Shown: positions 1 to 64,000 of the stretch, in pieces
Position numbering within the stretch: the first letter of the stretch is position 1
Layout: the number at the start of each line of letters is the position of its first letter
From: Cellulophaga omnivescoria
Lineage (GTDB): Bacteria > Bacteroidota > Bacteroidia > Flavobacteriales > Flavobacteriaceae
Length of the DNA: 64,000 nt
Assembly (NCBI RefSeq): GCF_001999725.1
Contig: NZ_MDDP01000018.1
Span: 42,794-106,793, forward strand
Direction of reading: 5' to 3'
The notes under the pieces: generated by a model
The model's input: the letters and a program-made list of their open reading frames with translations, nothing else
Database searches by the model: none
What the model was told of the DNA's origin: nothing
Program-made: the position numbers and the translations under genes

Positions 1-1487
1 GGTTGCTCTACACCAATTAATTTTAAAATTGTAGGTGCTATATCTCCTAAAACACCGTCATTAATTTGTTTTAATTCTTTGTCTACCAAAATTAGTGGTA
101 CAGGATTGGTTGTATGTGCAGTGTTGGGGCTGCCATCTGGGTTTATCATAGTCTCGCAATTACCGTGATCTGCAATCACAATAGTGGTGTAATCATTTTT
201 TAAACCAGTTGTAATAACTGATTCCGCGCAACTATCTACAGTTTCGCAGGCTTTTATTGCAGCTTGCATATCTCCTGTATGGCCTACCATATCTGGATTA
301 GCAAAGTTTAAGCAAACAAAATCTGCTTCTCCTTTTTCTAACTCGGGTATTATGGCATCTCTAATATCAAAAGCACTCATTTCTGGTTGTAAATCATACG
401 TTGCAACTTTTGGAGACGGACATAAAATGCGTTGTTCTCCATCAAAAGGAACCTCTCTACCTCCGTTGAAGAAAAAAGTAACGTGAGGATATTTTTCTGT
501 TTCTGCAATACGAATTTGCTTTTTTCCTGCTTTAGATAAAACTTCACCTAAAGTTTCATCAATATTTGCTTTATCGTAAATAACGTGCACATTTTTATAG
601 GCTTCGTTATAATTTGTCATTGTAACATAATACAATTTTAAAGGATGTGTATTGTATTCATGAAACATATCTTGGCTTAACATTTCTGTAAGTTCTCTAC
701 CGCGGTCTGTTCTAAAATTAAAGAAAATAACAACGTCATCTTCTTGTATTTTAGCTGCAGGAGTACCATTTTCATCTGTTACAACAATTGGCTTAACAAA
801 CTCATCTGTAACATCGTTATCATAGCTATCTTGTATAGCTTGCTCTATATTGTTGGTTTTTGTACCGGCATTATTAACTAATAAGTCATATGCCAATTTA
901 ACACGCTCCCAACGTTTATCTCTGTCCATAGCGTAGTAACGACCAATAACACTTGCTAATTTGGTGTTTTTATCTTTGCAAAAGGTAATAATATCATTTA
1001 CGTAGCTTTTACCACTTTTAGGATCAACATCTCTTCCGTCTGTAAAAGCATGTATAAAAGATTTTTCTATACCATAACTTTGTGCCGCGCTAATTAGTCC
1101 TTTTAAATGTGATGTGTGTGAGTGCACACCACCATTACTTAAAAGTCCTAAAAAATGTACAGCTTTATTATTTTCTTTGGCGTATTTAAAGGCATTTTTA
1201 ACTACTTCTTCATCCTTAAGAGTATTTTCTTTAACAGCTAAATTAATTTTAGCTAAATCTTGATAAACAATGCGGCCAGCACCAAGGTTCATGTGTCCAA
1301 CTTCACTGTTACCCATTTGTCCTTCTGGTAAACCAACATTCATTCCATCGGTTAATAAATTAGCATTTGCATATTTGCTATACAAACTATCTATAAAAGG
1401 AGTATTTGCGTTTTCTATGGCCGAGATTTTAGGGTCTGGAGATTTACCCCATCCATCTAAAATCATTAAAATAACTTTTTTGTTCAT
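1..1487 (-). CDS. gpmI: 2,3-bisphosphoglycerate-independent phosphoglycerate mutase, 3' end cut by window
   Basis: Interconverts 3- and 2-phosphoglycerate in cytosolic glycolysis and gluconeogenesis. The frame is open from the ATG at 1485-1487 to base 1, giving about 495 codons; the family is usually about 505-515 aa, so only a few C-terminal residues are missing. Visible motifs are DGWG (residues 11-14), NSEVGH with the phosphorylated Ser near residue 61, and DMVGHTGD and ADHGNCE near residues 400-445, which are the metal-ligand signatures of the alkaline-phosphatase superfamily. The last readable residues are GVEQ. A TATTTTTG element lies 21 bases upstream of the ATG. Family assignment is secure; the stop codon is outside the window. 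Confidence 0.96.
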   Translation of the reverse strand, partial: MNKKVILMILDGWGKSPDPKISAIENANTPFIDSLYSKYANANLLTDGMNVGLPEGQMGNSEVGHMNLGAGRIVYQDLAKINLAVKENTLKDEEVVKNAFKYAKENNKAVHFLGLLSNGGVHSHTSHLKGLISAAQSYGIEKSFIHAFTDGRDVDPKSGKSYVNDIITFCKDKNTKLASVIGRYYAMDRDKRWERVKLAYDLLVNNAGTKTNNIEQAIQDSYDNDVTDEFVKPIVVTDENGTPAAKIQEDDVVIFFNFRTDRGRELTEMLSQDMFHEYNTHPLKLYYVTMTNYNEAYKNVHVIYDKANIDETLGEVLSKAGKKQIRIAETEKYPHVTFFFNGGREVPFDGEQRILCPSPKVATYDLQPEMSAFDIRDAIIPELEKGEADFVCLNFANPDMVGHTGDMQAAIKACETVDSCAESVITTGLKNDYTTIVIADHGNCETMINPDGSPNTAHTTNPVPLILVDKELKQINDGVLGDIAPTILKLIGVEQ

Positions 1488-1507
1488 CTTCTTATTTTTT
1501 TGCTACT

Positions 1508-1515
1508 CAAAAATA
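1508..1515 (-). promoter_or_regulatory. Candidate -7 element for gpmI
   Basis: TATTTTTG on the minus strand fits the Bacteroidetes -7 consensus TAnnTTTG and lies 20 bases before the gpmI ATG. No TTG is found at the usual 17-23 base spacing, so this rests on one box. Confidence 0.4.
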
Positions 1516-1725
1516 GCACCAATTATTAAGTTTTACAGCTAACTGGCTTGTCTTTTTTTTATTTTTTAGAAAGTGTTAACGTATTGGTTTAACTAAAACG
1601 ATATCGTATCTGTAAACGCTTGTTAAAATTATGTTATAATCATTTTTTACTGAAACATAAGCTATTAAAGGTCGTCTTTATTTGTGTATATAATTCATCA
1701 AATAAATCAGAAAACAACAATCATC

Positions 1726-2154
1726 ATGAAAACAACAATTTTAGTTTTTGCAGCAGTTTTAGTTGCAGCAACAACAGTAGTAAAAGCAAATGTTATTAAT
1801 AGTATACAACCAAACTACAGGGTAGAGGAGGTTAAAATTGAGGTAGTAAGTCCTTTTTGTTTAGCTATTTTAAAGGGCGATGTAGAAACAGTGCGTAAGT
1901 TAATAGAGTTTGGAGTAGATGTAAATGAAAAGTCTAACGGAATGACACCTGCTATATTTGCTGCGCGTTACAATAAAGTAGAAATTTTAGAAATACTTGT
2001 AGCCAATGGTGCAGATTTAAGAATTAAGTGTGATAAAGGGCGTACAATAATGAAGCACGCAGAATTATCTAACGCAAAAGAAACTATAGCTTTTTTAGGG
2101 CAAGTAGCTAAAGAAAAAAAGTTGGCAAGAAAAAATAAAAGAAAAAGAAAGTAG
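1726..2154 (+). CDS. Secreted small ankyrin-repeat protein
   Basis: A 142-aa protein starting at ATG 1726. A GTG at 1684 would extend it, but it would put 14 residues in front of an ordinary signal peptide (MKTTILVFAAVLVAATTVVKA), so the ATG is preferred. After cleavage there are about two ankyrin repeats: residues near 45-75 (GDVETVRKLIEFGVDVNEKS, then MTPAIFAARY) and 78-110 (NKVEILEILVANGADLRIKC). The C-terminus is strongly basic (KKLARKNKRKRK). Ankyrin repeats mediate protein contacts; partner and role are unknown. An exported ankyrin protein would act in the periplasm or envelope. It is monocistronic and followed by an intrinsic terminator. Confidence 0.85.
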   Translation: MKTTILVFAAVLVAATTVVKANVINSIQPNYRVEEVKIEVVSPFCLAILKGDVETVRKLIEFGVDVNEKSNGMTPAIFAARYNKVEILEILVANGADLRIKCDKGRTIMKHAELSNAKETIAFLGQVAKEKKLARKNKRKRK

Positions 2155-2177
2155 AGTTCATCCAACAATCATCAACC

Positions 2178-2213
2178 AAAAAATCCCTTTAATTAAAATT
2201 AAAGGGATTTTTT
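2178..2213 (+). terminator. Intrinsic terminator after ankyrin gene
   Basis: AAAAAATCCCTTTAATT pairs with AATTAAAGGGATTTTTT about 25 bases past the stop, ending in a run of six T. A-rich and T-rich flanks mean it could work in both directions and also serve the minus-strand gene at 2256-2423. Confidence 0.85.
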
Positions 2214-2255
2214 AATGCTGATACTTTATAAATGTTCTCGTAAAAAGTATTTTTC

Positions 2256-2423
2256 CTAAAATCTAAACCCTGTAAATGCTCTGTATAAAAAAGCATAAAC
2301 AGTAATAGATATTAATGCAAAGCAAAAAAATGAATATGCTTTTAATAAAACAACAGCAAGTATTGGTCTGCAATTGTCAAATGCACTTAAATAAAGTCTT
2401 TTGTATTCTAGTAGCCTTCCCAT
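2256..2423 (-). CDS. Small membrane protein, DUF6747-like (55 aa)
   Basis: A 55-codon ORF on the minus strand, ATG at 2421-2423 and TAG at 2256-2258, below common length cut-offs. The protein starts MGRLLEYKRLYLSAFDNCRP, followed by one hydrophobic segment at about residues 21-46 (VVLLKAYSFFCFALISITVY) and a short tail YRAFTGFRF. This layout (short polar N-terminus, one transmembrane helix with aromatic residues, Y-R-x-x-T-G-F tail) resembles what I remember of the small flavobacterial family DUF6747; that link is from memory. It fills an otherwise empty 390-bp gap. The plus-strand ORF at 2315-2509 has no such features. Function is unknown. Confidence 0.65.
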   Translation of the reverse strand: MGRLLEYKRLYLSAFDNCRPILAVVLLKAYSFFCFALISITVYAFLYRAFTGFRF

Positions 2424-2509
2424 ATAGTCTCTTTTTTAGAATTAATATTCTCAAAGCTATAATGGTTAAAAACAATGAGTTAGGCTTGGGGTGCTACAAA
2501 ATTAAATAA

Positions 2510-2539
2510 AAATAACGAGATTAAAATGCATTTCATCGA
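2510..2539 (-). terminator. Weak terminator-like hairpin after M48 gene
   Basis: On the minus strand AAATAAC pairs with GTTATTT and is followed by TTATTT, just past the stop at 2544. The stem is short and A/T-rich with a long loop, so support is modest. Confidence 0.35.
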
Positions 2540-2543
2540 ATAG

Positions 2544-3311
2544 TTATTTTTTGTTTTTATATTTTTTTATTGCCTCCTTTATTTTCTCTATTCTATTTTC
2601 TGGATCTGGGTGTGTGCTTTGAAATTCTGGCTGTCTGTTTGGCCCTGCAGCTGCTTTTAAAATTTTCATTACAGTTATCATTTCTTCAGGGTTGTAACCA
2701 GACTGTATCATAAATAATACGCCAAGTTCATCACTCTCTAATTCATCACCACGACCATTTGTAAGTAGTGTTTTTTGACCAATTCCATTAACTAAGCCTC
2801 CCATATCTGCACCAACAGATGCCCCTGTAGATAATGTTTGCCAAAAATTGCTATCTGCTATACGCTCTGCAGAGTGCCTGCCAATTACGTGTCCTATTTC
2901 ATGGCCTAATACTCCAGCTAATTGTGCTTCGTTAAGCTTAGAGAATAGGGCATAGGTAATAAATATTTGTCCGCCTGGGAGGGCAAATGCATTTATTGTA
3001 TTTTCATCTGCCAGTAAATGAAATTCATACCTGTAGGGTGTATCTTTTGCAATACTATTTTGTACTAACTTATTACCCACAGCATCTACAAAACTTTGTA
3101 GTTTTTGATCTGGATACAAACCACCGTGCTGTTGTGCCATTTGCGGAGCACTTTGCAAACCAATAGCAATTTCTTGATTTGCATCCATATTAATATTTTG
3201 TACCCTACCTGTGTATGGATTTTCTTCCTTGTTACTGCAACGTTGAATGTAAGCAAAAGCAACAATAGCAAGTCCTATAAGTATTCTAATTTTCCAATTT
3301 CCTCTTCTCAT
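2544..3311 (-). CDS. M48-family metalloprotease, probable lipoprotein
   Basis: Zinc metalloprotease of the M48 (LoiP/YggG-like) family, expected in the periplasm or on a membrane for protein quality control. It is 255 aa. The zinc site is HEIGH at residues 137-141, and the third ligand sits in ELESD (E190-D194, the ExxxD pattern). The N-terminus has a hydrophobic stretch at residues 9-21 followed by Cys25 (YIQRCSNKEEN), consistent with a lipoprotein or signal anchor. The upstream gene ends 46 bp away and the gap holds an inverted repeat, so co-transcription with the M15 gene is possible. Family is secure; substrate is unknown. Confidence 0.92.
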   Translation of the reverse strand: MRRGNWKIRILIGLAIVAFAYIQRCSNKEENPYTGRVQNINMDANQEIAIGLQSAPQMAQQHGGLYPDQKLQSFVDAVGNKLVQNSIAKDTPYRYEFHLLADENTINAFALPGGQIFITYALFSKLNEAQLAGVLGHEIGHVIGRHSAERIADSNFWQTLSTGASVGADMGGLVNGIGQKTLLTNGRGDELESDELGVLFMIQSGYNPEEMITVMKILKAAAGPNRQPEFQSTHPDPENRIEKIKEAIKKYKNKK

Positions 3312-3320
3312 TATAGTTTA

Positions 3321-3347
3321 ATCTTGGTTAGTTTTAAAAACCAAGAT
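3321..3347. repeat. Inverted repeat in leader of M48 gene
   Basis: ATCTTGGTT at 3321-3329 and AACCAAGAT at 3339-3347, 9-base arms with a 9-base spacer, lying 10 bases upstream of the M48 start. No U-tract follows on either strand, so an operator or mRNA hairpin is as likely as a terminator. Confidence 0.5.
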
Positions 3348-3357
3348 ACAAAAAGAG

Positions 3358-4104
3358 TTATAAAAGCTCTGGATTAATATCTAAAATATTGTTTACAATG
3401 TATGATTTTAGAAAGCCAGCTGTAAAGTGTTCACCACCTAAAAGACCTTGGTCTTTTACCAGTCTCATAATGTTTTTACCTCTAAACTGTTCTAGCATGG
3501 GTTTAGAAATTGGTGCATAGCTGTAGTGCCAAGGCTCGTACTTAAAACCTCTTCTTTTTTTATCATTTGTATACACCAAATAAAAGCCAAAATCATTAGC
3601 ATTTTGGTCCATCCACTTTTTTAAATCTTCAAAAGGTCCACCTTCTTCAAACTTTTTAGGAACTAAAACGTCTCCACTTGTTTTTTGATATCCATCTATA
3701 ATATCAATGTCAGTGCCCCAATGGTGTCTGCTTGTGCCAGGTATTGTAGAGTATTCAATAATTTTGTCAATTGCATTAAGTGGTTTCATTTTTTGATCGT
3801 CTGTATATTTTAAATACTTACGTTCCCAAATACCCTCTTGCCTGTAGTAATCTCTGTAGCTAGATACTATTTTTAAATCTATACCAGCACTGTAAGCAGC
3901 AACTTTCATTTTTTTAAATGCATCATGAGCTTCCTTTCTAAGGTTAATTCCTTTGCCATACAAATCAATATCTGCTTTACCCATTAACTCTTCAATAGAA
4001 TAGGTAACTTCTTCTTCTTGCTCTTTGGCAAAAATAAGATGTGGAGCCGTTAATGCGGCAGCACCTAAAATTCCGGTTTTAAGAATAAATGATCTTCTTT
4101 GCAT
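3358..4104 (-). CDS. M15-family D,D-carboxypeptidase-like peptidase, Tat signal
   Basis: VanY-like zinc peptidase of family M15, expected to trim peptidoglycan stem peptides. It is 248 aa. The N-terminus MQRRSFILKTG followed by AALTAPHLIFA is a twin-arginine (Tat) signal, so the enzyme would be exported folded, with metal already bound. The metal site appears as SRHHWGTDIDI (likely ligands H127 and D134) and EPWHYSY near residue 193; SSYRDYYRQ near residue 81 is also family-typical. It lies 5 bp downstream of the GNAT gene. A tatA gene lies at 26140-26421. Confident on family; the D,D-carboxypeptidase activity is inferred. Confidence 0.9.
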   Translation of the reverse strand: MQRRSFILKTGILGAAALTAPHLIFAKEQEEEVTYSIEELMGKADIDLYGKGINLRKEAHDAFKKMKVAAYSAGIDLKIVSSYRDYYRQEGIWERKYLKYTDDQKMKPLNAIDKIIEYSTIPGTSRHHWGTDIDIIDGYQKTSGDVLVPKKFEEGGPFEDLKKWMDQNANDFGFYLVYTNDKKRRGFKYEPWHYSYAPISKPMLEQFRGKNIMRLVKDQGLLGGEHFTAGFLKSYIVNNILDINPELL

Positions 4105-4109
4105 AACTT

Positions 4110-4562
4110 TTAATTTAATTTTTTAAACATAACCATATGAGGTCCTACATTTTGTATGTCAAAAATGTTGCCACTTTTTTTATAACCGCATTTTTGGTAA
4201 AAAGGAATAGCGCTTTCTCTGGCATTCATCCATAATAATAAAACGCCTTTTTCTTTTAAAATTGTTTCTGCGTAGTGAATAATTTTTTTGCCAAGTCCTT
4301 TGCCTTGGTACTTGTTAGCAATGGCCATACCTCTAAGTTGGTAAGCAAAAACATCTAAAATAGTTGTGTTGTTTGCTTTTAGTAGACTTGCTACGCCAAC
4401 TAAAGTGTTGTTTGTGTAAACTCCTATATGAAAAGTTGTATCTCTATTATCTCCATTAAATTCACAGGATGATAAAGGCTTTCCATTCCTTAAAACAGGG
4501 TGTCTTACAGTATATGTTTCTTTTGCAGAAATTAATTTAAAAACAAGTTGGTTATGGTTCAT
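4110..4562 (-). CDS. GNAT-family N-acetyltransferase
   Basis: About 150 aa, starting MNHNQLVFKLISAKETYTVR. Adjacent ATGs at 4562 and 4565 both fit; an ORF start at 4592 adds a tail (MPYTFFLDCM) with no family support. The acetyl-CoA binding motif A is ANKYQGKGLGKKIIHYAE near residues 82-100 (Q/RxxGxG/A core), and ARESAIPFYQKCGYKKSG near residues 115-132 is the classical GNAT motif B with the FY..GF/Y pattern. The acceptor substrate cannot be told. It precedes the M15 peptidase by 5 bp on the same strand, suggesting co-transcription. Confidence 0.9.
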   Translation of the reverse strand: MNHNQLVFKLISAKETYTVRHPVLRNGKPLSSCEFNGDNRDTTFHIGVYTNNTLVGVASLLKANNTTILDVFAYQLRGMAIANKYQGKGLGKKIIHYAETILKEKGVLLLWMNARESAIPFYQKCGYKKSGNIFDIQNVGPHMVMFKKLN

Positions 4563-4601
4563 CATACAATCTAAAAAAAAGGTGTATGGCAAAAGTACGT
4601 A

Positions 4602-5750
4602 TTATTGATTTCCTAAATAGATGTATCCTTGGTGTATAATATTAACATCTTGTAAATTTAATATATAAAAGTATACACCGTCTGGTAAAGCACTGCCAGC
4701 TTTTACAACCCCACGCACATTAGAGGTACCTCCAAAAGTATTATCATAACTATCTCTATCATAAACAATTCTTCCCCATCTACTATAAATTTTTAGATTG
4801 TTATTTTTTGGAGATAAAGAAACCTCTTTAAAGTGTAGAAAATCATTTACACCATCATTATTTGGAGATACAAAATAGTTTTCAAAATTAGTAGAAATAG
4901 CACTTAAACTACTCCCAAAGGTAACTATATCATAATTATTTGGCACAAAAGTGTCTGATGTTATAGAACCAGAACTAAAGTTTCCGCTTATTTCTGTATT
5001 GCCTAGATTTTCCCAAATATTTAATGTTTTGTTCCATCCTACAATACGTAAATCTTCAATAGTATCAGTAAAACTGTTTATATTACTATCAATATCCCAA
5101 GTTAATGTAATTTTAGAGTTGGTATCTGCTTCTAGGTGCCAAAATTCATAGGTGCTGACAGCGGTTAAAATATCAGCAAAATTGTTGGTATTAAAGCTTT
5201 TTGTAAATGTAGAAGGAGCGTTGGGATCTTCGTAAAAGTAAGCACTTTTTGCGGTGTTGTTGCTTGTTTCAGAATCTATATAAAGAGGTCTAATTTTATT
5301 TTGATATCCAATTGGGAAACTAAAATTATGCTTTTCTGTAATTGCAGCATATCCATCAACCTTTGTAAGGTTAGCATCGCCATTATAAAATGCGTAATTT
5401 ATAAAATCTAAATTAATATCGGTTGTATTTCTAGGGGTAACAATGTCTCCTAAAATAAAGTTACTATTGTTTGTAATGCCTACAGCTACATTTAAAAATA
5501 AATCGTTTGTTACAACAATTTCCATATCTTTAAAGACAGGTTTAAAAGCTCCAGAAATGGTTCTGGTATTGTCACTATAAAAACCAGCTAAACCTTCGTT
5601 TTGGTCAAAATTTCCATCGTTTGCCAAATCAATATGAAAACCAATTTGCCCATCATTAAAAATTTTTATGTTTCCTGTATTATGTACTATGTTTTGTGAT
5701 GATAGTAAGCAGGAAAAACTTAAACAGATATAGAAAAGTATTTGTTTCAT
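4602..5750 (-). CDS. T9SS type B secreted protein, partner of fibre gene 5753-6673
   Basis: Start taken at MKQILFYICLSFSCLLSSQ (ATG 5748-5750), a clear signal peptide; the upstream extension MATNTII is unlikely. About 382 aa. Residues near 20-285 form a domain shared with the paralogue at 14208-15365 (common segments: FDQN, SGAF.PVF.D.E, FYEDPN.PSTF..SFNTN, V.T.EFW, FVPN.Y). Residues 290-382 form a gliding-motility-associated C-terminal domain: YFVSPNNDGVNDF, LKIYSRWGRIVYD, DGVYFYILNLQD, the T9SS type B sorting signal that drives export across the outer membrane. It starts 2 bp after the stop of the fibre-like gene 5753-6673, so translation is probably coupled. Function beyond secretion is unknown. 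Confidence 0.85.
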   Translation of the reverse strand: MKQILFYICLSFSCLLSSQNIVHNTGNIKIFNDGQIGFHIDLANDGNFDQNEGLAGFYSDNTRTISGAFKPVFKDMEIVVTNDLFLNVAVGITNNSNFILGDIVTPRNTTDINLDFINYAFYNGDANLTKVDGYAAITEKHNFSFPIGYQNKIRPLYIDSETSNNTAKSAYFYEDPNAPSTFTKSFNTNNFADILTAVSTYEFWHLEADTNSKITLTWDIDSNINSFTDTIEDLRIVGWNKTLNIWENLGNTEISGNFSSGSITSDTFVPNNYDIVTFGSSLSAISTNFENYFVSPNNDGVNDFLHFKEVSLSPKNNNLKIYSRWGRIVYDRDSYDNTFGGTSNVRGVVKAGSALPDGVYFYILNLQDVNIIHQGYIYLGNQ

Positions 5751-5752
5751 TA

Positions 5753-6673
5753 TTATTGTATTTGTTGCCAATCTGTGCCATCACTCTGTAGCCAAATTGT
5801 TTTTAAACTTAATATAACGTTTATATTAGCACCTACTAAATCTTTGTAAGTACTAATTGTTGCTGTTAATGTTAGAGTGTTTGGGTTTTTAATTACATAA
5901 ATTCTTCCTTTGCACGTAGAAGCATCCGGTAATGTTATGTTATGTGCCCCGCCTAAAATTATAGTATGGTGAGTTTCGTTTAAAGTTAAATCTCCAGTGG
6001 TAACATCTATAGCCGTAGAAACAGAACCTTTAACTTCTAGGGTTGAATGGACATTATCGCCTGAATATGCTAAATCTTCTGGTAAGTTAAAACCAATACC
6101 CAAACGGTCGCTAATTAAAACTTGGGAGTTGGTAGAATTGTATTTGTCTATACGAATAGCTTCCTTATTACCTACAGTAAAATTAAGTTCGTTAGTAGCT
6201 GTTCTATACATACCTGTATCTGTATCTCCATTAAATCTATATGATGGTTCACCTTGGTTTCCATCACTGTTTAATAAGCCAGCGCTTCGTATTGCGCCAC
6301 TAACTTGTAATTTGTTTGTAGGGGTGTTAGTTCCAATTCCTAGCCTGTTATTTGTATTGTTCCAATAAATTTGATTGTTATCCTCTTCAGGTTCTCCAAA
6401 TGAATTGGTATATAAAATTGAACCGGGGGTATAGGTTGCGGGTAGTAAATCTGTGATATCTGGAATTTTTTGCCATACAGTGGCGTTGTATAAATAGATG
6501 CGTTTTTCATCTGTATTATACAAAATTGAACCTTCTAAAGAGCCTGTTATTCCGCTTATTTCTGCAGAAGTTGCACTAGTAAGTCCTAATAATAAATTAG
6601 GGTCTATTTGGCCGTAACACATTACTATTGGTGATAGCAACATTAGTTTGAATATTATTTTTTTCATCATCAT
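5753..6673 (-). CDS. Short fibre-like secreted protein (about 306 aa)
   Basis: Three tandem ATGs (6673, 6670, 6667) precede KKIIFKLMLLSPIVMCYGQ, a signal peptide; the third ATG is perhaps most likely. Residues about 44-72 (GSILYNTDEKRIYLYNATVW) match the N-terminal cap module of the two larger fibre proteins. Residues 105-185 contain NRLGIGTNTPTNKLQVSGAI and DTGMYRTATNELNFTVGN, segments typical of phage-tail-fibre-like and Bacteroidetes surface proteins and shared with the 999-aa protein (GTNAPGTNKLRVDGVI). It has no T9SS sorting domain of its own. The T9SS type B partner follows after 2 bp. A role as a surface fibre or adhesin is inference. Confidence 0.75.
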   Translation of the reverse strand: MMMKKIIFKLMLLSPIVMCYGQIDPNLLLGLTSATSAEISGITGSLEGSILYNTDEKRIYLYNATVWQKIPDITDLLPATYTPGSILYTNSFGEPEEDNNQIYWNNTNNRLGIGTNTPTNKLQVSGAIRSAGLLNSDGNQGEPSYRFNGDTDTGMYRTATNELNFTVGNKEAIRIDKYNSTNSQVLISDRLGIGFNLPEDLAYSGDNVHSTLEVKGSVSTAIDVTTGDLTLNETHHTIILGGAHNITLPDASTCKGRIYVIKNPNTLTLTATISTYKDLVGANINVILSLKTIWLQSDGTDWQQIQ

Positions 6674-6877
6674 TAAATTATTGGTTTTGTCTATTTCTTA
6701 AAGCATACTAGTCTGCTATTGGTTGTTGATTTGTAACTAGTATTAAGAAGTAGAAGTTTGTTTAATTTGATGAATTACTTGGGGAACTAAAAGTAACTCG
6801 GTTTTTTGATTATAGATTTGAATTTTAAGGGTTAAACTTTATTTTGATTGTCTTTATATTTTACCTTTTAGTTATTT

Positions 6878-9800
6878 TTATAAGTCTAGAATTACAAACA
6901 TAAATTCGGAGTCAAACCTTGCTCTGTCTGATCCTCCGTTATCATTATCTCCAACAATAACATCAAATCCAGCAGTTGTTTGGTTGCTATAAGAAATTCC
7001 TGGGTCATCGTTGCCAGCACCAGCTCTTCCAGGCTGACTTAATTGGATAATGTAGTTAGCATCAGAAACAGTTCCTGCTGGTAAATTAACTCTGTAATGT
7101 CCAGCTCCAACTTGTTTAACAACAGTAACACCTGTTGTACCTTTTAATATTACACCAAGAGCATTTACTTTTCCTATTGCTTTTACCATACTATTGTAAA
7201 ATGCACCACCATCAGTTCCTGGAGTAATATCATTATTGGTGTCAGCAGAAATAACTTCTGCAGTTTGTGTTATTGCAGATTCGTTTACATAACTAATAAC
7301 ACCAGAAGTATCATCTTGACTTAAATTTGTGACACTTCCGCCTATTATACCACTAATTTGAGTGTCTACATAAGTTTTAACTGCATTTTGGGTAGGATAT
7401 AAAGTTGAAGATGGCGATGTGTCTCCTAAATCTGTAGCATCAGATTTGTTTGTTAAATCTTCTTTTAAAGCAATAGCAGCATCAGCATCAGCCTCGTTAT
7501 TATTGACATCCGTTTGTACAGCATTAATAGCGTTTGTAGTTGCTGTATTGTTAGTGGTTAATTCGGTTTCTGTAACAAAAGTTCCGTCTAAGTCTTGAGA
7601 TAATGTTCCATCTGCATCTGTAATTTCTAAAGCAGTACCATTTAAAGTAAATCCTGTGTTTACCTCGTTGGTAGCATCAGTATCACCATCAGCAGAATTA
7701 GAAGCAGCAACTTGTGTGTCTACATAAGTTTTAACAGCATTTTGAGTAGGAAAAGCATCATCAGAAGTTCCTAAAGCTACGTTGGTAGACTTGTTGGCAG
7801 CATCTTCTTTTAAAGCGATAGCTGTATTTGCAGCAGTTTCGTTGGCATCAACATCAGTTTGTACTGCATTAATAGCGTTTGTAGTTGCAGTATTGTTAGC
7901 TGTTAATTCAGTTTCTGTAACAAACGTACCGTCTAAGTCTTGAGATAATGTTCCATCTGCATCTGTAATTTCTAAAGCTGTGCCGTTTAAAGTAAATCCT
8001 GTGTTTACCTCGTTGGTAGCATCAGTATCACCATCAGCAGAATTAGAAGCAGCAACTTGTGCATCTACATAAGTTTTAACAGCATTTTGAGTAGGGAAAG
8101 CAACATCAGAAGTTCCTAAAGCTACGTTGGTAGATTTATTAGCAGCATCTTCTTTTAAAGCGATAGCTGTATTTGCAGCAGTTTCGTTGGCATCAACATC
8201 AGTTTGTACTGCATTAATAGCGTTTGTAGTTGCTGTATTGTTAGCTGTTAATTCAGTTTCTGTAACAAACGTACCGTCTAAATCTTGAGATAATGTTCCA
8301 TCTGCATCTGTAATTTCTAAAGCAGTACCGTTTAAAGTAAATCCTGTGTTTACCTCGTTGGTAGCATCCGTATCACCATCAGCAGAATTAGAAGCAGCAA
8401 CTTGTGCGTCTACATAAGTTTTAACTGCATTTTGAGTAGGAAAAGCATCATCAGAAGTTCCTAAAGCTACGTTGGTAGATTTGTTAGCAGCATCTTCTTT
8501 TAAAGCGATAGCTGTATTTGCAGCCGCTTCATTATTGTCTACATCCGTTTGTACCGCATTAATAGCGTTTGTAGTTGCTGTATTGTTAGCTGTTAATTCA
8601 GTTTCTGTAACAAAAGTTCCGTCTAAGTCTTGCGATAATGTACCGTCTGCATCTGTAATTTCTAAAGCAGTACCGTTTAAAGTAAATCCTGTGTTTACCT
8701 CGTTGGTAGCATCCGTATCGCCATCAGCAGAATTAGAAGCAGCAACTTGTGCGTCTACATAAGTTTTAACAGCATTTTGAGTAGGAAAGGCATCATCTGA
8801 AGTTCCTAAAGCTACGTTGGTAGACTTGTTAGCAGCATCTTCTTTTAAAGCGATAGCTGTATTTGCAGCCGCTTCATTATTGTCTACATCCGTTTGTACA
8901 GCATTAATAGCGTTTGTAGTTGCTGTATTGTTAGTGGTTAATTCGGTTTCTGTAACAAATGTGCCGTCTAAATCTTGAGATAATGTTCCATCTGCATCTG
9001 TAATTTCTAAAGCAGTACCATTTAAAGTAAATCCTGTGTTTACCTCGTTGGTAGCATCAGTATCACCATCAGCAGAATTAGAAGCTGTAATTTGTGCATC
9101 TACGTAAGTTTTAACAGCATTTTGAGTAGGAAAGGCATCATCTGAAGTTCCTAAAGCTACGTTGGTAGACTTGTTAGCAGCATCTTCTTTTAAAGCGATA
9201 GCTGTATTTGCAGCCGCTTCATTATTATCCACATCAGTTTGCACGGCAGCAATAGCATTAGTTGCCGCTGTTTCGTTAGCGTCAATATCAGCCTGAATAG
9301 CATTTTCTGCATTTGTAGCTCTTGTGGTTTCTGTAGTTATTGCGGTAGCGTTATTAGAAATATTAGTTTGTAAAGTAGCATCGTCATAAAAAGCGCCGCC
9401 ATCAGCCCCAGCTGTAATATTATTGTTGGCATCTGTACTTATAATAACTTGGTTAGAAGCAGCAACTTGTGCATCTACATAAGTTTTAACAGCATTTTGA
9501 GTAGGGAAAGCATCGTCAGAAGTTCCTAAAGCCACGTTGGTAGACTTGTTAGCTGCATCTTCTTTAAGGTTTATAGCATTGGTGGCAGCAATTTCATTAG
9601 CATCAACATCAGCCTGAATAGCATTTTCTGCATTTGTAGCTCTTGTGGTTTCTGTAGTTATTGCGGTAGCGTTATTAGAAATATTAGTTTGTAAAGTAGC
9701 ATCATCATAAAAAGCACCACCATCAGCCCCAGTGGTAATATCATTGTTGGCATCTGTACTTACAATAACTTGAGTAGAAGCAATTATTTGAGCATCTACA

Positions 9801-12800
9801 TAACTTTTAGAGGTAGCATCTTGTGGGTTTACAGGGTTTGCTATTGAGGTTACAGCATTACCGCCCATTGTTAAAGGACCTGTCATAGCATCACCAATAA
9901 TATTAACATAACGAGCATCATTAGTAGATAAGTCTGTGGCTACCTCTTGCCATCCGGTTGGATCATCATATATAAAAGCAACACCATTTCTATCTGTATT
10001 AGGGGCTACTTCACCAGATACAATGTAAATGTCAGAGTCTACTCCAGTTGCAGGTCTATCAGATTCAAGTCCAGTTGAAACACTAGATAGTACAACAGCT
10101 ACATTTCCATTTGCAGTAGGATTTACACCATTTACACTTCTTACAATATTAGGTATTGTTGTTACTCCATTAATTTCATCTGTAAAAACTAAGCTGTTTT
10201 CAGAGCCAGCTGGACTCTCTAATTTGGATACCGTTTCGTTATCTAATATCCAATTAGTTCCGTTCCATCTCATTATTTGACCATTGCTAGTTCCGTTAGC
10301 TAACTTATCTAAAGTAACATTATCATTAGCAATTTTACTTGCTATTATGGCATTATCTGCAATACTAAGGCTTACATTTTCAAATGCAGCATTAGTACCA
10401 CCTGTAACATCAATATCTGTTGAGGTTATATTGCCATCAGCTTGTGCATCTACATATGTTTTAACTGCATTTTGAGTAGGGAATAAAGTAGAAGAAGGAG
10501 ATGTGTTGCCTAAATCAGTTGCATCAGATTTATTGGCAGTATCTTCTTTAAGGTCGATAGCGTCATTAGTTGCAGTTTCATTAGCGTCAACATCTGCTTG
10601 TACCGCAGCAATTGCGTTAGTTGCCGCAGATTCGTTGGCATCAACATCAGCCTGAATAGCATTTTCTGCATTTGTAGCTCTTGTGGTTTCTGTAGTGATT
10701 GCAGTAGCATTATTGGCAATATTAGTTTGCAAAGCAGCATCGTCATAAAAAGCACCACCATCAACCCCAGCTGTAATATTATTGTTGGCATCTGTACTTA
10801 CAATAACTTGGTTAGAAGCAGCAACTTGTGCATCTACATAAGTTTTAACAGCATTTTGAGTAGGAAAAGCATCGTCAGAAGTTCCTAGAGCTACGTTGGT
10901 AGATTTGTTAGCAGCATCTTCTTTTAAAGCGATAGCTGTATTTGCAGCGGCTTCGTTATTATCAACATCCGTTTGTACCGCATTAATAGCGTTTGTAGTT
11001 GCAGTATTGTTAGCTGTTAATTCAGTTTCTGTAACAAATGTGCCGTCTAAGTCTTGAGACAAAGTACCATCTGCATCTGTAATTTCTAAAGCAGTACCGT
11101 TTAAAGTAAATCCTGTGTTTACCTCGTTGGTAGCATCCGTATCGCCATCAGCAGAATTAGAAGCTGTAATTTGTGCATCTACATAAGTTTTAACTGCTAG
11201 TTCGGTTGGGAATTTTGTATTTGTGGCATCTGCTAAATTTACATCGTCCGATTTATTAGCAGCGTCTTCTTTATCATTCTGTAAATTTGTGATTGCTGTG
11301 TTTGCAGCGGCTTCGTTATTATCAACATCCGTTTGTACCGCATTAATAGCGTTTGTAGTTGCTGTATTGTTAGTGGTTAATTCAGTTTCTGTAACAAAAG
11401 TTCCGTCTAAGTCTTGAGACAAAGTACCATCTGCATCTGTAATTTCCAAAGCAGTACCGTTTAAAGTAAATCCTGTGTTTACCTCGTTGGTAGCATCCGT
11501 ATCGCCATCAGCAGAATTAGAAGCTGTAATTTGTGCATCTACATAAGTTTTAACTGCTAGTTCGGTTGGAAATTTTGTATTTGTTGCATCCGCTAAATTT
11601 ACATCGTCCGATTTATTAGCAGCGTCTTCTTTATCATTTTGTAAATTTGTGATTGCTGTGTTTGCAGCCGCTTCATTATTATCCACATCCGTTTGTACCG
11701 CATTAATAGCGTTTGTAGTTGCAGTATTGTTAGCTGTTAATTCAGTTTCTGTAACAAATGTGCCGTCTAAATCTTGAGACAAAGTACCATCTGCATCTGT
11801 AATTTCTAAAGCTGTTCCGTTTAAAGTAAATCCTGTGTTTACCTCGTTTGTAGCATCCGTATCGCCATCAGCAGAATTAGAAGCAGCAACTTGTGCATCT
11901 ACATAAGTTTTAACAGCATTTTGAGTAGGAAAAGCATCATCTGAAGTTCCTAAAGCTACGTTGGTAGATTTATTAGCAGCATCTTCTTTATCATTCTGTA
12001 AATTTGTGATTGCTGTGTTTGCAGCAGTTATAGCAGCATCAGCATCAGCCTCGTTATTATTGACATCCGTTTGTACCGCATTAATAGCGTTTGTAGTTGC
12101 GGTATTGTTAGCTGTTAATTCAGTTTCTGTAACAAAAGTTCCGTCTAAGTCTTGAGACAAAGTACCGTCTGCATCTGTAATTTCTAAAGCTGTGCCGTTT
12201 AAAGTAAATCCTGTGTTTACCTCGTTGGTAGCATCAGTATCACCATCAGCAGAATTAGAAGCTGTAATTTGTGCATCCACATAAGTTTTAACAGCATTTT
12301 GAGTAGGGAAAGCATCATCTGAAGTTCCTAAAGCTACGTTGGTAGACTTATTAGCAGCGTCTTCTTTTAAAGCGATAGCTGTATTTGCAGCGGTTTCATT
12401 ATTATCCACATCGGTTTGTACCGCATTAATAGCGTTTGTAGTTGCTGTATTGTTAGTGGTTAATTCAGTTTCTGTAACAAAAGTTCCGTCTAAGTCTTGA
12501 GACAAAGTACCATCAGCATCTGTAATTTCTAAAGCAGTACCGTTTAAAGTAAATCCTGTGTTTACCTCGTTGGTAGCATCCGTATCGCCATCAGCAGAAT
12601 TAGAAGCTGTAATTTGTGCGTCTACATAAGTTTTAACTGCTAGTTCGGTTGGAAATTTTGTATTTGTTGCATCCGCTAAATTTACATCGTCCGATTTATT
12701 AGCAGTGTCTTCTTTATCATTCTGTAAATTTGTGATTGCTGTGTTTGCAGCAGTTATAGCAGCATCAGCATCAGCCTCGTTATTATTGACATCCGTTTGT

Positions 12801-13840
12801 ACCGCATTAATAGCGTTTGTAGTTGCTGTATTGTTAGCTGTTAATTCAGTTTCTGTAACAAATGTGCCGTCTAAATCTTGAGACAAAGTACCATCTGCAT
12901 CTGTAATTTCTAAATCAGTACCGTTTAAAGTAAATCCTGTGTTTACCTCGTTTGTAGCATCCGTATCGCCATCAGCAGAATTAGAAGCAGCAACTTGTGC
13001 GTCTACATAAGTTTTAACAGCATTTTGAGTAGGAAAAGCATCATCTGAAGTTCCTAGAGCTACGTTGGTAGATTTATTAGCAGCATCTTCTTTTAAAGCG
13101 ATAGCTGTATTTGCAGCCGCTTCATTATTATCAACATCCGTTTGTACTGTATTAATAGCGTTTGTAGTTGCTGTATTGTTAGCTGTTAATTCAGTTTCTG
13201 TAACAAATGTACCGTCTAAGTCTTGCGATAACGTACCATCTGCATCTGTAATTTCTAAAGCTGTACCGTTTAAAGTAAATCCTGTGTTTACTTCGTTGGT
13301 AGCATCCGCATCCGCATCATCAACATTTAAAACTACAGAGCCACCATTTTCTAAAGTTAGGTTTCCAGCTGTTCCATTTGTACTTATAGCTTGGTTGTCA
13401 GTTCCCGTAAAATTTACTGGAGTTCCATTGCCATTAGTGTAGCTAAAAGTTCCGTCTCCGTTAGCTGTTAATTGTGATTTTGTGATGGTTACCGTAACGT
13501 TATTTTCGTTTGTGTAGGAAAACGTACCGTCGTTATTATCAAAAATAACTGTCTTTGTTTCATTAAAAGAATTTGTGTTGCACAAAGATTGCCATAGTAT
13601 ACCGTTGTACTGAAACATACAATTTTCATCTGTATTATACACCATAGCGCCAGTTAGGGGAGTAATGGCTAGCATTTGTGCATTGGTAACTCTGGTTAAT
13701 ATTAATACTTTGTCCGTACTTTCTAACTCTAAAATAGAGGAAGGATGTATCGTATTTATATCATTACCTATTTTTACCTGCCCATAAGAGTAATGAGCAA
13801 AAGCAAAAAAACTGATTAATAATAATTTGTTGATTTTCAT
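6878..13840 (-). CDS. Giant repetitive fibre-like secreted protein (2320 aa)
   Basis: Signal peptide MKINKLLLISFFAFAHYSYG, then a cap module at residues 21-92 (SILELESTDKVLILTR, GAMVYNTDENCMFQYNGILW) shared with the 999-aa protein. Twelve copies of a 115-127-residue unit follow in two blocks: seven at about residues 177-1000 and five at about 1455-2157. Each unit has a short beta-like part (GFTLNGTALEITDADGTLSQ), an Ala/Asn-rich part predicted helical or coiled coil (AINAVQTDVDNNEAAANTAI) and a linker (FPTQNAVKTYVDAQ) common in phage tail fibres. The central part has GDAMTGPLTMGGNAVTSIAN, a tail-fibre motif. The C-terminal about 160 residues look like a globular tip. No T9SS or anchoring domain is seen. 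Composition is Asn/Thr/Ala/Asp-rich. The gene lies between two fibre/T9SS pairs on the same strand. A trimeric fibre or adhesin is inferred. Confidence 0.8.
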   Translation of the reverse strand: MKINKLLLISFFAFAHYSYGQVKIGNDINTIHPSSILELESTDKVLILTRVTNAQMLAITPLTGAMVYNTDENCMFQYNGILWQSLCNTNSFNETKTVIFDNNDGTFSYTNENNVTVTITKSQLTANGDGTFSYTNGNGTPVNFTGTDNQAISTNGTAGNLTLENGGSVVLNVDDADADATNEVNTGFTLNGTALEITDADGTLSQDLDGTFVTETELTANNTATTNAINTVQTDVDNNEAAANTAIALKEDAANKSTNVALGTSDDAFPTQNAVKTYVDAQVAASNSADGDTDATNEVNTGFTLNGTDLEITDADGTLSQDLDGTFVTETELTANNTATTNAINAVQTDVNNNEADADAAITAANTAITNLQNDKEDTANKSDDVNLADATNTKFPTELAVKTYVDAQITASNSADGDTDATNEVNTGFTLNGTALEITDADGTLSQDLDGTFVTETELTTNNTATTNAINAVQTDVDNNETAANTAIALKEDAANKSTNVALGTSDDAFPTQNAVKTYVDAQITASNSADGDTDATNEVNTGFTLNGTALEITDADGTLSQDLDGTFVTETELTANNTATTNAINAVQTDVNNNEADADAAITAANTAITNLQNDKEDAANKSTNVALGTSDDAFPTQNAVKTYVDAQVAASNSADGDTDATNEVNTGFTLNGTALEITDADGTLSQDLDGTFVTETELTANNTATTNAINAVQTDVDNNEAAANTAITNLQNDKEDAANKSDDVNLADATNTKFPTELAVKTYVDAQITASNSADGDTDATNEVNTGFTLNGTALEITDADGTLSQDLDGTFVTETELTTNNTATTNAINAVQTDVDNNEAAANTAITNLQNDKEDAANKSDDVNLADATNTKFPTELAVKTYVDAQITASNSADGDTDATNEVNTGFTLNGTALEITDADGTLSQDLDGTFVTETELTANNTATTNAINAVQTDVDNNEAAANTAIALKEDAANKSTNVALGTSDDAFPTQNAVKTYVDAQVAASNQVIVSTDANNNITAGVDGGAFYDDAALQTNIANNATAITTETTRATNAENAIQADVDANESAATNAIAAVQADVDANETATNDAIDLKEDTANKSDATDLGNTSPSSTLFPTQNAVKTYVDAQADGNITSTDIDVTGGTNAAFENVSLSIADNAIIASKIANDNVTLDKLANGTSNGQIMRWNGTNWILDNETVSKLESPAGSENSLVFTDEINGVTTIPNIVRSVNGVNPTANGNVAVVLSSVSTGLESDRPATGVDSDIYIVSGEVAPNTDRNGVAFIYDDPTGWQEVATDLSTNDARYVNIIGDAMTGPLTMGGNAVTSIANPVNPQDATSKSYVDAQIIASTQVIVSTDANNDITTGADGGAFYDDATLQTNISNNATAITTETTRATNAENAIQADVDANEIAATNAINLKEDAANKSTNVALGTSDDAFPTQNAVKTYVDAQVAASNQVIISTDANNNITAGADGGAFYDDATLQTNISNNATAITTETTRATNAENAIQADIDANETAATNAIAAVQTDVDNNEAAANTAIALKEDAANKSTNVALGTSDDAFPTQNAVKTYVDAQITASNSADGDTDATNEVNTGFTLNGTALEITDADGTLSQDLDGTFVTETELTTNNTATTNAINAVQTDVDNNEAAANTAIALKEDAANKSTNVALGTSDDAFPTQNAVKTYVDAQVAASNSADGDTDATNEVNTGFTLNGTALEITDADGTLSQDLDGTFVTETELTANNTATTNAINAVQTDVDNNEAAANTAIALKEDAANKSTNVALGTSDDAFPTQNAVKTYVDAQVAASNSADGDTDATNEVNTGFTLNGTALEITDADGTLSQDLDGTFVTETELTANNTATTNAINAVQTDVDANETAANTAIALKEDAANKSTNVALGTSDVAFPTQNAVKTYVDAQVAASNSADGDTDATNEVNTGFTLNGTALEITDADGTLSQDLDGTFVTETELTANNTATTNAINAVQTDVDANETAANTAIALKEDAANKSTNVALGTSDDAFPTQNAVKTYVDTQVAASNSADGDTDATNEVNTGFTLNGTALEITDADGTLSQDLDGTFVTETELTTNNTATTNAINAVQTDVNNNEADADAAIALKEDLTNKSDATDLGDTSPSSTLYPTQNAVKTYVDTQISGIIGGSVTNLSQDDTSGVISYVNESAITQTAEVISADTNNDITPGTDGGAFYNSMVKAIGKVNALGVILKGTTGVTVVKQVGAGHYRVNLPAGTVSDANYIIQLSQPGRAGAGNDDPGISYSNQTTAGFDVIVGDNDNGGSDRARFDSEFMFVILDL
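7370..9480 (-). repeat. C-terminal coding repeat block, 5 units of 345 bp
   Basis: The anchor GTAAATCCTGTGTTTAC (plus strand) occurs at 7647, 7992, 8337, 8682 and 9027, an exact 345-bp period, so each unit encodes 115 residues. Units differ by scattered silent or conservative changes only. Boundaries are approximate. Confidence 0.95.
10840..13310 (-). repeat. N-terminal coding repeat block, 7 units of 345-381 bp
   Basis: The same anchor occurs at 11106, 11466, 11826, 12204, 12549, 12930 and 13275. Steps are 360, 360, 378, 345, 381 and 345 bp; the extra 15-36 bp encode added coiled-coil residues (ITNLQNDK or ITAANTAITNLQNDK) and an alternative linker (VNLADATNTKFPTELAVKTY). All length changes are multiples of three, so the frame is kept. 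Confidence 0.95.
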
Positions 13841-13891
13841 AAATATGTGTAATGGTTAACAATTGTAAATTAAAAAAATAACAGTTTGGTT

Positions 13892-13921
13892 AATAAAGTT
13901 TGTTGTAAAACAACCTTTATT
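13892..13921. repeat. 13-bp inverted repeat with 4-base loop
   Basis: AATAAAGTTTGTT and AACAACCTTTATT pair over 13 bases with one mismatch around the loop GTAA. It lies 52 bases upstream of the giant-gene ATG. It could be an mRNA leader hairpin or a protein-binding palindrome. Confidence 0.65.
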
Positions 13922-13940
13922 GTATGCGTGATAGTTATTT

Positions 13941-13965
13941 GTTGATATAACTTTACTATATCAAC
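13941..13965. repeat. 9-bp perfect inverted repeat
   Basis: GTTGATATA and TATATCAAC separated by 7 bases. Its dyad shape fits a regulator operator, and it sits about 100-125 bases upstream of the giant-gene start, where a promoter would be expected. Confidence 0.55.
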
Positions 13966-14141
13966 TACTATATACAGACCTGGTTTTTAGTAGAGTTTGG
14001 CTAGTTGTTATCATAAAAATACAATAAAATGAGTTGTTTTTATGTATTTAATTTGACTTATTTTCTTACTATTTTGTATTACTTATGATTGGTGTTTTTT
14101 ATAACCTGTTGATTATCTTAAGGTAAGCTGTGTTTATAAAC

Positions 14142-14170
14142 AAAAAAACAGACCCGCTTGGTCTGTTTTT
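14142..14170 (-). terminator. Intrinsic terminator after T9SS gene 14208-15365
   Basis: Read on the minus strand, AAAAACAGACC pairs with GGTCTGTTTTT around AAGCG, ending in seven T, 38 bases past the stop. It separates the 999-aa/385-aa gene pair from the giant gene. Confidence 0.9.
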
Positions 14171-14207
14171 ACTTATAAATGATAATGATTTATTAACTTA
14201 TTTTTTT

Positions 14208-15365
14208 TTAATTGCCTGTGTCTGTGAGATATAAAAAGCCTTGGTATTCTAGTTGAAGATCGTCTAGAAAAACCAAATAAAAATAGATACCACTTGGTAA
14301 GCCTTCATTTCTTTGGTATACGTTATTGCTAGTGTTAGAGTAGCCGTTAAACTCATTTGTATAATTGTCTTTTTCAAAAACTTTAAGTCCGTTTCTATCA
14401 AAAATACGAAGACGATTGTTAGGGGATTCTTCTAGCTCAGGTATTATAAGATTGTCATTTATGCCATCACCATTTGGGCTAACATAATAATTATCTAGGT
14501 CTAATAGCTCTGTTGCAATTGCCATTTTAGCTAATGTAATAACTTCGTAGTCGTTTGGAACAAAGGTTTCTGAAGTTACTGCACCCTGGTTTAGATCTCC
14601 AATAGGGTCTACACTACCTAAACTAACCCATCTTCTTTGTATTCTGTGCCAACCCGCAATACCTACTTGGTAATACTCATCTACTAGGTTTGCAATATTG
14701 CTACGGTTGTTCCACGAGATACTAACGGTAGATGGTAGGCTACTATCTATATCCCAAAACTCTGTAGTGCTCACAGCTCTAACTTCTTTTTCTTTACTAT
14801 TGGTATTAAAACTTGTGCTAAATGTTGATGGCAGGTTGGGATCCTCAAAAAAATAAGCACATTTGGCTGATACATTTTCGCTTTGCGACTGCAATGTTAA
14901 AGGTCTAATGTAGCCAGAATCGCCAACGGTAAAAAAGAAATTTTGTTTTTGTTCTACTAGCATATACCCATCTACTTTAGACAGGTTAGACTCGCCAACC
15001 GTAAAAGCATTTTGAGTAAGTTTTAAGTTTTCTAATGGGTTGTTGCGGTAGGTAACAAAGTCGCCATCTACTAAATTTAAAGCATTAGTAGCAGTAATAG
15101 AAGTCTCTAAAATAGTTGCACTAAAAGGCTTGTACATTTCTACATCATAAAAAACAGGAATAAACGCGCCAGTAACACTAGTGGTTACTTGACCATAAAA
15201 ACCAAGTGTACCCAAATTTTGGTCAAATGTAGCATCGTTAATAAGGTTGGTGTGCAGCCCAAGAGTACCCGTATCGTGTATGCGTATGCTACCGTTGTTG
15301 TACATAGCATTTTGTGCTACGGCAACAGAACTACAACATAAAAATATGTAAAGAAAGTTTTTCAT
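14208..15365 (-). CDS. T9SS type B secreted protein, partner of fibre gene 15369-18368
   Basis: 385 aa with signal peptide MKNFLYIFLCCSSVAVAQ. Residues about 20-290 are paralogous to the protein at 4602-5750 (shared FDQN, TGAF.PVFYDVEM, YFFEDPNLPSTFSTSFNTN, VSTTEFWD, SETFVPNDYEVITLA). Residues about 293-385 are a gliding-motility/T9SS type B C-terminal domain: NYYVSPNGDGINDNLIIPEL, RLRIFDRNGLKVFEKDNY, PSGIYFYLVFLDD. It starts 3 bp after the stop of the 999-aa fibre gene and is followed by a strong terminator, so the two form a discrete bicistron. The N-terminal domain is not one I can name; secretion to the surface is well supported, function is not known. Confidence 0.88.
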   Translation of the reverse strand: MKNFLYIFLCCSSVAVAQNAMYNNGSIRIHDTGTLGLHTNLINDATFDQNLGTLGFYGQVTTSVTGAFIPVFYDVEMYKPFSATILETSITATNALNLVDGDFVTYRNNPLENLKLTQNAFTVGESNLSKVDGYMLVEQKQNFFFTVGDSGYIRPLTLQSQSENVSAKCAYFFEDPNLPSTFSTSFNTNSKEKEVRAVSTTEFWDIDSSLPSTVSISWNNRSNIANLVDEYYQVGIAGWHRIQRRWVSLGSVDPIGDLNQGAVTSETFVPNDYEVITLAKMAIATELLDLDNYYVSPNGDGINDNLIIPELEESPNNRLRIFDRNGLKVFEKDNYTNEFNGYSNTSNNVYQRNEGLPSGIYFYLVFLDDLQLEYQGFLYLTDTGN

Positions 15366-15368
15366 AGT

Positions 15369-18368
15369 CTAAAAGTCTGTTACTGTAAAGAACCATTGAG
15401 AAACAACAAGGGCGTCAGTAGTGTCTTTAATTTCAACAGTAAAACCATTAATAGTCTGAGCGGTTATATATATTCTATTATTTCCAACAACTGTTAAGTT
15501 TACTATATAGTTATTATCAGGCATTGCGGAGTCAAAGGTAACTGTGTTAATACCTCCACCTCCGCCAACAGTAGCTCCATTTACTTTTATTGCATTAGCC
15601 CCGTTAGCTTTTCCCATAACAAATGTTGCTGGGTTCTTCCATTCGGTTCCTGTGCCTGTTGAGGTTAAAACCTGTCCTGTTGTACCAACCGAGTTGTTAA
15701 TATCTTCAATGGTACCATCTAGCTTTAGTTTTTCACGAATAGTAACGGTAGTGCTACCGGATGTTTCATCAATATTAAGTGCTTCAACTGCACCAACAGA
15801 AAAACCAATTTCATCAGCGGCTGGATTAGAAATACCAGTGTTTAAATCATCAGAGAACCGATAAGCAGGAGTAGCGGTACTACCGTTATTAGGTGCTTGA
15901 TATCCAGTAGCTCTTATAACGCCATCAACTCTCAATTTGTTTGTTCCTGGTGCATTAGTCCCTATTACCATACTACCAGGGCCACTAAAGAATAGATCAT
16001 TTCCATTTAAATTATAAGTTCTTGTTGAAGCTGTTTGAGTCATATCTCTTGTCTCCAAATTTCCTAATGCAGCAACTTCAGTGTCAACATAGGTTTTAAC
16101 GGCATTTTGTGTAGGATATAATGTTGATGAGGGTGAAGTGGCTCCTAAATCAGTTGCATCAGACTTATTAGTTAAATCTTCTTTTGCAGCTAAAGCAGTT
16201 GCTGCAGCTGTTCCTGCGGTAGCAATTGCATCATCTACATATACTTTAGTAGCAGCATCTTGTGCATCAGTAGGGTCTAAAACGTTAATTAGTTTTTGTG
16301 ATCCCATAGATAAGTCGCCCGTTGGAAGAGCAAAACCAGACAGAGAAATATTTGCTTTGTCTAATTTATTGTCATCAATTGCTGCGTTTGCAATTTTGTC
16401 TCTAGTAATATTTGTGTCAGCTATTTTTACTGTTGTTACGGCATTGTCAGCCAGCTCTGCTGTATTAATTCCGCCTGCACTAACATCTAGAGTTAATGGG
16501 TCTGCAACAGTTCCTGCACCAGAAACAGCAAGTGTGCCATCTGTTGGGCCAGTAACTTCGTTACCAATTATACCATCTGCTTCTGCAGTAGTTAAGGTAG
16601 CAGCATCAACTAAAACCCAATTTGTGCCATCCCATTGCATTAATTGTCCAACGGCTGTACCATCCGCTAATTTTGTTAGTGTAATATTTTTATCGGCAAT
16701 ATCATTACTTTCTATAGATGCGTCTAAAATTTTATCACCTGTTACTGCGTCATTAGCTAACTTAGTATTGTCAATAGAACCAGCAATAATTTGCAAGCCG
16801 TTTGTAGCGTCAACTTCAATAGTTGTATTATCTACATTTACTTCTAAATCCATTGTAGCTAAAGCTGCATTTGCAGTAACACCAGAAATAGAACCATTAC
16901 TAGAAATTACATCTTCGCCTAGACTAGCTGCAACTTCACTAGCATTTTGCCACTCTGGATCTCCAGCAGCGGAGGTTCCAAGAATTTTGTTAGCATCTAC
17001 AGCACCTGCGCTTCCAATTTTATCTATAGTAATAGCATCATCAGCAATATCTAGTGTTGTTATTGTACCATCTAAAATATTTTCAGTTTGTACAGCATCA
17101 TCCGCTAGTTTAGTATTTTCAATGGCATCATCTGCAATCTTAACAGTAGTAACATTAGCATCTACTATTTTGGTAGTTGTTACTGCACCATCAGCAAGTT
17201 CGTTTGCACCAACAGCACTTGGGTTAATCTCTAAAGTAACGTCATTTAAAGCTGCATTTGCACCGCCAGTTATATTTAAGTCTGTAGAGGTAATGTTACC
17301 ATCACCTGTTAAAGCAGCAACATCTACATCTAAGGCACCAGTAGTTGCATTTTTTGTTAATCCAGAACCGGCAACATCTGCATTCATTTTTATAGCGGTT
17401 ATAGCATCATCAGCAATATCTAGTGTTGTTATTGTACCATCTAAAATATTTTCAGTTTGTACAGCATCATCTGCTACTTTGGTATTATCTATTGCATCGT
17501 CTACAATCTTAACAGTAGTAACATTTGCATCTACTATTTTAGCTGTAGTAACTGCGTCTGGAGCTAATTTAGCATCGGTAATTCCGCCATCAGCAACAGA
17601 AATGCCAACAGTTTCTAATAAAGAACCAGTGGGAGTTCCTGTAAAAGTAATTGAAGCATCGTCTGTAGTTAAATCTTGCCCTGCAATGTTAGTAGCGTCT
17701 AACGTTCCCCATTCTACATTAGTGCCAGTACTGTTTGTCTTTAAAACTTGGTTTGGTGTTGCACTTGGTTCTATTTTTACAGGTGTAACCGACTCGTCTA
17801 TAAGATTATTTGTATTTACACTTGTATCTCCTAACTCATCTACACCAATAGCATCATTTGCAATTTTGGATCTATCAATAGTTTTGTTTAGTATAGAGTT
17901 TCCGTGTATTTGGTCTACTTCTATGTTCACCGTATTTCCATCATCAGTTATTTTTATTCCGCTAGAGAAAGTAGCTCCAAAACTGCCTGTATGGTTGCTT
18001 GTAAAAGCAGGGGTTTCAAATGTAATATCGTCGCCAGCTGCGTTTGTAAAGGTGTACGTATCATCACCGTTATCTACCAAGTTAATATTTCCAGCATTTT
18101 CTGCTTCACATAAATTTACCCACTCACTATCATTGTAATAGTGCAAACATCTGGTATCTGTATTGTATATCACGGCACCGTTAAGTGGTGTAATAGCATT
18201 CATTTGTAGGGTAGACATTCTAGTAATTACTAAAGCTTTACTTGTGCTCTCTAGCTCTAAAACCGAGTTAAAATGAAGGTTTTCAGGATTTTCGCCAATT
18301 TTTACTTGTGCTTGTATGCTAGTAAATAGGCAGGTACTTAAAAATAATCCAAAAATTAATTTTTTCAT
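15369..18368 (-). CDS. Repetitive fibre-like secreted protein (999 aa)
   Basis: Start taken at ATG 18366-18368, giving signal peptide MKKLIFGLFLSTCLFTSIQA; the in-frame extension upstream (MFAMHNCILKHLYY) looks untranslated and would overlap a -7 element. The cap module (SVLELESTSKALVITRMSTL, GAVIYNTDTRCLHYYNDSEW) matches the giant protein. Residues about 150-660 are beta-solenoid-like repeats (AVTTVKIADTNITRDKIANA style), 680-760 have tail-fibre motifs (LSMGSQKLINVLDPTDAQDA, LYPTQNAVKTYVDTEV), then GTNAPGTNKLRVDGVI and a C-terminal tip ending WFFTVTDF. A TATTTTTG box lies 40 bases upstream. The 666-codon ORF on the opposite strand is a shadow. No sorting domain; the T9SS partner follows 3 bp downstream. 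Confidence 0.82.
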   Translation of the reverse strand: MKKLIFGLFLSTCLFTSIQAQVKIGENPENLHFNSVLELESTSKALVITRMSTLQMNAITPLNGAVIYNTDTRCLHYYNDSEWVNLCEAENAGNINLVDNGDDTYTFTNAAGDDITFETPAFTSNHTGSFGATFSSGIKITDDGNTVNIEVDQIHGNSILNKTIDRSKIANDAIGVDELGDTSVNTNNLIDESVTPVKIEPSATPNQVLKTNSTGTNVEWGTLDATNIAGQDLTTDDASITFTGTPTGSLLETVGISVADGGITDAKLAPDAVTTAKIVDANVTTVKIVDDAIDNTKVADDAVQTENILDGTITTLDIADDAITAIKMNADVAGSGLTKNATTGALDVDVAALTGDGNITSTDLNITGGANAALNDVTLEINPSAVGANELADGAVTTTKIVDANVTTVKIADDAIENTKLADDAVQTENILDGTITTLDIADDAITIDKIGSAGAVDANKILGTSAAGDPEWQNASEVAASLGEDVISSNGSISGVTANAALATMDLEVNVDNTTIEVDATNGLQIIAGSIDNTKLANDAVTGDKILDASIESNDIADKNITLTKLADGTAVGQLMQWDGTNWVLVDAATLTTAEADGIIGNEVTGPTDGTLAVSGAGTVADPLTLDVSAGGINTAELADNAVTTVKIADTNITRDKIANAAIDDNKLDKANISLSGFALPTGDLSMGSQKLINVLDPTDAQDAATKVYVDDAIATAGTAAATALAAKEDLTNKSDATDLGATSPSSTLYPTQNAVKTYVDTEVAALGNLETRDMTQTASTRTYNLNGNDLFFSGPGSMVIGTNAPGTNKLRVDGVIRATGYQAPNNGSTATPAYRFSDDLNTGISNPAADEIGFSVGAVEALNIDETSGSTTVTIREKLKLDGTIEDINNSVGTTGQVLTSTGTGTEWKNPATFVMGKANGANAIKVNGATVGGGGGINTVTFDSAMPDNNYIVNLTVVGNNRIYITAQTINGFTVEIKDTTDALVVSQWFFTVTDF
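17033..17555 (-). repeat. Direct repeat within the 999-aa fibre gene (about 154 bp, offset 369)
   Basis: Bases about 17033-17186 recur at 17402-17555 with few changes; both start near TCAGCAATATCTAGTG. They encode two copies of a solenoid segment (DDAVQTENILDGTITTLDIA). It shows internal duplication like that in the giant protein, at lower copy number. Confidence 0.8.
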
Positions 18369-18407
18369 ATAGTAGAGGTGTTTTAAAATGCAATTATGCA
18401 TTGCAAA

Positions 18408-18415
18408 CAAAAATA
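18408..18415 (-). promoter_or_regulatory. Candidate -7 element for 999-aa fibre gene
   Basis: TATTTTTG on the minus strand, 40 bases before the chosen ATG. It supports the downstream start, since the longer ORF would begin inside the element. No well-spaced TTG was seen. Confidence 0.4.
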
Positions 18416-18497
18416 TAGTAAAGATGTGTTACCACCTAAAACAGTGGTTAAAAGACATTTTTTGTCCTATAAAAGACATCTATGTAATACTTAAAGT

Positions 18498-19190
18498 TTA
18501 AAATTGAATTGTTTTGCTCTCGTAGGCAGCTTTTTGTGGTTCAAAAATACGCGCGGTAAAATTTCCTTTTAGGTTAATAGTGTTATTGTTAACTAATAAA
18601 AAACTACCTTCTCTTAGTCCAACCACAGGCGTAGTGTTATACGTATGAAACTCTTTTATGCGTGTTTCTCTAGTTTCACCGTTGTGTTTGCTATTAGGGT
18701 CCGGATCTAAATAATGTGCATTTATGTTAAAAGGAACCAGTTGCATAGTTTCAAAACTAGGAGGGTAAACAATAGGCATATCATTAGTAGTATGCATACT
18801 AACACCTGCAATGTTGCTGCCGGCGCTTGTTCCCATATAAGGTTTTCCGTTGGTAATATGCTCTTGTAAGTGCAGCATAGCATTTTGGTTGTACAATTGT
18901 TGTACTAGTAAAAAAGTGTTGCCGCCACCACAGAAAAAAGCTTGTGCTTGGTTAATACCTTCTTGTGCAGTTGTGTAAGTATGTAGGCCAACTATTTTTT
19001 TATCAATTTTTGCAAATGCTTTGGCAGCAATAGCAGTGTAATTGTCATGGCTAATACCACCAGGCCTAGCATAAGGTATAAATGTTATTGTATCTACATC
19101 TTTAAAAAATAAAGCAACATCATCTAACAGGTACTCCAAGTAATTCTCTCCAAATAAGGTAGATGTGCTTGCTAATAATAGATTTTTCAT
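18498..19190 (-). CDS. pepE: Dipeptidase E (aspartyl dipeptidase, family S51)
   Basis: Cytosolic serine peptidase that splits N-terminal Asp dipeptides. Start at ATG 19188-19190 (MKNLLLASTSTLFGENYLEY), 230 aa, the family's usual size; the ORF could be extended by six residues without benefit. The putative triad is Ser122 in GTSAGSN, Asp137 and His159 (NINAHY), with spacings of 15 and 37 that equal those of the E. coli enzyme (S120, D135, H157). CGGGNTFLL near residues 87-95 is also typical. It is a single gene, divergent from the array that begins at 19340. Confidence 0.93.
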   Translation of the reverse strand: MKNLLLASTSTLFGENYLEYLLDDVALFFKDVDTITFIPYARPGGISHDNYTAIAAKAFAKIDKKIVGLHTYTTAQEGINQAQAFFCGGGNTFLLVQQLYNQNAMLHLQEHITNGKPYMGTSAGSNIAGVSMHTTNDMPIVYPPSFETMQLVPFNINAHYLDPDPNSKHNGETRETRIKEFHTYNTTPVVGLREGSFLLVNNNTINLKGNFTARIFEPQKAAYESKTIQF

Positions 19191-19262
19191 ACAGTATACG
19201 CTTTTCAATTTTTTTAGTTAACAGGATACAAATTAACAAAAGTTTAATGGTACTCTATTTTT

Positions 19263-19294
19263 TTTGAATGTAAATTGCATTTTCATTATATTTA
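19263..19294 (+). promoter_or_regulatory. Candidate promoter of the five-gene CarboxypepD_reg array
   Basis: TTTG at 19263-19266 and TATATTTA at 19287-19294 (7 of 8 to TAnnTTTG) with 20 bases between, within the 17-23 range known for Bacteroidetes. The first gene starts 45 bases downstream. Confidence 0.55.
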
Positions 19295-19339
19295 AAAGAA
19301 ACTTAGAAAACAATTTTCTGGGGCCTAAAACTAACCTTT

Positions 19340-20077
19340 ATGAAAAATAATTTACTAGCACTTTTTTTATTACTTACCACGGTGTCTTTATTTGCCCAAG
19401 AAAATGATAGAACACTTTTACGCGGAACCGTAATTTATAGAGATATAAATGTACCTAACTTAGATGTTATTAATGTAACTGCAGAAGATGCTACTGAAAC
19501 AGATGAAGATGGAGATTTTGCTATAGATGTAAAAATAGGTGACCAATTGGTGTTTACATCTTTTAATTACCAAATAAAAATTGTTTTTATTACTAAAGAT
19601 ATTTTAAAGAAAAACAGATTAGTAGTAGATGTAAATGAAAAAGTTACAGAGTTAGATGAGGTTGTGGTTAGTCCTGAAGATCAAGAAAAGTTTGTAGAGC
19701 TTAAAAACGAAGAATTTAAAGAGGTAGAATACGAAATAGACCGTACAACAACTGTTACTAACATAGCACAGTCTCAAATAGAACGTGGTATGGAAAACGG
19801 TATTAATTTTGTAAATATTTTTAAAGCATTAACCAAGTCTAAAAAGAAAAAAGATCCTAATGCTAAGGTGCCAGAAATTAAGCTTAGTAGAGTATTAAGA
19901 CAGGTTTATGAAGATGATTTTTTTGTTAAAGATTTAGGAATACCACAAGATAAAATAGATAACTTTTTGCAGTATTGTGATGATAAAATACCATCACAAA
20001 CATTGCTTAAAAAGTCTAATGAATTTCAGCTTATAGATTTTTTAGTTACCCATAGCAAAGAATATAAAAAGCTATAA
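19340..20077 (+). CDS. CarboxypepD_reg-like secreted protein, array member 1
   Basis: 245 aa, signal peptide MKNNLLALFLLLTTVSLFAQ. Residues about 28-105 form a carboxypeptidase-regulatory-like beta-sandwich (LRGTVIYRDINVPNLDVINV, ETDEDGDFAIDVKIGDQLVF, ending VTELDEVVVSPE), the fold also used as the N-terminal extension of TonB-dependent transporters. The C-terminal half is a helical region ending in DFFVKDLGIPQDKIDNFLQY, a signature found in all five members. It is the most divergent of the five, lacking the SLGLPNADV segment. It heads the probable operon; the next gene begins 3 bp after its stop. Periplasmic or outer-membrane-facing; function unknown. Confidence 0.85.
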   Translation: MKNNLLALFLLLTTVSLFAQENDRTLLRGTVIYRDINVPNLDVINVTAEDATETDEDGDFAIDVKIGDQLVFTSFNYQIKIVFITKDILKKNRLVVDVNEKVTELDEVVVSPEDQEKFVELKNEEFKEVEYEIDRTTTVTNIAQSQIERGMENGINFVNIFKALTKSKKKKDPNAKVPEIKLSRVLRQVYEDDFFVKDLGIPQDKIDNFLQYCDDKIPSQTLLKKSNEFQLIDFLVTHSKEYKKL

Positions 20078-20080
20078 AGT

Positions 20081-20848
20081 TTGAGGAGATATATACTTTT
20101 TTTAAGCTTTTTAAGTGTGTGTTTTTTTACAAATGCACAGCAAGTTTATTACAAGTCTGTAAAAGGTGCAGTGGTAAGTAATACGCAAGAAGTAAACGGT
20201 GTATATGTAATTAATACTACTAGTGGCCAAGCAACTATAACAAATGCTAATGGGTATTTTGTAATGCCTGCCAAAGAAAAAGATACTTTAATTTTTTCTG
20301 CAGTGCAGTTTAAAAAGAAACAATTAATAGTTACCCAAGAGATTTTAGAAAAAAAGACCAATCTTATTTATCTAGAAGAAACTTTAGAGGAGTTAAATGA
20401 AGTTGTTTTAGATAACAGAACCTTTATAAATGCCAAAAGTTTAGGCCTGCCAAATGCAGATGCAGTGGTTTTGCCACAAAGTGAGCGTTTGTTACATGAT
20501 GCAGATCACGGACCAATGTTTGGAGGATTAAGTGTAAATGTAAATAAGTTGCTAAATGCAATTAGCGGACGCACTAAAATGCTAAAAAAACGTGTGGCAA
20601 GAGATAGGAAATATTTAGAAAGTCAGCAAATGCGAAACTCTTACGCAGATTCTGTTTTTGTAAAAGACCTTAATATTCCTGAAAACCGTATAGAAGAGTT
20701 TATGCTGTATTGTGAGTATGACAGTGAGTTTAACTCTATTGCAAAAGAAAAAAATAGTTTTATTATTTGGGACTTTTTAACCCGTAAAAGCATTACTTTT
20801 TTAAAAGAAGATAAAGAGCTTAAAATAGCTAAAGAAGATAATAAATAA
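20081..20848 (+). CDS. CarboxypepD_reg-like secreted protein, array member 2 (TTG start)
   Basis: 255 aa. The only start that preserves the signal peptide (RRYILFLSFLSVCFFTNAQ) is TTG at 20081; the in-frame codon two triplets upstream is the stop of the previous gene and no nearby ATG exists, so TTG initiation 3 bp after that stop is well supported. Domain layout is as in the neighbours: regulatory beta-sandwich (KGAVVSNTQEVNGVYVIN), the connector LEELNEVVLDNRTFINAK, SLGLPNADAVVLPQSERL, a basic helical stretch (GRTKMLKKRVARDRKYLE) and the C-terminal signature IPENRIEEFMLYCEYD. Translational coupling with member 1 is likely. Function unknown. Confidence 0.85.
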   Translation: MRRYILFLSFLSVCFFTNAQQVYYKSVKGAVVSNTQEVNGVYVINTTSGQATITNANGYFVMPAKEKDTLIFSAVQFKKKQLIVTQEILEKKTNLIYLEETLEELNEVVLDNRTFINAKSLGLPNADAVVLPQSERLLHDADHGPMFGGLSVNVNKLLNAISGRTKMLKKRVARDRKYLESQQMRNSYADSVFVKDLNIPENRIEEFMLYCEYDSEFNSIAKEKNSFIIWDFLTRKSITFLKEDKELKIAKEDNK

Positions 20849-20864
20849 CTTACCCTATATTTTT

Positions 20865-21584
20865 ATGAAATACATATGCACTTTATTGCTTTTAGTTGTG
20901 GCGGCGCAAAACACAAGCGCACAAGCAAAAATAGAAACATTAAAAGGGCGTATTGTTAGTAAAACACAAGATGTGGTTGGGGTTTATGTGCTAAACAAAA
21001 CAACCAATAAGGGAACAATTACATCAAAAACCGGAAATTTTTCTATTCCGGTTAGTTTAAAAGATACTATAGTGTTTTCTGCCGTTCAGTTTAAAAATAA
21101 AAAGATTGTTGTTACTCAAAAAATACTAGATTATAAATCCTTTTTGGTAAACTTAGATGAAACCTTAGAGGAGCTAAATGAAGTTGTTTTAGATAATAGA
21201 ACTTTAATAACAGCTAAAAGTTTGGGCTTGCCTAATGCAGATGTAGAAGTTTTACCATTAACAAAAAGAGAATTGTTTGCGGCTAATAACGGAGATAATT
21301 ACTTAAGTCTAGATCCGCTAATAAACTTTTTAAGCGGACGTACAAAAATGTTAAAAGATCGTATTAAAAGAGATGATTTGTATGCGCGTAGTAAAGAGCT
21401 TAGGACTAGGTTTGTAGACTCTATTTTTTCTGAAAATTTAAAAATACCAGCAAGCAGAATAGAGGAGTTTATGTTGTATTGCGAGTACGACCCAAGATTT
21501 AAAGGAATAACGCAGAATAAAAATGAGCTTGTTGTTTGGGATTTTTTAAGGCAAAAAAGCGAATTGTTTTTAAAATTTAAATAA
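20865..21584 (+). CDS. CarboxypepD_reg-like secreted protein, array member 3
   Basis: 239 aa, signal peptide MKYICTLLLLVVAAQNTSAQ. The beta-sandwich has KGRIVSKTQDVVGVYVLNK and the turn GTITSKTGNFSIPVSLKD; the connector is LEELNEVVLDNRTLITAKSL; the central helical stretch contains LSGRTKMLKDRIKRDD; the C-terminal signature is IPASRIEEFMLYCEYD. By eye it is closest to member 2. It lies 16 bp after member 2 and 7 bp before member 4. No transmembrane segment or catalytic motif is visible. Role unknown; family-level annotation only. Confidence 0.86.
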   Translation: MKYICTLLLLVVAAQNTSAQAKIETLKGRIVSKTQDVVGVYVLNKTTNKGTITSKTGNFSIPVSLKDTIVFSAVQFKNKKIVVTQKILDYKSFLVNLDETLEELNEVVLDNRTLITAKSLGLPNADVEVLPLTKRELFAANNGDNYLSLDPLINFLSGRTKMLKDRIKRDDLYARSKELRTRFVDSIFSENLKIPASRIEEFMLYCEYDPRFKGITQNKNELVVWDFLRQKSELFLKFK

Positions 21585-21591
21585 GGTAGAT

Positions 21592-22332
21592 ATGACACGT
21601 TTTCAACTATTATTGTTTTTTATTATGCTAAGTCAAATAAACATAGCACAAAACAAAAAAGTTGAAACATTAAAAGGTCGTGTAGTAAGCAGTAAACAAG
21701 AAGTTGTTGGTGTGTATGTGTTAAACAGGTCTAAAAAAAAGGCTACTATTACCAATCCAAACGGAGATTTTTCTGTGCCAGTTAGTTTACATGATACATT
21801 GTTTATTTCTGCAGTACAGTTTAAAAACAGAGAAATTATCATCACAAAAAAAATATTAGACTACAATACCTTCATCATTAATTTAGATGAAACCTTAGAA
21901 GAGTTAGATGAGGTTGTTTTAGATAATAGAACATTAATTACAGCTAAAAAATTAGGGTTGCCAGGAGCAGATGTAAAACTTTTAGATATTGATGAAAGGG
22001 CTTATGATACAGCAACAAATTGGTCTCCAAGTGATACTGTTTTTAGTATAGATCCTATTTTAAACTATTTGTTAGGCAATACAGCTAAGTACAAAGCAAG
22101 AGCATTGCGTAACAAACGCTATAAAGCAGGTCAATTTCTATATAAAAACTACTTAGATTCTACTTTTGTTAAAGAACTAAAAATACCAGAGCATAGAGTA
22201 CAAGAGTTTGTGTTATATTGTGAGCAAGATGAAGATTTTGATGCCTTTTCTAAGCAAACTAATGAAATAATTATAAAGGCTTTTTTTAAAATGAAAAGTA
22301 AAACTTTTTTAGTGCTAAATGATAAGCAATGA
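21592..22332 (+). CDS. CarboxypepD_reg-like secreted protein, array member 4
   Basis: 246 aa, signal peptide MTRFQLLLFFIMLSQINIAQ. It follows the same order: KGRVVSSKQEVVGVYVLN, ATITNPNGDFSVPVSLHD, LEELDEVVLDNRTLITAK, KLGLPGADV and the C-terminal IPEHRVQEFVLYCEQDEDF. The middle segment differs from members 2 and 3 (YDTATNWSPSDTVFS). Its last four bases overlap the start of member 5 (ATGA), so the two are translationally coupled. Function unknown. Confidence 0.86.
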   Translation: MTRFQLLLFFIMLSQINIAQNKKVETLKGRVVSSKQEVVGVYVLNRSKKKATITNPNGDFSVPVSLHDTLFISAVQFKNREIIITKKILDYNTFIINLDETLEELDEVVLDNRTLITAKKLGLPGADVKLLDIDERAYDTATNWSPSDTVFSIDPILNYLLGNTAKYKARALRNKRYKAGQFLYKNYLDSTFVKELKIPEHRVQEFVLYCEQDEDFDAFSKQTNEIIIKAFFKMKSKTFLVLNDKQ

Positions 22333-23087
22333 GTAAATTATTACTTTTCAGTATTTTAGTTATTATTACTTTTACTACTGTGGCACAGCAAAAACAGGTA
22401 GACTTAAAAGGCACTGTAACTAGTACAACAGAAGAAGTTGTTGGTGTGTATGTGTTAAACAGAACTACAGAAAAAGGAACAATAACCAATTTAAATGGTT
22501 ACTTTTCTATTACTGTTCGTGTAAAAGATACCTTAGAGTTTTCTGCAATACAGTTTACAAATAAAGTTGTAGTTGTAACAGAAACTATGTTAAAAACTAG
22601 CAATTATATAGTGCCTTTAGATGAGTCTGTAACAACCTTAAATGAAGTTGTAGTAAAGCCCTTTAATTTGTCTGGAGACTTATCTACAGATTTAAATAAT
22701 TTACCTTTAAAACCAGTGGTAGACGGTAGGTCATTGGGGCTGCCTAATCAAAATGTTAAAATACTATCTTCAGATGAACGTGCACTGTATTCATCAATGT
22801 CTGGTGGGCCAATCTTATCATTAATAAATGCATTAAACGGAGAAACTAAACGGTTACAAAAAATAGTAAAGCGTAATAATAGATACCAGAAAACTATGCG
22901 CGTTAAAAGATATTATGCAGACTCTTTATTTGTAAATGAATTAAAGATAGAAAAGGATAAGATAGACTTGTTTATGTGGTACTGTGAGTTTAAAGACGAT
23001 TTTCAGGTTGTAATAAATACCAAAGACCAGTTAAAAATTTGGGCTTACTTACGTAAAATGAGTGTAGAATTTAGATCAAAAAAATAA
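22329..23087 (+). CDS. CarboxypepD_reg-like secreted protein, array member 5
   Basis: 252 aa, signal peptide MSKLLLFSILVIITFTTVAQ. The beta-sandwich (KGTVTSTTEEVVGVYVLNR, GTITNLNGYFSITVRVKD) is followed by a connector with an insertion of about 20 residues (KPFNLSGDLSTDLNNLPLKP) before RSLGLPNQNV. The C-terminus has LKIEKDKIDLFMWYCEF in place of the RIEEFMLYCEY of others. It overlaps member 4 by 4 bp and is followed after about 80 bp by the DUF6702 gene, which has its own -7 elements. Function unknown. Confidence 0.85.
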   Translation: MSKLLLFSILVIITFTTVAQQKQVDLKGTVTSTTEEVVGVYVLNRTTEKGTITNLNGYFSITVRVKDTLEFSAIQFTNKVVVVTETMLKTSNYIVPLDESVTTLNEVVVKPFNLSGDLSTDLNNLPLKPVVDGRSLGLPNQNVKILSSDERALYSSMSGGPILSLINALNGETKRLQKIVKRNNRYQKTMRVKRYYADSLFVNELKIEKDKIDLFMWYCEFKDDFQVVINTKDQLKIWAYLRKMSVEFRSKK

Positions 23088-23120
23088 AAACATAACCCTA
23101 TAAAATAAATAACTACACTA

Positions 23121-23150
23121 TATATTTGGCACGCCAATTGCTTACTTTTG
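23121..23150 (+). promoter_or_regulatory. Two candidate -7 elements before DUF6702 gene
   Basis: TATATTTG at 23121-23128 and TACTTTTG at 23143-23150 both match TAnnTTTG and lie 43 and 21 bases before the ATG at 23171. Neither has a well-spaced TTG. Confidence 0.4.
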
Positions 23151-23170
23151 GTAATTGTAAATTACATATC

Positions 23171-23671
23171 ATGCTTAAAAAAAGATTTTTATTATTGTTG
23201 TTACCCCTTTTTGCTTTTGTTGCCATACATAAATATTATGTGAGTGTAACTAGTGTAAAATATTCTGATAAAGAGCATACTTTACAAATTACGTCTAGAG
23301 TGTTTATAGATGATTTTGATGAGCTTTTAAAACAACGTTATGGTATAAAATCTAACTTGGCAACTAAAAACGAGAATCCCTTAGCAGAAGATTACATTAA
23401 AAAATATGTAAAACAAAAGTTTCATATTTACGTAAACGAAAAGGAAGTAGAAATTACATATTTGGGTAAGGAGTATGACACAGACAATATGATACTTTAT
23501 TTAGAGGTGCAAAATATTAATAATAAGGATTTAAAAACAGTAGAGGTAGAAAGCACAGTACTTACAGATATTTACGAAGAACAAAAGAATATTATACATT
23601 TTAAATTCTTAAAAAATAAAAAAAGTGTAGTCTTAACCCGCGCAAATAATAAAGGAATGTTAAAGTTTTAG
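23171..23671 (+). CDS. DUF6702 family protein
   Basis: 166 aa from the ATG at 23171; the longer ORF start at 23126 (TTG) would put 15 residues before an obvious signal or anchor (MLKKRFLLLLLPLFAFVAIH) and overlap a -7 element. The body has TSVKYSDKEHTLQITSRVF, FIDDFDELLKQRYG and VYVNEKEVEITYLGKEYD-like strands, the pattern of DUF6702, a family often placed beside M1 peptidases in flavobacteria, as here. Expected in the periplasm; biochemical role is unknown. It lies between the five-paralogue array and the M1 peptidase on the same strand. Confidence 0.82.
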   Translation: MLKKRFLLLLLPLFAFVAIHKYYVSVTSVKYSDKEHTLQITSRVFIDDFDELLKQRYGIKSNLATKNENPLAEDYIKKYVKQKFHIYVNEKEVEITYLGKEYDTDNMILYLEVQNINNKDLKTVEVESTVLTDIYEEQKNIIHFKFLKNKKSVVLTRANNKGMLKF

Positions 23672-23730
23672 AGCTGCTTTAACAAATCGCTAAAAAAGTG
23701 TTAATTTTCGCCTACTTAAAACAATAGAAA

Positions 23731-26040
23731 ATGAACAAAATTAACTACTATTTAGCTGCTGTTCTATTTTTGTTTGCTACTGTAATGGTGCAAGCACAAG
23801 AACAAACAGAAAGACAAGCTGGCCACACCAACCAGAGTAAATTTAGACAAATGTACCAGGAGTTTTCTACTCCAAACACCTACAGATCTGCTTCTGGAGC
23901 ACCTGGACCAGATTATTACCAACAACAAGCCAACTACAAAATGGATATTGAGTTGGACGATAAAAACGCAAAAATATACGGAGAAGAAACTATTACTTAC
24001 GTAAACAATTCTCCAGATGATTTAGAATTTTTATGGGTACAGTTAGACCAAAACGTACGCGAAAAAGGAAATAAATCTGCTTTAAGAAACAGTTCTACAT
24101 TACAAGGAGCTATGCCAGTTGGTCAATTTGCTGGTTCTCATATGAAAGGTGCTGAGTTTGATGGTGGATTTAAAATTCAGCATGTAAAGGATGCAAACGG
24201 TAAAGATTTACCATATACAATTAACCAAACTATGATGCGTGTAGATTTACCTACACCGTTAAAAAGTAAAAGTGAGGTTTCTTTTTCTATTAAATGGTGG
24301 TACAATGTACCAGACCATACAGTAAGCAGAGCAAGATCTGGTTATGAGTTTTTTGAAAAAGACGGAAACAGAGCATATGTTATAGCACAGTTCTTCCCAA
24401 GAATGGCTGTTTATAATGATGTAGAAGGATGGCAAAACCACCAATTTTGGGGTAGTGGAGAATTTGCACTTCCTTTTGGTGATTATGAAGTAAATATTAC
24501 CGTACCTGCAGATCATGTTTTAGATGCTACAGGAGAGTTACAAAACAGAAAAGAGGTTTTCTCTAAAGAAATGATGAAGCGTTATGAAAAGGCTAAAAAG
24601 TCTTTTGATAAGCCAGTAATTATTGTTTCGCAAAAAGAAGCGGAAGCTGCCGAAAAAGGTTTTTCTAAAGATAAAAAAACATGGAAGTTTGTAGCTAAAA
24701 ACGTTAGAGATTACGGTTTTGCAACATCTCGTAAATTTATTTGGGATATGCAAAATGTTAAATTGCCAAGTGGTAAAACAGCAATGGCAGTTTCTTTATA
24801 TCCTAAAGAGGGTAACCCATTATGGGAAGAGTACTCTACTAAAGCAGTAGCGCATACTTTACGTTCTTACTCTAACCATACTTTTGATTATCCTTATCCT
24901 AAGGCAATATCTGTACATGCAAAACAACAAGGTATGGAGTACCCAATGATTTGCTGGAACTACGGAAGACCAAATGAAAAAGGAGAGTACTCAGACAGAA
25001 CTAAGTACGGAATGATTAGTGTAATTATACACGAGGTTGGTCACAACTTCTTCCCAATGATTGTAAACTCAGATGAGCGTCAATGGGGTTGGATGGATGA
25101 AGGTTTAGATACTTTTATGCAGTACATGGCAGAGCAAGAGTTTGGAGAAGCATATCCAGAGGCTATTGCACCAAATGCTAAATACCCATCTAGAAGAGGA
25201 GAGCCTTCTAAAATAGTACCTTATATGGCAGGAGACCAAAACTTTATGGCTCCAATTATGTCTAACCCAGAAAACGTTTACCAATTAGGAGCTAACGCCT
25301 ACGGTAAACCAGCTACAGCTTTAAATATTTTAAGAGAAACTGTAATGGGTAGAGAATTGTTTGATCATGCTTTTAAAACCTACTCTCACCGATGGATGTT
25401 TAAGCACCCAACACCAGAAGATTTCTTCCGTACAATGGAAGATGCGTCTGCTGTAGATCTAGATTACTTCTGGAGAGGTTGGTTCTATACTACAGATTAT
25501 GTAGATATGGGAGTTAAAGAGGTTAAAAAATACCAAGTATCTAATAAGCCGCCAAAACAAATTAGAGACATTATGGAGCAAAGAAACTTAAAAATGAGTG
25601 ACTTACCTCCAATGGTTTTCTTGGCAGATTTAGAGAGTGATGATTTTGATGCTAGTTTAAAAGGTAAAAACCCATCAGAAGTTTCTTCTACATTAAAAGA
25701 GTATATGATGGATAATTTAACAGCAGCAGAAAGAGCAGCAGTTAAAGAGCCAAAATTCTTTTATGAGGTTACTTTTAATAAGCCAGGTGGTATACCAATG
25801 CCATTAATTGTAGAATATACTTATGCAGATGGTTCTAAAGAAAATGTTACTTACCCAGCAGAAGTTTGGAGAATGAGTGATAAAGAAATTAAAAAAGTAA
25901 TTTCTTCTCAAAAAGAACTTGTAGGTATAGTTGTAGATCCTAAAGCAGAAACTGCAGATATAGATACAACAAATAATACTTGGCCAGCTAAAGAAACTAA
26001 GTCTGGTTTTGATAAATTTAAAGGAAATATGAAGCAATAG
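23731..26040 (+). CDS. Secreted M1-family metallopeptidase
   Basis: 769 aa with signal peptide MNKINYYLAAVLFLFATVMVQ. The gluzincin site is HEVGHNFFP near residue 437 with the third zinc ligand Glu in WMDEG 19 residues further on (HExxH-x18-E). GMEYP near residue 410 takes the place of the GxMEN exopeptidase motif. The N-terminal half is the M1 beta-saddle (YKMDIELDDKNAKIYGEETI), and the C-terminal 200 residues lack the usual aminopeptidase helical bundle. It is likely a periplasmic or outer-membrane enzyme for peptide breakdown. No T9SS tail is seen. A terminator follows. Family secure, substrate unknown. Confidence 0.93.
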   Translation: MNKINYYLAAVLFLFATVMVQAQEQTERQAGHTNQSKFRQMYQEFSTPNTYRSASGAPGPDYYQQQANYKMDIELDDKNAKIYGEETITYVNNSPDDLEFLWVQLDQNVREKGNKSALRNSSTLQGAMPVGQFAGSHMKGAEFDGGFKIQHVKDANGKDLPYTINQTMMRVDLPTPLKSKSEVSFSIKWWYNVPDHTVSRARSGYEFFEKDGNRAYVIAQFFPRMAVYNDVEGWQNHQFWGSGEFALPFGDYEVNITVPADHVLDATGELQNRKEVFSKEMMKRYEKAKKSFDKPVIIVSQKEAEAAEKGFSKDKKTWKFVAKNVRDYGFATSRKFIWDMQNVKLPSGKTAMAVSLYPKEGNPLWEEYSTKAVAHTLRSYSNHTFDYPYPKAISVHAKQQGMEYPMICWNYGRPNEKGEYSDRTKYGMISVIIHEVGHNFFPMIVNSDERQWGWMDEGLDTFMQYMAEQEFGEAYPEAIAPNAKYPSRRGEPSKIVPYMAGDQNFMAPIMSNPENVYQLGANAYGKPATALNILRETVMGRELFDHAFKTYSHRWMFKHPTPEDFFRTMEDASAVDLDYFWRGWFYTTDYVDMGVKEVKKYQVSNKPPKQIRDIMEQRNLKMSDLPPMVFLADLESDDFDASLKGKNPSEVSSTLKEYMMDNLTAAERAAVKEPKFFYEVTFNKPGGIPMPLIVEYTYADGSKENVTYPAEVWRMSDKEIKKVISSQKELVGIVVDPKAETADIDTTNNTWPAKETKSGFDKFKGNMKQ

Positions 26041-26060
26041 TTTCCATTCTAAAATAATAG

Positions 26061-26107
26061 AAAGTCCCACACTTGTTAATTATTCAAGATGTGGGACTTT
26101 TTTTATG
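26061..26107 (+). terminator. Intrinsic terminator after M1 peptidase
   Basis: AAAGTCCCACA with CTTG pairs with CAAG and TGTGGGACTTT across a 9-base loop, followed by a run of T. Strong stem, 20 bases past the stop. Confidence 0.92.
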
Positions 26108-26139
26108 GTGCAAATAAAACTTCTCATTATATTTGTAGT

Positions 26140-26421
26140 ATGTATTCAACGTTTATCTTATTTATTAGCGGAGGCGAAATTTTCTTCATTATGTTTATTG
26201 TAGTGATGGTCTTTGGCGCAGATAAAGTTCCTGACATTGCAAAGGGCTTGGGCAAAGGTATGCGTCAGCTTAAAGATGCTACCGAAGATATTAAACAAGA
26301 AATTACTAAAAGCGCAGAAAAGCAAGGTATAGATACAAGTTTTACTAAAGACATTAAAGATGGTGTTACAAAGGTAAAAGATGATGTAGAAGATATTGCT
26401 GGTGTTATTAAGAGAAAGTAA
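26140..26421 (+). CDS. tatA: Sec-independent translocase subunit TatA/E
   Basis: 93 aa from the ATG at 26140 (MYSTFILFISGGEIFFIMFI); the upstream ORF extension runs back into the previous terminator and is rejected. It has one N-terminal transmembrane helix, the hinge VFGADKVPDIAKGLGKGM and an amphipathic helix (RQLKDATEDIKQEITKS), the TatA/E design. It forms the pore-like component of the twin-arginine pathway that exports folded proteins. A Tat-signal protein occurs in this window at 3358-4104. It precedes the PAP2 gene by 3 bp. tatC is not in the window. Confidence 0.92.
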   Translation: MYSTFILFISGGEIFFIMFIVVMVFGADKVPDIAKGLGKGMRQLKDATEDIKQEITKSAEKQGIDTSFTKDIKDGVTKVKDDVEDIAGVIKRK

Positions 26422-26424
26422 TTT

Positions 26425-26985
26425 ATGTTAGATAAACTATTGCAATGGGATAGGGATATCTTTATTTACTTAAACAATCTTGGTATAGAGGAGTATGATT
26501 CTTTTTGGTCTTTTGTAACCAATATTAATAGCTGGATTCCACTTTATTTACTATTCTTTATTTTAATTTTTTACAAACGACCAAAAAAACAAGCTTTGGT
26601 AGATTTTGTTACCGTTGTTTTAGTTTTTTTGTTTGTATTATTGCTCACCAATTTAACTAAAGATTTTGTAGGTAGGTTAAGGCCAAGTAGTGATACTACA
26701 TTAAGCAATTTAATACGTGTTGTAACCAAAGCCCATGGCTTTAGTTTTTTCTCTGGTCACGCTTCATCTTCATTTTCACTAACAACAATTGTAGTTTTAG
26801 TATTAAGAAACAACTATAAATGGATTTATTTGGCTTATATATGGCCTTTGTTGTTTTGTATGAGCAGAATATATGTTGGTGTACATTATCCTTTAGATAT
26901 TGCTGTAGGTGCGTTAGTAGGTACAGTTTCTGCTTATTTGCTTTATAAATTAAGTAAAAAGGTTACAAAACCCTACTTAACGTAA
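26425..26985 (+). CDS. PAP2-family membrane phosphatase
   Basis: 186 aa with several transmembrane segments (about residues 30-47, 57-80, 128-147, 155-175). The phosphatase signature is complete: KDFVGRLRPS near residue 80, FFSGHASS near residue 110 (Ser in place of the usual Pro of PSGH) and SRIYVGVHYPLD near residue 147, giving the two histidines and arginines of the acid-phosphatase site. It likely dephosphorylates a lipid such as phosphatidate, PGP or undecaprenyl pyrophosphate. It lies 3 bp after tatA. Its 3' end overlaps the convergent O-methyltransferase gene by 23 bp. Confidence 0.92.
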   Translation: MLDKLLQWDRDIFIYLNNLGIEEYDSFWSFVTNINSWIPLYLLFFILIFYKRPKKQALVDFVTVVLVFLFVLLLTNLTKDFVGRLRPSSDTTLSNLIRVVTKAHGFSFFSGHASSSFSLTTIVVLVLRNNYKWIYLAYIWPLLFCMSRIYVGVHYPLDIAVGALVGTVSAYLLYKLSKKVTKPYLT

Positions 26986-27604
26986 GTCCGTCTCTAATAG
27001 GCAATAAAACAGTCTCTACTCTAGGGTCTGCTTTTAAACTTTGGTTATAATCTAATAATATTTTTGTAGTTACATCTTTTGGATTTAGTGGTTCTACTAC
27101 CTTACCAGACCACAATACATTGTCAGACAAAATAATACCACCAGGTCTTGTTTTGGCTAGTGCAGCTTCAAAATACTTAGGATAGCTTTTTTTTTCAGCA
27201 TCAATAAAAACCAAATCAAAAGTAACGTCTAACGTTGGAATAATATCTAAGGCATCGCCAACGTGTGCATCAATCTTACCTGAAAAACCACTTTTTTCAA
27301 AATACTTTTGTTGTATATGGCTTAGTTCCTCATTAATATCTATAGTGTGTAATTTTCCATTTTTACGCAAGCCCTCCGCTAAACAAATGGCAGAATATCC
27401 TGTGTAAGTGCCAATTTCTAAAATATTTTCTGGAGAAATTATTTTAGATAGCATACTAAGCACTCGTCCCTGGAAATGTCCAGTTAACATTCTTGGCTGT
27501 ATAACTTTTAAATGAGTTTCTCTAGTAAGCTCTGTTAAAATTGTAGGTTCATTTTCAGAGTTGTTAGCAATGTAGTTTTCTAATAATGATGATAAAAAAT
27601 GCAT
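26963..27604 (-). CDS. Class I SAM-dependent O-methyltransferase (CCoAMT-like)
   Basis: 213 aa, full length for the family. The SAM motif I is ILEIGTYTGYSAICLAEGL near residues 60-78, motif II is LHTIDINEE near residue 85, and the catalytic/metal region is DLVFIDAEKKSYPKYFE near residue 130 with DNVLWSGKV near residue 158. These are marks of the cation-dependent caffeoyl-CoA/catechol-type O-methyltransferases; the substrate in bacteria is generally unknown. It is convergent with PAP2 (23-bp overlap) and divergent from kynU, 60 bp apart. Confidence 0.92.
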   Translation of the reverse strand: MHFLSSLLENYIANNSENEPTILTELTRETHLKVIQPRMLTGHFQGRVLSMLSKIISPENILEIGTYTGYSAICLAEGLRKNGKLHTIDINEELSHIQQKYFEKSGFSGKIDAHVGDALDIIPTLDVTFDLVFIDAEKKSYPKYFEAALAKTRPGGIILSDNVLWSGKVVEPLNPKDVTTKILLDYNQSLKADPRVETVLLPIRDGLTLSRVL

Positions 27605-27614
27605 AAAAAAGTTT

Positions 27615-27648
27615 TTGCAAAAATAGTTATTTTGATTTCTTATTTTTG
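27615..27648 (+). promoter_or_regulatory. Candidate kynU promoter
   Basis: TTG at 27615-27617, 23 bases, then TATTTTTG at 27641-27648, a full TAnnTTTG match at the long end of the known spacing. The kynU ATG is 16 bases downstream. Confidence 0.5.
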
Positions 27649-27664
27649 AATAAAAATTAAATAG

Positions 27665-28939
27665 ATGCAGTTTAAAAATACTTTAGAGTTTGCCAAAGAA
27701 TTAGATGCTAATGACGCTTTAAAAGAATATAGAGATCAATTTTATTTCCCTAAAATTAATGGTAAAGATGCTATATATTTTACAGGAAATTCTCTTGGGT
27801 TACAGCCAAAAACAGCACAAAAATTTGTTGATGATGTAATGCAAGATTGGGCACAACTTGGAGTAGAAGGGCATTTTTATGCAGAAAAATCATGGTGGGA
27901 TTATCATGAGCGTTTAGCAGCGCCAATGGCTACATTGTTAGGAGCAAAAACTAAAGAAGTTTGTGTAATGAATACATTAACTGTAAATCTTCATTTTTTA
28001 ATGGCTTCTTTTTACAGACCTAACGCTAAGAGATTTAAAATTATTTGTGAAGAAAAAGCATTTCCGTCAGACCAATATATGTTAACTAGTCAGGTTAAAT
28101 TTCACGGTTATAACCCAACAGATGCAATTGTTGAGGTTAAAAAACGAGAAGGAGAACATTTTTGGCGTACAGAAGACGTAATTGCAAAAATTAATGAAGT
28201 AGGAGATGAGTTGGCATTAGTGTTAATTGGAGGTGTAAATTACTATAACGGTCAGGTTTTTGATATGGAAACTATTACTAAAGCTGGCCAAGATACAGGT
28301 GCTTTTGTAGGCTGGGATTTAGCCCATGCAGCTGGTAATATTGAGTTAAATTTAAATGCCTGGAATGTAGATTTTGCATCATGGTGTAGTTATAAATATA
28401 TAAATAGTGGTCCGGGTAATGCATCTGGTATTTATGTTAATGAAAAACATTTGGCAGATGATACAATTCCTAGGCTAGAAGGTTGGTGGGGATCTAAAAA
28501 AGAAACGCGATTTTTAATGAAACCAGAATTTGAGTCTAGCCACACGGCAGACTCTTGGCAGGTTAGTAACCCACCTGTTTTAGCAATGGCACCTTATTTA
28601 GCATCTTTAGAAATGTTTGAAGAAGTAGGTATGCCAGCTTTAATTAAAAAAAGAGATGTAATAGTAAGCTATTTAGAGTTTGTACTACAAGAAATAGATA
28701 AAGAGGTAGATGAAGCTACTTTTGAGATTATAACACCAAAAGAAAGAGGAACACAATTGTCTGTGTTGTTACACGGGCAAGGAAAAGAGTTGTTTAATTA
28801 TTTGATGAAAAACGGAGTAATAACAGATTGGAGAGAGCCAAACGTAATACGCTTAGCTCCGGCTCCTTTTTATTGTTCTTTTGAAGATATGTACCGTTTT
28901 GGACAAATTTTAAAAGAAGGTATTTTACAAGGTAAATAA
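27665..28939 (+). CDS. kynU: Kynureninase
   Basis: PLP enzyme that splits kynurenine or 3-hydroxykynurenine to (3-hydroxy)anthranilate plus alanine in tryptophan breakdown and NAD synthesis. 424 aa, full length. Visible: FTGNSLGLQPKTAQ near residue 40, VMNTLTVNLHFLMASFYRP near 100, GWDLAHAAGNIELNL near 219, and the PLP lysine in WCSYKYINSGPG near residue 244; the C-terminal DWREPNVIRLAPAPFY is also characteristic. The next pathway gene in the window is kmo at 30470, on the same strand but separated by a lipoprotein gene and clpP. Confidence 0.96.
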   Translation: MQFKNTLEFAKELDANDALKEYRDQFYFPKINGKDAIYFTGNSLGLQPKTAQKFVDDVMQDWAQLGVEGHFYAEKSWWDYHERLAAPMATLLGAKTKEVCVMNTLTVNLHFLMASFYRPNAKRFKIICEEKAFPSDQYMLTSQVKFHGYNPTDAIVEVKKREGEHFWRTEDVIAKINEVGDELALVLIGGVNYYNGQVFDMETITKAGQDTGAFVGWDLAHAAGNIELNLNAWNVDFASWCSYKYINSGPGNASGIYVNEKHLADDTIPRLEGWWGSKKETRFLMKPEFESSHTADSWQVSNPPVLAMAPYLASLEMFEEVGMPALIKKRDVIVSYLEFVLQEIDKEVDEATFEIITPKERGTQLSVLLHGQGKELFNYLMKNGVITDWREPNVIRLAPAPFYCSFEDMYRFGQILKEGILQGK

Positions 28940-29638
28940 TTACTTGCTAATACTTTTTACATCTGTAAAATATAATTTAAAATTGCCTTCGGCATTCTTA
29001 TGGTCTAAGGCAATTTTTAATCCGTTTTGTTCTGTGTAATTATCCCAAGTTGTACTCATAGATGGCTCTGCTGCGTTTGCTTTTCTGTACACCCATTCTT
29101 TAATTAAATAATCTTCTTCAAAATAAAAATCATAAGCATCACCAGGTGTATAACCACCTTCATTGCCATAAACAATAGTTAGTTTTTTCATTGGTTTTTT
29201 ACTAATAGGCGCTTCTGTGTTTTTAGCTGTACTATATGTAATATTGTTTTTATCCCAAACAAGGTTAAAAGGGGCCAATAGCCAAAATTTATCATTAATA
29301 AAACCTGCATTAGTTTTTTTTGCTATAGAATCCATAGAGGCTCTATTGTAAGCAATAGTATCAGTAGCAGACATTGCTAAAATGTCATTAGTTTTTGTTC
29401 GCCAGTTCCAGGTTCTATCAAAATGATTTTCTCCACGGTCTACATTAAAAGTAAACTGTATTTGTACAATATTTCTCCAATTTTTAAATCCGTGTGCATT
29501 AGCAACAGAATCTAAAATCGTAAGCTCTTTTTTTACAGGTTCTAAAGTTTCTTTAGGTGTAATAACAGTATCTTTTTTTGTTTCCTTACAAGAAATAAAA
29601 AGAGTTGTGGCTAGTATAAAAGTGAATATTTTACGCAT
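28940..29638 (-). CDS. Putative lipoprotein, function unknown
   Basis: 232 aa from ATG 29636-29638 (MRKIFTFILATTLFISCKET); Cys17 in LFISC is a lipobox. The ORF runs 51 residues further upstream but crosses a -7 element and the clpP start, so the shorter form is chosen. The body holds HGFKNWRNIVQIQFTFNVDR, RTWNWRTKTNDILAMS, NDKFWLLAPFNLVWDKN, and DAYDFYFEEDYLIKEWVYRK, suggesting a beta-rich LolA/LolB-like lipid-binding fold, though that is only an impression. Its stop directly abuts the kynU stop. It shares an upstream region with clpP on the other strand. Confidence 0.8.
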   Translation of the reverse strand: MRKIFTFILATTLFISCKETKKDTVITPKETLEPVKKELTILDSVANAHGFKNWRNIVQIQFTFNVDRGENHFDRTWNWRTKTNDILAMSATDTIAYNRASMDSIAKKTNAGFINDKFWLLAPFNLVWDKNNITYSTAKNTEAPISKKPMKKLTIVYGNEGGYTPGDAYDFYFEEDYLIKEWVYRKANAAEPSMSTTWDNYTEQNGLKIALDHKNAEGNFKLYFTDVKSISK

Positions 29639-29655
29639 AAGATTTATTTTTTTAA

Positions 29656-29663
29656 CAAAGATA
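29656..29663 (-). promoter_or_regulatory. Candidate -7 element for lipoprotein gene
   Basis: TATCTTTG on the minus strand, 17 bases before the ATG at 29638, matching TAnnTTTG. It supports the shorter lipoprotein start. Confidence 0.4.
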
Positions 29664-29728
29664 CTATGTTTTGTACTATGTTTTTTAGATTGATGAAAGC
29701 TAGCAACGTACTTTATAAATAAATTGAT

Positions 29729-29736
29729 TATTTTTG
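29729..29736 (+). promoter_or_regulatory. Candidate -7 element for clpP
   Basis: TATTTTTG 21 bases before the clpP ATG. No TTG at suitable spacing. Confidence 0.35.
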
Positions 29737-29757
29737 ATGTAAATAAGAAATTAGGCA

Positions 29758-30306
29758 ATGAGTTCAAAAAAAGGTAAAGTTCAAGAAGCAATTGATGAAA
29801 AATTGTTGAATGAAAGAAAAGTGTTTTTGTGGGGAATGGTTAATGATGACTCTGCAAAACACGTTATAGATCGTTTATTGTATTTAGATTTACAGGGTAA
29901 TGAAGAAATACAGTTGGTTATAAATAGCCCAGGAGGTTACGTAACATCTGGTTTTGCTATTTATGACACAATTAAGTCTTTAAAAAGTCCTGTTTCTACT
30001 GTTTGTACTGGTTTAGCAGCATCTATGGGATCTATATTATTATCTGTTGGTGCTAAAGGAAGACGTTTTATTCAGCCACACGCACAGGTAATGATTCACC
30101 AACCTAGCGGTGGAGCAGGTGGCCAAGCTTCTAACATAGAAATACAAGCAAAAGAAATTATTAAAACAAGAGAGTTAAGTGCAAAAATCTTAGCAGATAA
30201 TTGTGGTCAAGACTTTGATAAGGTTATGAAAGATTTTGACAGAGATTACTGGATGAATGCAGAAGAATCTGTAGCTTACGGAATTGTAGACGGAATTATA
30301 GAATAA
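29758..30306 (+). CDS. clpP: ATP-dependent Clp protease proteolytic subunit (ClpP-type)
   Basis: Serine peptidase barrel subunit that works with ClpX/ClpA-type unfoldases in the cytosol. 182 aa. The triad is Ser89 (GLAASMGS), His114 (VMIHQPSGG) and Asp163 (DRDYWM), with spacings of 25 and 49 that match E. coli ClpP (97, 122, 171). VINSPGGYVTSGFAIYD near residue 54 is also typical. No long N-terminal propeptide is seen. It stands alone with a terminator after it; clpX is not adjacent, so this may be a second ClpP paralogue rather than the clpPX operon copy. Confidence 0.94.
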   Translation: MSSKKGKVQEAIDEKLLNERKVFLWGMVNDDSAKHVIDRLLYLDLQGNEEIQLVINSPGGYVTSGFAIYDTIKSLKSPVSTVCTGLAASMGSILLSVGAKGRRFIQPHAQVMIHQPSGGAGGQASNIEIQAKEIIKTRELSAKILADNCGQDFDKVMKDFDRDYWMNAEESVAYGIVDGIIE

Positions 30307-30320
30307 AGTTCACTAAAGTA

Positions 30321-30360
30321 AAAAGTCCTTCATAAAAATATAATTGTGAAGGACTTTTTT
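30321..30360 (+). terminator. Intrinsic terminator after clpP
   Basis: AAAAGTCCTTCA pairs with TGAAGGACTTTT around ATAATTGTG-type loop sequence, ending in T6, 15 bases past the stop. Confidence 0.92.
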
Positions 30361-30469
30361 ATATGTAGACGCTTAAAGCGGATGTGTTAGATATACGTAC
30401 AAGCTAAGTTGTTTAGATGCTTGTTTGCATAATTTTAACATTCGTTATCATCTCTTTATAACAAAAAAT

Positions 30470-31813
30470 ATGTCACAATCTCCAAAAGACATTGCCATAG
30501 TTGGCTCCGGATTAGTTGGTTCTTTATTAGCTATTTATTTAAGAAAAGAAGGACATAAGGTTACTGTTTTTGACAGAAGGCCAGATATACGTACGGTAGA
30601 ATTTTCAGGAAGATCTATTAATCTTGCAATGAGCAATAGAGGTTGGAATGCCTTACAGCAAGTAGGTTTGCAAGAAGAAATAAAAAAAATTGCCATACCA
30701 CTTTATCAACGTGCAATGCATGTGCATAATGTACCTTTGTATTACCAGAAATATGGCAAGGAGGATGAAGCTATTTGGTCTACATCTAGAGGACTTTTAA
30801 ACCGAAAAATGATAGATTTGGCAGAAGCCGAAGGGACAGAGTTTCGTTTTTCTGAAAAAGTTTGGGATGTAGATTTGCCTGAAGCAAAAATTTATACAGG
30901 AGAAACAGAAAAAGGAGTTTGGGAAGAGTATAAGTTTGATTGTGTTTTTGGTTGTGATGGTGCTTTTTCTCGTGTGAGACATAAAATGCAAAGACGTAGT
31001 AGGTTTGATTATTCTCAGGAATTTATAAAAGTAGGATACAAAGAACTGTCTATTTTGCCTAATGAAGATGGTACGCACAAACTAGACAAACACTCTTTTC
31101 ATATATGGCCGCGTGGTAAATTTATGCTTATTGCAATGCCTAATATAGATGGGAGCTTTACCTGTACACTTTTTATGCCTTTTGAGGGTGATATATCTTT
31201 TGAAAGTATAACCAATAAGGAAGAGGCTAAAAACTTCTTTTCTGAGCATTTTCCTAATGTTATGCCAGATTTAGATAACCTTATTGGAGATTTTTTTAAA
31301 AACCCAACAAGTGCTATGGTAACAATGAAATGTTTTCCTTGGACCTATTGGGATAAAGCAGCACTTGTGGGCGACTCTGCCCACGCCATAGTACCTTTTT
31401 ACGGACAAGGAATGAATGCTGGTTTTGAAGATATATTTGTACTTGTTAATATGCTTAAAAAATATCCAGATAATTGGACACTTGCTTTTGAGGAGTATGA
31501 AAAAGAACGCAAACCAAATGCAGATGCAATTGCAGAACTTAGTTACAGAAACTTTGTAGAAATGAGCAGTAAAACTGCTGATCCAATGTTTTTACTACAA
31601 AAAAAGATTGAGAAAAAATTTGCTGCAGAACACCCAGAGAAATGGTTGCCTGTGTATTCTAGAGTTACGTTTAGTAATAGGCCTTACGCAGAAGCTTTGG
31701 CATTGGGAGATGCACAAGAAGCTATAATGAAAAAAATTATGCAACTACCTAATATAGAAGAAAAATGGGATAGTGATGAAGTTACCAATAAAATAATAGA
31801 ATTGCTTAAATAA
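30470..31813 (+). CDS. kmo: Kynurenine 3-monooxygenase
   Basis: FAD- and NADPH-dependent enzyme that hydroxylates kynurenine to 3-hydroxykynurenine, the substrate for KynU. 447 aa from ATG 30470 (MSQSPKDIAIVGSGLVGSLL); 15 upstream in-frame residues are not family-like. The Rossmann motif is IVGSGLVGSLLAIYLRKEG, followed by VFDRRPDIR and EFSGRSINLAMSNRGW, a kmo hallmark; the second FAD motif is LVGDSAHAIVPFYGQGMNAG near residue 303. The C-terminus has the region that in eukaryotic enzymes is membrane-anchored, but no clear transmembrane helix. A palindromic terminator follows at once. Confidence 0.95.
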   Translation: MSQSPKDIAIVGSGLVGSLLAIYLRKEGHKVTVFDRRPDIRTVEFSGRSINLAMSNRGWNALQQVGLQEEIKKIAIPLYQRAMHVHNVPLYYQKYGKEDEAIWSTSRGLLNRKMIDLAEAEGTEFRFSEKVWDVDLPEAKIYTGETEKGVWEEYKFDCVFGCDGAFSRVRHKMQRRSRFDYSQEFIKVGYKELSILPNEDGTHKLDKHSFHIWPRGKFMLIAMPNIDGSFTCTLFMPFEGDISFESITNKEEAKNFFSEHFPNVMPDLDNLIGDFFKNPTSAMVTMKCFPWTYWDKAALVGDSAHAIVPFYGQGMNAGFEDIFVLVNMLKKYPDNWTLAFEEYEKERKPNADAIAELSYRNFVEMSSKTADPMFLLQKKIEKKFAAEHPEKWLPVYSRVTFSNRPYAEALALGDAQEAIMKKIMQLPNIEEKWDSDEVTNKIIELLK

Positions 31814-31843
31814 AAAAAAGACCGCTAATTAGCGGTCTTTTTT
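31814..31843. terminator. Bidirectional terminator between kmo and zinc-ribbon-like gene
   Basis: AAAAAAGACCGCTAA and TTAGCGGTCTTTTTT form a perfect palindrome between two convergent genes, with T runs on both strands. Confidence 0.95.
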
Positions 31844-31863
31844 ATAATCATAAAATGTTATTT

Positions 31864-32643
31864 CTATAATTTAGAAAACATTTTTTGCATTCTTTCATTT
31901 TCTTCTTCTGCTAATACAGGGTCTACTAAAATTCTACCACTGTGCTCATCAGTAATAATTTTTTTACGCGCAGCAATCTCTACTTGTACCTGTGGCGGTA
32001 TTGTAAAGAAAGAACCACCAGAAGCACCTCTTTCAATAGGTACAACAGCTAAACCATTTTTAACATTGGTTCTAATTCTTGTGTACGCCTTTACCAAACG
32101 CTCTTCAATCTGATTTTGAAAATCTTCAGATTTTTTAAGTAACGCTTTTTCTTCCTTTTCAGTTTCCGCTAGAATTTCGCTTAATTCACCTTTTTTATGT
32201 TTTAAGTGAGACTCTTTTGCAGCTAAACGCTCTTTAGTATCAGCAATAACTTGCTTCTTTTGCTCTATTTGCGCCTTAAATTCTTTAATGTTTTTTTCAG
32301 CCAATTGAATTTCTAATTCTTGAAACTCAACTTCTTTAGATAAAGAGTTAAACTCACGACTGTTTCTTACATTCTTTTGTTGCTCAGCATATTTTTTAAT
32401 TAAGCCTTTAGATTCCTCAATTAAATTTTTCTTAGCTGTTATTTCATAATTAACTGTTTCTACATCAGTTTTTAGTTTGTCCAATCTAGTTTTAAGTCCT
32501 AAAACTTCATCTTCCAAATCTTCTACTTCTAACGGGAGTTCACCCCTAACGTTTCTTATCTCATCGACTCTAGAATCAATTAATTGCAAGTCATATAATG
32601 CTCTCAATTTTTCTTCTACCGTTGCTTCTTTCTTTTTTGCCAT
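31864..32643 (-). CDS. CdsZ/C4-type zinc-ribbon family coiled-coil protein lacking the zinc cysteines
   Basis: 259 aa from ATG 32641-32643 (MAKKKEATVEEKLRALYDLQ). Residues about 30-185 form a long coiled coil. The C-terminal part aligns with the zinc-ribbon tail of the DUF164/CdsZ family (remembered form CGGC...IPPQ ... CEYCGRILVDP), but here it reads SGGSFFTIPPQ and TDEHSGRILVDP: all four cysteines are replaced by Ser, Ser, Asp and Ser. The fold motif IPPQ and GRILVDP is kept, so this looks like a lost metal site rather than decay. It lies 4 bp after the NIF3 gene. Family role is unclear in bacteria. Confidence 0.85.
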   Translation of the reverse strand: MAKKKEATVEEKLRALYDLQLIDSRVDEIRNVRGELPLEVEDLEDEVLGLKTRLDKLKTDVETVNYEITAKKNLIEESKGLIKKYAEQQKNVRNSREFNSLSKEVEFQELEIQLAEKNIKEFKAQIEQKKQVIADTKERLAAKESHLKHKKGELSEILAETEKEEKALLKKSEDFQNQIEERLVKAYTRIRTNVKNGLAVVPIERGASGGSFFTIPPQVQVEIAARKKIITDEHSGRILVDPVLAEEENERMQKMFSKL

Positions 32644-32647
32644 ATTT

Positions 32648-33742
32648 TTAAAAATACTTGATAGGATTTGTAATACTCTCCGATAAAGAGATTGCAAAAT
32701 TAGGAATTTTTTTTGTAAGTATCTCTACTAAAAGATTTTTTGTAAACTGCTCTGTTTCAAAGTGTCCTATATCTGCTAGTAATATTTTGTTTTCTGCCTC
32801 ATAAAATTGATGGTATTTTAGGTCAGCAGTAATAAAAATATCAGCATTTACAGCCTTTGCGGCAGCTATTGCAAAAGAACCACTTCCGCCTAATACAGCT
32901 ACCTTTTTTATTTTTTTATTTAATAAATTAGAGTGTCTAATACAGGCTACATTCATCTTATTTTTAAGATCTTTTAGAAAATCTACTTCATTTAAAGCAT
33001 TTTCTAGCTCGCCAACCATTCCCATACCTATATTTTGGTTTGTGTTTTCTAGAGTGGTTATTTCATAAGCAACCTCTTCATAAGAGTGGTTTTTTAGTAA
33101 AGCTTGTAAAATTTGTTTTTGTTTAGCTTTCTCAAAAGTTACATTAATTTGAACCTCTTCAGTAGTTTCTGTTTTGCCAATTTGGCCAATTGTTGGGTTG
33201 GCATTTTGGTTGGGTTTAAAACTGCCTATACCTATGGTGGTAAAACTACAGTTGCTATAATTGCCAATATTGCCTGCTCCGGCAATAAATAACGCTTCTT
33301 TTATTTTGTTAACTTCGTTTTTAGGAGCGTAAGTTGTTAACTTTTTTATAGTTCCTTTTTGTGGTATTAATATCTTGGTATTGGTAAGTCCTAGTACTTC
33401 ACAAATTTTTGCATTTACACCTCTGTTACTATTGTCTAAGGCCGTGTGCATACTATAAATTGCAATATCATTTTTTATTGCTTTTAAAACCACACGCTCT
33501 ACGTAATTAGCACCCGTAATTTTTTTTAAACCTGAAAAAATAATAGGATGAAAACTTACTATTAAATTACAATTTTTAGCAATTGCCTCATCCACAACAT
33601 TTTCTAAGGTATCTAAAGTAACCAATACGCCAGTAACTTTTGTACTGGTATTGCCAATTAATAGGCCTACATTATCAAAATCTTCTGCGTAATTTAGCGG
33701 CGCAAAATCTTCAATAATGTTTGTAATATCTTTTACAGTCAT
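32648..33742 (-). CDS. NIF3-like dinuclear metal centre protein
   Basis: 364 aa, the long (YqfO-like) form with a central insert of about 120 residues. Metal-binding segments are FDNVGLLIGN near residue 22, VSFHPIIFSG near residue 62, MHTALDNSNRGVN near residue 100, and DLKYHQFYEA and DIGHFETEQF near 310-330, providing the His/Asp/Glu ligands. NIF3 proteins are hexameric and their reaction is debated (possibly GTP cyclohydrolase-like). It is co-directional with the coiled-coil gene 4 bp downstream, a pairing I recall as common in Bacteroidetes, and divergent from lpxK. Confidence 0.93.
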   Translation of the reverse strand: MTVKDITNIIEDFAPLNYAEDFDNVGLLIGNTSTKVTGVLVTLDTLENVVDEAIAKNCNLIVSFHPIIFSGLKKITGANYVERVVLKAIKNDIAIYSMHTALDNSNRGVNAKICEVLGLTNTKILIPQKGTIKKLTTYAPKNEVNKIKEALFIAGAGNIGNYSNCSFTTIGIGSFKPNQNANPTIGQIGKTETTEEVQINVTFEKAKQKQILQALLKNHSYEEVAYEITTLENTNQNIGMGMVGELENALNEVDFLKDLKNKMNVACIRHSNLLNKKIKKVAVLGGSGSFAIAAAKAVNADIFITADLKYHQFYEAENKILLADIGHFETEQFTKNLLVEILTKKIPNFAISLSESITNPIKYF

Positions 33743-33764
33743 TTTTGATTGCTTTTATAAATTT

Positions 33765-33772
33765 CAAAGATA
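33765..33772 (-). promoter_or_regulatory. Candidate -7 element for NIF3 gene
   Basis: TATCTTTG on the minus strand, 22 bases before the NIF3 ATG. A weaker TACTTTCG at 33779-33786 faces lpxK on the plus strand. Confidence 0.4.
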
Positions 33773-33792
33773 AAATATTTACTTTCGTTCTT

Positions 33793-34791
33793 ATGCAACT
33801 ACTCAGAAAATTAGCGTTTCCTTTTTCCTTACTCTATGCTTTAGTGGTTTATTTGCGTAACTACCTGTTTAACGTTGGATTTTTTTCATCTAAAACGTTT
33901 AAAACACCAACTATTTGTGTTGGTAATTTAAGTGCTGGTGGTACCGGAAAAACACCTATGATAGAATTTTTATTACGCAATTTGCAAAACCAATACAAAC
34001 TAGCTGTTTTAAGTAGGGGATATGGGCGCAAATCTAAAGGTTTGTTAGTCGCAAATTCTTCAACTACCGTAGAGGATTTGGGTGATGAGCCTTATCAGAT
34101 ATATAAAAAATATCCAGTAGCAACAATGGTTGTGGATGGTGACCGTAGAAATGGTATTGCTACCTTAGAGAAAGATATAAAACCAGATCTTATTTTGCTA
34201 GATGATGCCTACCAGCATAGAAAGGTAAAGCCAACATTTTCTATACTACTCACTGCATACGGTAGTTTGTATGCTGATGATTGGTATTTGCCAACAGGTA
34301 ATTTGCGAGATGCTAAAACTGAGGCCAAACGTGCAAATATTATTATAGTAACAAAATGTCCAAATACTATTACTATAAACGAACAGGAAGAGATAGCGCT
34401 AAAATTGCAACCCAAAAAACACCAGCAATTGTTGTTTGCTAGCTTAAGTTATTCGACTATACTTAAGGGCAACAAAAAGCAATTGACTTTAGATAATTTT
34501 AAAGGAAAAAAAATAACCTTAGTAACTGGTATTGCAAATCCAATACCTTTAGTAGATTTTTTAAATTCACAAGGGGTAGATTTTGAGCACCTTGCTTACA
34601 ATGATCATCATTTTTTTACAGATGCAGAAATAGAAAATTTTGCAAGTAAATATTTTGTGTTAACTACAGAAAAGGATTTTGTTAGGTTACAAGGTAAGTT
34701 AAGTAATTTATGTTATATAGAAGTGCAACATAAATTATTGCAAGACGGCAAAGCAACTTTATTGAGAAGTATAAAAAATACTATTATGTAA
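33793..34791 (+). CDS. lpxK: Tetraacyldisaccharide 4'-kinase
   Basis: Adds the 4'-phosphate of lipid A at the inner membrane. 332 aa from ATG 33793 (MQLLRKLAFPFSLLYALVVY, a membrane-associated N-terminus); an upstream ATG at 33745 would overlap the divergent promoter region. The Walker A variant is NLSAGGTGKTPMIEFLL near residues 47-63; SRGYGRKSKG and GDEPYQIYKKYP follow as expected, then LDDAYQHRKV near residue 137. It shows that the cell makes phosphorylated lipid A. The 3' end overlaps the convergent sensor kinase gene by 8 bp. Confidence 0.95.
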   Translation: MQLLRKLAFPFSLLYALVVYLRNYLFNVGFFSSKTFKTPTICVGNLSAGGTGKTPMIEFLLRNLQNQYKLAVLSRGYGRKSKGLLVANSSTTVEDLGDEPYQIYKKYPVATMVVDGDRRNGIATLEKDIKPDLILLDDAYQHRKVKPTFSILLTAYGSLYADDWYLPTGNLRDAKTEAKRANIIIVTKCPNTITINEQEEIALKLQPKKHQQLLFASLSYSTILKGNKKQLTLDNFKGKKITLVTGIANPIPLVDFLNSQGVDFEHLAYNDHHFFTDAEIENFASKYFVLTTEKDFVRLQGKLSNLCYIEVQHKLLQDGKATLLRSIKNTIM

Positions 34792-36991
34792 TTTTTTTAT
34801 TAAAAATATTTTCCCCAATTTTTTGGTAAAAATAGTCTGGTTTAAAAGGTTTTGTAACAATGTCATCACAACCCGCAGCATAAAAATTCTCTACACTATC
34901 ATCTAAAGAAATTGCAGTAAGTGCAATTATAGGAATTTCACTATCAAACTTTCTTATCTCAATAGTAGCCTCTACACCACTTATACCTGGCATATGAATA
35001 TCCATTAAAATAGCATCATAAGTATTGTTCTGTGCAAGCTCTATGGCTTCGGTACCGTTATTAGCAATATCACTAGACATACCTTTTTTAGAAAGCATTT
35101 TTTTGGTTATTACTTGGTTTATTTTGTTGTCTTCTACAATAAGTAGTTTAAGTCCTTCAAAAATAAATTCTTGTGGTATATATTCTTCTTCAGTACTATT
35201 TACACCCTTGTCTTTACAAACAAGCTCTATTTCAAAACTAAATATAGATCCAATTCCTTTTGTACTTTCTAAATGTATTGTGCTTCCAAATAAGCTTAGT
35301 AGGTTTTTTACAATGGTTAATCCAAGACCTGTACCGCCGTATTCTCTATTAATTTGTATAGATCCTTGCTCAAAACTATCAAAAATATTTTCTTGTAATT
35401 CATTAGATATTCCTATTCCTGTATCCTTTACTTCAAAATAAATAGTACAAATATCTTCAACTTTTTTAAGCTCATTAATGGTAACGGTAACCTCTCCGTT
35501 TTTGGTAAATTTAATTGCGTTACCAATTAAATTTATTAGTATTTGTGATATTTTTATTGGGTCTCCTAAATGGGCTCTAGATATTTTTTTATCTATAACT
35601 AAATTAAGTTTTGTGTTGTTAGATTTTGCACTTTGCTGTAGAGAATCTATAACATCTTTTATAGTTTTTCTTAGGCTAAACTCAATTTGTAAAGTTTCTA
35701 ATTTTTGAGCATCAATTTTGTTAACCTGTAGTATATCATTTATAAAATTTAAAAGGTAGTCTCCAGAAAATTTTAATGATTTTAAATGTTCTTTTTGGCT
35801 TTCTGTAGGGTTTTCTTCTAGGAGTAAATTTGTTAAACCCGTAACTGCATATAATGGTGTACGTAACTCATGACTAACAGTTGATAAAAAATTAGTTTTA
35901 GCTTCCATAGCTTTAACCGCTTCATCTTTAGCAATTTCTAACTCTTTATTTGTTTGCTGTAATAAGTTATTTGTTTTAATTTTAATTTGATTGTTTCTGT
36001 ATAGAGAAATGGCTAATAAAGAAATGATAGCTAAAATGGCAAAAGCAACAATATTTGTGCTCTCAGACCTGTTTATAGATGCTTCTTGTTCTAGATTTTT
36101 TTCTAGTAAGGTTTTTACGTCTTGTTCTAAACCTTCAATATGTATATCATTAGCAGTTCTTTCATGAGCTTTACTTGTGGTTAAACTGTAAAGAGAATCT
36201 TTTAAATGAATTAAATTTTTATTAAAAATTAAAGCTGTGTTGTAGTCTTTAATATCTTCATAAGCTTTGCCAACTAGAGTGTTAATTTCTAGCATTTCAT
36301 TTATAAAACCATTCTTTTTGGCGATTGGTAATGCTTCTAAACCAAATTTTATGCAATCTTCAGGGTTGTCAAAAGAATTAATTTTTGCTAATCCTAAATA
36401 TCCTTGTATTGTAAAATAATCTTTTTCGTAAATATCAGAATTTACAACAAGTGCATTATAAAATCTAGATGCTTTTAAAAAGTTTGTTTTTTGAAAGTTG
36501 ATGTTAGCTTGCGTTAAAACCATACGGTTAAGTAAATTACGATCATTACTTAGTTGCTTTGCTTCCGATAATTTTTCTTCTGCCTGAAAATTATTTTTAT
36601 CTAAGTATAAGTAAATAGCCTCTAGATATTTGCTTTCACTAGAGCCGTATGGGTATGCAATGTTTTTTAATAAAACTCTAGTTCTGTCCCAATAAAACTT
36701 AGATCTTGGTACATTATCAAGTTCTAGATATAGAAAAGCATATTTATGAAAACAATCTATAAGCCCTTTTTCATCTTCTTTTTTTTCTGCATAATCTGCA
36801 GCTTTTTGTATGGCCTCTAATGCAGCTTTAATGTTGTTTTGATTTTTATTTTTTCGGGCAACAGAAAAGTAATAATCTAAATCTTTAAACGCAGTTGGAG
36901 ATTCTTGAGCAATTGCACAAGAAAACAGTAAGCAACTAAAAATAGCAGTAAGTACTGTTTTAAAAATTAGATTATGTTTTATTCTTTTCAA
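34784..36991 (-). CDS. TPR-containing hybrid sensor histidine kinase/response regulator
   Basis: 735 aa. Order: signal sequence (1-29), a periplasmic tetratricopeptide-like helical region (about 30-270), a coiled segment, one transmembrane helix (about 313-332, IVAFAILAIISLLAISLY), HisKA with the phospho-His in SHELRTPLYAVTGL near residue 372, HATPase_c with NLIGNAIKFTKNGEV, DTGIGIS and GGTGLGLTIVKNLL, and a C-terminal receiver with phospho-Asp in LMDIHMPGISG near residue 662. No DNA-binding output is attached. Its ATG overlaps the gapA stop by 4 bp, so it is probably translated from the gapA mRNA. The signal is unknown. Confidence 0.94.
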   Translation of the reverse strand: MKRIKHNLIFKTVLTAIFSCLLFSCAIAQESPTAFKDLDYYFSVARKNKNQNNIKAALEAIQKAADYAEKKEDEKGLIDCFHKYAFLYLELDNVPRSKFYWDRTRVLLKNIAYPYGSSESKYLEAIYLYLDKNNFQAEEKLSEAKQLSNDRNLLNRMVLTQANINFQKTNFLKASRFYNALVVNSDIYEKDYFTIQGYLGLAKINSFDNPEDCIKFGLEALPIAKKNGFINEMLEINTLVGKAYEDIKDYNTALIFNKNLIHLKDSLYSLTTSKAHERTANDIHIEGLEQDVKTLLEKNLEQEASINRSESTNIVAFAILAIISLLAISLYRNNQIKIKTNNLLQQTNKELEIAKDEAVKAMEAKTNFLSTVSHELRTPLYAVTGLTNLLLEENPTESQKEHLKSLKFSGDYLLNFINDILQVNKIDAQKLETLQIEFSLRKTIKDVIDSLQQSAKSNNTKLNLVIDKKISRAHLGDPIKISQILINLIGNAIKFTKNGEVTVTINELKKVEDICTIYFEVKDTGIGISNELQENIFDSFEQGSIQINREYGGTGLGLTIVKNLLSLFGSTIHLESTKGIGSIFSFEIELVCKDKGVNSTEEEYIPQEFIFEGLKLLIVEDNKINQVITKKMLSKKGMSSDIANNGTEAIELAQNNTYDAILMDIHMPGISGVEATIEIRKFDSEIPIIALTAISLDDSVENFYAAGCDDIVTKPFKPDYFYQKIGENIFNKKIT

Positions 36992-37998
36992 ATATATTTT
37001 TTTTGAACCAACAAATTTATGAGGTCAATAATTCTACTACTGTATCCAGACTCATTATCATACCAACCAATAACCTTTACCATTTTACCAATAACAGAAG
37101 TCATCTGAGAATCAAACGTACAAGAATAAGAACTATTGTTTACATCAATAGAAACAATAGGATCTTCGGTATAATGCAGTATTTTTTTTAAGTTGTTGTC
37201 TGCGTGGCACTTAAATGCATTATTTATTTCTTGTATTGAGGTTTCTTTTTTTACATTAAAGGTAATATCTGTTAATGAGCCATTTGGCACCGGTACTCTA
37301 ATGCCACAACCACCTATTACTTCTGCTAACTCTGGAAATATTTTAGTTAAAGCTCTGGCAGCACCAGTTGTAGTTGGTATTATAGATTGCCCTGCAGCTC
37401 TTGCTCTACGTAAATCTCTATGAGGTTGGTCATGCAGGCTCTGGTCTGTGGTGTAAGAGTGTATGGTTGTAATATACGCTTGCTCTATACCACAAAGGTC
37501 ATTAATAACCTTTACCATAGGAGCCGCATTATTTGTTGTGCATGATGCATTAGAGATAATGTGGTCTTCTGCAGTTATGTCTGTATGATTTATGCCGTAA
37601 ACTATCATTTTTATAGCATTATCTGTTGGTGGAACAGATAAAATTACTTTTTTGGCTCCGTTTTTTAAATGATAACTTAAATCCTCTTTGGTTTTAAATT
37701 TACCTGAAGACTCTATTACCAAGTCTACATTGCTGTTGTGCCAAGGAATATCTTTAGGCGTGCTAGCATTTGTTATATTTATAGTGTTACCGTTTACTAC
37801 AATAGTATTTTCTGTATTAGATATATTTTCATTAAAAATACCGTGTACACTATCATACTTTAACAAGTGAGCTAATGTTTTAGCGTCTGCCAAATCATTA
37901 ATAGCTACAACATTTAAATTTGGGTATTGGTTTAATAACCTATATAAGGTACGGCCAATTCTGCCGAAACCGTTAATACCAATGTTTATTTTTTTCAT
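36988..37998 (-). CDS. gap: Type I glyceraldehyde-3-phosphate dehydrogenase
   Basis: 336 aa, full length. The NAD-binding start is INGFGRIGRTLYRLLNQYP and the catalytic Cys is near residue 150 in NASCTTNNAAPMVKVI. The commoner motif is NASCTTNCLAP; the second, non-catalytic Cys is Asn here. The HSYTTDQSLHDQPHRDLRR segment and RVPVPNGSLTD near residue 230 are also present. It could be glycolytic or a second, specialised copy (for example gluconeogenic, or erythrose-4-phosphate acting). Overlap of 4 bp with the sensor kinase gene suggests shared control. Confidence 0.93.
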   Translation of the reverse strand: MKKINIGINGFGRIGRTLYRLLNQYPNLNVVAINDLADAKTLAHLLKYDSVHGIFNENISNTENTIVVNGNTINITNASTPKDIPWHNSNVDLVIESSGKFKTKEDLSYHLKNGAKKVILSVPPTDNAIKMIVYGINHTDITAEDHIISNASCTTNNAAPMVKVINDLCGIEQAYITTIHSYTTDQSLHDQPHRDLRRARAAGQSIIPTTTGAARALTKIFPELAEVIGGCGIRVPVPNGSLTDITFNVKKETSIQEINNAFKCHADNNLKKILHYTEDPIVSIDVNNSSYSCTFDSQMTSVIGKMVKVIGWYDNESGYSSRIIDLINLLVQKKYI

Positions 37999-38034
37999 TT
38001 TAAATACGAAAAAATAATGCTTAATAAAAAGCAG

Positions 38035-38061
38035 TTTTAGCCAATTGTATGTAGGCTAAAA
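38035..38061 (-). terminator. Terminator-like hairpin after lipA
   Basis: On the minus strand TTTTAGCC pairs with GGCTAAAA directly after the lipA stop; a T-run (CTGCTTTTT) begins five bases past the stem, so termination is plausible though not ideal. Confidence 0.55.
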
Positions 38062-38937
38062 TTAATTAATATGTTTGTGTGCTTTGTATGATGAGCGAAC
38101 CAGTGCGCCACTTTCTACGTGTCTAAAACCCATTTCTAGTCCTAGTTCTTCATACTTTTTAAACTGCTCTGGTAAAATAAATTCTTTTACAGGAAGGTGC
38201 TTTTTAGAAGGTTGTAGGTATTGGCCAATGGTTACAACATCTACGTTTGCAGCTCTAAGGTCTTCCATAACCTTAATAACTTCGTCTTCTTGTTCTCCTA
38301 ATCCTAGCATAATACCAGACTTAGTTCTTCTGGCACCATTATCTTTTAGGTAACGTAAAACATCTAAACTTCTCTCGTATTTAGCTTGTATACGTACTTC
38401 CCTTGTTAATCTTTTAACGGTTTCCATATTGTGAGAAACTACTTCTGGACTAACTTCTATAATACGATCTAGGTGAGTACCCATTCCTTGAAAATCTGGA
38501 ATAAGAGTTTCTAGAGTTGTTTCTGGGTTCATTCTGCGTATGGCCTTAACGGTTTCTGCCCATATAATAGAGCCCATATCTTTTAAATCGTCCCTATCTA
38601 CAGATGTAATAACAGCATGTTTAATACTCATTATTTTAATAGAACGTGCTACTTTTTCTGGTTCTTCCCAATCTACATCTTCCGGTCTTCCTGTTTTTAC
38701 ACCGCAAAAACCACATGATCTTGTACATACGTTACCAAGAATCATAAATGTAGCTGTACCTTCTCCCCAACATTCTCCCATATTAGGACAACTACCTGAT
38801 GTACATATAGTGTTAAGGCTGTATTTGTCTACTAAACCTCTTAACTGTGTGTACTTTTTACCAGTAGGTAGTTTTACTCGTAACCATTTTGGTTTTCCCT
38901 TAGGCGGTTTTACGTTATCTACAGTGTTAATACTCAT
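38062..38937 (-). CDS. lipA: Lipoyl synthase
   Basis: Radical-SAM enzyme that inserts two sulfurs into octanoyl groups on lipoyl domains. 291 aa. The auxiliary iron-sulfur cluster ligands are [12 protein letters not shown] near residues 41-52, the radical-SAM cluster is CTRSCGFC near residues 72-79, and the conserved C-terminal RSSYKAH near residue 281 supplies the serine ligand. A TATATTTG element precedes it. It is downstream of the sigma gene by 57 bp on the same strand. Assignment is secure. Confidence 0.97.
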
Positions 38938-38951
38938 AAAAATATTTTGTA

Positions 38952-38959
38952 CAAATATA
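38952..38959 (-). promoter_or_regulatory. Candidate -7 element for lipA
   Basis: TATATTTG on the minus strand, 14 bases before the lipA ATG; full match to TAnnTTTG, no well-spaced TTG. Confidence 0.4.
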
Positions 38960-38994
38960 CAAACAAAATAGCGTTAGTTATAATAGAGTAGAGG

Positions 38995-39564
38995 TCAAGA
39001 TTTTGGTTTTGCTGTTATAATTTGAGCAAGTAGTTTTTTTGCGCGTAGTAATTTTACTTTTACACTATTTATAGGTTCATTAAGCTCTGTGGCAATATCT
39101 GAGTAGCTAAGTTCATTAAAGTAGCGTAAATTTATAATTCTTTGGTAAGCAGGTTTTAGCTTTTTTATGTCTTGTAGTAAATTGGCTAAATTTTGTTCTA
39201 TTATTAATTGGTCTTCTATGGTAGGTGCGTCATCTAATACTTTTATAACATCGTCATTGCCATAATTCATATTTTCAAGTACGCTACGCTTTCTTTTTCT
39301 AAATAAATCTACGTGTAAATTTTTACCAATAGTAATTAACCAAGTTTTAAACTTGTAGTTACCATCATAGGTATTTATTTTATCAAAAGCTTTAGAGAAA
39401 GTTTGTATTGTTAGGTCTTCTGCGTCGTTTTCGTTTTCAGTTCTTACAAGTAAAAATCCATAAACATCATTCCAAAAGGTGTCTAAAAGGTTGCTAAAAG
39501 CAATTTGGTTACCTGCTTTAGCTTTAGTTAAATTTGCGTTAAGTTCTTCTTCAGATAATTTCAT
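38995..39564 (-). CDS. ECF-type RNA polymerase sigma factor
   Basis: 189 aa from ATG 39562-39564 (MKLSEEELNANLTKAKAGNQ). An in-frame TTG at 39576 lies inside a hairpin and is rejected. Region 2 reads WNDVYGFLLVRTENENDAED and KFKTWLITIGKNLHVDLFRK; region 4 is NELSYSDIATELNEPINSVK, a helix-turn-helix for -35 recognition. The ATG directly follows a terminator-like hairpin and seven T. The preceding gene codes for a small membrane protein with a CxxC motif; no RskA-like anti-sigma factor is adjacent to this one. Regulon unknown. Confidence 0.93.
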   Translation of the reverse strand: MKLSEEELNANLTKAKAGNQIAFSNLLDTFWNDVYGFLLVRTENENDAEDLTIQTFSKAFDKINTYDGNYKFKTWLITIGKNLHVDLFRKRKRSVLENMNYGNDDVIKVLDDAPTIEDQLIIEQNLANLLQDIKKLKPAYQRIINLRYFNELSYSDIATELNEPINSVKVKLLRAKKLLAQIITAKPKS

Positions 39565-39590
39565 AAAAAAAGGCAAATTTTCATTTGCCT
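39565..39590 (-). terminator. Terminator/attenuator-like hairpin ending at a sigma-gene ATG
   Basis: On the minus strand AGGCAAAT, loop GAAA, ATTTGCCT and seven T lead straight into the ATG at 39564. The hairpin overlaps the stop codon of the upstream CxxC gene. It has the build of an intrinsic terminator, but its position before a co-directional gene suggests attenuation or translation control. Confidence 0.75.
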
Positions 39591-39798
39591 ATTGTATTTC
39601 TGTTGATGCCTCCATTTTGCAATCTTGCTCCGCAGGTAGTTTGCCGCACATACCGCAAGCTTGTCCGTCTTTATTTAAAAAAGGACTTTGGCTAGCACAC
39701 GTCCCTGCAAATTTGCCATCTTTCTTTGCCCAAATTTTAATTGCAATTCCTGCAAAACCAAGACTTAAAAGGCCTATGGTTAATAAAACTAGTTTCAT
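39589..39798 (-). CDS. Small membrane or secreted protein with CxxC motif
   Basis: 69 aa: MKLVLLTIGLLSLGFAGIAI forms one transmembrane segment or signal, then IKIWAKKDGKFAGTCASQSP and ACGMCGKLPAEQDC. The four cysteines (one CxxC pair plus Cys34 and Cys59) hint at redox or metal binding. Similar small proteins sit upstream of ECF sigma genes in flavobacteria, as I recall, but no function is established. Its stop overlaps the hairpin that precedes the sigma gene. A TATCTTTG element lies 14 bases upstream of the ATG. Confidence 0.8.
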   Translation of the reverse strand: MKLVLLTIGLLSLGFAGIAIKIWAKKDGKFAGTCASQSPFLNKDGQACGMCGKLPAEQDCKMEASTEIQ

Positions 39799-39812
39799 AA
39801 TTAAATTTTAGG

Positions 39813-39820
39813 CAAAGATA
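39813..39820 (-). promoter_or_regulatory. Candidate -7 element for CxxC protein gene
   Basis: TATCTTTG on the minus strand, 14 bases before the ATG at 39798, matching TAnnTTTG. It would also drive the sigma gene if the hairpin is read through. Confidence 0.45.
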
Positions 39821-39854
39821 CTAATTATAGCTTTTATATGTATACACTTTAACG

Positions 39855-40619
39855 TTAGTTTGCGTATGATATATTAGCTACAATATTTTCTACTGTTGGT
39901 GTTTTGTTACCACCTTTAGGTTCTATTGTAATATAACCCATTGCATTTTCTCCGTAAGGTAATGCTAGTAATTTATCTTTATCAGTAATGTCTTTTATTA
40001 CACCAATGTTAATCATTTTGCCATCTACCTCTGCCCACATTTGTAAACATTGGTCTTCTGGTAAATTGGGTATATTTTTTACATTTATGTATGATAATTT
40101 TTTAACAGGGTTAATGTAAGCAACAGCTTTTAATTCTTTAGCTTTTGTATTACCTTTTACATTGTACCTTTTTGTTTTAGGGTTATTAAGTACAATAAAT
40201 TGGTTTCTAACATCCTCTAATTGTTGCTTCATATTGTTTTCAATAGTCTTCATTTTATTGTTAACAATAGTGTTTTCTTCTTGTAAGGATTTGTTTTGGT
40301 TCCAGAAGAAGAAAGAAGCAGCTGCAAAAACAAAAGCTAAAGAACAAGCAATAGCAATGTATCTGTAAAATTTACTGTGTGATTTTTTCTCTGCTTTTAC
40401 ACGGTCTAAAATTTTATTTTTTAAACCATCTGGTGCATCAATAGCATGAAGTTTTGCAAAAATTTCTAAATTTTCTTGCAACTCATTGTACGTTTTGCTT
40501 ACCTCTGGGTACATAGCTATGTAGCGCTCTACCCTAAGCGTTTCTTCTGTAGTAGTAGCATCTAAAAGATACTTTTCTAGAAGATCTGATTCTAAGAATT
40601 TTTTTATTTTATCTGTCAT
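39855..40619 (-). CDS. RskA-type anti-sigma factor
   Basis: 254 aa. The N-terminal 75 residues are a cytosolic zinc-free anti-sigma domain (EKYLLDATTTEETLRVERYI), followed by one transmembrane helix at about residues 87-106 (YIAIACSLAFVFAAASFFFW) and a short coiled coil. The periplasmic domain has PVKKLSYINVKNIPNLPED and CLQMWAEVDGKMINIGVI, features of anti-sigma-K RskA. Its ATG overlaps the stop of the partner sigma gene by 4 bp, so the two are made together and the sigma factor is held inactive until an envelope signal triggers release. Confidence 0.92.
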   Translation of the reverse strand: MTDKIKKFLESDLLEKYLLDATTTEETLRVERYIAMYPEVSKTYNELQENLEIFAKLHAIDAPDGLKNKILDRVKAEKKSHSKFYRYIAIACSLAFVFAAASFFFWNQNKSLQEENTIVNNKMKTIENNMKQQLEDVRNQFIVLNNPKTKRYNVKGNTKAKELKAVAYINPVKKLSYINVKNIPNLPEDQCLQMWAEVDGKMINIGVIKDITDKDKLLALPYGENAMGYITIEPKGGNKTPTVENIVANISYAN

Positions 40620-41179
40620 AACAAAAATGATATAAAAATTGTTAATGCGGTAGAACCGTATATTTTCTTTAATTCTCTTAGTCCAATTTTTAGTCTGGAC
40701 TTTATAGTTCCTAAAGGAATATCTAATTCTTCACTAGCCTCTTGTTGGGTCATCCCTTCAAAAAATAAGGCTTCCAGTACTATTTTATATTTGGGTTCTA
40801 ACTTATGTAAGTTATCCTTAACATCCATTAGTTCTGGTCTAGTGCTCTCTGTACCTAAATTATATACGTCTGAAACGTCTATTTGGATTTCCTTATCTGA
40901 TTTTGTGTTTACACTTCTAAGTTTGTCTATAGCTGTATTACGGGTAATTCTAAATAACCACGTAAATAGTTTAGCCTTAGAAGAGTCATAAGAGTCTGCT
41001 TTTTTCCAAATTTTCACAAAACTTTCTTGTAGTACGTCTTGTGCTAAATCTTCATCTCTAACAACTTTGTTGGCTACACCAAATAAAGTATCACCATAAT
41101 GGTCGTACAATAAAGATATTGCTTTTTCATCTCTATCTTGTAGTAATTCTACAATATGTTTTTCAAGTAGTGTACTCAT
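40616..41179 (-). CDS. ECF-type RNA polymerase sigma factor (SigK-like)
   Basis: 187 aa. Region 2 has LAQDVLQESFVKIWKKADSY and KLFTWLFRITRNTAIDKLRS; region 4 is MTQQEASEELDIPLGTIKSR, a helix-turn-helix. It is the first gene of a sigma/anti-sigma pair (4-bp ATGA overlap). The RskA-type partner and sequence suggest the SigK group. A TATATTTG element lies about 50 bases upstream. The C-terminus ends in a hydrophobic tail (TALTIFISFLL), which is slightly unusual. Confidence 0.93.
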   Translation of the reverse strand: MSTLLEKHIVELLQDRDEKAISLLYDHYGDTLFGVANKVVRDEDLAQDVLQESFVKIWKKADSYDSSKAKLFTWLFRITRNTAIDKLRSVNTKSDKEIQIDVSDVYNLGTESTRPELMDVKDNLHKLEPKYKIVLEALFFEGMTQQEASEELDIPLGTIKSRLKIGLRELKKIYGSTALTIFISFLL

Positions 41180-41228
41180 TCTAGTTGTGTTACGCTATTT
41201 CTGTAAATTTTTTTTACACTGCGGCATC

Positions 41229-41236
41229 CAAATATA
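41229..41236 (-). promoter_or_regulatory. Candidate -7 element for sigma/anti-sigma operon
   Basis: TATATTTG on the minus strand, 49 bases before the ATG. A TTG lies 26 bases upstream, just outside the normal 17-23 spacing, so autoregulated or alternative promoters are possible. Confidence 0.4.
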
Positions 41237-41355
41237 CATTTGCTAACGTATATAGTTAAACGCAAGATTACAAAAATGATTGCGATAATTAAAATATTTA
41301 CAACTTAAGTAGGCAGCTGGTTACTGCCACTTATTTTTGGTTAGTTTGGTTTGGT

Positions 41356-41389
41356 ATAACCCCTGTTCCTTTTTGGTTTCAGGGGTTAT
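41356..41389. terminator. Hairpin overlapping the murB stop codon
   Basis: ATAACCCCTG pairs with CAGGGGTTAT across a 14-base loop; the 3' arm covers the murB stop (41386-41388). The stem is strong, but no T-run follows on the minus strand, so termination is uncertain. Confidence 0.5.
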
Positions 41390-42402
41390 TTTATGATGTT
41401 AACTTCTGCTTCTATGTGGATGTTAAACTTCTTAAAAACAGTGTCTTGTATTTTTTTTGACAGTTCAAGAATTTCATTTCCAGTGGCATTGCCATAGTTT
41501 ACTAAAACTAAAGCTTGGTTTTTGTGCACACCAGCATCGCCATATCTTTTTCCTTTAAATCCGCATTGTTCTATAAGCCAGCCAGCTGGTATTTTATACG
41601 TATTATTTGGCAAGGTATAAAACGGTGCTTCAGGATTATTTTGGCTAAAGTTATCAAAAAATAATTTGTCTACTATTGGGTTCTTAAAAAAGCTGCCGCT
41701 GTTACCTAATTCAGCAGGATTAGGTAGCTTACTTTGTCTAATTGAAATAACTGCATTAGATACATCTTTTATAGTAGGTTTTGTAATGTTATTTTTTTGT
41801 AGTTCAGTTTCTATTGCACCATAAGATATTTTTAAATTATGGTCTTTTTTGGTTAGTTTTAGAACTACAGATGTAATAATGTATTCTCCCTTTCCTTCAT
41901 TTTTAAAGAAAGAATCTCGGTAGCCAAATTTACATTCTTCTTTAGTAAAGCTATGTATATCTCCAGTTTTTATGTGTAATGCATTACAGCTTACAAAGGA
42001 GTCTTTTAGTTCTACGCCATATGCGCCAATGTTTTGTATAGGAGCAGTACCTGTGTTACCTGGTATGAGAGACATATTTTCTAGTCCGCCATAATTATGG
42101 TCTAAAGACCAAAGTACAAGATTATGCCAATTTTCACCAGCCATAACAGTTAACCAAACATTATTTTTGTCTTCTTTTAAGATACTTATACCTTTTATTG
42201 CAATGTGTATTACCAAAGCACTAATATTAGTGGTAATAAGCATATTGCTACCACCACTAATAATAAATTTGTTAGGATAATTTGGTAATGCTACAGCTTT
42301 TTTAAGTTCTTCTACAGATGTTACTTTGCAGAAGTATGATGCTTTAGCGTCTATACCAAAAGTGTTGTATTCCTTTAATGATATGTTTTCTTTAATAGTC
42401 AT
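41386..42402 (-). CDS. murB: UDP-N-acetylenolpyruvoylglucosamine reductase
   Basis: FAD- and NADPH-dependent enzyme making UDP-MurNAc for peptidoglycan. 338 aa, the E. coli type (type I) length. FAD-binding motifs: FIISGGSNMLITTNI near residue 43, SLIPGNTGTAPIQNIGAYG near residue 107, and GYRDSFFKNEGKG near residue 160. NPAELGNSGSFFKNPIV near residue 230 carries the catalytic Ser (GSFFKNP). Its ATG shares one base with the stop of the aminotransferase gene (TAATG), so the two are translationally coupled. Confidence 0.95.
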   Translation of the reverse strand: MTIKENISLKEYNTFGIDAKASYFCKVTSVEELKKAVALPNYPNKFIISGGSNMLITTNISALVIHIAIKGISILKEDKNNVWLTVMAGENWHNLVLWSLDHNYGGLENMSLIPGNTGTAPIQNIGAYGVELKDSFVSCNALHIKTGDIHSFTKEECKFGYRDSFFKNEGKGEYIITSVVLKLTKKDHNLKISYGAIETELQKNNITKPTIKDVSNAVISIRQSKLPNPAELGNSGSFFKNPIVDKLFFDNFSQNNPEAPFYTLPNNTYKIPAGWLIEQCGFKGKRYGDAGVHKNQALVLVNYGNATGNEILELSKKIQDTVFKKFNIHIEAEVNIIK

Positions 42403-43592
42403 TAATCTTGGTATACAGCTAAGGCTTCTTTAATAATATGTACAGCTCTTTTTAGGCTTTCTTTATCTAAAACGTATGCTATTCTAATTTGATTTTTACC
42501 TAAGCCTTTTGTTGCGTAAAAGCCAGCTGCAGGAGCAACCATTACAGTTTCGTTATCTATATTAAAATCTTCTAGTAGCCATTGTGCAAATTTATCTGCG
42601 TCTTTAATAGGTAATTCTGCTATACAATAAAATGCTCCTTGTGGTTTAGCTACGCGTACACCATTTACTTGCTCTAGCTCTGTTATTAGTATGTTTCTGC
42701 GTTCTACATATTCTTCAATAACATCTGTAAAATAGCTATTAGGTGTGTCTAAAGCCGCTTCACTAGCAATTTGTGCATATGTTGGCGGAGATAGTCTTGC
42801 CTGGGCAAATTTAAGTGCTGTTTTTACAAGTTCTTTGTTTTTAGAAACAAGGCATCCAATGCGAGCTCCACACATACTGTATCTTTTAGAAACAGAATCT
42901 ACTATAATGGCATTTTCTTCTAAACCTTCTTCCTGTAAAATAGAGTAGTGCTCTTTACCGTCGTATGTAAACTCTCTGTAAACTTCATCTGCAATTAAAA
43001 ACAAATTGTGCTTTTTTACAATTGCAGCTAGTTTTTTAATTTCTTCTTTACTATATAAGTATCCTGTAGGGTTACCTGGGTTACAAATTAAAATTGCTTT
43101 TGTTTTTGAAGTAATTAATTTTTCAAACTCTTCTATTGCAGGTAGTGCAAAATTATCTTCTATTTTAGATACAACAGGAACCACATTTACACCAGCTGCA
43201 GTAGCAAAGCCGTTGTAATTTGCATAAAAAGGTTCTGGTATAATAATTTCATCATCAGCATCAGCAATGCTACCCATTACAAAGGCTAAAGCTTCAGAGC
43301 CTCCAGTTGTCACAATAATTTCTTGTGCGGTAACATTTATATGCTGCTTTTTATAATAAGCAGCTATTTTTTCTCTATATGTTTCAGACCCCTCTGTTCT
43401 GCTATAGGCAATAACATCTAATTTATTATTTTTTACTGCATCTAAAGCTACTTGGGGAGTTTTAATATCTGGCTGACCAATATTTAAGTGAATAACATTT
43501 ATTCCTCTTTTCTTAGCATTTTCTGCATAAGGTACCAATTTACGAATTGGTGATTCTGGCATTGCTAGCCCTTTTGTTGAAATTGATGGCAT
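42402..43592 (-). CDS. Class I/II PLP-dependent aminotransferase
   Basis: 396 aa, fold type I. NIGQPDIKTPQVALDAVK near residue 38, VTTGGSEALAFVMGSIAD near residue 92, ICNPGNPTGYLYSKEEI near residue 167 and DEVYREFTYDG near residue 199 are typical, and the PLP Lys is in DSVSKRYSMCGARIG near residue 230. Close to aspartate/aromatic aminotransferases of the AspC Ib type, but the amino-acid specificity cannot be read. It is translationally coupled to murB, an arrangement worth noting for cell-wall amino-acid supply, though that is a guess. Confidence 0.93.
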   Translation of the reverse strand: MPSISTKGLAMPESPIRKLVPYAENAKKRGINVIHLNIGQPDIKTPQVALDAVKNNKLDVIAYSRTEGSETYREKIAAYYKKQHINVTAQEIIVTTGGSEALAFVMGSIADADDEIIIPEPFYANYNGFATAAGVNVVPVVSKIEDNFALPAIEEFEKLITSKTKAILICNPGNPTGYLYSKEEIKKLAAIVKKHNLFLIADEVYREFTYDGKEHYSILQEEGLEENAIIVDSVSKRYSMCGARIGCLVSKNKELVKTALKFAQARLSPPTYAQIASEAALDTPNSYFTDVIEEYVERRNILITELEQVNGVRVAKPQGAFYCIAELPIKDADKFAQWLLEDFNIDNETVMVAPAAGFYATKGLGKNQIRIAYVLDKESLKRAVHIIKEALAVYQD

Positions 43593-43738
43593 AAAAAAAT
43601 ATTTTAGGCAAAAATGAGAAATACAAGCATAGAAAACAACACCATAATGTTTAATTTTTATCTATTTAAGATCATAAATTAAGTAGGTTAACATTTTTTT
43701 TTGTATTTTATATGGGTATATGCTGAAAATCAGTACCA

Positions 43739-45067
43739 ATGAAACTAAAAGCTTTAATTTTTTGTCTGCTTTTTCCTTTTTTATCAGGAGCTCAAAATTT
43801 TGAGTTACCAGAAGGTAAAAAGTATGAAAAAATTAAGTTTAAATTAATTAACAACCTCATTGTTTTACCAGCAAAGATCAATGGTGCTCAATTTACTTTT
43901 ATATTAGACACTGGTGTAAGTAAACCTATACTTTTTAATTTTTCTAATCAAGATTCAGTAGATATTAAAAACGTATCAGAAATTACGATTAAAGGTCTTG
44001 GTGGAGGTGAGCCAATAAGAGCTCTAAAATCTAAAGGAAACTTATTAGAGTTAAATTCGTTTAAAAACACTAATCAGTTAGTTTATATTGTTTTGGAAAA
44101 AGATTTAAATTTTTCTCCAAAATTAGGTGTTCCTATACACGGTATTTTAGGGTACGACTTTTTTAAAAATCATATTGTAGAGATTAATTACACAAATACC
44201 TTTATTAAAGTTTACAACCCCAATACTTACAAGCAATCTAAAAATAAAAAAATAGAATATTTACCGCTAAGTTTAGAGCGTAAAAAAGCCTATATAGAAG
44301 CGGCTGCGTTATTAAAACAAAATACTGTACCTGTAAAATTGTTAATAGACACGGGTAGTAGTGACGCTGTTTGGCTTTTTGAAAATAAAGTAAAAGGTAT
44401 TGCTGTGCAACATAAGTATTTTGAAGACTTTTTAGGAAAAGGTTTAAGTGGAGATATATATGGTAAAAGGACCAAAATAGATCAGTTTAAGTTAGGAAGT
44501 TATACTATAAATAATACCAAAACAGCTTTTCCAGATAGCATATCTGTAAAGTATTTAGCTAAAAAAGGAGAACGTAATGGTAGTCTTGGAGGAGAAGTTT
44601 TAAAACGATTTAATTGGGTTTTTGACTATCCTAACCAACAAGTTTCTTTCAAAAAAAATTCTAACTATAAAAAGCCTTTTTGGTTTAGAACTAGTGGTAT
44701 GGCTTTACAACACGGAGGGATGCGCTATATTAAACAAAGTAAGCTAAAGCAGCAAAAAGGTTTTAGCGGAGTAAGTAAAAATGGTTCTGCGTCTAAAGTA
44801 ACTGTTAGTTATGATAATGAAGTGGTTATAAGTTTGGTACCGCAAATAGTTGTCTCTGATCTTAGAGAGGGTAGTCCGGCAAAAGATGCAGGTTTAAAAG
44901 TAGGAGATGTTATTTTGCAGGTAAATAAAAAAGAAGCTCATAAATATAAGTTACAAGAATTAACACATATGGTAGATGATGTGCCAGGCAAAAAGGTTAT
45001 GGTTTTAGTAGAGCGTCGGGGAGAAAAATTACTTTTTAATTTGCGTATTAAAAACTTGTTTAAATAA
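43739..45067 (+). CDS. Secreted retropepsin-like aspartic protease with PDZ domain
   Basis: 442 aa, signal peptide MKLKALIFCLLFPFLSGAQ. It has two pepsin-type half-sites in one chain: FILDTGVSKPILF near residue 60 and LLIDTGSSDAVWLF near residue 202, each with the DTG catalytic Asp. A PDZ domain follows at about residues 350-435 (VPQIVVSDLREGSPAKDAGL, VGDVILQVNKKEAHKYKL). Such aspartyl-protease/PDZ proteins are common in Bacteroidetes and act in the periplasm or at the surface on unknown substrates. Alternative view: a substrate-binding pseudo-protease, but both DTG motifs are intact. A terminator follows. Confidence 0.92.
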   Translation: MKLKALIFCLLFPFLSGAQNFELPEGKKYEKIKFKLINNLIVLPAKINGAQFTFILDTGVSKPILFNFSNQDSVDIKNVSEITIKGLGGGEPIRALKSKGNLLELNSFKNTNQLVYIVLEKDLNFSPKLGVPIHGILGYDFFKNHIVEINYTNTFIKVYNPNTYKQSKNKKIEYLPLSLERKKAYIEAAALLKQNTVPVKLLIDTGSSDAVWLFENKVKGIAVQHKYFEDFLGKGLSGDIYGKRTKIDQFKLGSYTINNTKTAFPDSISVKYLAKKGERNGSLGGEVLKRFNWVFDYPNQQVSFKKNSNYKKPFWFRTSGMALQHGGMRYIKQSKLKQQKGFSGVSKNGSASKVTVSYDNEVVISLVPQIVVSDLREGSPAKDAGLKVGDVILQVNKKEAHKYKLQELTHMVDDVPGKKVMVLVERRGEKLLFNLRIKNLFK

Positions 45068-45101
45068 AAAAAGCACCCTAAAAAGGATGCTTTTATTTTT
45101 T
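45062..45101. terminator. Bidirectional terminator between retropepsin and DUF1573 genes
   Basis: AAAAGCA and TGCTTTT pair around CCCTAAAAAGGA (CC/GG extends the stem, one mismatch). T-runs follow on both strands, serving the two convergent genes. Confidence 0.85.
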
Positions 45102-45116
45102 TGTGGTGTGTTGTAA

Positions 45117-45515
45117 TTATTGTGCTACAGATTTAGCTTCTACAAGTTCACCTTTTATTTTTAAAACCTTAGTTGGCGTTTCTGCATTAGATATAACAGT
45201 AATTGCTTTTCTAATAGGGCCAGCTGGTCTTTTAGTGTCATATTTTACTTCAATTACACCAGTTTTACCAGGCATAATAGGCTCTTTTGGTTTTTTAGGA
45301 ATAGTACATCCACAGCTAGAGTTTACCTTGCTAATAATTAAAGGAGCATCTCCAGTATTTGTAAATTCAAAAACTCTAACACCGTTGCCACCACGTTCAA
45401 CTTTTCCGTAGTCTACAGTTTCAGTTTTAAATTCAATTTTAGCCTTTTTGTCTTGTGCACTTAGGTTAAATGCTAGTAGGCCAACAAATAATACTAATAC
45501 TATCTTTTTCATCAT
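45117..45515 (-). CDS. Secreted DUF1573 protein
   Basis: 132 aa with signal peptide MKKIVLVLFVGLLAFNLSAQ (two ATGs in tandem at 45515 and 45512). The body is a single Ig-like DUF1573 domain: VDYGKVERGGNGVRVFEFTN, DAPLIISKVNSSCGCTIPKK with the conserved SSCGCT, and GVIEVKYDTKRPAGPIRKAI. Role in Bacteroidetes is unknown; these domains occur widely in secreted and outer-membrane-linked proteins. A TATATTTG element lies 20 bases before the start. Convergent with the retropepsin gene. Confidence 0.93.
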   Translation of the reverse strand: MMKKIVLVLFVGLLAFNLSAQDKKAKIEFKTETVDYGKVERGGNGVRVFEFTNTGDAPLIISKVNSSCGCTIPKKPKEPIMPGKTGVIEVKYDTKRPAGPIRKAITVISNAETPTKVLKIKGELVEAKSVAQ

Positions 45516-45534
45516 TTTGGGTTTAAATTAAGAT

Positions 45535-45542
45535 CAAATATA
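45535..45542 (-). promoter_or_regulatory. Candidate -7 element for DUF1573 gene
   Basis: TATATTTG on the minus strand, 19 bases from the first ATG; full TAnnTTTG match. Confidence 0.4.
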
Positions 45543-45640
45543 CTATTTACTATTTAACCTTTAAAAATTCTTTTGTTATGTAATAACGTTACTTATTTTT
45601 GTTTCGTATTTAAACACAGTAAAAATCCTTAATTTTTCTT

Positions 45641-45648
45641 TAAATTTG
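45641..45648 (+). promoter_or_regulatory. Candidate -7 element for valS
   Basis: TAAATTTG, 61 bases before the valS ATG. Aminoacyl-tRNA synthetase genes often have leader control, but no T-box-like or long hairpin structure is visible in this short leader. Confidence 0.4.
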
Positions 45649-45709
45649 CAGGCTTTATTGTTAAAATTAAATACTCACGCTAAGAGTAATACAAAAACTA
45701 TACCAAAGA

Positions 45710-48343
45710 ATGGAACTTGCATCAAAATACAACTCTCAAAAATCTGAAAACCAGTGGTATGACTATTGGTTAAAACATAAATATTTTCATTCTACTCCAG
45801 ATGACAGAGAGCCATATACCATTGTAATACCACCGCCAAATGTTACAGGTGTGTTACATATGGGGCATATGTTAAATAATACAATACAAGATGTTTTAAT
45901 ACGTAGAGCGCGTTTGCAAGGTAAAAATGCGTGTTGGGTTCCAGGTACAGACCACGCTTCTATAGCTACAGAAGCTAAAGTTGTTGCTAAGCTAAAAGAA
46001 CAAGGAATTAATAAAGCAGATTTAAGTAGAGAGGAGTTTTTAAAACACGCTTGGGATTGGACACATGAGTATGGTGGTGTTATTTTAGATCAACTTAAAA
46101 AATTAGGTTGCTCTTGTGACTGGGATCGTACTTCCTTTACAATGGATGACCATATGTCTGAATCTGTAATAAAAGTTTTTGTAGACCTTTATAATAAAGG
46201 GAAAATTTACCGTGGTTACCGTATGGTAAACTGGGATCCAGAAGCACAAACTACCTTGTCTGATGAAGAAGTTATTCATATAGAAAAACAAGGAAACCTA
46301 TATTATATCAATTATAAAATTGAAGGATCTGATGATACGTTAACTATAGCCACTACACGCCCTGAAACTATTTTTGGAGATACTGCAATATGTATAAACC
46401 CAAATGATGAACGTTTTACTCATTTAAAAGGTAAAAAAGCAATAGTGCCTATTGTAAATAGAGTTATACCTATTATAGAGGATGAATATGTAGATCTTGA
46501 GTTTGGTACAGGTTGTTTAAAAGTGACACCTGCACATGATGTAAATGATAAAAACTTAGGAGATAAGCATAATTTAGAAGTAATAGATATTTTTAATGCA
46601 GATGCAACTTTAAATAGTTTTGGCTTGCATTATGAGGGTAAAGACAGGTTTGTTGTACGTAAAGAGATTGTTAAAGAGTTAGAAGAAAAAGGTTTTTTAA
46701 TAAAAACAGAACAACATTTAAATAAAGTTGGTACATCAGAACGTACAAAAGCTGTTATAGAACCAAGATTGTCAGATCAGTGGTTTTTAAAAATGGAAGA
46801 ATTGGCTAAGCCAGCTATAGAGGCTGTACTTGGAGGTAATGCTGAGGTTAAATTATTTCCTAAAAAGTTTGAAAACACTTATCGTCACTGGATGGAAAAT
46901 ATTCGCGACTGGAATATTTCTCGTCAATTGTGGTGGGGGCAACAAATACCTGCGTATTATTTTGGAGATGGCGCAGATGATTTTGTTGTAGCAGAAAATA
47001 AAGAAGATGCGCTAAAATTAGCTCAACAAAAATCTGGTAATGCTACATTAAAAGCAGATGATCTTCGCCAAGATGAGGATGCATTAGATACTTGGTTTTC
47101 TTCTTGGTTGTGGCCAATGAGCGTTTTTAATGGTATTTTAGAACCAGAAAACGAAGAAATTAAATACTACTACCCAACAAACGATTTAGTTACTGGCCCA
47201 GATATTTTATTCTTTTGGGTAGCTCGTATGATAGTTGCTGGGTATGAGTATAAAGATCAAAAACCTTTTGAAAACGTTTATCTGACTGGTTTGGTTAGGG
47301 ATAAACAAAGACGTAAAATGTCTAAATCATTAGGGAATTCTCCAGATGCTTTAAAGTTAATTGAAGAATATGGCGCAGATGGAGTAAGAGTTGGGCTTTT
47401 ATTAAGTTCTGCTGCAGGTAATGATTTAATGTTTGATGAAGCTCTTTGTCAACAAGGTAAAAACTTTGCAAATAAAATTTGGAATGGATTTAGGCTAATA
47501 AAAGGTTGGGAAGTGGCAGATATAGCACAACCTGAAGCTTCTAAAATAGGATTAGAGTGGTATAATGCTAAGTTTAATAAAACGCTTTTAGATATTGAAG
47601 ATCACTTTAGTAAATATCGTATTTCTGATGCGCTAATGGCCATTTATAAATTAGTTTGGGATGATTATAGTTCTTGGTTATTAGAAATTGTAAAACCTGC
47701 CTACCAAAAGCCAATAGATAAAACTACGTACAATGCTTTAATTTCAGTTTTTGAGCAAAACTTAAAATTATTGCATCCGTTTATGCCTTTCCTAACGGAA
47801 GAAGTTTGGCAACATATAGAGGATCGTACACCAGAACAGGCATTAGTTGTGGCACAATGGCCAAAACAGCAAAAGGTTGATGAAGCTGTAATTTTAAATT
47901 TTGATTTTGCTGCCGAAGTGGTGTCTGGGGTAAGAACCATAAGAAAAGAGAAAAACATACCAATGAAAGAAGCTTTAGAATTGTCTGTATTAAATGCAGA
48001 AAATGTATCTAAAGAGTTGGATGTGGTAATTGCTAAACTTACCAATGTATCTTCAATTTCTTATACAGATATAGCTGTAGATGGGGCACTATCTTTTAGA
48101 GTAAAGTCTAATGAGTATTTTATACCAATGGTTGGTGCAATAGATATTGAAGCAGAAATAAAAAAGATTGAAGAAGAGCTTAAATACACTAAAGGCTTTT
48201 TAATTTCTGTACAAAAGAAACTAAGTAATGAGCGTTTTGTAAATAATGCGCCAGAAAAGGTTATTGAAATAGAGCGTAAAAAACAAGCAGACGCAGAAGC
48301 AAAAATAGAAACGTTAGAAAAGAGTTTAAAAGGCTTACAATAG
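45710..48343 (+). CDS. valS: Valyl-tRNA synthetase
   Basis: Class I synthetase that charges tRNA-Val. 877 aa, full length. HIGH motif as [15 protein letters not shown] near residue 42, KMSKS as [10 protein letters not shown] near residue 532, the editing (CP1) domain with [15 protein letters not shown] near residue 212, an anticodon-binding domain, and the C-terminal coiled coil typical of ValRS ([18 protein letters not shown], then [19 protein letters not shown]). Monocistronic, with a terminator directly after it. Confidence 0.98.
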
Positions 48344-48366
48344 TTTTTTTATGTTGATAAATATGC

Positions 48367-48397
48367 AAAAGCTACTCTTGTTAGAGTAGCTTTTTTT
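48367..48397 (+). terminator. Intrinsic terminator after valS
   Basis: AAAAGCTACTC pairs with GAGTAGCTTTT around TTGTTA and runs into seven T. Confidence 0.92.
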
Positions 48398-48435
48398 GTT
48401 AAAAATTATGTTGTAATGAGTTTGCTTTTTTTTAC

Positions 48436-48443
48436 TATATTTG
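48436..48443 (+). promoter_or_regulatory. Candidate -7 element for sterol desaturase-family gene
   Basis: TATATTTG, 16 bases before the ATG at 48460; the transcript would have a very short leader. Confidence 0.4.
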
Positions 48444-48459
48444 AGTAAACCAGACATTT

Positions 48460-49728
48460 ATGATTAGCTATACTACTGCTCTTTTGTACGCTATTCCTTT
48501 TTTTATGCTTTTAATGGCTCTAGAAATAGCTTACGGATATTTCGTAAAAAAACAAATGTACAATATCCTAGATACCGTATCTAGTATAAGTTCTGGTTTT
48601 ACAAATATTATAAAAGATTCTCTAGGAATAGGACTATTAATTGTGTCTTATCCTTTTTTAGTTAAACACTTAGCACTATTTAATATTGGTAACTCTTGGG
48701 GTGTTTGGCTCATTGGCTTTTTATTTATAGACTTTGCAGGCTATTGGAACCATAGACTGAGTCATAAAATTAATATTTTTTGGAACCAACATGTAATTCA
48801 TCACAGTAGTGAAGAATTTAATTTATCTTGTGCATTACGTCAATCAATTTCTAATTTAATTGGTTATGTACCTTTATTGTTGCTTCCTGCAGCTCTTTTG
48901 GGAGTTCCAGAACAAGTAATTGCTGTTTTAGCACCCTTGCATTTGTTTGCTCAATTTTGGTATCATACAAGGCATATAGGTAAGTTGGGTTGGTTAGAGT
49001 ATGTAATTGTTACGCCATCTCAGCATAGAGTACATCATGCAATTAATCCGGAATATATAGATAAAAATTTAGGTCAGATTTTTAGTTTCTGGGATCGTTT
49101 GTTTGGTACTTTTCAAGAAGAGTTAGATGATGTTCCACCGCAATACGGGGTTTTAAAACCTGCAGCTACTTGGAATCCTGTTCATATAAACTTTCAACAC
49201 TTTTGGAGATTGGTAAAAGATGCTTGGTATACTAAAAGCATATGGGATAAAATTAGAATTTGGTTTATGCCAACAGGTTGGAGGCCTCAGGATGTTAAAG
49301 AGAAATATCCAATAGCAATTATACAAGATGTGTATTCTTATGAAAGATATACAACAAAAGCTTCAAAATTATTTAAAGGATATATTCTTTTTCAGATGTT
49401 TGCTACATTAGGACTTATGCTTTTTTTGTTTTACAATTTTGAAAACATAGGGTTTGGGGCGGCTCTTTTATACGGCGTATTTATTTTTATTGGTATTTAT
49501 GGTTATACCACTCTAATGGATAGAAAAAAATATGCGTTAACCATAGAAGTTGTACGAAGTATATTGGGTATAGCTTATTTAATAATACAAAACGGTTGGT
49601 TTGGTATGCAAACCTATTTTACAGGTGCTACAAGCGTAATTTTAAGTTATTTTTTAATAACAATAACTGCTACAGTTTATTTTTCGTTATTAGAAAAAGA
49701 GTTTTTTAACTCTAAAATTGTTGCCTAG
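48460..49728 (+). CDS. Sterol desaturase/fatty acid hydroxylase-family membrane protein
   Basis: 422 aa integral membrane di-iron enzyme of the fatty-acid-hydroxylase superfamily. The histidine boxes are HRLSH (98-102), HVIHH (111-115) and HRVHH near residue 190 (TPSQHRVHHAINPE), with an intervening FWYHTRHIGKLGW. Hydrophobic segments: 8-25, 55-72, 82-95, 130-155, and four more in the C-terminal 100 residues, which is an extension beyond the common 300-aa form (similar in layout to the TMEM195/alkylglycerol monooxygenase group). The substrate is probably a lipid; unknown. Its stop abuts the convergent ACBP gene with no gap. Confidence 0.9.
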   Translation: MISYTTALLYAIPFFMLLMALEIAYGYFVKKQMYNILDTVSSISSGFTNIIKDSLGIGLLIVSYPFLVKHLALFNIGNSWGVWLIGFLFIDFAGYWNHRLSHKINIFWNQHVIHHSSEEFNLSCALRQSISNLIGYVPLLLLPAALLGVPEQVIAVLAPLHLFAQFWYHTRHIGKLGWLEYVIVTPSQHRVHHAINPEYIDKNLGQIFSFWDRLFGTFQEELDDVPPQYGVLKPAATWNPVHINFQHFWRLVKDAWYTKSIWDKIRIWFMPTGWRPQDVKEKYPIAIIQDVYSYERYTTKASKLFKGYILFQMFATLGLMLFLFYNFENIGFGAALLYGVFIFIGIYGYTTLMDRKKYALTIEVVRSILGIAYLIIQNGWFGMQTYFTGATSVILSYFLITITATVYFSLLEKEFFNSKIVA

Positions 49729-49995
49729 CTACTTTTTAAGTATAATTTCTTTATGCACTAAACTAATGTAGTTTTTCATAGCTTGTTTTGGCGATAAATT
49801 TTTGGCTTGTATTAATGCATTGGCTTTAAAAGCATTAATTAAAGGTGTTCTACTACCAGGGTTATCAAAGTTTTTATGTGCTATACGGTAGTATGCATAC
49901 AGTTTTAATAATAAATCTGCAGGCAGAGGTTCTGTATAGTTATTAACGTGCTCTACAGACTCTAAAAACTCTTTATGTAGTTTGTCATTAGTCAT
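49729..49995 (-). CDS. Acyl-CoA-binding protein (ACBP)
   Basis: 88 aa from ATG 49993-49995 (MTNDKLHKEFLESVEHVNNY); this start overlaps the psd stop by 8 bp and gives the normal four-helix ACBP length, while the 50034 start adds 13 residues with no family match. LPADLLLKLYAYYRIAHKNF (about residues 24-43) with later KANALIQAKNLS and AMKNYISLVHK is the acyl-CoA-binding signature (YAYYKQA region and Lys/Tyr contacts). It carries medium- to long-chain acyl-CoA in the cytosol. Position after psd and cdsA puts it in a phospholipid context. Confidence 0.9.
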   Translation of the reverse strand: MTNDKLHKEFLESVEHVNNYTEPLPADLLLKLYAYYRIAHKNFDNPGSRTPLINAFKANALIQAKNLSPKQAMKNYISLVHKEIILKK

Positions 49996-50653
49996 CTTGG
50001 CTCGGTAACGTAGCAATGCATGTTTTTGCTCCAACCACCTTTTGGTTTAATTTTACGGTAACAACAGTATCTAAAGGTAAGTAAACATCTACTCTAGATC
50101 CAAATTTTATAAATCCAGCATCTTCTCCTTGGTGTACGCTATCACCAACTTTAGCGTAGTTAACAATTCTTTTAGCTAATGCACCGGCAATTTGTCTGTA
50201 TAAAATATCTCCAAACTTTGGCGTGTTTATTACAACAGTAGTACGTTCATTTTCTGTGCTTGCTTTTGGGTGCCATGCAACTAAATATTTTCCAGGGTGG
50301 TATTTAGAGTACTTAATAGAGCCAGATGCAGCGTACCTTGTAACATGTACGTTAACAGGAGACATAAATATAGATATTTGCTTGCGTTTACCTTTAAAAT
50401 ATTCTGGCTCTTCTACGTCTTCAATAACAACTACTTTTCCATCTACGGGAGCTAAAATGTCATCAAAGGTTCTTTTTACTTTTCTTTTAGGATTTCTAAA
50501 GAATTGTAATATCAAAATTAAAAAAAATAGAGCTGTAACTTGTAACCCTATTTTTAACCAGTTTAATGTAACAAAATACTCTGCAGATACTATTGCTGCA
50601 ACTACTAAAATAAAGGTGATGATAATAATTTTAAGCCCCTCCTTATGAAACAT
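49988..50653 (-). CDS. psd: Phosphatidylserine decarboxylase (short form)
   Basis: Converts phosphatidylserine to phosphatidylethanolamine at the inner membrane. 221 aa, the short archaeal/Bacteroidetes type. Two hydrophobic helices span residues 7-25 and 33-48. LAPVDGKVVVIEDVEE near residue 70, MSPVNVHVTRYAASG near residue 98 and YHPGKYLVAWHPKASTENER near 118 are conserved. The self-cleavage site is the Gly-Ser in FIKFGSRVD near residue 185, which yields the pyruvoyl group. Start overlaps the cdsA stop by 11 bp. No pssA is seen in the window. Confidence 0.95.
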   Translation of the reverse strand: MFHKEGLKIIIITFILVVAAIVSAEYFVTLNWLKIGLQVTALFFLILILQFFRNPKRKVKRTFDDILAPVDGKVVVIEDVEEPEYFKGKRKQISIFMSPVNVHVTRYAASGSIKYSKYHPGKYLVAWHPKASTENERTTVVINTPKFGDILYRQIAGALAKRIVNYAKVGDSVHQGEDAGFIKFGSRVDVYLPLDTVVTVKLNQKVVGAKTCIATLPSQDD

Positions 50654-51446
50654 GTGAAAATATAATTAATGTTAAAAATGCAAATGGTGCAGCAAAGACT
50701 AAACTGTCTAAGCGATCCCAAATTCCTCCGTGTCCTGGTAATATTGCTCCGCTATCTTTTACTTTAGCTTTTCTTTTAAATTTAGACTCTATTAAATCTC
50801 CTAAATTGCCTGTTACAACAATTACGGTTGCTAATATAAGCCATTGTATAATACTTAAATTATTTTCAAAGATAGAAATAATATATGCAGCAATTAAAGC
50901 AAATACTAATCCGCCTACTGCGCCTTCAATAGTTTTTTTTGGAGATACAGAAGGGAAAAGTTTGGTGCGTCCTAGTTTACGGCCAACTAAATACGCAAAA
51001 CTGTCATTTACCCAGATTAATATAAAAATACCCATAATCAATATTTTTTCAAAACCACCACCTCTATAAGGTATCATTGTTAAAAAAATACAGCCACCAC
51101 CTAAAAATAATAGGCCACAAAGAAATTTTTCAATAGGAGTAAACACTTTCTCTTTTTTAGAAAGCAAAAAGTACAGTAAAAGAATGTCTGTAACTAAAGT
51201 TGCTACAAGTAATATATTAATTATCCATTCTTTTTGTATTAAATAAATGTATGCCCACCAAAGAGCTAGGTATGCTACAAAAACGTAGTATCCTTTTAGT
51301 TTAACTATGCGTTTATACTCAAATAAACAAGCCAAACCAAAAGCCATAAATAAAAAATCGAATGCATCTGAATTTAAGAATACAGCTGATAATAAAAGTA
51401 CTACATATATAATACCTGTTATTGCTCTTTTGTAAATTTCTTTCAT
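50643..51446 (-). CDS. cdsA: Phosphatidate cytidylyltransferase
   Basis: Makes CDP-diacylglycerol, the precursor of all phospholipids, in the inner membrane. 267 aa with about seven or eight transmembrane segments. The family signature near the C-terminus is SKFKRKAKVKDSGAILPGHG followed by GIWDRLDSLVFAAPF (S-x-x-K-R-x(4)-K-D-x(5)-PGHGG-x(2)-DR). It starts 3 bp after the LUD-domain stop and overlaps psd by 11 bp, so it is central to the operon rsfS-ftsH-LUD-cdsA-psd-ACBP. Confidence 0.96.
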   Translation of the reverse strand: MKEIYKRAITGIIYVVLLLSAVFLNSDAFDFLFMAFGLACLFEYKRIVKLKGYYVFVAYLALWWAYIYLIQKEWIINILLVATLVTDILLLYFLLSKKEKVFTPIEKFLCGLLFLGGGCIFLTMIPYRGGGFEKILIMGIFILIWVNDSFAYLVGRKLGRTKLFPSVSPKKTIEGAVGGLVFALIAAYIISIFENNLSIIQWLILATVIVVTGNLGDLIESKFKRKAKVKDSGAILPGHGGIWDRLDSLVFAAPFAFLTLIIFSHVS

Positions 51447-51448
51447 AC

Positions 51449-52060
51449 TTATAAATCTTCCATTAAGATAAGATATAAGTTTTTAGCTGTACTTCCGTAA
51501 GACAAAAAATCATCTTCTTCTTTTATATTAGACTGAAAATGTTTTATAGTAGTTATATTGGCAGGTATGCTACCTTGGTATTTCTTTTTTATGCTTTTTA
51601 AACCATCTCCTAAGCTAGCGGTAAGCTGGCTTGTGGTAGCGTAAACAATAAAGTTTTCTGGAAGTTCATTCATTTTTCTTTCTTTTAATTGGTTAGAAGA
51701 AATTAAAATGGAACCGTTTTGAGCAATTAAATGCTCGCAAGTTGTAAAAAATACAGTGCTTTTTTTAGCAGATTTTGAAAATGAAATATGTTCGTTAGCA
51801 AACTTTTTTTCTAGCCTATCATCTAATGAAAAGAACGAATTATCTCGCCAATCATTTTCTTCTACAATATTTTGTAAAGCAGATGAAACCTCGTCATCTG
51901 AATCACAATAAATAAATTTGCCACCATTTTTTTTGAAGTAAATGGTAAACTTTTCGTCTATAGGCAAATCTAGTTCTGGCATATGCACTCCGCGGTTTTC
52001 TGCGGGTGCATCAGAACTCTTTTTTTTACTAGTGCCAAAAAGTTTACCAAATATGCTCAT
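51449..52060 (-). CDS. LUD-domain protein (LutC/YkgG-like)
   Basis: 203 aa. The N-terminal 30 residues are Ser/Lys-rich and likely disordered (KKKSSDAPAENRG). The LUD core shows VSSALQNIVEENDWRDNSFF, TTCEHLIAQNGSILISSNQ and FIVYATTSQLTASLGDGLKS. In lactate-utilisation operons LutC works beside LutA/LutB, but neither is near here; instead this gene sits between ftsH and cdsA, an arrangement I remember from other Bacteroidetes. Its role there is unknown. The gene is 31 bp after ftsH and 3 bp before cdsA. Confidence 0.85.
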   Translation of the reverse strand: MSIFGKLFGTSKKKSSDAPAENRGVHMPELDLPIDEKFTIYFKKNGGKFIYCDSDDEVSSALQNIVEENDWRDNSFFSLDDRLEKKFANEHISFSKSAKKSTVFFTTCEHLIAQNGSILISSNQLKERKMNELPENFIVYATTSQLTASLGDGLKSIKKKYQGSIPANITTIKHFQSNIKEEDDFLSYGSTAKNLYLILMEDL

Positions 52061-52091
52061 TAAAATTCTTAAAATTTATGGTGTGTACGTA

Positions 52092-54074
52092 CTATTCTTC
52101 TTCAGAAGAATTAGTAGTAGCGTCTTTTTTTGCTTCTTCTTCAGCATTTTCTTTAACATCTTTAGCAAAAGGTCTTTTTCCAAAAATCTTTTCTAAATCA
52201 TCTTTAAAGATAACTTCTTTTTCTAACAAACGCTCTGCTAGTTCTGTAAGCTTGTCTTTGTTTTTATCTAAAAGATCTATGGCTCTTAGGTATTGCTCTT
52301 CTATTAATTTAGAAATTTCTTCATCTATAATACGAGCAGTTTCTTCACTGTAAGGTTTAGAAAATCCGTAAGAGTCTTGACCAGAAGAGTCATAATAAGT
52401 TAGGTTTCCAATTTTGTCATTTAAGCCATAAACAGTAACCATACCTCTTGCTTGTTTAGTAACTTTTTCTAAATCACTTAAAGCACCTGTAGAAATCTTA
52501 TCAAAAATTACTTTTTCAGCAGCACGTCCGCCAAGAGTTGCACACATTTCATCTAGCATTTGTTCAGAACGAACAATTAAACGTTCTTCTGGTAAATACC
52601 AAGCAGCTCCTAAAGATTGTCCTCTTGGTACAATGGTAACTTTAACTAATGGCGCAGCATGTTCTAGCATCCAACTAACTGTTGCGTGCCCTGCTTCATG
52701 GTAAGCAATAGTTTTCTTTTCTCCAGGAGTAATTATTTTGTTTTTCTTTTCTAAACCACCAACTATACGGTCTACTGCGTCTAAAAAGTCTTGCTTGTTT
52801 ACGGCTTTTTTCTCTTTACGTGCAGCAATTAATGCAGCTTCATTACAAACGTTTGCTATATCTGCTCCAGAAAAACCTGGCGTTTGCTTAGCTAAGAAAT
52901 CTAAATCTAAAGTTTCAGCTGTTTTAATAGGCTTAACGTGTACTTCAAAAATTTCTTTACGTTCTCTAATGTCTGGTAAGTCTACATAAATTTGTCTGTC
53001 AAAACGGCCAGCTCTCATTAATGCTTTATCTAAAACATCTGCACGGTTTGTTGCAGCTAATACAATAACATTTGTATTGGTGCCAAAACCATCCATTTCT
53101 GTTAGTAATTGGTTTAATGTGTTTTCTCTTTCATCATTAGAACCTGTAACGTTGTTTTTACCACGTGCTCTACCAATAGCATCAATCTCATCAATAAAAA
53201 TAATTGCAGGAGATTTGTCTTTGGCTTGCTTAAATAAATCACGTACTCTAGATGCACCTACACCTACAAACATCTCTACAAAATCTGAACCAGATAGTGA
53301 AAAGAAAGGTACTTTAGCTTCGCCAGCAACAGCTTTAGCTAATAATGTTTTACCAGTACCAGGAGGGCCTACTAATAAAGCTCCTTTTGGTATTTTACCA
53401 CCTAGAGAGGTATATTTTTCAGGGTTTTTTAAGAACTCAACAATTTCTTCAACTTCTTCTTTAGCACCTTCTAAACCAGCAACATCTTTAAAAGAAGTAC
53501 GTGTGTCTGTTTTTTCGTCAAACAGTTTTGCTTTGGACTTGCCAATATTAAATATTTGGCCGCCAGCACCACCGCCACTACCGCCAGACATTCTACGCAT
53601 CATAAATATCCAAATACCTATAATAAGTACAAATGGTAATAGTGTAAATAGTAAGTTTTCAAACGTGTTAGATTCTTTTTCGCTATCTATAATAGTATCT
53701 ACATTGTTTAATGCTTTTGCATCTTTAACTTCTTTCTCAAAAATTTCTAGAGAAGCGTAGTTTACAACATAGCTAGGAGATTCTGTAGGGTTTAAAGAAA
53801 AACTAGGTTTAGATACAGGTTTGTGCGAATCTTTTTCTAAAGCCTCTTCAGTTAAATATACCTTTGCGTAGCCTGCATTAGATATAATCATTACTTTTTT
53901 TACATCGCCATTTTTAATGTACTCCAATAAATCTGATGTAGTTTTTTTTCTGGTAGAAGATAAGCCGTCACTGCTTAAAAACTGAAATCCTATGATTAAT
54001 GCTACTAAAATACCATAAATCCACCATGAGTTAAATTTAGGTTTGTTAGGTTTTGTATTATTGTCTTTTGCCAT
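52092..54074 (-). CDS. ftsH: ATP-dependent zinc metalloprotease FtsH
   Basis: 660 aa membrane AAA+ protease for membrane and regulatory proteins; in E. coli it also controls LpxC and so lipid A. Two transmembrane helices (about residues 15-31 and 139-157) flank a periplasmic domain. Walker A GPPGTGKT near residue 240, Walker B IIFIDEIDAIGR near residue 293, SRH-type GRFDRQIYVDLPD near 350, and zinc site HEAGHATV near residue 455. A Gly-rich stretch GGSGGGAGG follows the second helix, and the acidic C-terminus ends EEAKKDATTNSSEEE. 9 bp after rsfS. Confidence 0.97.
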   Translation of the reverse strand: MAKDNNTKPNKPKFNSWWIYGILVALIIGFQFLSSDGLSSTRKKTTSDLLEYIKNGDVKKVMIISNAGYAKVYLTEEALEKDSHKPVSKPSFSLNPTESPSYVVNYASLEIFEKEVKDAKALNNVDTIIDSEKESNTFENLLFTLLPFVLIIGIWIFMMRRMSGGSGGGAGGQIFNIGKSKAKLFDEKTDTRTSFKDVAGLEGAKEEVEEIVEFLKNPEKYTSLGGKIPKGALLVGPPGTGKTLLAKAVAGEAKVPFFSLSGSDFVEMFVGVGASRVRDLFKQAKDKSPAIIFIDEIDAIGRARGKNNVTGSNDERENTLNQLLTEMDGFGTNTNVIVLAATNRADVLDKALMRAGRFDRQIYVDLPDIRERKEIFEVHVKPIKTAETLDLDFLAKQTPGFSGADIANVCNEAALIAARKEKKAVNKQDFLDAVDRIVGGLEKKNKIITPGEKKTIAYHEAGHATVSWMLEHAAPLVKVTIVPRGQSLGAAWYLPEERLIVRSEQMLDEMCATLGGRAAEKVIFDKISTGALSDLEKVTKQARGMVTVYGLNDKIGNLTYYDSSGQDSYGFSKPYSEETARIIDEEISKLIEEQYLRAIDLLDKNKDKLTELAERLLEKEVIFKDDLEKIFGKRPFAKDVKENAEEEAKKDATTNSSEEE

Positions 54075-54083
54075 TCTATTTAT

Positions 54084-54461
54084 TTACTGGTTATAACTAC
54101 TTTCTATTGCGGTAACTTTTGCGTCTCCCCAAAGTCCTTCTATGTCATAAAAGTCTCTTGTTTGTTTTTGGAAAACGTGTACCACAACATTAACGTAGTC
54201 TAATAAAACCCATTCAGAATTGTCTGACCCTTCTACGTGCCAAGGTTTATCCTGTATAGCTTTACTAACGGTTTTTTGTATTGAGCTTACTATTGCATTA
54301 ACGTGCGTGTTAGAGGTACCGTTACAAACTACAAAGTAGTCGCATACTGTATTTTCTATTTCTCTAAGGTCTAGTAAATTTATATCGTGCCCTTTTACAT
54401 CTTCAATTCCTTGTAAAATTAAAGTTATAAGTTCGTCTGCACTAGCTGTCTTTTTTTGCAT
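54084..54461 (-). CDS. rsfS: Ribosomal silencing factor RsfS
   Basis: 125 aa protein that binds ribosomal protein uL14 and blocks subunit joining when nutrients are low. DYFVVCNGTSNTHVNAIVSS near residue 42, KPWHVEGSDNSEWVLLDYVN near residue 75 and VVHVFQKQTRDFYDIEGLWG near residue 95 are family-defining. It heads the operon into ftsH (9 bp). A TAACTTTG element lies upstream, and birA starts on the other strand 94 bp away. Confidence 0.95.
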   Translation of the reverse strand: MQKKTASADELITLILQGIEDVKGHDINLLDLREIENTVCDYFVVCNGTSNTHVNAIVSSIQKTVSKAIQDKPWHVEGSDNSEWVLLDYVNVVVHVFQKQTRDFYDIEGLWGDAKVTAIESSYNQ

Positions 54462-54480
54462 TCAAAAATTTTAGATTATA

Positions 54481-54488
54481 CAAAGTTA
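54481..54488 (-). promoter_or_regulatory. Candidate -7 element for rsfS-ftsH operon
   Basis: TAACTTTG on the minus strand, 19 bases before the rsfS ATG; full TAnnTTTG match, no spaced TTG. Confidence 0.4.
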
Positions 54489-54554
54489 TTGTTTTTTTGT
54501 TTTTTTAACTATTGTTTTTAACATAAGATTGCAGAATATTATTATAATCTACAT

Positions 54555-55286
54555 ATGCAGATAATCAAACTTAATGCCACCAACTCTACAAACCAGTATT
54601 TAAAAGAGTTAATTATGTCTACAAAAGTGGATGATTTTACGGTAGTTACAACTAAAAATCAAGAGCAGGGGCGTGGCCAAATGGGCACAAAATGGCTGGC
54701 AGAACCTGGTAAAAACTTGACTTTTAGTGTGTTAAAAAAAGGCGAAGCTTTGGAGGTTGCAGATCAGTTTTTGTTAAATATGTGTGTATCTTTGGCTATG
54801 TATGAGGCTTTAAAAGAGCTCAATATACCAAATTTAACTGTAAAGTGGCCAAACGACATTCTGTCAGCTAATTCTAAAATATGTGGAATTTTAATTGAAA
54901 ATATACTGACTGGCAGTAAAATACAGTCTTCTATTATTGGTATAGGCTTAAATGTAAACCAGTTATCATTTAATAATTTGCCCAATGTATCTTCTTTAAA
55001 ATTGTTAAAAGGAGAAACTTTTAATTTAGATGAAGTTTTGCAGTTAATTATAGTAAAGTTAAAAAAGTATCTTACGTCAAATTATTTAAATAGTCCGGAT
55101 GTTTTAAGAACTTTATATCAAGAAATTATGTTTAGAATACATAAGCCATCAACCTTTAAAGATAAAGAAGGGAAGATGTTTATGGGGTTTATAAAAGGAG
55201 TATCCTCTAGCGGAAAATTAATTGTTCTGCTAGAGGATAATATTTTTAAGGAATATAACTTAAAAGAAATACAATTACTGTATTAA
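54555..55286 (+). CDS. birA: Biotin--[acetyl-CoA-carboxylase] ligase
   Basis: Attaches biotin to the carboxylase carrier protein through biotinyl-AMP. 243 aa, catalytic core only, without an N-terminal DNA-binding domain, so it is not a repressor. LNATNSTNQYLKELI near residue 4, the biotin/ATP loop as KNQEQGRGQMGTKWLAEPGK near residue 34, VKWPNDILSANSKICGILIE near residue 96, and IGIGLNVNQ near residue 134 are typical. The 3' end overlaps the SRPBCC gene by 4 bp in convergent orientation. Confidence 0.95.
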   Translation: MQIIKLNATNSTNQYLKELIMSTKVDDFTVVTTKNQEQGRGQMGTKWLAEPGKNLTFSVLKKGEALEVADQFLLNMCVSLAMYEALKELNIPNLTVKWPNDILSANSKICGILIENILTGSKIQSSIIGIGLNVNQLSFNNLPNVSSLKLLKGETFNLDEVLQLIIVKLKKYLTSNYLNSPDVLRTLYQEIMFRIHKPSTFKDKEGKMFMGFIKGVSSSGKLIVLLEDNIFKEYNLKEIQLLY

Positions 55287-55675
55287 ATAACAATTAAGTT
55301 GTTTGATAAAGTATCTATAAACTTAGTGATAGGACCTTTAATCATCATAGCCATCATAGCGTTAAATTCGCCTTCAAAACTAAGAGTAACTTCTGTTTCT
55401 GTTGCTGCAATGCTATTAATATCTGCAGTTAAAGTAAACGGAAGCTTATCACTAGCTGCTCCTAATATTATTTTATTGTTAGGATGTTGCTCTTTTAGTT
55501 TTAAAACAATTTCTGGCATTCCTTTTAAGGCAAAAAGAAATTTATCTTCACTTAATACCTCAAACTTACTAATGTTTTCTGGCATTAATTTTTCAAAGTT
55601 TTTAATATCAATTAAAAAATCAAAAACTTCTTTGTCGCTTTTTAATACTGTTTTTTTAGGTGCTTCTATATGCAT
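55283..55675 (-). CDS. SRPBCC-family protein
   Basis: 130 aa with a START-like/polyketide-cyclase pattern: VFDFLIDIKNFEKLMPENIS near residue 18, GMPEIVLKLKEQHPNNKIIL near residue 52 and FEGEFNAMMAMMIKGPITKF near residue 98. These domains bind hydrophobic ligands in a deep pocket; some act in ubiquinone chaperoning or toxin (RatA-like) roles. Ligand here is unknown. It starts 4 bp after the pyrE stop, an arrangement I recall from other flavobacteria. Confidence 0.85.
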   Translation of the reverse strand: MHIEAPKKTVLKSDKEVFDFLIDIKNFEKLMPENISKFEVLSEDKFLFALKGMPEIVLKLKEQHPNNKIILGAASDKLPFTLTADINSIAATETEVTLSFEGEFNAMMAMMIKGPITKFIDTLSNNLIVI

Positions 55676-55679
55676 ATTG

Positions 55680-56321
55680 TTATGGTTTCCAAACTGCAGG
55701 ATTACTTTTCCATTGCAGTAGTGTGTTTAATTGTTGTTCTTTAATGTAGTTGGTGTCCGATGCCTGTTGTATTAGGTTAGGGTAATCACTAAGTGTGTGT
55801 AATTCAATGTCTTCTGTTTTAAAGTTTTTATCGGCAACATCAAATCCATAAGTAAAAATAGCAATCATACCCTTAACATTAGCGCCAGCTTCTTTTAATG
55901 CTTTAACAGCATTTAAGCTACTTTTTCCGGTACTAATTAAATCTTCTATTACTACTACATTTTGGTTGGCAGATAATTGACCTTCAATTTGGTTTTGTCT
56001 TCCGTGAGATTTTGGTTCTGGCCTAACATATACAAACGGAAGTCCTAAATACTCGGCAACAAGCATACCAATGCCAATAGCACCAGTGGCTACACCAGCA
56101 ATAACATCTGGTTTGCCGTATAGTTCTTCTACTTGCTTAGCCATTTCTTCTCGTATGTAGTTACGAATTATAGGATAAGATAGGATTATTCTATTATCAC
56201 AATAAATTGGAGATTGCCATCCAGAAGCCCACGTAAAAGGATTTTCTGGTTTCAACTTAATTGCATTAATTTGCAATAAAAGTTCGGCTGTTTTTTTTGC
56301 AGTGTCTTTATTTAAAACCAT
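55680..56321 (-). CDS. pyrE: Orotate phosphoribosyltransferase
   Basis: Makes OMP from orotate and PRPP in pyrimidine synthesis. 213 aa from ATG 56319-56321 (MVLNKDTAKKTAELLLQINA); the ORF extends upstream but that part lies inside the divergent Nudix gene. The PRPP loop is VVVIEDLISTGKSSLNAVKA near residue 123, with VYVRPEPKSHGRQNQIEGQL near residue 97 supplying the catalytic Lys/His loop. Only 7 bases separate its start from the divergent Nudix gene start. Confidence 0.95.
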   Translation of the reverse strand: MVLNKDTAKKTAELLLQINAIKLKPENPFTWASGWQSPIYCDNRIILSYPIIRNYIREEMAKQVEELYGKPDVIAGVATGAIGIGMLVAEYLGLPFVYVRPEPKSHGRQNQIEGQLSANQNVVVIEDLISTGKSSLNAVKALKEAGANVKGMIAIFTYGFDVADKNFKTEDIELHTLSDYPNLIQQASDTNYIKEQQLNTLLQWKSNPAVWKP

Positions 56322-56328
56322 AGCGCAA

Positions 56329-56916
56329 ATGTATAAAGTTTTTGTGAATGAATTGCCCTTGATTTTGACAAATAAACTGTCAGACATAGCGGATAATAAA
56401 TATTTTTTATTAAATGAGGAGGCAATTAATGAGGCAATTAAGGCCTTATCTAAGAATAAGTTGCCAAGGGCTTATATTTACCATCCAAATAAAGAGGAGA
56501 TTTTAAAAAAATTCTCTAAAAAAATACCTATTGTGGTTGCAGGTGGTGGTGTTGTTACTAATAAAGAGGGTAAAGTGCTGTTTATTTACAGAAATGATAA
56601 ATGGGATTTACCTAAAGGAAAGTTAGATAAAGGCGAAACCATAGAGCAATGTGCCATTAGAGAGGTAGAGGAAGAAACAGGTGTACAGGGTTTAAAAATT
56701 GAAAACCTTTTAAAAATTACCTACCATATTTTTAAACGTAATGGTAAATATAAATTGAAAGAAGTGCATTGGTTTGCAATGAAAACATCTTTTAAAGGTG
56801 AACTTACAGGGCAATTAGAGGAAGGTATAGAAAAGGTAAAATGGAAAGGCCCAAGCAAAATAGCTAAGGCCTTAGAGAATTCTTATGCTAATATTAAAAT
56901 ATTGTTTGAAGAGTAA
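56329..56916 (+). CDS. Nudix hydrolase
   Basis: 195 aa from ATG 56329 (MYKVFVNELPLILTNKLSDI); a possible start at 56302 would sit inside pyrE. The first 65 residues are an extra N-terminal domain. The Nudix box, residues about 105-127, is GKLDKGETIEQCAIREVEEE followed by TG, matching Gx5Ex7REUxEExGU; it cuts a nucleoside diphosphate linked to another group. Substrate unknown. It ends 1 bp from the convergent M14 gene. The start lies 7 bp from the pyrE start. Confidence 0.92.
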   Translation: MYKVFVNELPLILTNKLSDIADNKYFLLNEEAINEAIKALSKNKLPRAYIYHPNKEEILKKFSKKIPIVVAGGGVVTNKEGKVLFIYRNDKWDLPKGKLDKGETIEQCAIREVEEETGVQGLKIENLLKITYHIFKRNGKYKLKEVHWFAMKTSFKGELTGQLEEGIEKVKWKGPSKIAKALENSYANIKILFEE

Positions 56917-56917
56917 T

Positions 56918-58663
56918 TTAATTACTCTTCATCAATTTATATATTGGATATTGTAAGTGGGCTTTTTCATAATGAGCAGATTTTTTATGTAACCAATCTA
57001 ATTGTGCATACCAACTTTTGCTAAAGTTTTCATCTGTAGCCTTTACGGTGTCAAACTCAGCTTTTAATTTAGGGTTGTTTTTTAATAATTTTGCAGCCAC
57101 GTCTTCAAAAACATAAGGAGAAAAACCTTCTTTTTGCTGTAAAATAGTATCAAAAAAATTCCAGTTAAAAAATGAGTCAACTGCTTCTGGTTCTAAAGTT
57201 TCTAAAAGGTAGCGTAAACCTCTTTGGCTTGTTGGAATATAGTAATCTCCTTTAAAAAACTGCACGCTTTGTGTACTGGTAGTAACAGTTGTATTGCTAT
57301 GTGGATAGTGTCCCTCATAGGCAGATTTGCGAGTATCATAATCTTTTATCTTGTAAGATTCTACCGTTATTAGTGTATCCTTTTCAAATTGAGTGTAACT
57401 TATTTTATTAGCCTCAAGATGAGGTATTACTTTTTTCCATGCTTTTGGAATAATATATGCCTCTGGAATAGTCACAAAACTTGTAGGAGCCATATAGTTA
57501 TTATAATTAACCTCTTTTGTAAATGGTTTAGATCTGTCATATTTTAATCTGGTTAAACCTGTAACTTCACTTTCTATATATTCTGCCTCATATCCTTTAA
57601 ATTTTAATGTAGATGCCTTAGTAGTATCTATTGTAAATTTAACAGGATAGGTGATTTTTTCTTGATCAGCAGCAAATGCATTTGCTCTTAATTCTTTTAT
57701 TTTTTTGCCATCTTTTTCAGATATGTCTATCATCTTTTGCATAAGGTAATAGGTGCCCATAACTCGTTTTTTATATGGTTTAAGCATATGTGTTTCTACC
57801 ATTAGTCCCAAGGTGTTCCAAAGTGTGGTATAGCCTGTAGAGTATCTTGGGTAATCCATAAACTGAGAAAAACCTTGCTCAGGAACACTGTTAAATACAT
57901 TGACATAAGGTGTTATAGGCCAATTAATGTTTTCTAAAGAGTTTTCCAAAGTAGGCATCATTTCTGTATGAAGATAATTGCCTAAATCACCACCTAATTT
58001 ATTATGTTGCGTAAATAAGTGCGTTAATGTGTATTGGTAATCTGCACCATTACTAACGTGGTTGTCTATAAAAATATCGGGTTTTGTTAAATGAAAAATC
58101 TCGGCAAAAGTTTTTGCATTCTTGGTGTCGTTTTTTATAAAATCTCTGTTAAGGTCATAATTTTGAGCATTACCTCTAAACCCATATTCTTTAGGTCCGT
58201 TTTGGTTGGTTCTAGAGGTAGAATTACGGTTTAATGCACCGCCAATGTTGTAAATAGGAATGGTAGTGAGTACAGTATTTCTTGGAGCTCCAATTTTGTT
58301 TACTACTAAATCTCTAAATAAAAGCATAGTGGCATCTATACCATCACTTTCGCCTGGGTGAATGCCGTTATTTATTAAAATTACGGTTTTGTCTTCTAAT
58401 TTATTAAAGTTAAACTCTCCGTCCGGATTGTAGGTTACTAAGTGTAAAGGCAAACCACTATCTGTTTCGCCAATAGTAAGTACGTTTATTTGCGGAAACT
58501 CTTTAGCAAGTTTAATATAAAAGTCAATTACCTGTGTATATGTAGGTGTCTCTAACCCGTTGGTAGTTTCAAAAAAAGTCTGAAAATCTTTTTCCTTGTC
58601 TTCGGGTTTTTCGCTACAAGCAATTACGCACAGTAAGCTAAAAAGACCTATAATTTTTTTCAT
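56918..58663 (-). CDS. M14-family zinc carboxypeptidase, lipoprotein
   Basis: 581 aa. N-terminus MKKIIGLFSLLCVIACSEKP is a lipoprotein signal with the lipobox Cys16. Zinc ligands: HPGE in NNGIHPGESDGIDATMLLF near residue 97, and His in FIDNHVSNGADYQYTLTHLF near residue 200; the catalytic Glu is probably in LMVETHMLKPY near residue 286. The C-terminal 280 residues form beta-rich domains with VTTSTQSVQFFKGDYYIPTS. Expected on the outer membrane or in the periplasm for peptide degradation. Family secure, substrate unknown. Confidence 0.92.
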   Translation of the reverse strand: MKKIIGLFSLLCVIACSEKPEDKEKDFQTFFETTNGLETPTYTQVIDFYIKLAKEFPQINVLTIGETDSGLPLHLVTYNPDGEFNFNKLEDKTVILINNGIHPGESDGIDATMLLFRDLVVNKIGAPRNTVLTTIPIYNIGGALNRNSTSRTNQNGPKEYGFRGNAQNYDLNRDFIKNDTKNAKTFAEIFHLTKPDIFIDNHVSNGADYQYTLTHLFTQHNKLGGDLGNYLHTEMMPTLENSLENINWPITPYVNVFNSVPEQGFSQFMDYPRYSTGYTTLWNTLGLMVETHMLKPYKKRVMGTYYLMQKMIDISEKDGKKIKELRANAFAADQEKITYPVKFTIDTTKASTLKFKGYEAEYIESEVTGLTRLKYDRSKPFTKEVNYNNYMAPTSFVTIPEAYIIPKAWKKVIPHLEANKISYTQFEKDTLITVESYKIKDYDTRKSAYEGHYPHSNTTVTTSTQSVQFFKGDYYIPTSQRGLRYLLETLEPEAVDSFFNWNFFDTILQQKEGFSPYVFEDVAAKLLKNNPKLKAEFDTVKATDENFSKSWYAQLDWLHKKSAHYEKAHLQYPIYKLMKSN

Positions 58664-58700
58664 TCTCTAAATATTTTGGGGATTAAAAAGGTTGTGTGGC

Positions 58701-59156
58701 TCATATAACTCTAACCGTGTCTGGTACTAGGCTCGTGTAATCTCCATTGTTTCTAATTACATCTCTAACTATAGAAGAGCTTATATATGATTTTCCAGAT
58801 GATGTTAGTAAAAATACAGTTTCAATTTCAGATAATTTTCTGTTTGTATGCGCTATTGCTTTTTCAAACTCAAAATCTGCAGGGTTACGTAGGCCACGTA
58901 AAATAAAATGGGCATCTACTTTTTTGCAAAATTCAACCGTAAGACCTTCGTAAGTCATTACTTTTATTTTTGGTTCTTCTTTAAAAGCTTCACTAATAAA
59001 TTGCATACGTTGTTCTAACGTAAACATATATTTTTTGTCGGCATTAATACCAATAGCAATAATTACTTCATCAAAAAGAGTAATACCTCTGTTAATAATA
59101 TCTGTGTGGCCTAAAGTTAAAGGGTCAAAAGACCCAGGGAAAATGGCACGTTTCAT
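58701..59156 (-). CDS. coaD: Phosphopantetheine adenylyltransferase
   Basis: Fourth step of CoA synthesis. 151 aa, full length. FPGSFDPLTLGHTDIINRGI near residues 6-25 holds the GHxDI nucleotide motif; EGLTVEFCKKVDAHFILRGL near residue 70 and SYISSSIVRDVIRNNGDYTS near residue 122 (ISSSxVR) are family markers. 73 bp after ddl on the same strand, with an inverted repeat between. Confidence 0.96.
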   Translation of the reverse strand: MKRAIFPGSFDPLTLGHTDIINRGITLFDEVIIAIGINADKKYMFTLEQRMQFISEAFKEEPKIKVMTYEGLTVEFCKKVDAHFILRGLRNPADFEFEKAIAHTNRKLSEIETVFLLTSSGKSYISSSIVRDVIRNNGDYTSLVPDTVRVI

Positions 59157-59174
59157 ATAGTTTTGGTTTTAATT

Positions 59175-59212
59175 CTTGTAAAAATGTTAGTTTGTATAAC
59201 AAATTTTACAAG
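59175..59212. repeat. Nested inverted repeat between ddl and coaD
   Basis: CTTGTAAAA (59175-59183) and TTTTACAAG (59204-59212), with an inner TTTGT/ACAAA pair at 59191-59203. It may be a weak terminator for ddl or an operator for coaD; no clear T-run on the minus strand follows. Confidence 0.5.
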
Positions 59213-59229
59213 CGTTAAAGTTACTTAAT

Positions 59230-60204
59230 TTATCTTAAAGCCTCAGTTATAGCACTTTCAAACAACTGAGGTAAAGATATACCAGCTACTGCAGCTTGTT
59301 GTGGTAAAATACTTTCTTCTGTAAGTCCGGGTGTTGTGTTCATTTCTAACATATATGGCTCGTTACCTACAAAGATAAACTCGCTTCTAGAGTAGCCTTT
59401 CATTTTTAAAATTTTGTACACGCGTAGTGCTATACTGCTAACCTTTTCTTCTTGTTCTTTAGTAATACGAGCAGGAGTAATTTCTTGAGATTTACCTTCG
59501 TACTTTGCCTCATAATCAAAAAAGTCATTTTCTGTGGTAATTTCGGTTATGGGTAAAACCATAGGTTTTCCATTGTAAGTTATAACCCCTACAGAGACTT
59601 CTGTACCGTCTAAAAAAGCCTCAATAATAATTTCGTCATCAGCTAGGTATGCATTATCTATAGCTTTTGCTAAATCTTGTTTTTTATGTACTTTAGATAT
59701 GCCAAAGCTACTACCAGCTTTATTGGCTTTAACAAAGCAAGGTAAGCCTACAGCATTTATAATTTCGTCTTCATTTATAGCGTCTCCTTTATTTAAATAA
59801 TAAGAGGTTGCAGATTTAATTCCGTAAGGCTTTAATGTGCTTAGTAAATCTCTTTTATTAAAAGTTAATGCAGCTTGGTAAAATCCACAGGCAGTTTGTG
59901 GTATTCCTATTAAGTTAAAATATGCTTGTAAATACCCATCTTCCCCGGGTGTGCCATGAATAGCGTTAAAAACACAATCAAAAGTAATTTTTTCTTCGTT
60001 TACAGTAATGCTAAAATCACTCTTATTAATTACGGTTTCTTCATTATTGCTATTTACATAAACCCATTTATCTTTTAAAATATGAATTCTGTATAGGTTA
60101 AACTTGTTGGAGTCTAGGTGTTTGTATGCTACGTTTCCGCTTTTTAAGGATATTTTATACTCATTAGAGTAGCCTCCCATAATTATGGCAATATTTTTTT
60201 TCAT
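59230..60204 (-). CDS. ddl: D-alanine--D-alanine ligase
   Basis: ATP-grasp ligase making the D-Ala-D-Ala end of peptidoglycan. 324 aa. IIMGGYSNEYKISLKSGNVA near residue 7, FNAIHGTPGEDGYLQAYFNL near residue 80, PCFVKANKAGSSFGISKVHK near residue 155 (ATP-grasp lysine loop), and FIFVGNEPYMLEMNTTPGLT near residue 280 with the metal ligands EMNTTPG. The active-site residue following EINT-like motif is normal. It is divergent from the PASTA gene at 60307, with about 100 bp between. Confidence 0.95.
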   Translation of the reverse strand: MKKNIAIIMGGYSNEYKISLKSGNVAYKHLDSNKFNLYRIHILKDKWVYVNSNNEETVINKSDFSITVNEEKITFDCVFNAIHGTPGEDGYLQAYFNLIGIPQTACGFYQAALTFNKRDLLSTLKPYGIKSATSYYLNKGDAINEDEIINAVGLPCFVKANKAGSSFGISKVHKKQDLAKAIDNAYLADDEIIIEAFLDGTEVSVGVITYNGKPMVLPITEITTENDFFDYEAKYEGKSQEITPARITKEQEEKVSSIALRVYKILKMKGYSRSEFIFVGNEPYMLEMNTTPGLTEESILPQQAAVAGISLPQLFESAITEALR

Positions 60205-60280
60205 GATAAATTAATAAGGGTCATAAATGCAAATAACAAATATCATTTTTTTAAATTAAAGAAAAAAGCATTGGGTTTTA

Positions 60281-60288
60281 TATATTTG
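60281..60288 (+). promoter_or_regulatory. Candidate -7 element for PASTA gene
   Basis: TATATTTG, 18 bases before the ATG at 60307; full TAnnTTTG match. Confidence 0.4.
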
Positions 60289-60306
60289 TGCGATAATATT
60301 ATAGTT

Positions 60307-60861
60307 ATGCGAAATTTTTTCAACTTCTTAAAGAGTAAAACATTAATAATACAATTAGGTATAGCTCTTGGTGTAATAGTAGTTTTGGTGTTTGTTGTTT
60401 TACAATGGCTTAAGTCTACTACCAACCACGGAGAGTTTGTAGAGGTGCCAGATTTTTCTAGAATGACGGTTTCACAAATGAAGCATGAAATAGATAAAGC
60501 TGGGTTGCGTTCTCAGATTTTAGATTCTGCTAACTATAACCCTAATTATCCTAGATTTTCTATTATAGAGCAAAATCCGCCAGCGGGCAATAAAGTAAAA
60601 GAAAACAGAAAAATTTATTTTACTGTTAATCCATCTGGTTACAAAAAGGTATCTGTACCGCAAGTAATACAAAAAACAAAGCGTAATGCAACATCTATGT
60701 TGCGTGCAGTAGGTTTAGATGTCCTAAAGGTAACTTATGTAGATGATATAGGGCAAGATATGGTACTAAAAATTAAGTACAAAGGCAAAGTAATTAAAGC
60801 CGGAGAAAAATTGCCTAAAACCTCTAAGGTAGAGTTGGTGTGTGGTAATGGTAACCACTAA
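60307..60861 (+). CDS. PASTA-domain membrane protein
   Basis: 184 aa from ATG 60307 (MRNFFNFLKSKTLIIQLGIA). One transmembrane helix at about residues 12-34, then two PASTA domains: VEVPDFSRMTVSQMKHEIDK (about 45-110, with IIEQNPPAGNKVKENRKI) and VSVPQVIQKTKRNATSMLRA (about 118-180, VIKAGEKLPKTSKVELVCG). No kinase or transpeptidase domain is attached, unlike classical PASTA proteins. PASTA domains bind muropeptides or glycan; this one would face the periplasm. It precedes rluD-like by 27 bp and is divergent from ddl. Confidence 0.92.
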   Translation: MRNFFNFLKSKTLIIQLGIALGVIVVLVFVVLQWLKSTTNHGEFVEVPDFSRMTVSQMKHEIDKAGLRSQILDSANYNPNYPRFSIIEQNPPAGNKVKENRKIYFTVNPSGYKKVSVPQVIQKTKRNATSMLRAVGLDVLKVTYVDDIGQDMVLKIKYKGKVIKAGEKLPKTSKVELVCGNGNH

Positions 60862-60888
60862 AAAAAATAATAGTTTAGCTACATATTT

Positions 60889-61923
60889 ATGAGTGAAGAA
60901 TTTGGACCAGAAGCCAATGATGATGAACTTTATGAACACCATAAAGTAGTTGCTGCTAAAGGGCAAGAGCCCCTGCGTATTGATAAATTTTTAATAAATT
61001 TTATAGAAAACGCAACGCGTAGCCAAATACAAAAAGCCGCAAAAGATGGTCATATTTGGGTAAATAATGTTGTTGTTAAACAAAACTATAAAGTTAAAGC
61101 CGGTGATGATATCCGTGTCATGTTTAGCCATCCTCCGTATGAATTTTTACTGCAACCAGAAGATATTCCTTTAGATGTTGTTTATGAAGACGATGTTCTC
61201 TTGGTAGTAAACAAGCCCGCAGGTATGGTAGTTCATCCGGGTCATGGAAACTATTCTGGTACATTAATAAATGCACTGTTACACCATTGCAAGGTAGATT
61301 TGCCAAACAACAGTAGTGATAGGCCAGGTTTGGTACACCGTATAGATAAAGATACCTCTGGACTTTTAGTAGTTGCAAAAACAGAAGCTGCAATGACATT
61401 TTTATCTAAACAGTTTTTTGATAAAACGTCGGAAAGAGAATACGTAGCTATTGTATGGGGAAATGTAGAGGCAGATGAAGGTACTATAGAAGGACATTTA
61501 GGTAGGCACCCAAAAAATAGGTTGCAAATGCACGTTTTTCCTGAAGGAGACCAAGGAAAAGAAGCTATTACGCATTACAAAGTTTTAGAACGTTTAGGCT
61601 ATGTTACCGTAATTTCTTGTAAGTTAGAAACGGGAAGAACGCACCAAATTAGAGTGCATATGAAGCATATTGGTCATACTTTGTTTAATGATGAACGCTA
61701 TGGAGGCGAGCGTATTTTAAAAGGTACAACCTTTACAAAATACAAACAGTTTGTAGAAAATGCATTTAAAATACTACCAAGGCAAGCCCTGCATGCTAAA
61801 ACTCTTGGCTTTGTGCATCCGGTTACTAAGGAGTTAATGCAGTTTAATACAGAAATTCCTGAAGATATGGCTAGCGTTATAGAAAAATGGAGGCATTATG
61901 CCAAACATTCTGCCGAGAATTAG
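60889..61923 (+). CDS. rluD: RluA/RluD-family 23S rRNA pseudouridine synthase
   Basis: 344 aa. An S4 RNA-binding domain (about residues 25-85, IDKFLINFIENATRSQIQKA) is followed by the pseudouridine synthase core: VVNKPAGMVVHPGHGNYSGT near residue 107, catalytic Asp in GLVHRIDKDTSGLLVVAKTE near residue 148, and ETGRTHQIRVHMKHIGHTLF near residue 250. Close to RluD (helix 69 sites) but exact specificity cannot be confirmed from sequence. It follows the PASTA gene on the same strand, 27 bp apart, a typical Bacteroidetes pair. Confidence 0.92.
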   Translation: MSEEFGPEANDDELYEHHKVVAAKGQEPLRIDKFLINFIENATRSQIQKAAKDGHIWVNNVVVKQNYKVKAGDDIRVMFSHPPYEFLLQPEDIPLDVVYEDDVLLVVNKPAGMVVHPGHGNYSGTLINALLHHCKVDLPNNSSDRPGLVHRIDKDTSGLLVVAKTEAAMTFLSKQFFDKTSEREYVAIVWGNVEADEGTIEGHLGRHPKNRLQMHVFPEGDQGKEAITHYKVLERLGYVTVISCKLETGRTHQIRVHMKHIGHTLFNDERYGGERILKGTTFTKYKQFVENAFKILPRQALHAKTLGFVHPVTKELMQFNTEIPEDMASVIEKWRHYAKHSAEN

Positions 61924-61960
61924 TTTTTACAATAGTGGTATTAAAAATCTCTTTTGTGTT

Positions 61961-61994
61961 TTGTGAAAAACATAAAAAATGATTCTTAATTTTA
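61961..61994 (+). promoter_or_regulatory. Candidate yaaA promoter
   Basis: TTG at 61961-61963, 23 bases, TAATTTTA at 61987-61994 (7 of 8 to TAnnTTTG). The ATG at 62014 is 19 bases further. Confidence 0.4.
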
Positions 61995-62013
61995 GCATTA
62001 AATAAAAAATAAG

Positions 62014-62775
62014 ATGAAGATTGTTATTTCACCAGCTAAGTCGTTAGATTTTGAATCTAAACTGCCAACAGATACATACACAGAACCTAAATTTTTAGAG
62101 CAAGCAACAAAGTTGAATGATGTTTTAAAAAAGAAGTCTCCTAAGGATATATCTGAGCTTATGAGTATTTCTGATAATTTGGCACAACTAAATTGGCAAC
62201 GCAATCAGGACTTTACAACGCCTTTTACAACTAAAAATGCCAGACCAGCAGTATTTGCATTTAATGGCGATGTTTACCAAGGGTTAGATGTTTATTCTTT
62301 ACAAGAGGATAAACTAGAGGTTTTACAAGATAAATTAAGAATATTATCTGGTCTATATGGTATTCTTAAACCGTTAGATTTAATAATGCCTTATCGCCTA
62401 GAAATGGGAACTAAAATGGCAGTGGGTAGTAATAAAAATTTACACGAATTTTGGAAGAAAGATGTAACAGCGTACTTAAATGAAGAGTTACAGGAAAATG
62501 AAATTTTTGTAAACCTTGCAAGTAACGAGTATTTTAGTGCAGTAGATAAAAAAGGTATAAAGTCTACCATAATTACACCTGTTTTTAAAGATTGGAAAAA
62601 TGATAAGCTAAAGGTAATTAGCTTTTACGCTAAAAAGGCTAGAGGATCTATGGTACGTTATATTGTAGATACTAATGCAGAAACCTTAAACGATATTAAA
62701 AATTTTACCACAGACGGCTATGCTTTTAGTGAAGAGCATACAGAAAAAGAAAATATGCCAGTTTTTATTAGATAA
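62014..62775 (+). CDS. yaaA: Peroxide stress protein YaaA (DUF328)
   Basis: 253 aa, full length. [20 protein letters not shown] at the start, [20 protein letters not shown] near residue 92, [20 protein letters not shown] near residue 108, and [19 protein letters not shown] near residue 210 are the standard YaaA blocks. The family helps limit damage from peroxide by keeping free iron low and has DNA-binding features. Single gene with its own candidate promoter. Confidence 0.95.
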
Positions 62776-62827
62776 TAATATCTTTAAATTACCGTTTTTT
62801 ATAGTAGACAAATAATATATGTTTCCT

Positions 62828-63205
62828 ATGAAAAATAAAACTCTATTTTTTTCTATTATAGTTATACTGTTCACATTATTAAGTTGTGATGACAGGGATG
62901 ATAACCTTGAAGCGGTAAATATTAGAATAAAAAATGTTAGTGCGGTAGCTTATGATGTAGTACAAATAAATGGTGATACAGAAAATGTGCATATCGACGT
63001 AGCTTCTGGGGAAGTATCTGAGTATTTTGAATATGAAACGGCATATGCATATGCGGCTGTAGTAATAGAGGCAGATGGACAAACCTATACCTTACAACCA
63101 ATAGATTACGTTGGGGAAACACCATTACCATTAGGTTTTTATACCTATGAGCTAAATATCACTGAAGAAGGTAATGGAGTAGTGTTAAATTTAGTGGTAG
63201 ACTAA
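62828..63205 (+). CDS. Putative small lipoprotein, function unknown
   Basis: 125 aa from ATG 62828 (MKNKTLFFSIIVILFTLLSC); the Cys is a lipobox residue followed by acidic DDRDDN. The mature part is a small beta-rich domain: NIRIKNVSAVAYDVVQING, YFEYETAYAYAAVVIEADGQ, PLGFYTYELNITEEGNGVVL. I do not recognise the family; it resembles small extracytoplasmic Ig-like lipoproteins of flavobacteria. An ATG at 62819 would add three residues. It faces the next gene convergently, with a 1-bp gap. Confidence 0.8.
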   Translation: MKNKTLFFSIIVILFTLLSCDDRDDNLEAVNIRIKNVSAVAYDVVQINGDTENVHIDVASGEVSEYFEYETAYAYAAVVIEADGQTYTLQPIDYVGETPLPLGFYTYELNITEEGNGVVLNLVVD

Positions 63206-63206
63206 T

Positions 63207-63755
63207 TTAATTTTGTCTTTGCATTTGTATATTTTCAGCAATTTTTATTGCTAAAGCTCTTTTTTTAGATAATAATCTTTCAATTTCAGCTTCTAAAGCA
63301 ACACGTTGTTTTTCTAATTCCGCAGCTTCTAGTAATAAGGCATTGTCTTTAAGCTCTAATTCAGATGATACTGTATTAATACCGTTTTGAGTAAATATGT
63401 CTAATGCTGTTATCGTGTTTTCAACATTTAATAAAGCTAATTTTGCGTAATGTCTACCTAAATCCCAATCTTTTGGAGCAGTAGCTTTATCAATATTTTC
63501 TAATCCTTTTAGAACCGAATTTTTTGCATCTGCACAATTACAATCTTTCATTAACTTATTTGTTTTCTCTAAAGCAATGTAAGCCTTGTTAGCATAAAAC
63601 TTTTGATGATCAAAATTATCTGCCTTTAAAGATTTTTTGGCATAATTTAGGGCGTAAGAGCTTGCAGAGTAAGCATTATCACAGTTAGATACTGGAGTTC
63701 TTGTAAAACCTGTTGTTATTACAAGAGAAATAAATACAAATGCACTTTTAAACAT
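63207..63755 (-). CDS. Secreted helical protein, function unknown
   Basis: 182 aa, signal peptide MFKSAFVFISLVITTGFTRT. Residues about 30-130 are helical with TPR-like spacing (SSYALNYAKKSLKADNFDHQ, HYAKLALLNVENTITALDIF), and two close cysteines (Cys72, Cys74 in DCNCADAKN). The last 50 residues are a coiled coil (EAAELEKQRVALEAEIERLL). No known family is recognised. About 165 bp upstream there is a plain intergenic stretch without clear signals. Confidence 0.8.
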   Translation of the reverse strand: MFKSAFVFISLVITTGFTRTPVSNCDNAYSASSYALNYAKKSLKADNFDHQKFYANKAYIALEKTNKLMKDCNCADAKNSVLKGLENIDKATAPKDWDLGRHYAKLALLNVENTITALDIFTQNGINTVSSELELKDNALLLEAAELEKQRVALEAEIERLLSKKRALAIKIAENIQMQRQN

Positions 63756-63919
63756 AATCTTGGGGGTTGGTTTTGTTTGTAATTATGAATTACAAAGTTG
63801 GTTTATTTTTGGCTTTTATTAAAAGTTATGTGGTAAACATAAGCAAAGTTGTGGTGAAAAACGCTTTTTATATCGGTTAAACTGTAAGTTTTTATAGATA
63901 AAAAGCATAAGTTGTTGAC

Positions 63920-64000
63920 TTACTTCTTTTTATCTGGGCTAATTTTTTCTTGTAAAGTTGGCTGTTTTTTAATTTTTCTTTTTCTTCTGGCTCCATATGT
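63920..64000 (-). CDS. 3' end of an unidentified gene, cut by window edge
   Basis: On the minus strand an open frame enters from the right edge and ends at TAA 63920-63922, reading YGARRKRKIKKQPTLQEKIS and PDKKK. The basic C-terminal tail is protein-like, but with only 26 codons no family can be named; the alternative frame opening MEPEEKEKLKNSQLYKKKLA also stays open here. Confidence 0.4.
   Translation of the reverse strand, partial: TYGARRKRKIKKQPTLQEKISPDKKK

What the first reader, a model, noticed from the sequence alone, without database searches (positions are those of the whole stretch)
4602..18368. Fibre-like proteins paired with small T9SS type B proteins: a possible surface-appendage system
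Seen: three proteins share an N-terminal cap (LELEST..., YNTD...) and tail-fibre-like body. Two of them (999 and about 306 aa) are followed after 2-3 bp by paralogous 382-385 aa proteins that end in a T9SS type B domain and share an unnamed N-terminal domain. The fibres have a signal peptide but no T9SS or anchoring domain. Known: the type B C-terminal domain directs outer-membrane export. Inference: the small partner carries, caps or anchors the fibre on the cell surface, so fibre and export signal are split into two genes. I know of no named system with this layout.
Basis: partly seen in the sequence, partly recalled or inferred. Interest (0 to 1): 0.78.

Follow-up and report, generated by a model that had tools for sequence, protein, structure and literature searches.

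The report
Surface fibres with separate export anchors
A Cellulophaga-like bacterium carries gene pairs in which a predicted phage-tail-like fibre, whose tips are of unrelated kinds in some close relatives, is followed directly by a small protein bearing the type IX export signal that the fibre lacks, and this small protein likely carries the fibre out and holds it on the cell surface, which would be a new two-part way to build surface adhesins.

Summary
Two fibre genes are each followed after 2-3 bp by a paralogous 382/385-aa protein ending in a type B T9SS sorting domain. In 299 genomes of the family, 66 have the full-length partner. Of 101 partner genes, 94 have a fibre gene directly upstream (median gap 7 nt), against 25 of 395 other ORFs in the same stretches. 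None of 97 upstream C-termini scanned matches a T9SS sorting model; 10 carry collagen repeats, which implies trimers. The fibre cap resembles trimerisation heads of phage fibres (weak fold match). Within Cellulophaga, partners 90-94% identical to the window's follow fibres with two unrelated tip families, so the partner likely reads the conserved cap, not the tip. A sister partner class (20 loci) has a PorP/SprF shuttle directly downstream in 20 of 20; the window's class has none in 101. The cassettes sit in one chromosomal site that is empty in some relatives. Best reading: a two-component T9SS adhesin, in which a dedicated type B carrier exports and/or anchors a separate trimeric fibre with exchangeable tips. 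Contact, export route and surface location are untested; a coevolution test was weak.

The parts
15369..18368 (-). Type I fibre (999 aa): Sec signal peptide (read by eye), N-terminal cap, repetitive shaft, lectin-like tip; no T9SS domain
   Evidence: PHROG tail-fibre hit E 3.5e-33
18105..18311 (-). Fibre cap (residues 20-88), begins A-Q-V-K-I-G; PF26696 in precomputed Pfam; predicted trimerisation head
15372..15701 (-). Fibre tip (last 110 aa), replaced by an unrelated tip family in some close relatives
14208..15365 (-). Partner/carrier 1 (385 aa): Sec signal (by eye), beta-helix domain, GAIN/ZU5-like domain, type B T9SS sorting domain
14946..15317 (-). Partner 1 residues 17-140, predicted bactofilin-like beta-helix
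14517..14975 (-). Partner 1 residues 131-283, predicted GAIN/ZU5/FIIND-like sandwich
14211..14501 (-). Partner 1 residues 289-385, type B CTD (CHU_C)
6878..13840 (-). Long type II fibre (2320 aa) with full cap, highly repetitive shaft and tip of the NDDPGISY...FDSEFMF type
5753..6673 (-). Short fibre (306 aa) with truncated cap; PHROG tail-fibre hits
4602..5750 (-). Partner/carrier 2 (382 aa), paralogue of partner 1, type B CTD
18498..19208 (-). Left border of the conserved site: peptidase S51 gene
2544..4592 (-). Right border of the conserved site: GNAT (4592-4110), VanY-like carboxypeptidase (4104-3358), M48 peptidase (3311-2544)

Best explanation
Each unit pairs a fibre protein, predicted to be trimeric and lacking any recognised T9SS sorting domain, with a directly following small protein whose type B sorting domain likely serves to export and anchor the fibre through the fibre's N-terminal cap. 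Proposed steps. (1) Both proteins enter the periplasm by Sec (signal peptides read by eye in the sequence). (2) The fibre trimerises and its N-terminal cap docks on the beta-helix/GAIN-like part of the partner (inferred). (3) The partner's type B domain is taken by the SprA translocon and handed to a PorP/SprF-family shuttle, taking the fibre along or capturing it outside (inferred; SprA and PorP/SprF family genes are present in the genome). (4) The shuttle-bound partner holds the fibre base at the outer membrane while the exchangeable C-terminal tip points outward and binds a target (inferred).
Confidence: 0.6

Rival explanations
1. The fibre crosses the outer membrane by a route of its own (for example an unrecognised T9SS signal) and the partner is only an outside anchor or base plate.
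For: The fibres have ordinary Sec signals (by eye) and some capped genes have no partner behind them (L231, L233). Nothing shows that the partner is needed for export.
Against: No T9SS sorting or autotransporter domain is among the families hit by 97 C-termini; the gene linkage is very tight.
Confidence: 0.2
2. The two proteins are separate adhesins that share an operon and do not touch.
For: Co-transcription alone would give the small gaps; the coevolution signal was weak.
Against: Strong caps occur in 15 of 15 chosen partner-carrying genomes and 0 of 15 without; the sister class repeats the design with other CTD-less adhesins plus a shuttle gene.
Confidence: 0.12
3. The fibres stay in the periplasm, with the partner as their surface-facing cap or unrelated.
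For: No anchor and no export signal on the fibre itself.
Against: Collagen repeats and tips that differ between close relatives are easier to understand against outside targets (inference).
Confidence: 0.05
4. The cassette is a prophage remnant or a tailocin fibre module.
For: PHROG tail-fibre hits; weak cap hits in Synechococcus phages (41% identity, E 1e-3) and two uncultured phages (35%, E 2e-4).
Against: No phage structural gene among ten flanking proteins scanned; no partner match in 50,697 phage records and no close one in viral contigs; bacterial T9SS domain and fixed chromosomal site.
Confidence: 0.03

Closest known systems
SprB/SprF of Flavobacterium johnsoniae (type B T9SS adhesin with its shuttle)
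   Same: Type B sorting domain; likely PorP/SprF-dependent surface holding; large adhesive cargo
   Different: SprB carries the sorting domain itself; here the fibre and the sorting domain are two proteins
[quoted passage not shown]
   Same: Type B proteins without an adjacent shuttle gene; a distant orphan shuttle serves several
   Different: No fibre partner is described in the passages read; I could not check whether they are homologous to these partners
PG1035-PorP-PorE of Porphyromonas gingivalis (PMC9143113)
   Same: Small (~50 kDa) type B protein held on the surface by PorP
   Different: No fibre in the passages read; speculated there to be a cap for PorP
Grappling hook protein A (GhpA) of Aureispira (PDB 9flp)
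   Same: Only PDB sequence relative of the partner profile at E<=0.01, through the CTD alone (profile positions 294-379)
   Different: One 5898-residue protein with its own CTD; no separate carrier known to me
Phage tail fibres / Major Tropism Determinant
   Same: Trimer-type head (weak fold match), repetitive shaft, exchangeable tip
   Different: Has a Sec signal and is paired with a T9SS partner gene rather than a virion
Trimeric autotransporter adhesins (YadA type)
   Same: Predicted trimeric surface fibre with an adhesive end
   Different: No C-terminal barrel anchor found; opposite polarity in the model (N-terminus at the cell, tip at the C-terminus)

Membership tests
T9SS type B substrate (the partner) | C-terminal CHU_C / TIGR04131 domain | tested here: met
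   PF13585 79-84 bits against cut-off 27; TIGR04131 33.9 and 34.3 bits, just under its cut-off of 35
T9SS type B substrate (the partner) | T9SS translocon present in the genome | tested here: met
   SprA_N twice in a 2383-aa frame; other T9SS genes not searched
T9SS type B substrate (the partner) | PorP/SprF shuttle encoded next door (common, not universal) | tested here: not met
   0 of 101 in the window's class, 20 of 20 in the sister class; 8 of the 14 other CHU_C matches of this genome have one next door by my reading
T9SS type B substrate (the partner) | Secretion depends on the T9SS | not testable with these tools
   needs a mutant
Ordinary single-chain T9SS adhesin (SprB type) | Adhesive region and sorting domain in one protein | tested here: not met
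   0 of 97 upstream C-termini carry a sorting domain
Trimeric autotransporter adhesin | YadA-like C-terminal barrel anchor | tested here: not met
   not among the 17 Pfam families hit by 97 C-termini at E<=0.01
Phage tail fibre | Sequence families of tail fibres | tested here: met
   PHROG tail-fibre hits for P0005 and P0002
Phage tail fibre | Encoded with virion genes | tested here: not met
   none among ten flanking proteins; partner has no match in phage records
Bactofilin (partner N-domain) | Bactofilin beta-helix fold | tested here: inconclusive
GAIN / ZU5 / FIIND fold (partner middle domain) | Fold match well above background | tested here: inconclusive

The most novel reading that the evidence does not exclude
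T9SS has a two-component cargo mode: dedicated type B carrier proteins export and anchor separate adhesins that have no sorting domain, by gripping a conserved non-covalent handle. Trimeric phage-like fibres with freely exchangeable tips are the main cargo in the window's class; CshA/GEVED, lectin-like, CUB and Ig-type adhesins are cargo in a sister class that brings its own PorP/SprF shuttle. Fibre cassettes are swapped in and out at one chromosomal site.
Probability: 0.4. Interest if true: 0.85.

Novelty: new variant of a known kind. Interest (0 to 1): 0.68.

Why it matters
The T9SS papers whose passages I read treat the sorting domain as part of each exported protein. A separate carrier would mean that surface proteomes of Bacteroidota predicted from sorting domains miss whole classes of surface proteins. 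It would also explain how long trimeric fibres with very different tips reach the surface, and it offers a compact handle for studying strain-specific adhesion, predation and phage contact in Flavobacteriaceae.

Tried and rejected
Prophage/tailocin reading: judged unlikely. Fibre with a hidden standard T9SS domain: not seen at the sensitivity of Pfam and NCBIfam. Chance neighbourhood: rejected. My first control (8 of 443) left out capped ORFs by construction, so I replaced it (25 of 395). My first wording of three unrelated tip types in Cellulophaga was wrong: BLASTP joins them into two families; the odds given did not hang on it and are unchanged.

Distance-matrix coevolution to locate the contact (68 units, 51 genomes): weak and not decisive. 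Cap structure: mean pLDDT 67, so fold matches are hints only; no PDB sequence match better than E 0.34. Partner model: no Foldseek match with E<=0.001.

VanY-M48 as functional members: considered, then judged to be the border of the site, because S51 stands next to the (GNAT-)VanY-M48 run without a cassette in 5 of 7 partner-less genomes fetched. Pfam/NCBIfam hits in the 2320-aa fibre (RHS and others) were taken as repeat artefacts: no stretch passed on its own.

Beyond the family: 295 genomes of the class at E<=1e-25 gave three genomes (own included), all of the same family. Ten literature searches found no description of this pair; the library lacks most subscription papers and preprints. 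Of the papers I saw passages (PMC12618676 with its section 7 whole, PMC9143113, PMC12635249, PMC10994853, PMC10202324), the rest as listings.
Full report
What is there. The region 4602-18410 (minus strand) holds five genes: a 999-aa fibre, a 385-aa partner 3 bp behind it, a 2320-aa fibre, a 306-aa fibre, and a 382-aa partner 2 bp behind that. The partners are paralogues (42% identity over residues 5-381) ending in a type B T9SS sorting domain. Neither TIGR04131 score quite reaches the curated cut-off of 35 (33.9 and 34.3), but PF13585 is far over its own. The 999- and 306-aa fibres have no Pfam hit in the library used here and the 2320-aa one only hits without a passing stretch; PHROG calls the first two tail-fibre-like. 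The host is probably a Cellulophaga: the nearest capped proteins are those of Cellulophaga lytica and close kin (cap 96-97% identical), and a Cellulophaga locus has a partner 90% identical.

Is the pairing real. A profile of 79 partners was run over 299 genomes of the family. Full-length partners (E<=4.9e-79) make up 101 listed places in 66 genomes by my reading of the table; only six candidates a genome were scored, so this is a lower bound. 101 such ORFs, the two of the window included, were examined in fetched stretches. Of 99 with a same-strand ORF ending within 400 nt upstream, 77 have a gap of 30 nt or less and the median is 7. The upstream ORF is a fibre in 94 of 101: 68 by the cap profile at E<=0.01 (25 of the 68 were its seeds; 49 are below 1e-25), 19 cut off by a contig end but similar to capped fibres of other loci, and 7 complete and similar. 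The other seven: unrelated short ORF (L056), LamG-like or other proteins (L101, L113, L119), a run of N (second unit of L116), contig start (L122), truncated partner (L128). As a control, of 395 other six-frame ORFs of 200 aa or more in the same stretches 19 are capped and 6 resemble capped fibres; several of these are further fibres of the same arrays.

The converse. In 30 genomes that I chose (15 with a partner, 15 without a full-length one), strong caps (E<=9.3e-39) number 25, all in the 15 partner genomes (in most genomes 150 candidates were scored, not all). By my reading of coordinates, 21 of the 25 lead into a partner (17 directly, 4 through at least one short fibre). Two do not (L231, L233), one meets a contig end and one lies behind a truncated partner. 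A looser cap-like family without partners exists elsewhere (E 1e-20 to 1e-4).

The fibres carry no recognised export signal of the T9SS. C-terminal pieces of up to 220 aa from 97 of the 99 upstream ORFs (those with a gap up to 260 nt) were scanned: no TIGR04131 or TIGR04183 at E<=0.01. None of the 120 listed of 154 capped homologues has PF13585 or PF18962. All 77 strong caps of the fetched stretches have Q-[VILM]-K-[VI]-G at the mature start, one with a Cys near the presumed cleavage site, so a lipid anchor is unlikely.

Tips are exchanged, cap and partner are not. The tips (last 110 aa) of the 94 fibres fall into 12 groups by BLASTP at E<=1e-3, the largest of 26, 17, 16, 12 and 11. Among fifteen Cellulophaga fibres (the window's own included), the tips form two unrelated families, each with members as little as 29-34% identical; the eight fibres with caps 96-98% identical to the window's are spread over both. 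In the genus, 17 of 18 genomes have full-length partners. Four genomes with partners 90-94% identical to the window's have caps 76-95% identical; one has the window's tip family and three the other (L149 looks like the same genome as L247 and was left out of this count). So one partner type serves fibres with unrelated tips. This is the best evidence that the partner reads the N-terminal end. A formal distance test over 68 units was weak for both cap and tip and does not add to it.

A sister class. Twenty more distant partners (109-146 bits, 339-438 aa) have a PorP/SprF shuttle gene directly downstream in 20 of 20, against 0 of 101 in the window's class (98 with enough sequence). Upstream of the sister class, 11 of 19 ORFs are fibre-like. 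Seven others are adhesin-like or unnamed proteins (CshA_NR2+GEVED; a lectin hit under its cut-off; CUB; Ig_7; propeller/FG-GAP; two without Pfam hits) with no T9SS sorting hit; the last is an unrelated enzyme-like ORF (L146), and L143 has none. A further sister partner has a long acidic DTDGDG rod between its N-domains and CTD, 13 nt behind an ORF that looks fibre-like by eye, as expected if the N-domains hold cargo away from the membrane. A profile of this class finds 26 places in 23 of 299 genomes at E<=1.2e-100 (my reading); of five of these not in the first twenty and looked at (L275 lay's list, L279-L283), L281 and L282 have no fibre-like ORF upstream.

Site. In the window the cassettes lie between a peptidase S51 gene and a GNAT-VanY-M48 run. 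In 5 of 7 fetched partner-less genomes, S51 stands next to that run with no cassette (L234, L235, L236, L239, L240; L236 lacks the GNAT and L239 has another ORF in its place); the other two are rearranged. The seven were those of 18 partner-less genomes with a close VanY homologue. A VanY-type gene lies downstream, same strand, in the fetched stretch for 65 of 101 partners.

Mechanism and its basis. Type B proteins are taken from the translocon by PorP/SprF-family shuttles and stay bound to them on the surface (PMC9143113, PMC12618676, PMC12635249; passages, and section 7 of PMC12618676, read). Three F. johnsoniae type B substrates without adjacent shuttle share one distant shuttle, so the lack of an adjacent shuttle here is no obstacle; this genome has PorP/SprF genes away from type B genes (C2:447064, C34:287279). 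From that I infer that the partner is exported and held by a shuttle, and that the fibre rides on it or is caught by it. Export of a CTD-less cargo by a separate carrier is inference; I found no precedent in ten searches of an open-access library.

Standing. Shown: gene layout, conservation, absence of recognised sorting domains, tip exchange with conserved cap and partner, the sister class with shuttle, the chromosomal site. Predicted: folds and trimer state. Inferred: contact, export, anchoring, adhesion.

Noticed in passing
window 2544-4592 and 18498-19208; L234, L235, L236, L239, L240: The fibre cassettes occupy a conserved chromosomal site (S51 peptidase on one side, GNAT-VanY-M48 on the other) that is empty in five partner-less relatives: a variable surface-gene site of Flavobacteriaceae.
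   Followed up: partly
L129-L148 (20 loci): A distant partner class with a PorP/SprF shuttle directly downstream in 20 of 20 and fibres or other CTD-less proteins upstream in 18 of 20.
   Followed up: partly
L135, L136, L137, L144, L147, L275: Different adhesin-like proteins upstream of sister-class partners share a short C-terminal tail of the form (T/V)NP(M/H)xxx(K/R), e.g. ITNPMLPSKAK; possibly a docking tag for the partner.
   Followed up: no
L129:4242-5336 and L130:2950-11361: Two other upstream proteins share a different C-terminal tail (YMRHGKYF...QPMEFG).
   Followed up: no
L283:1492-3498: A sister-class partner of 668 aa with an acidic DTDGDG-repeat rod between its N-domains and its CTD, 13 nt behind a fibre-like ORF.
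   Followed up: partly
own genome C2:447064-447963 and C34:287279-288094: PorP/SprF genes not next to a type B gene: candidate shuttles for the two window partners.
   Followed up: no
window 19340-22332: Tandem small proteins with CarboxypepD_reg-like domains, with an M1 peptidase gene beyond (23731); conserved beside the fibre site in several relatives.
   Followed up: partly
fibre genes of class I loci (L027, L030, L049-L128): 20 of 99 upstream fibre ORFs are cut at a contig end, as expected of repetitive genes; assemblies will under-count these fibres.
   Followed up: no
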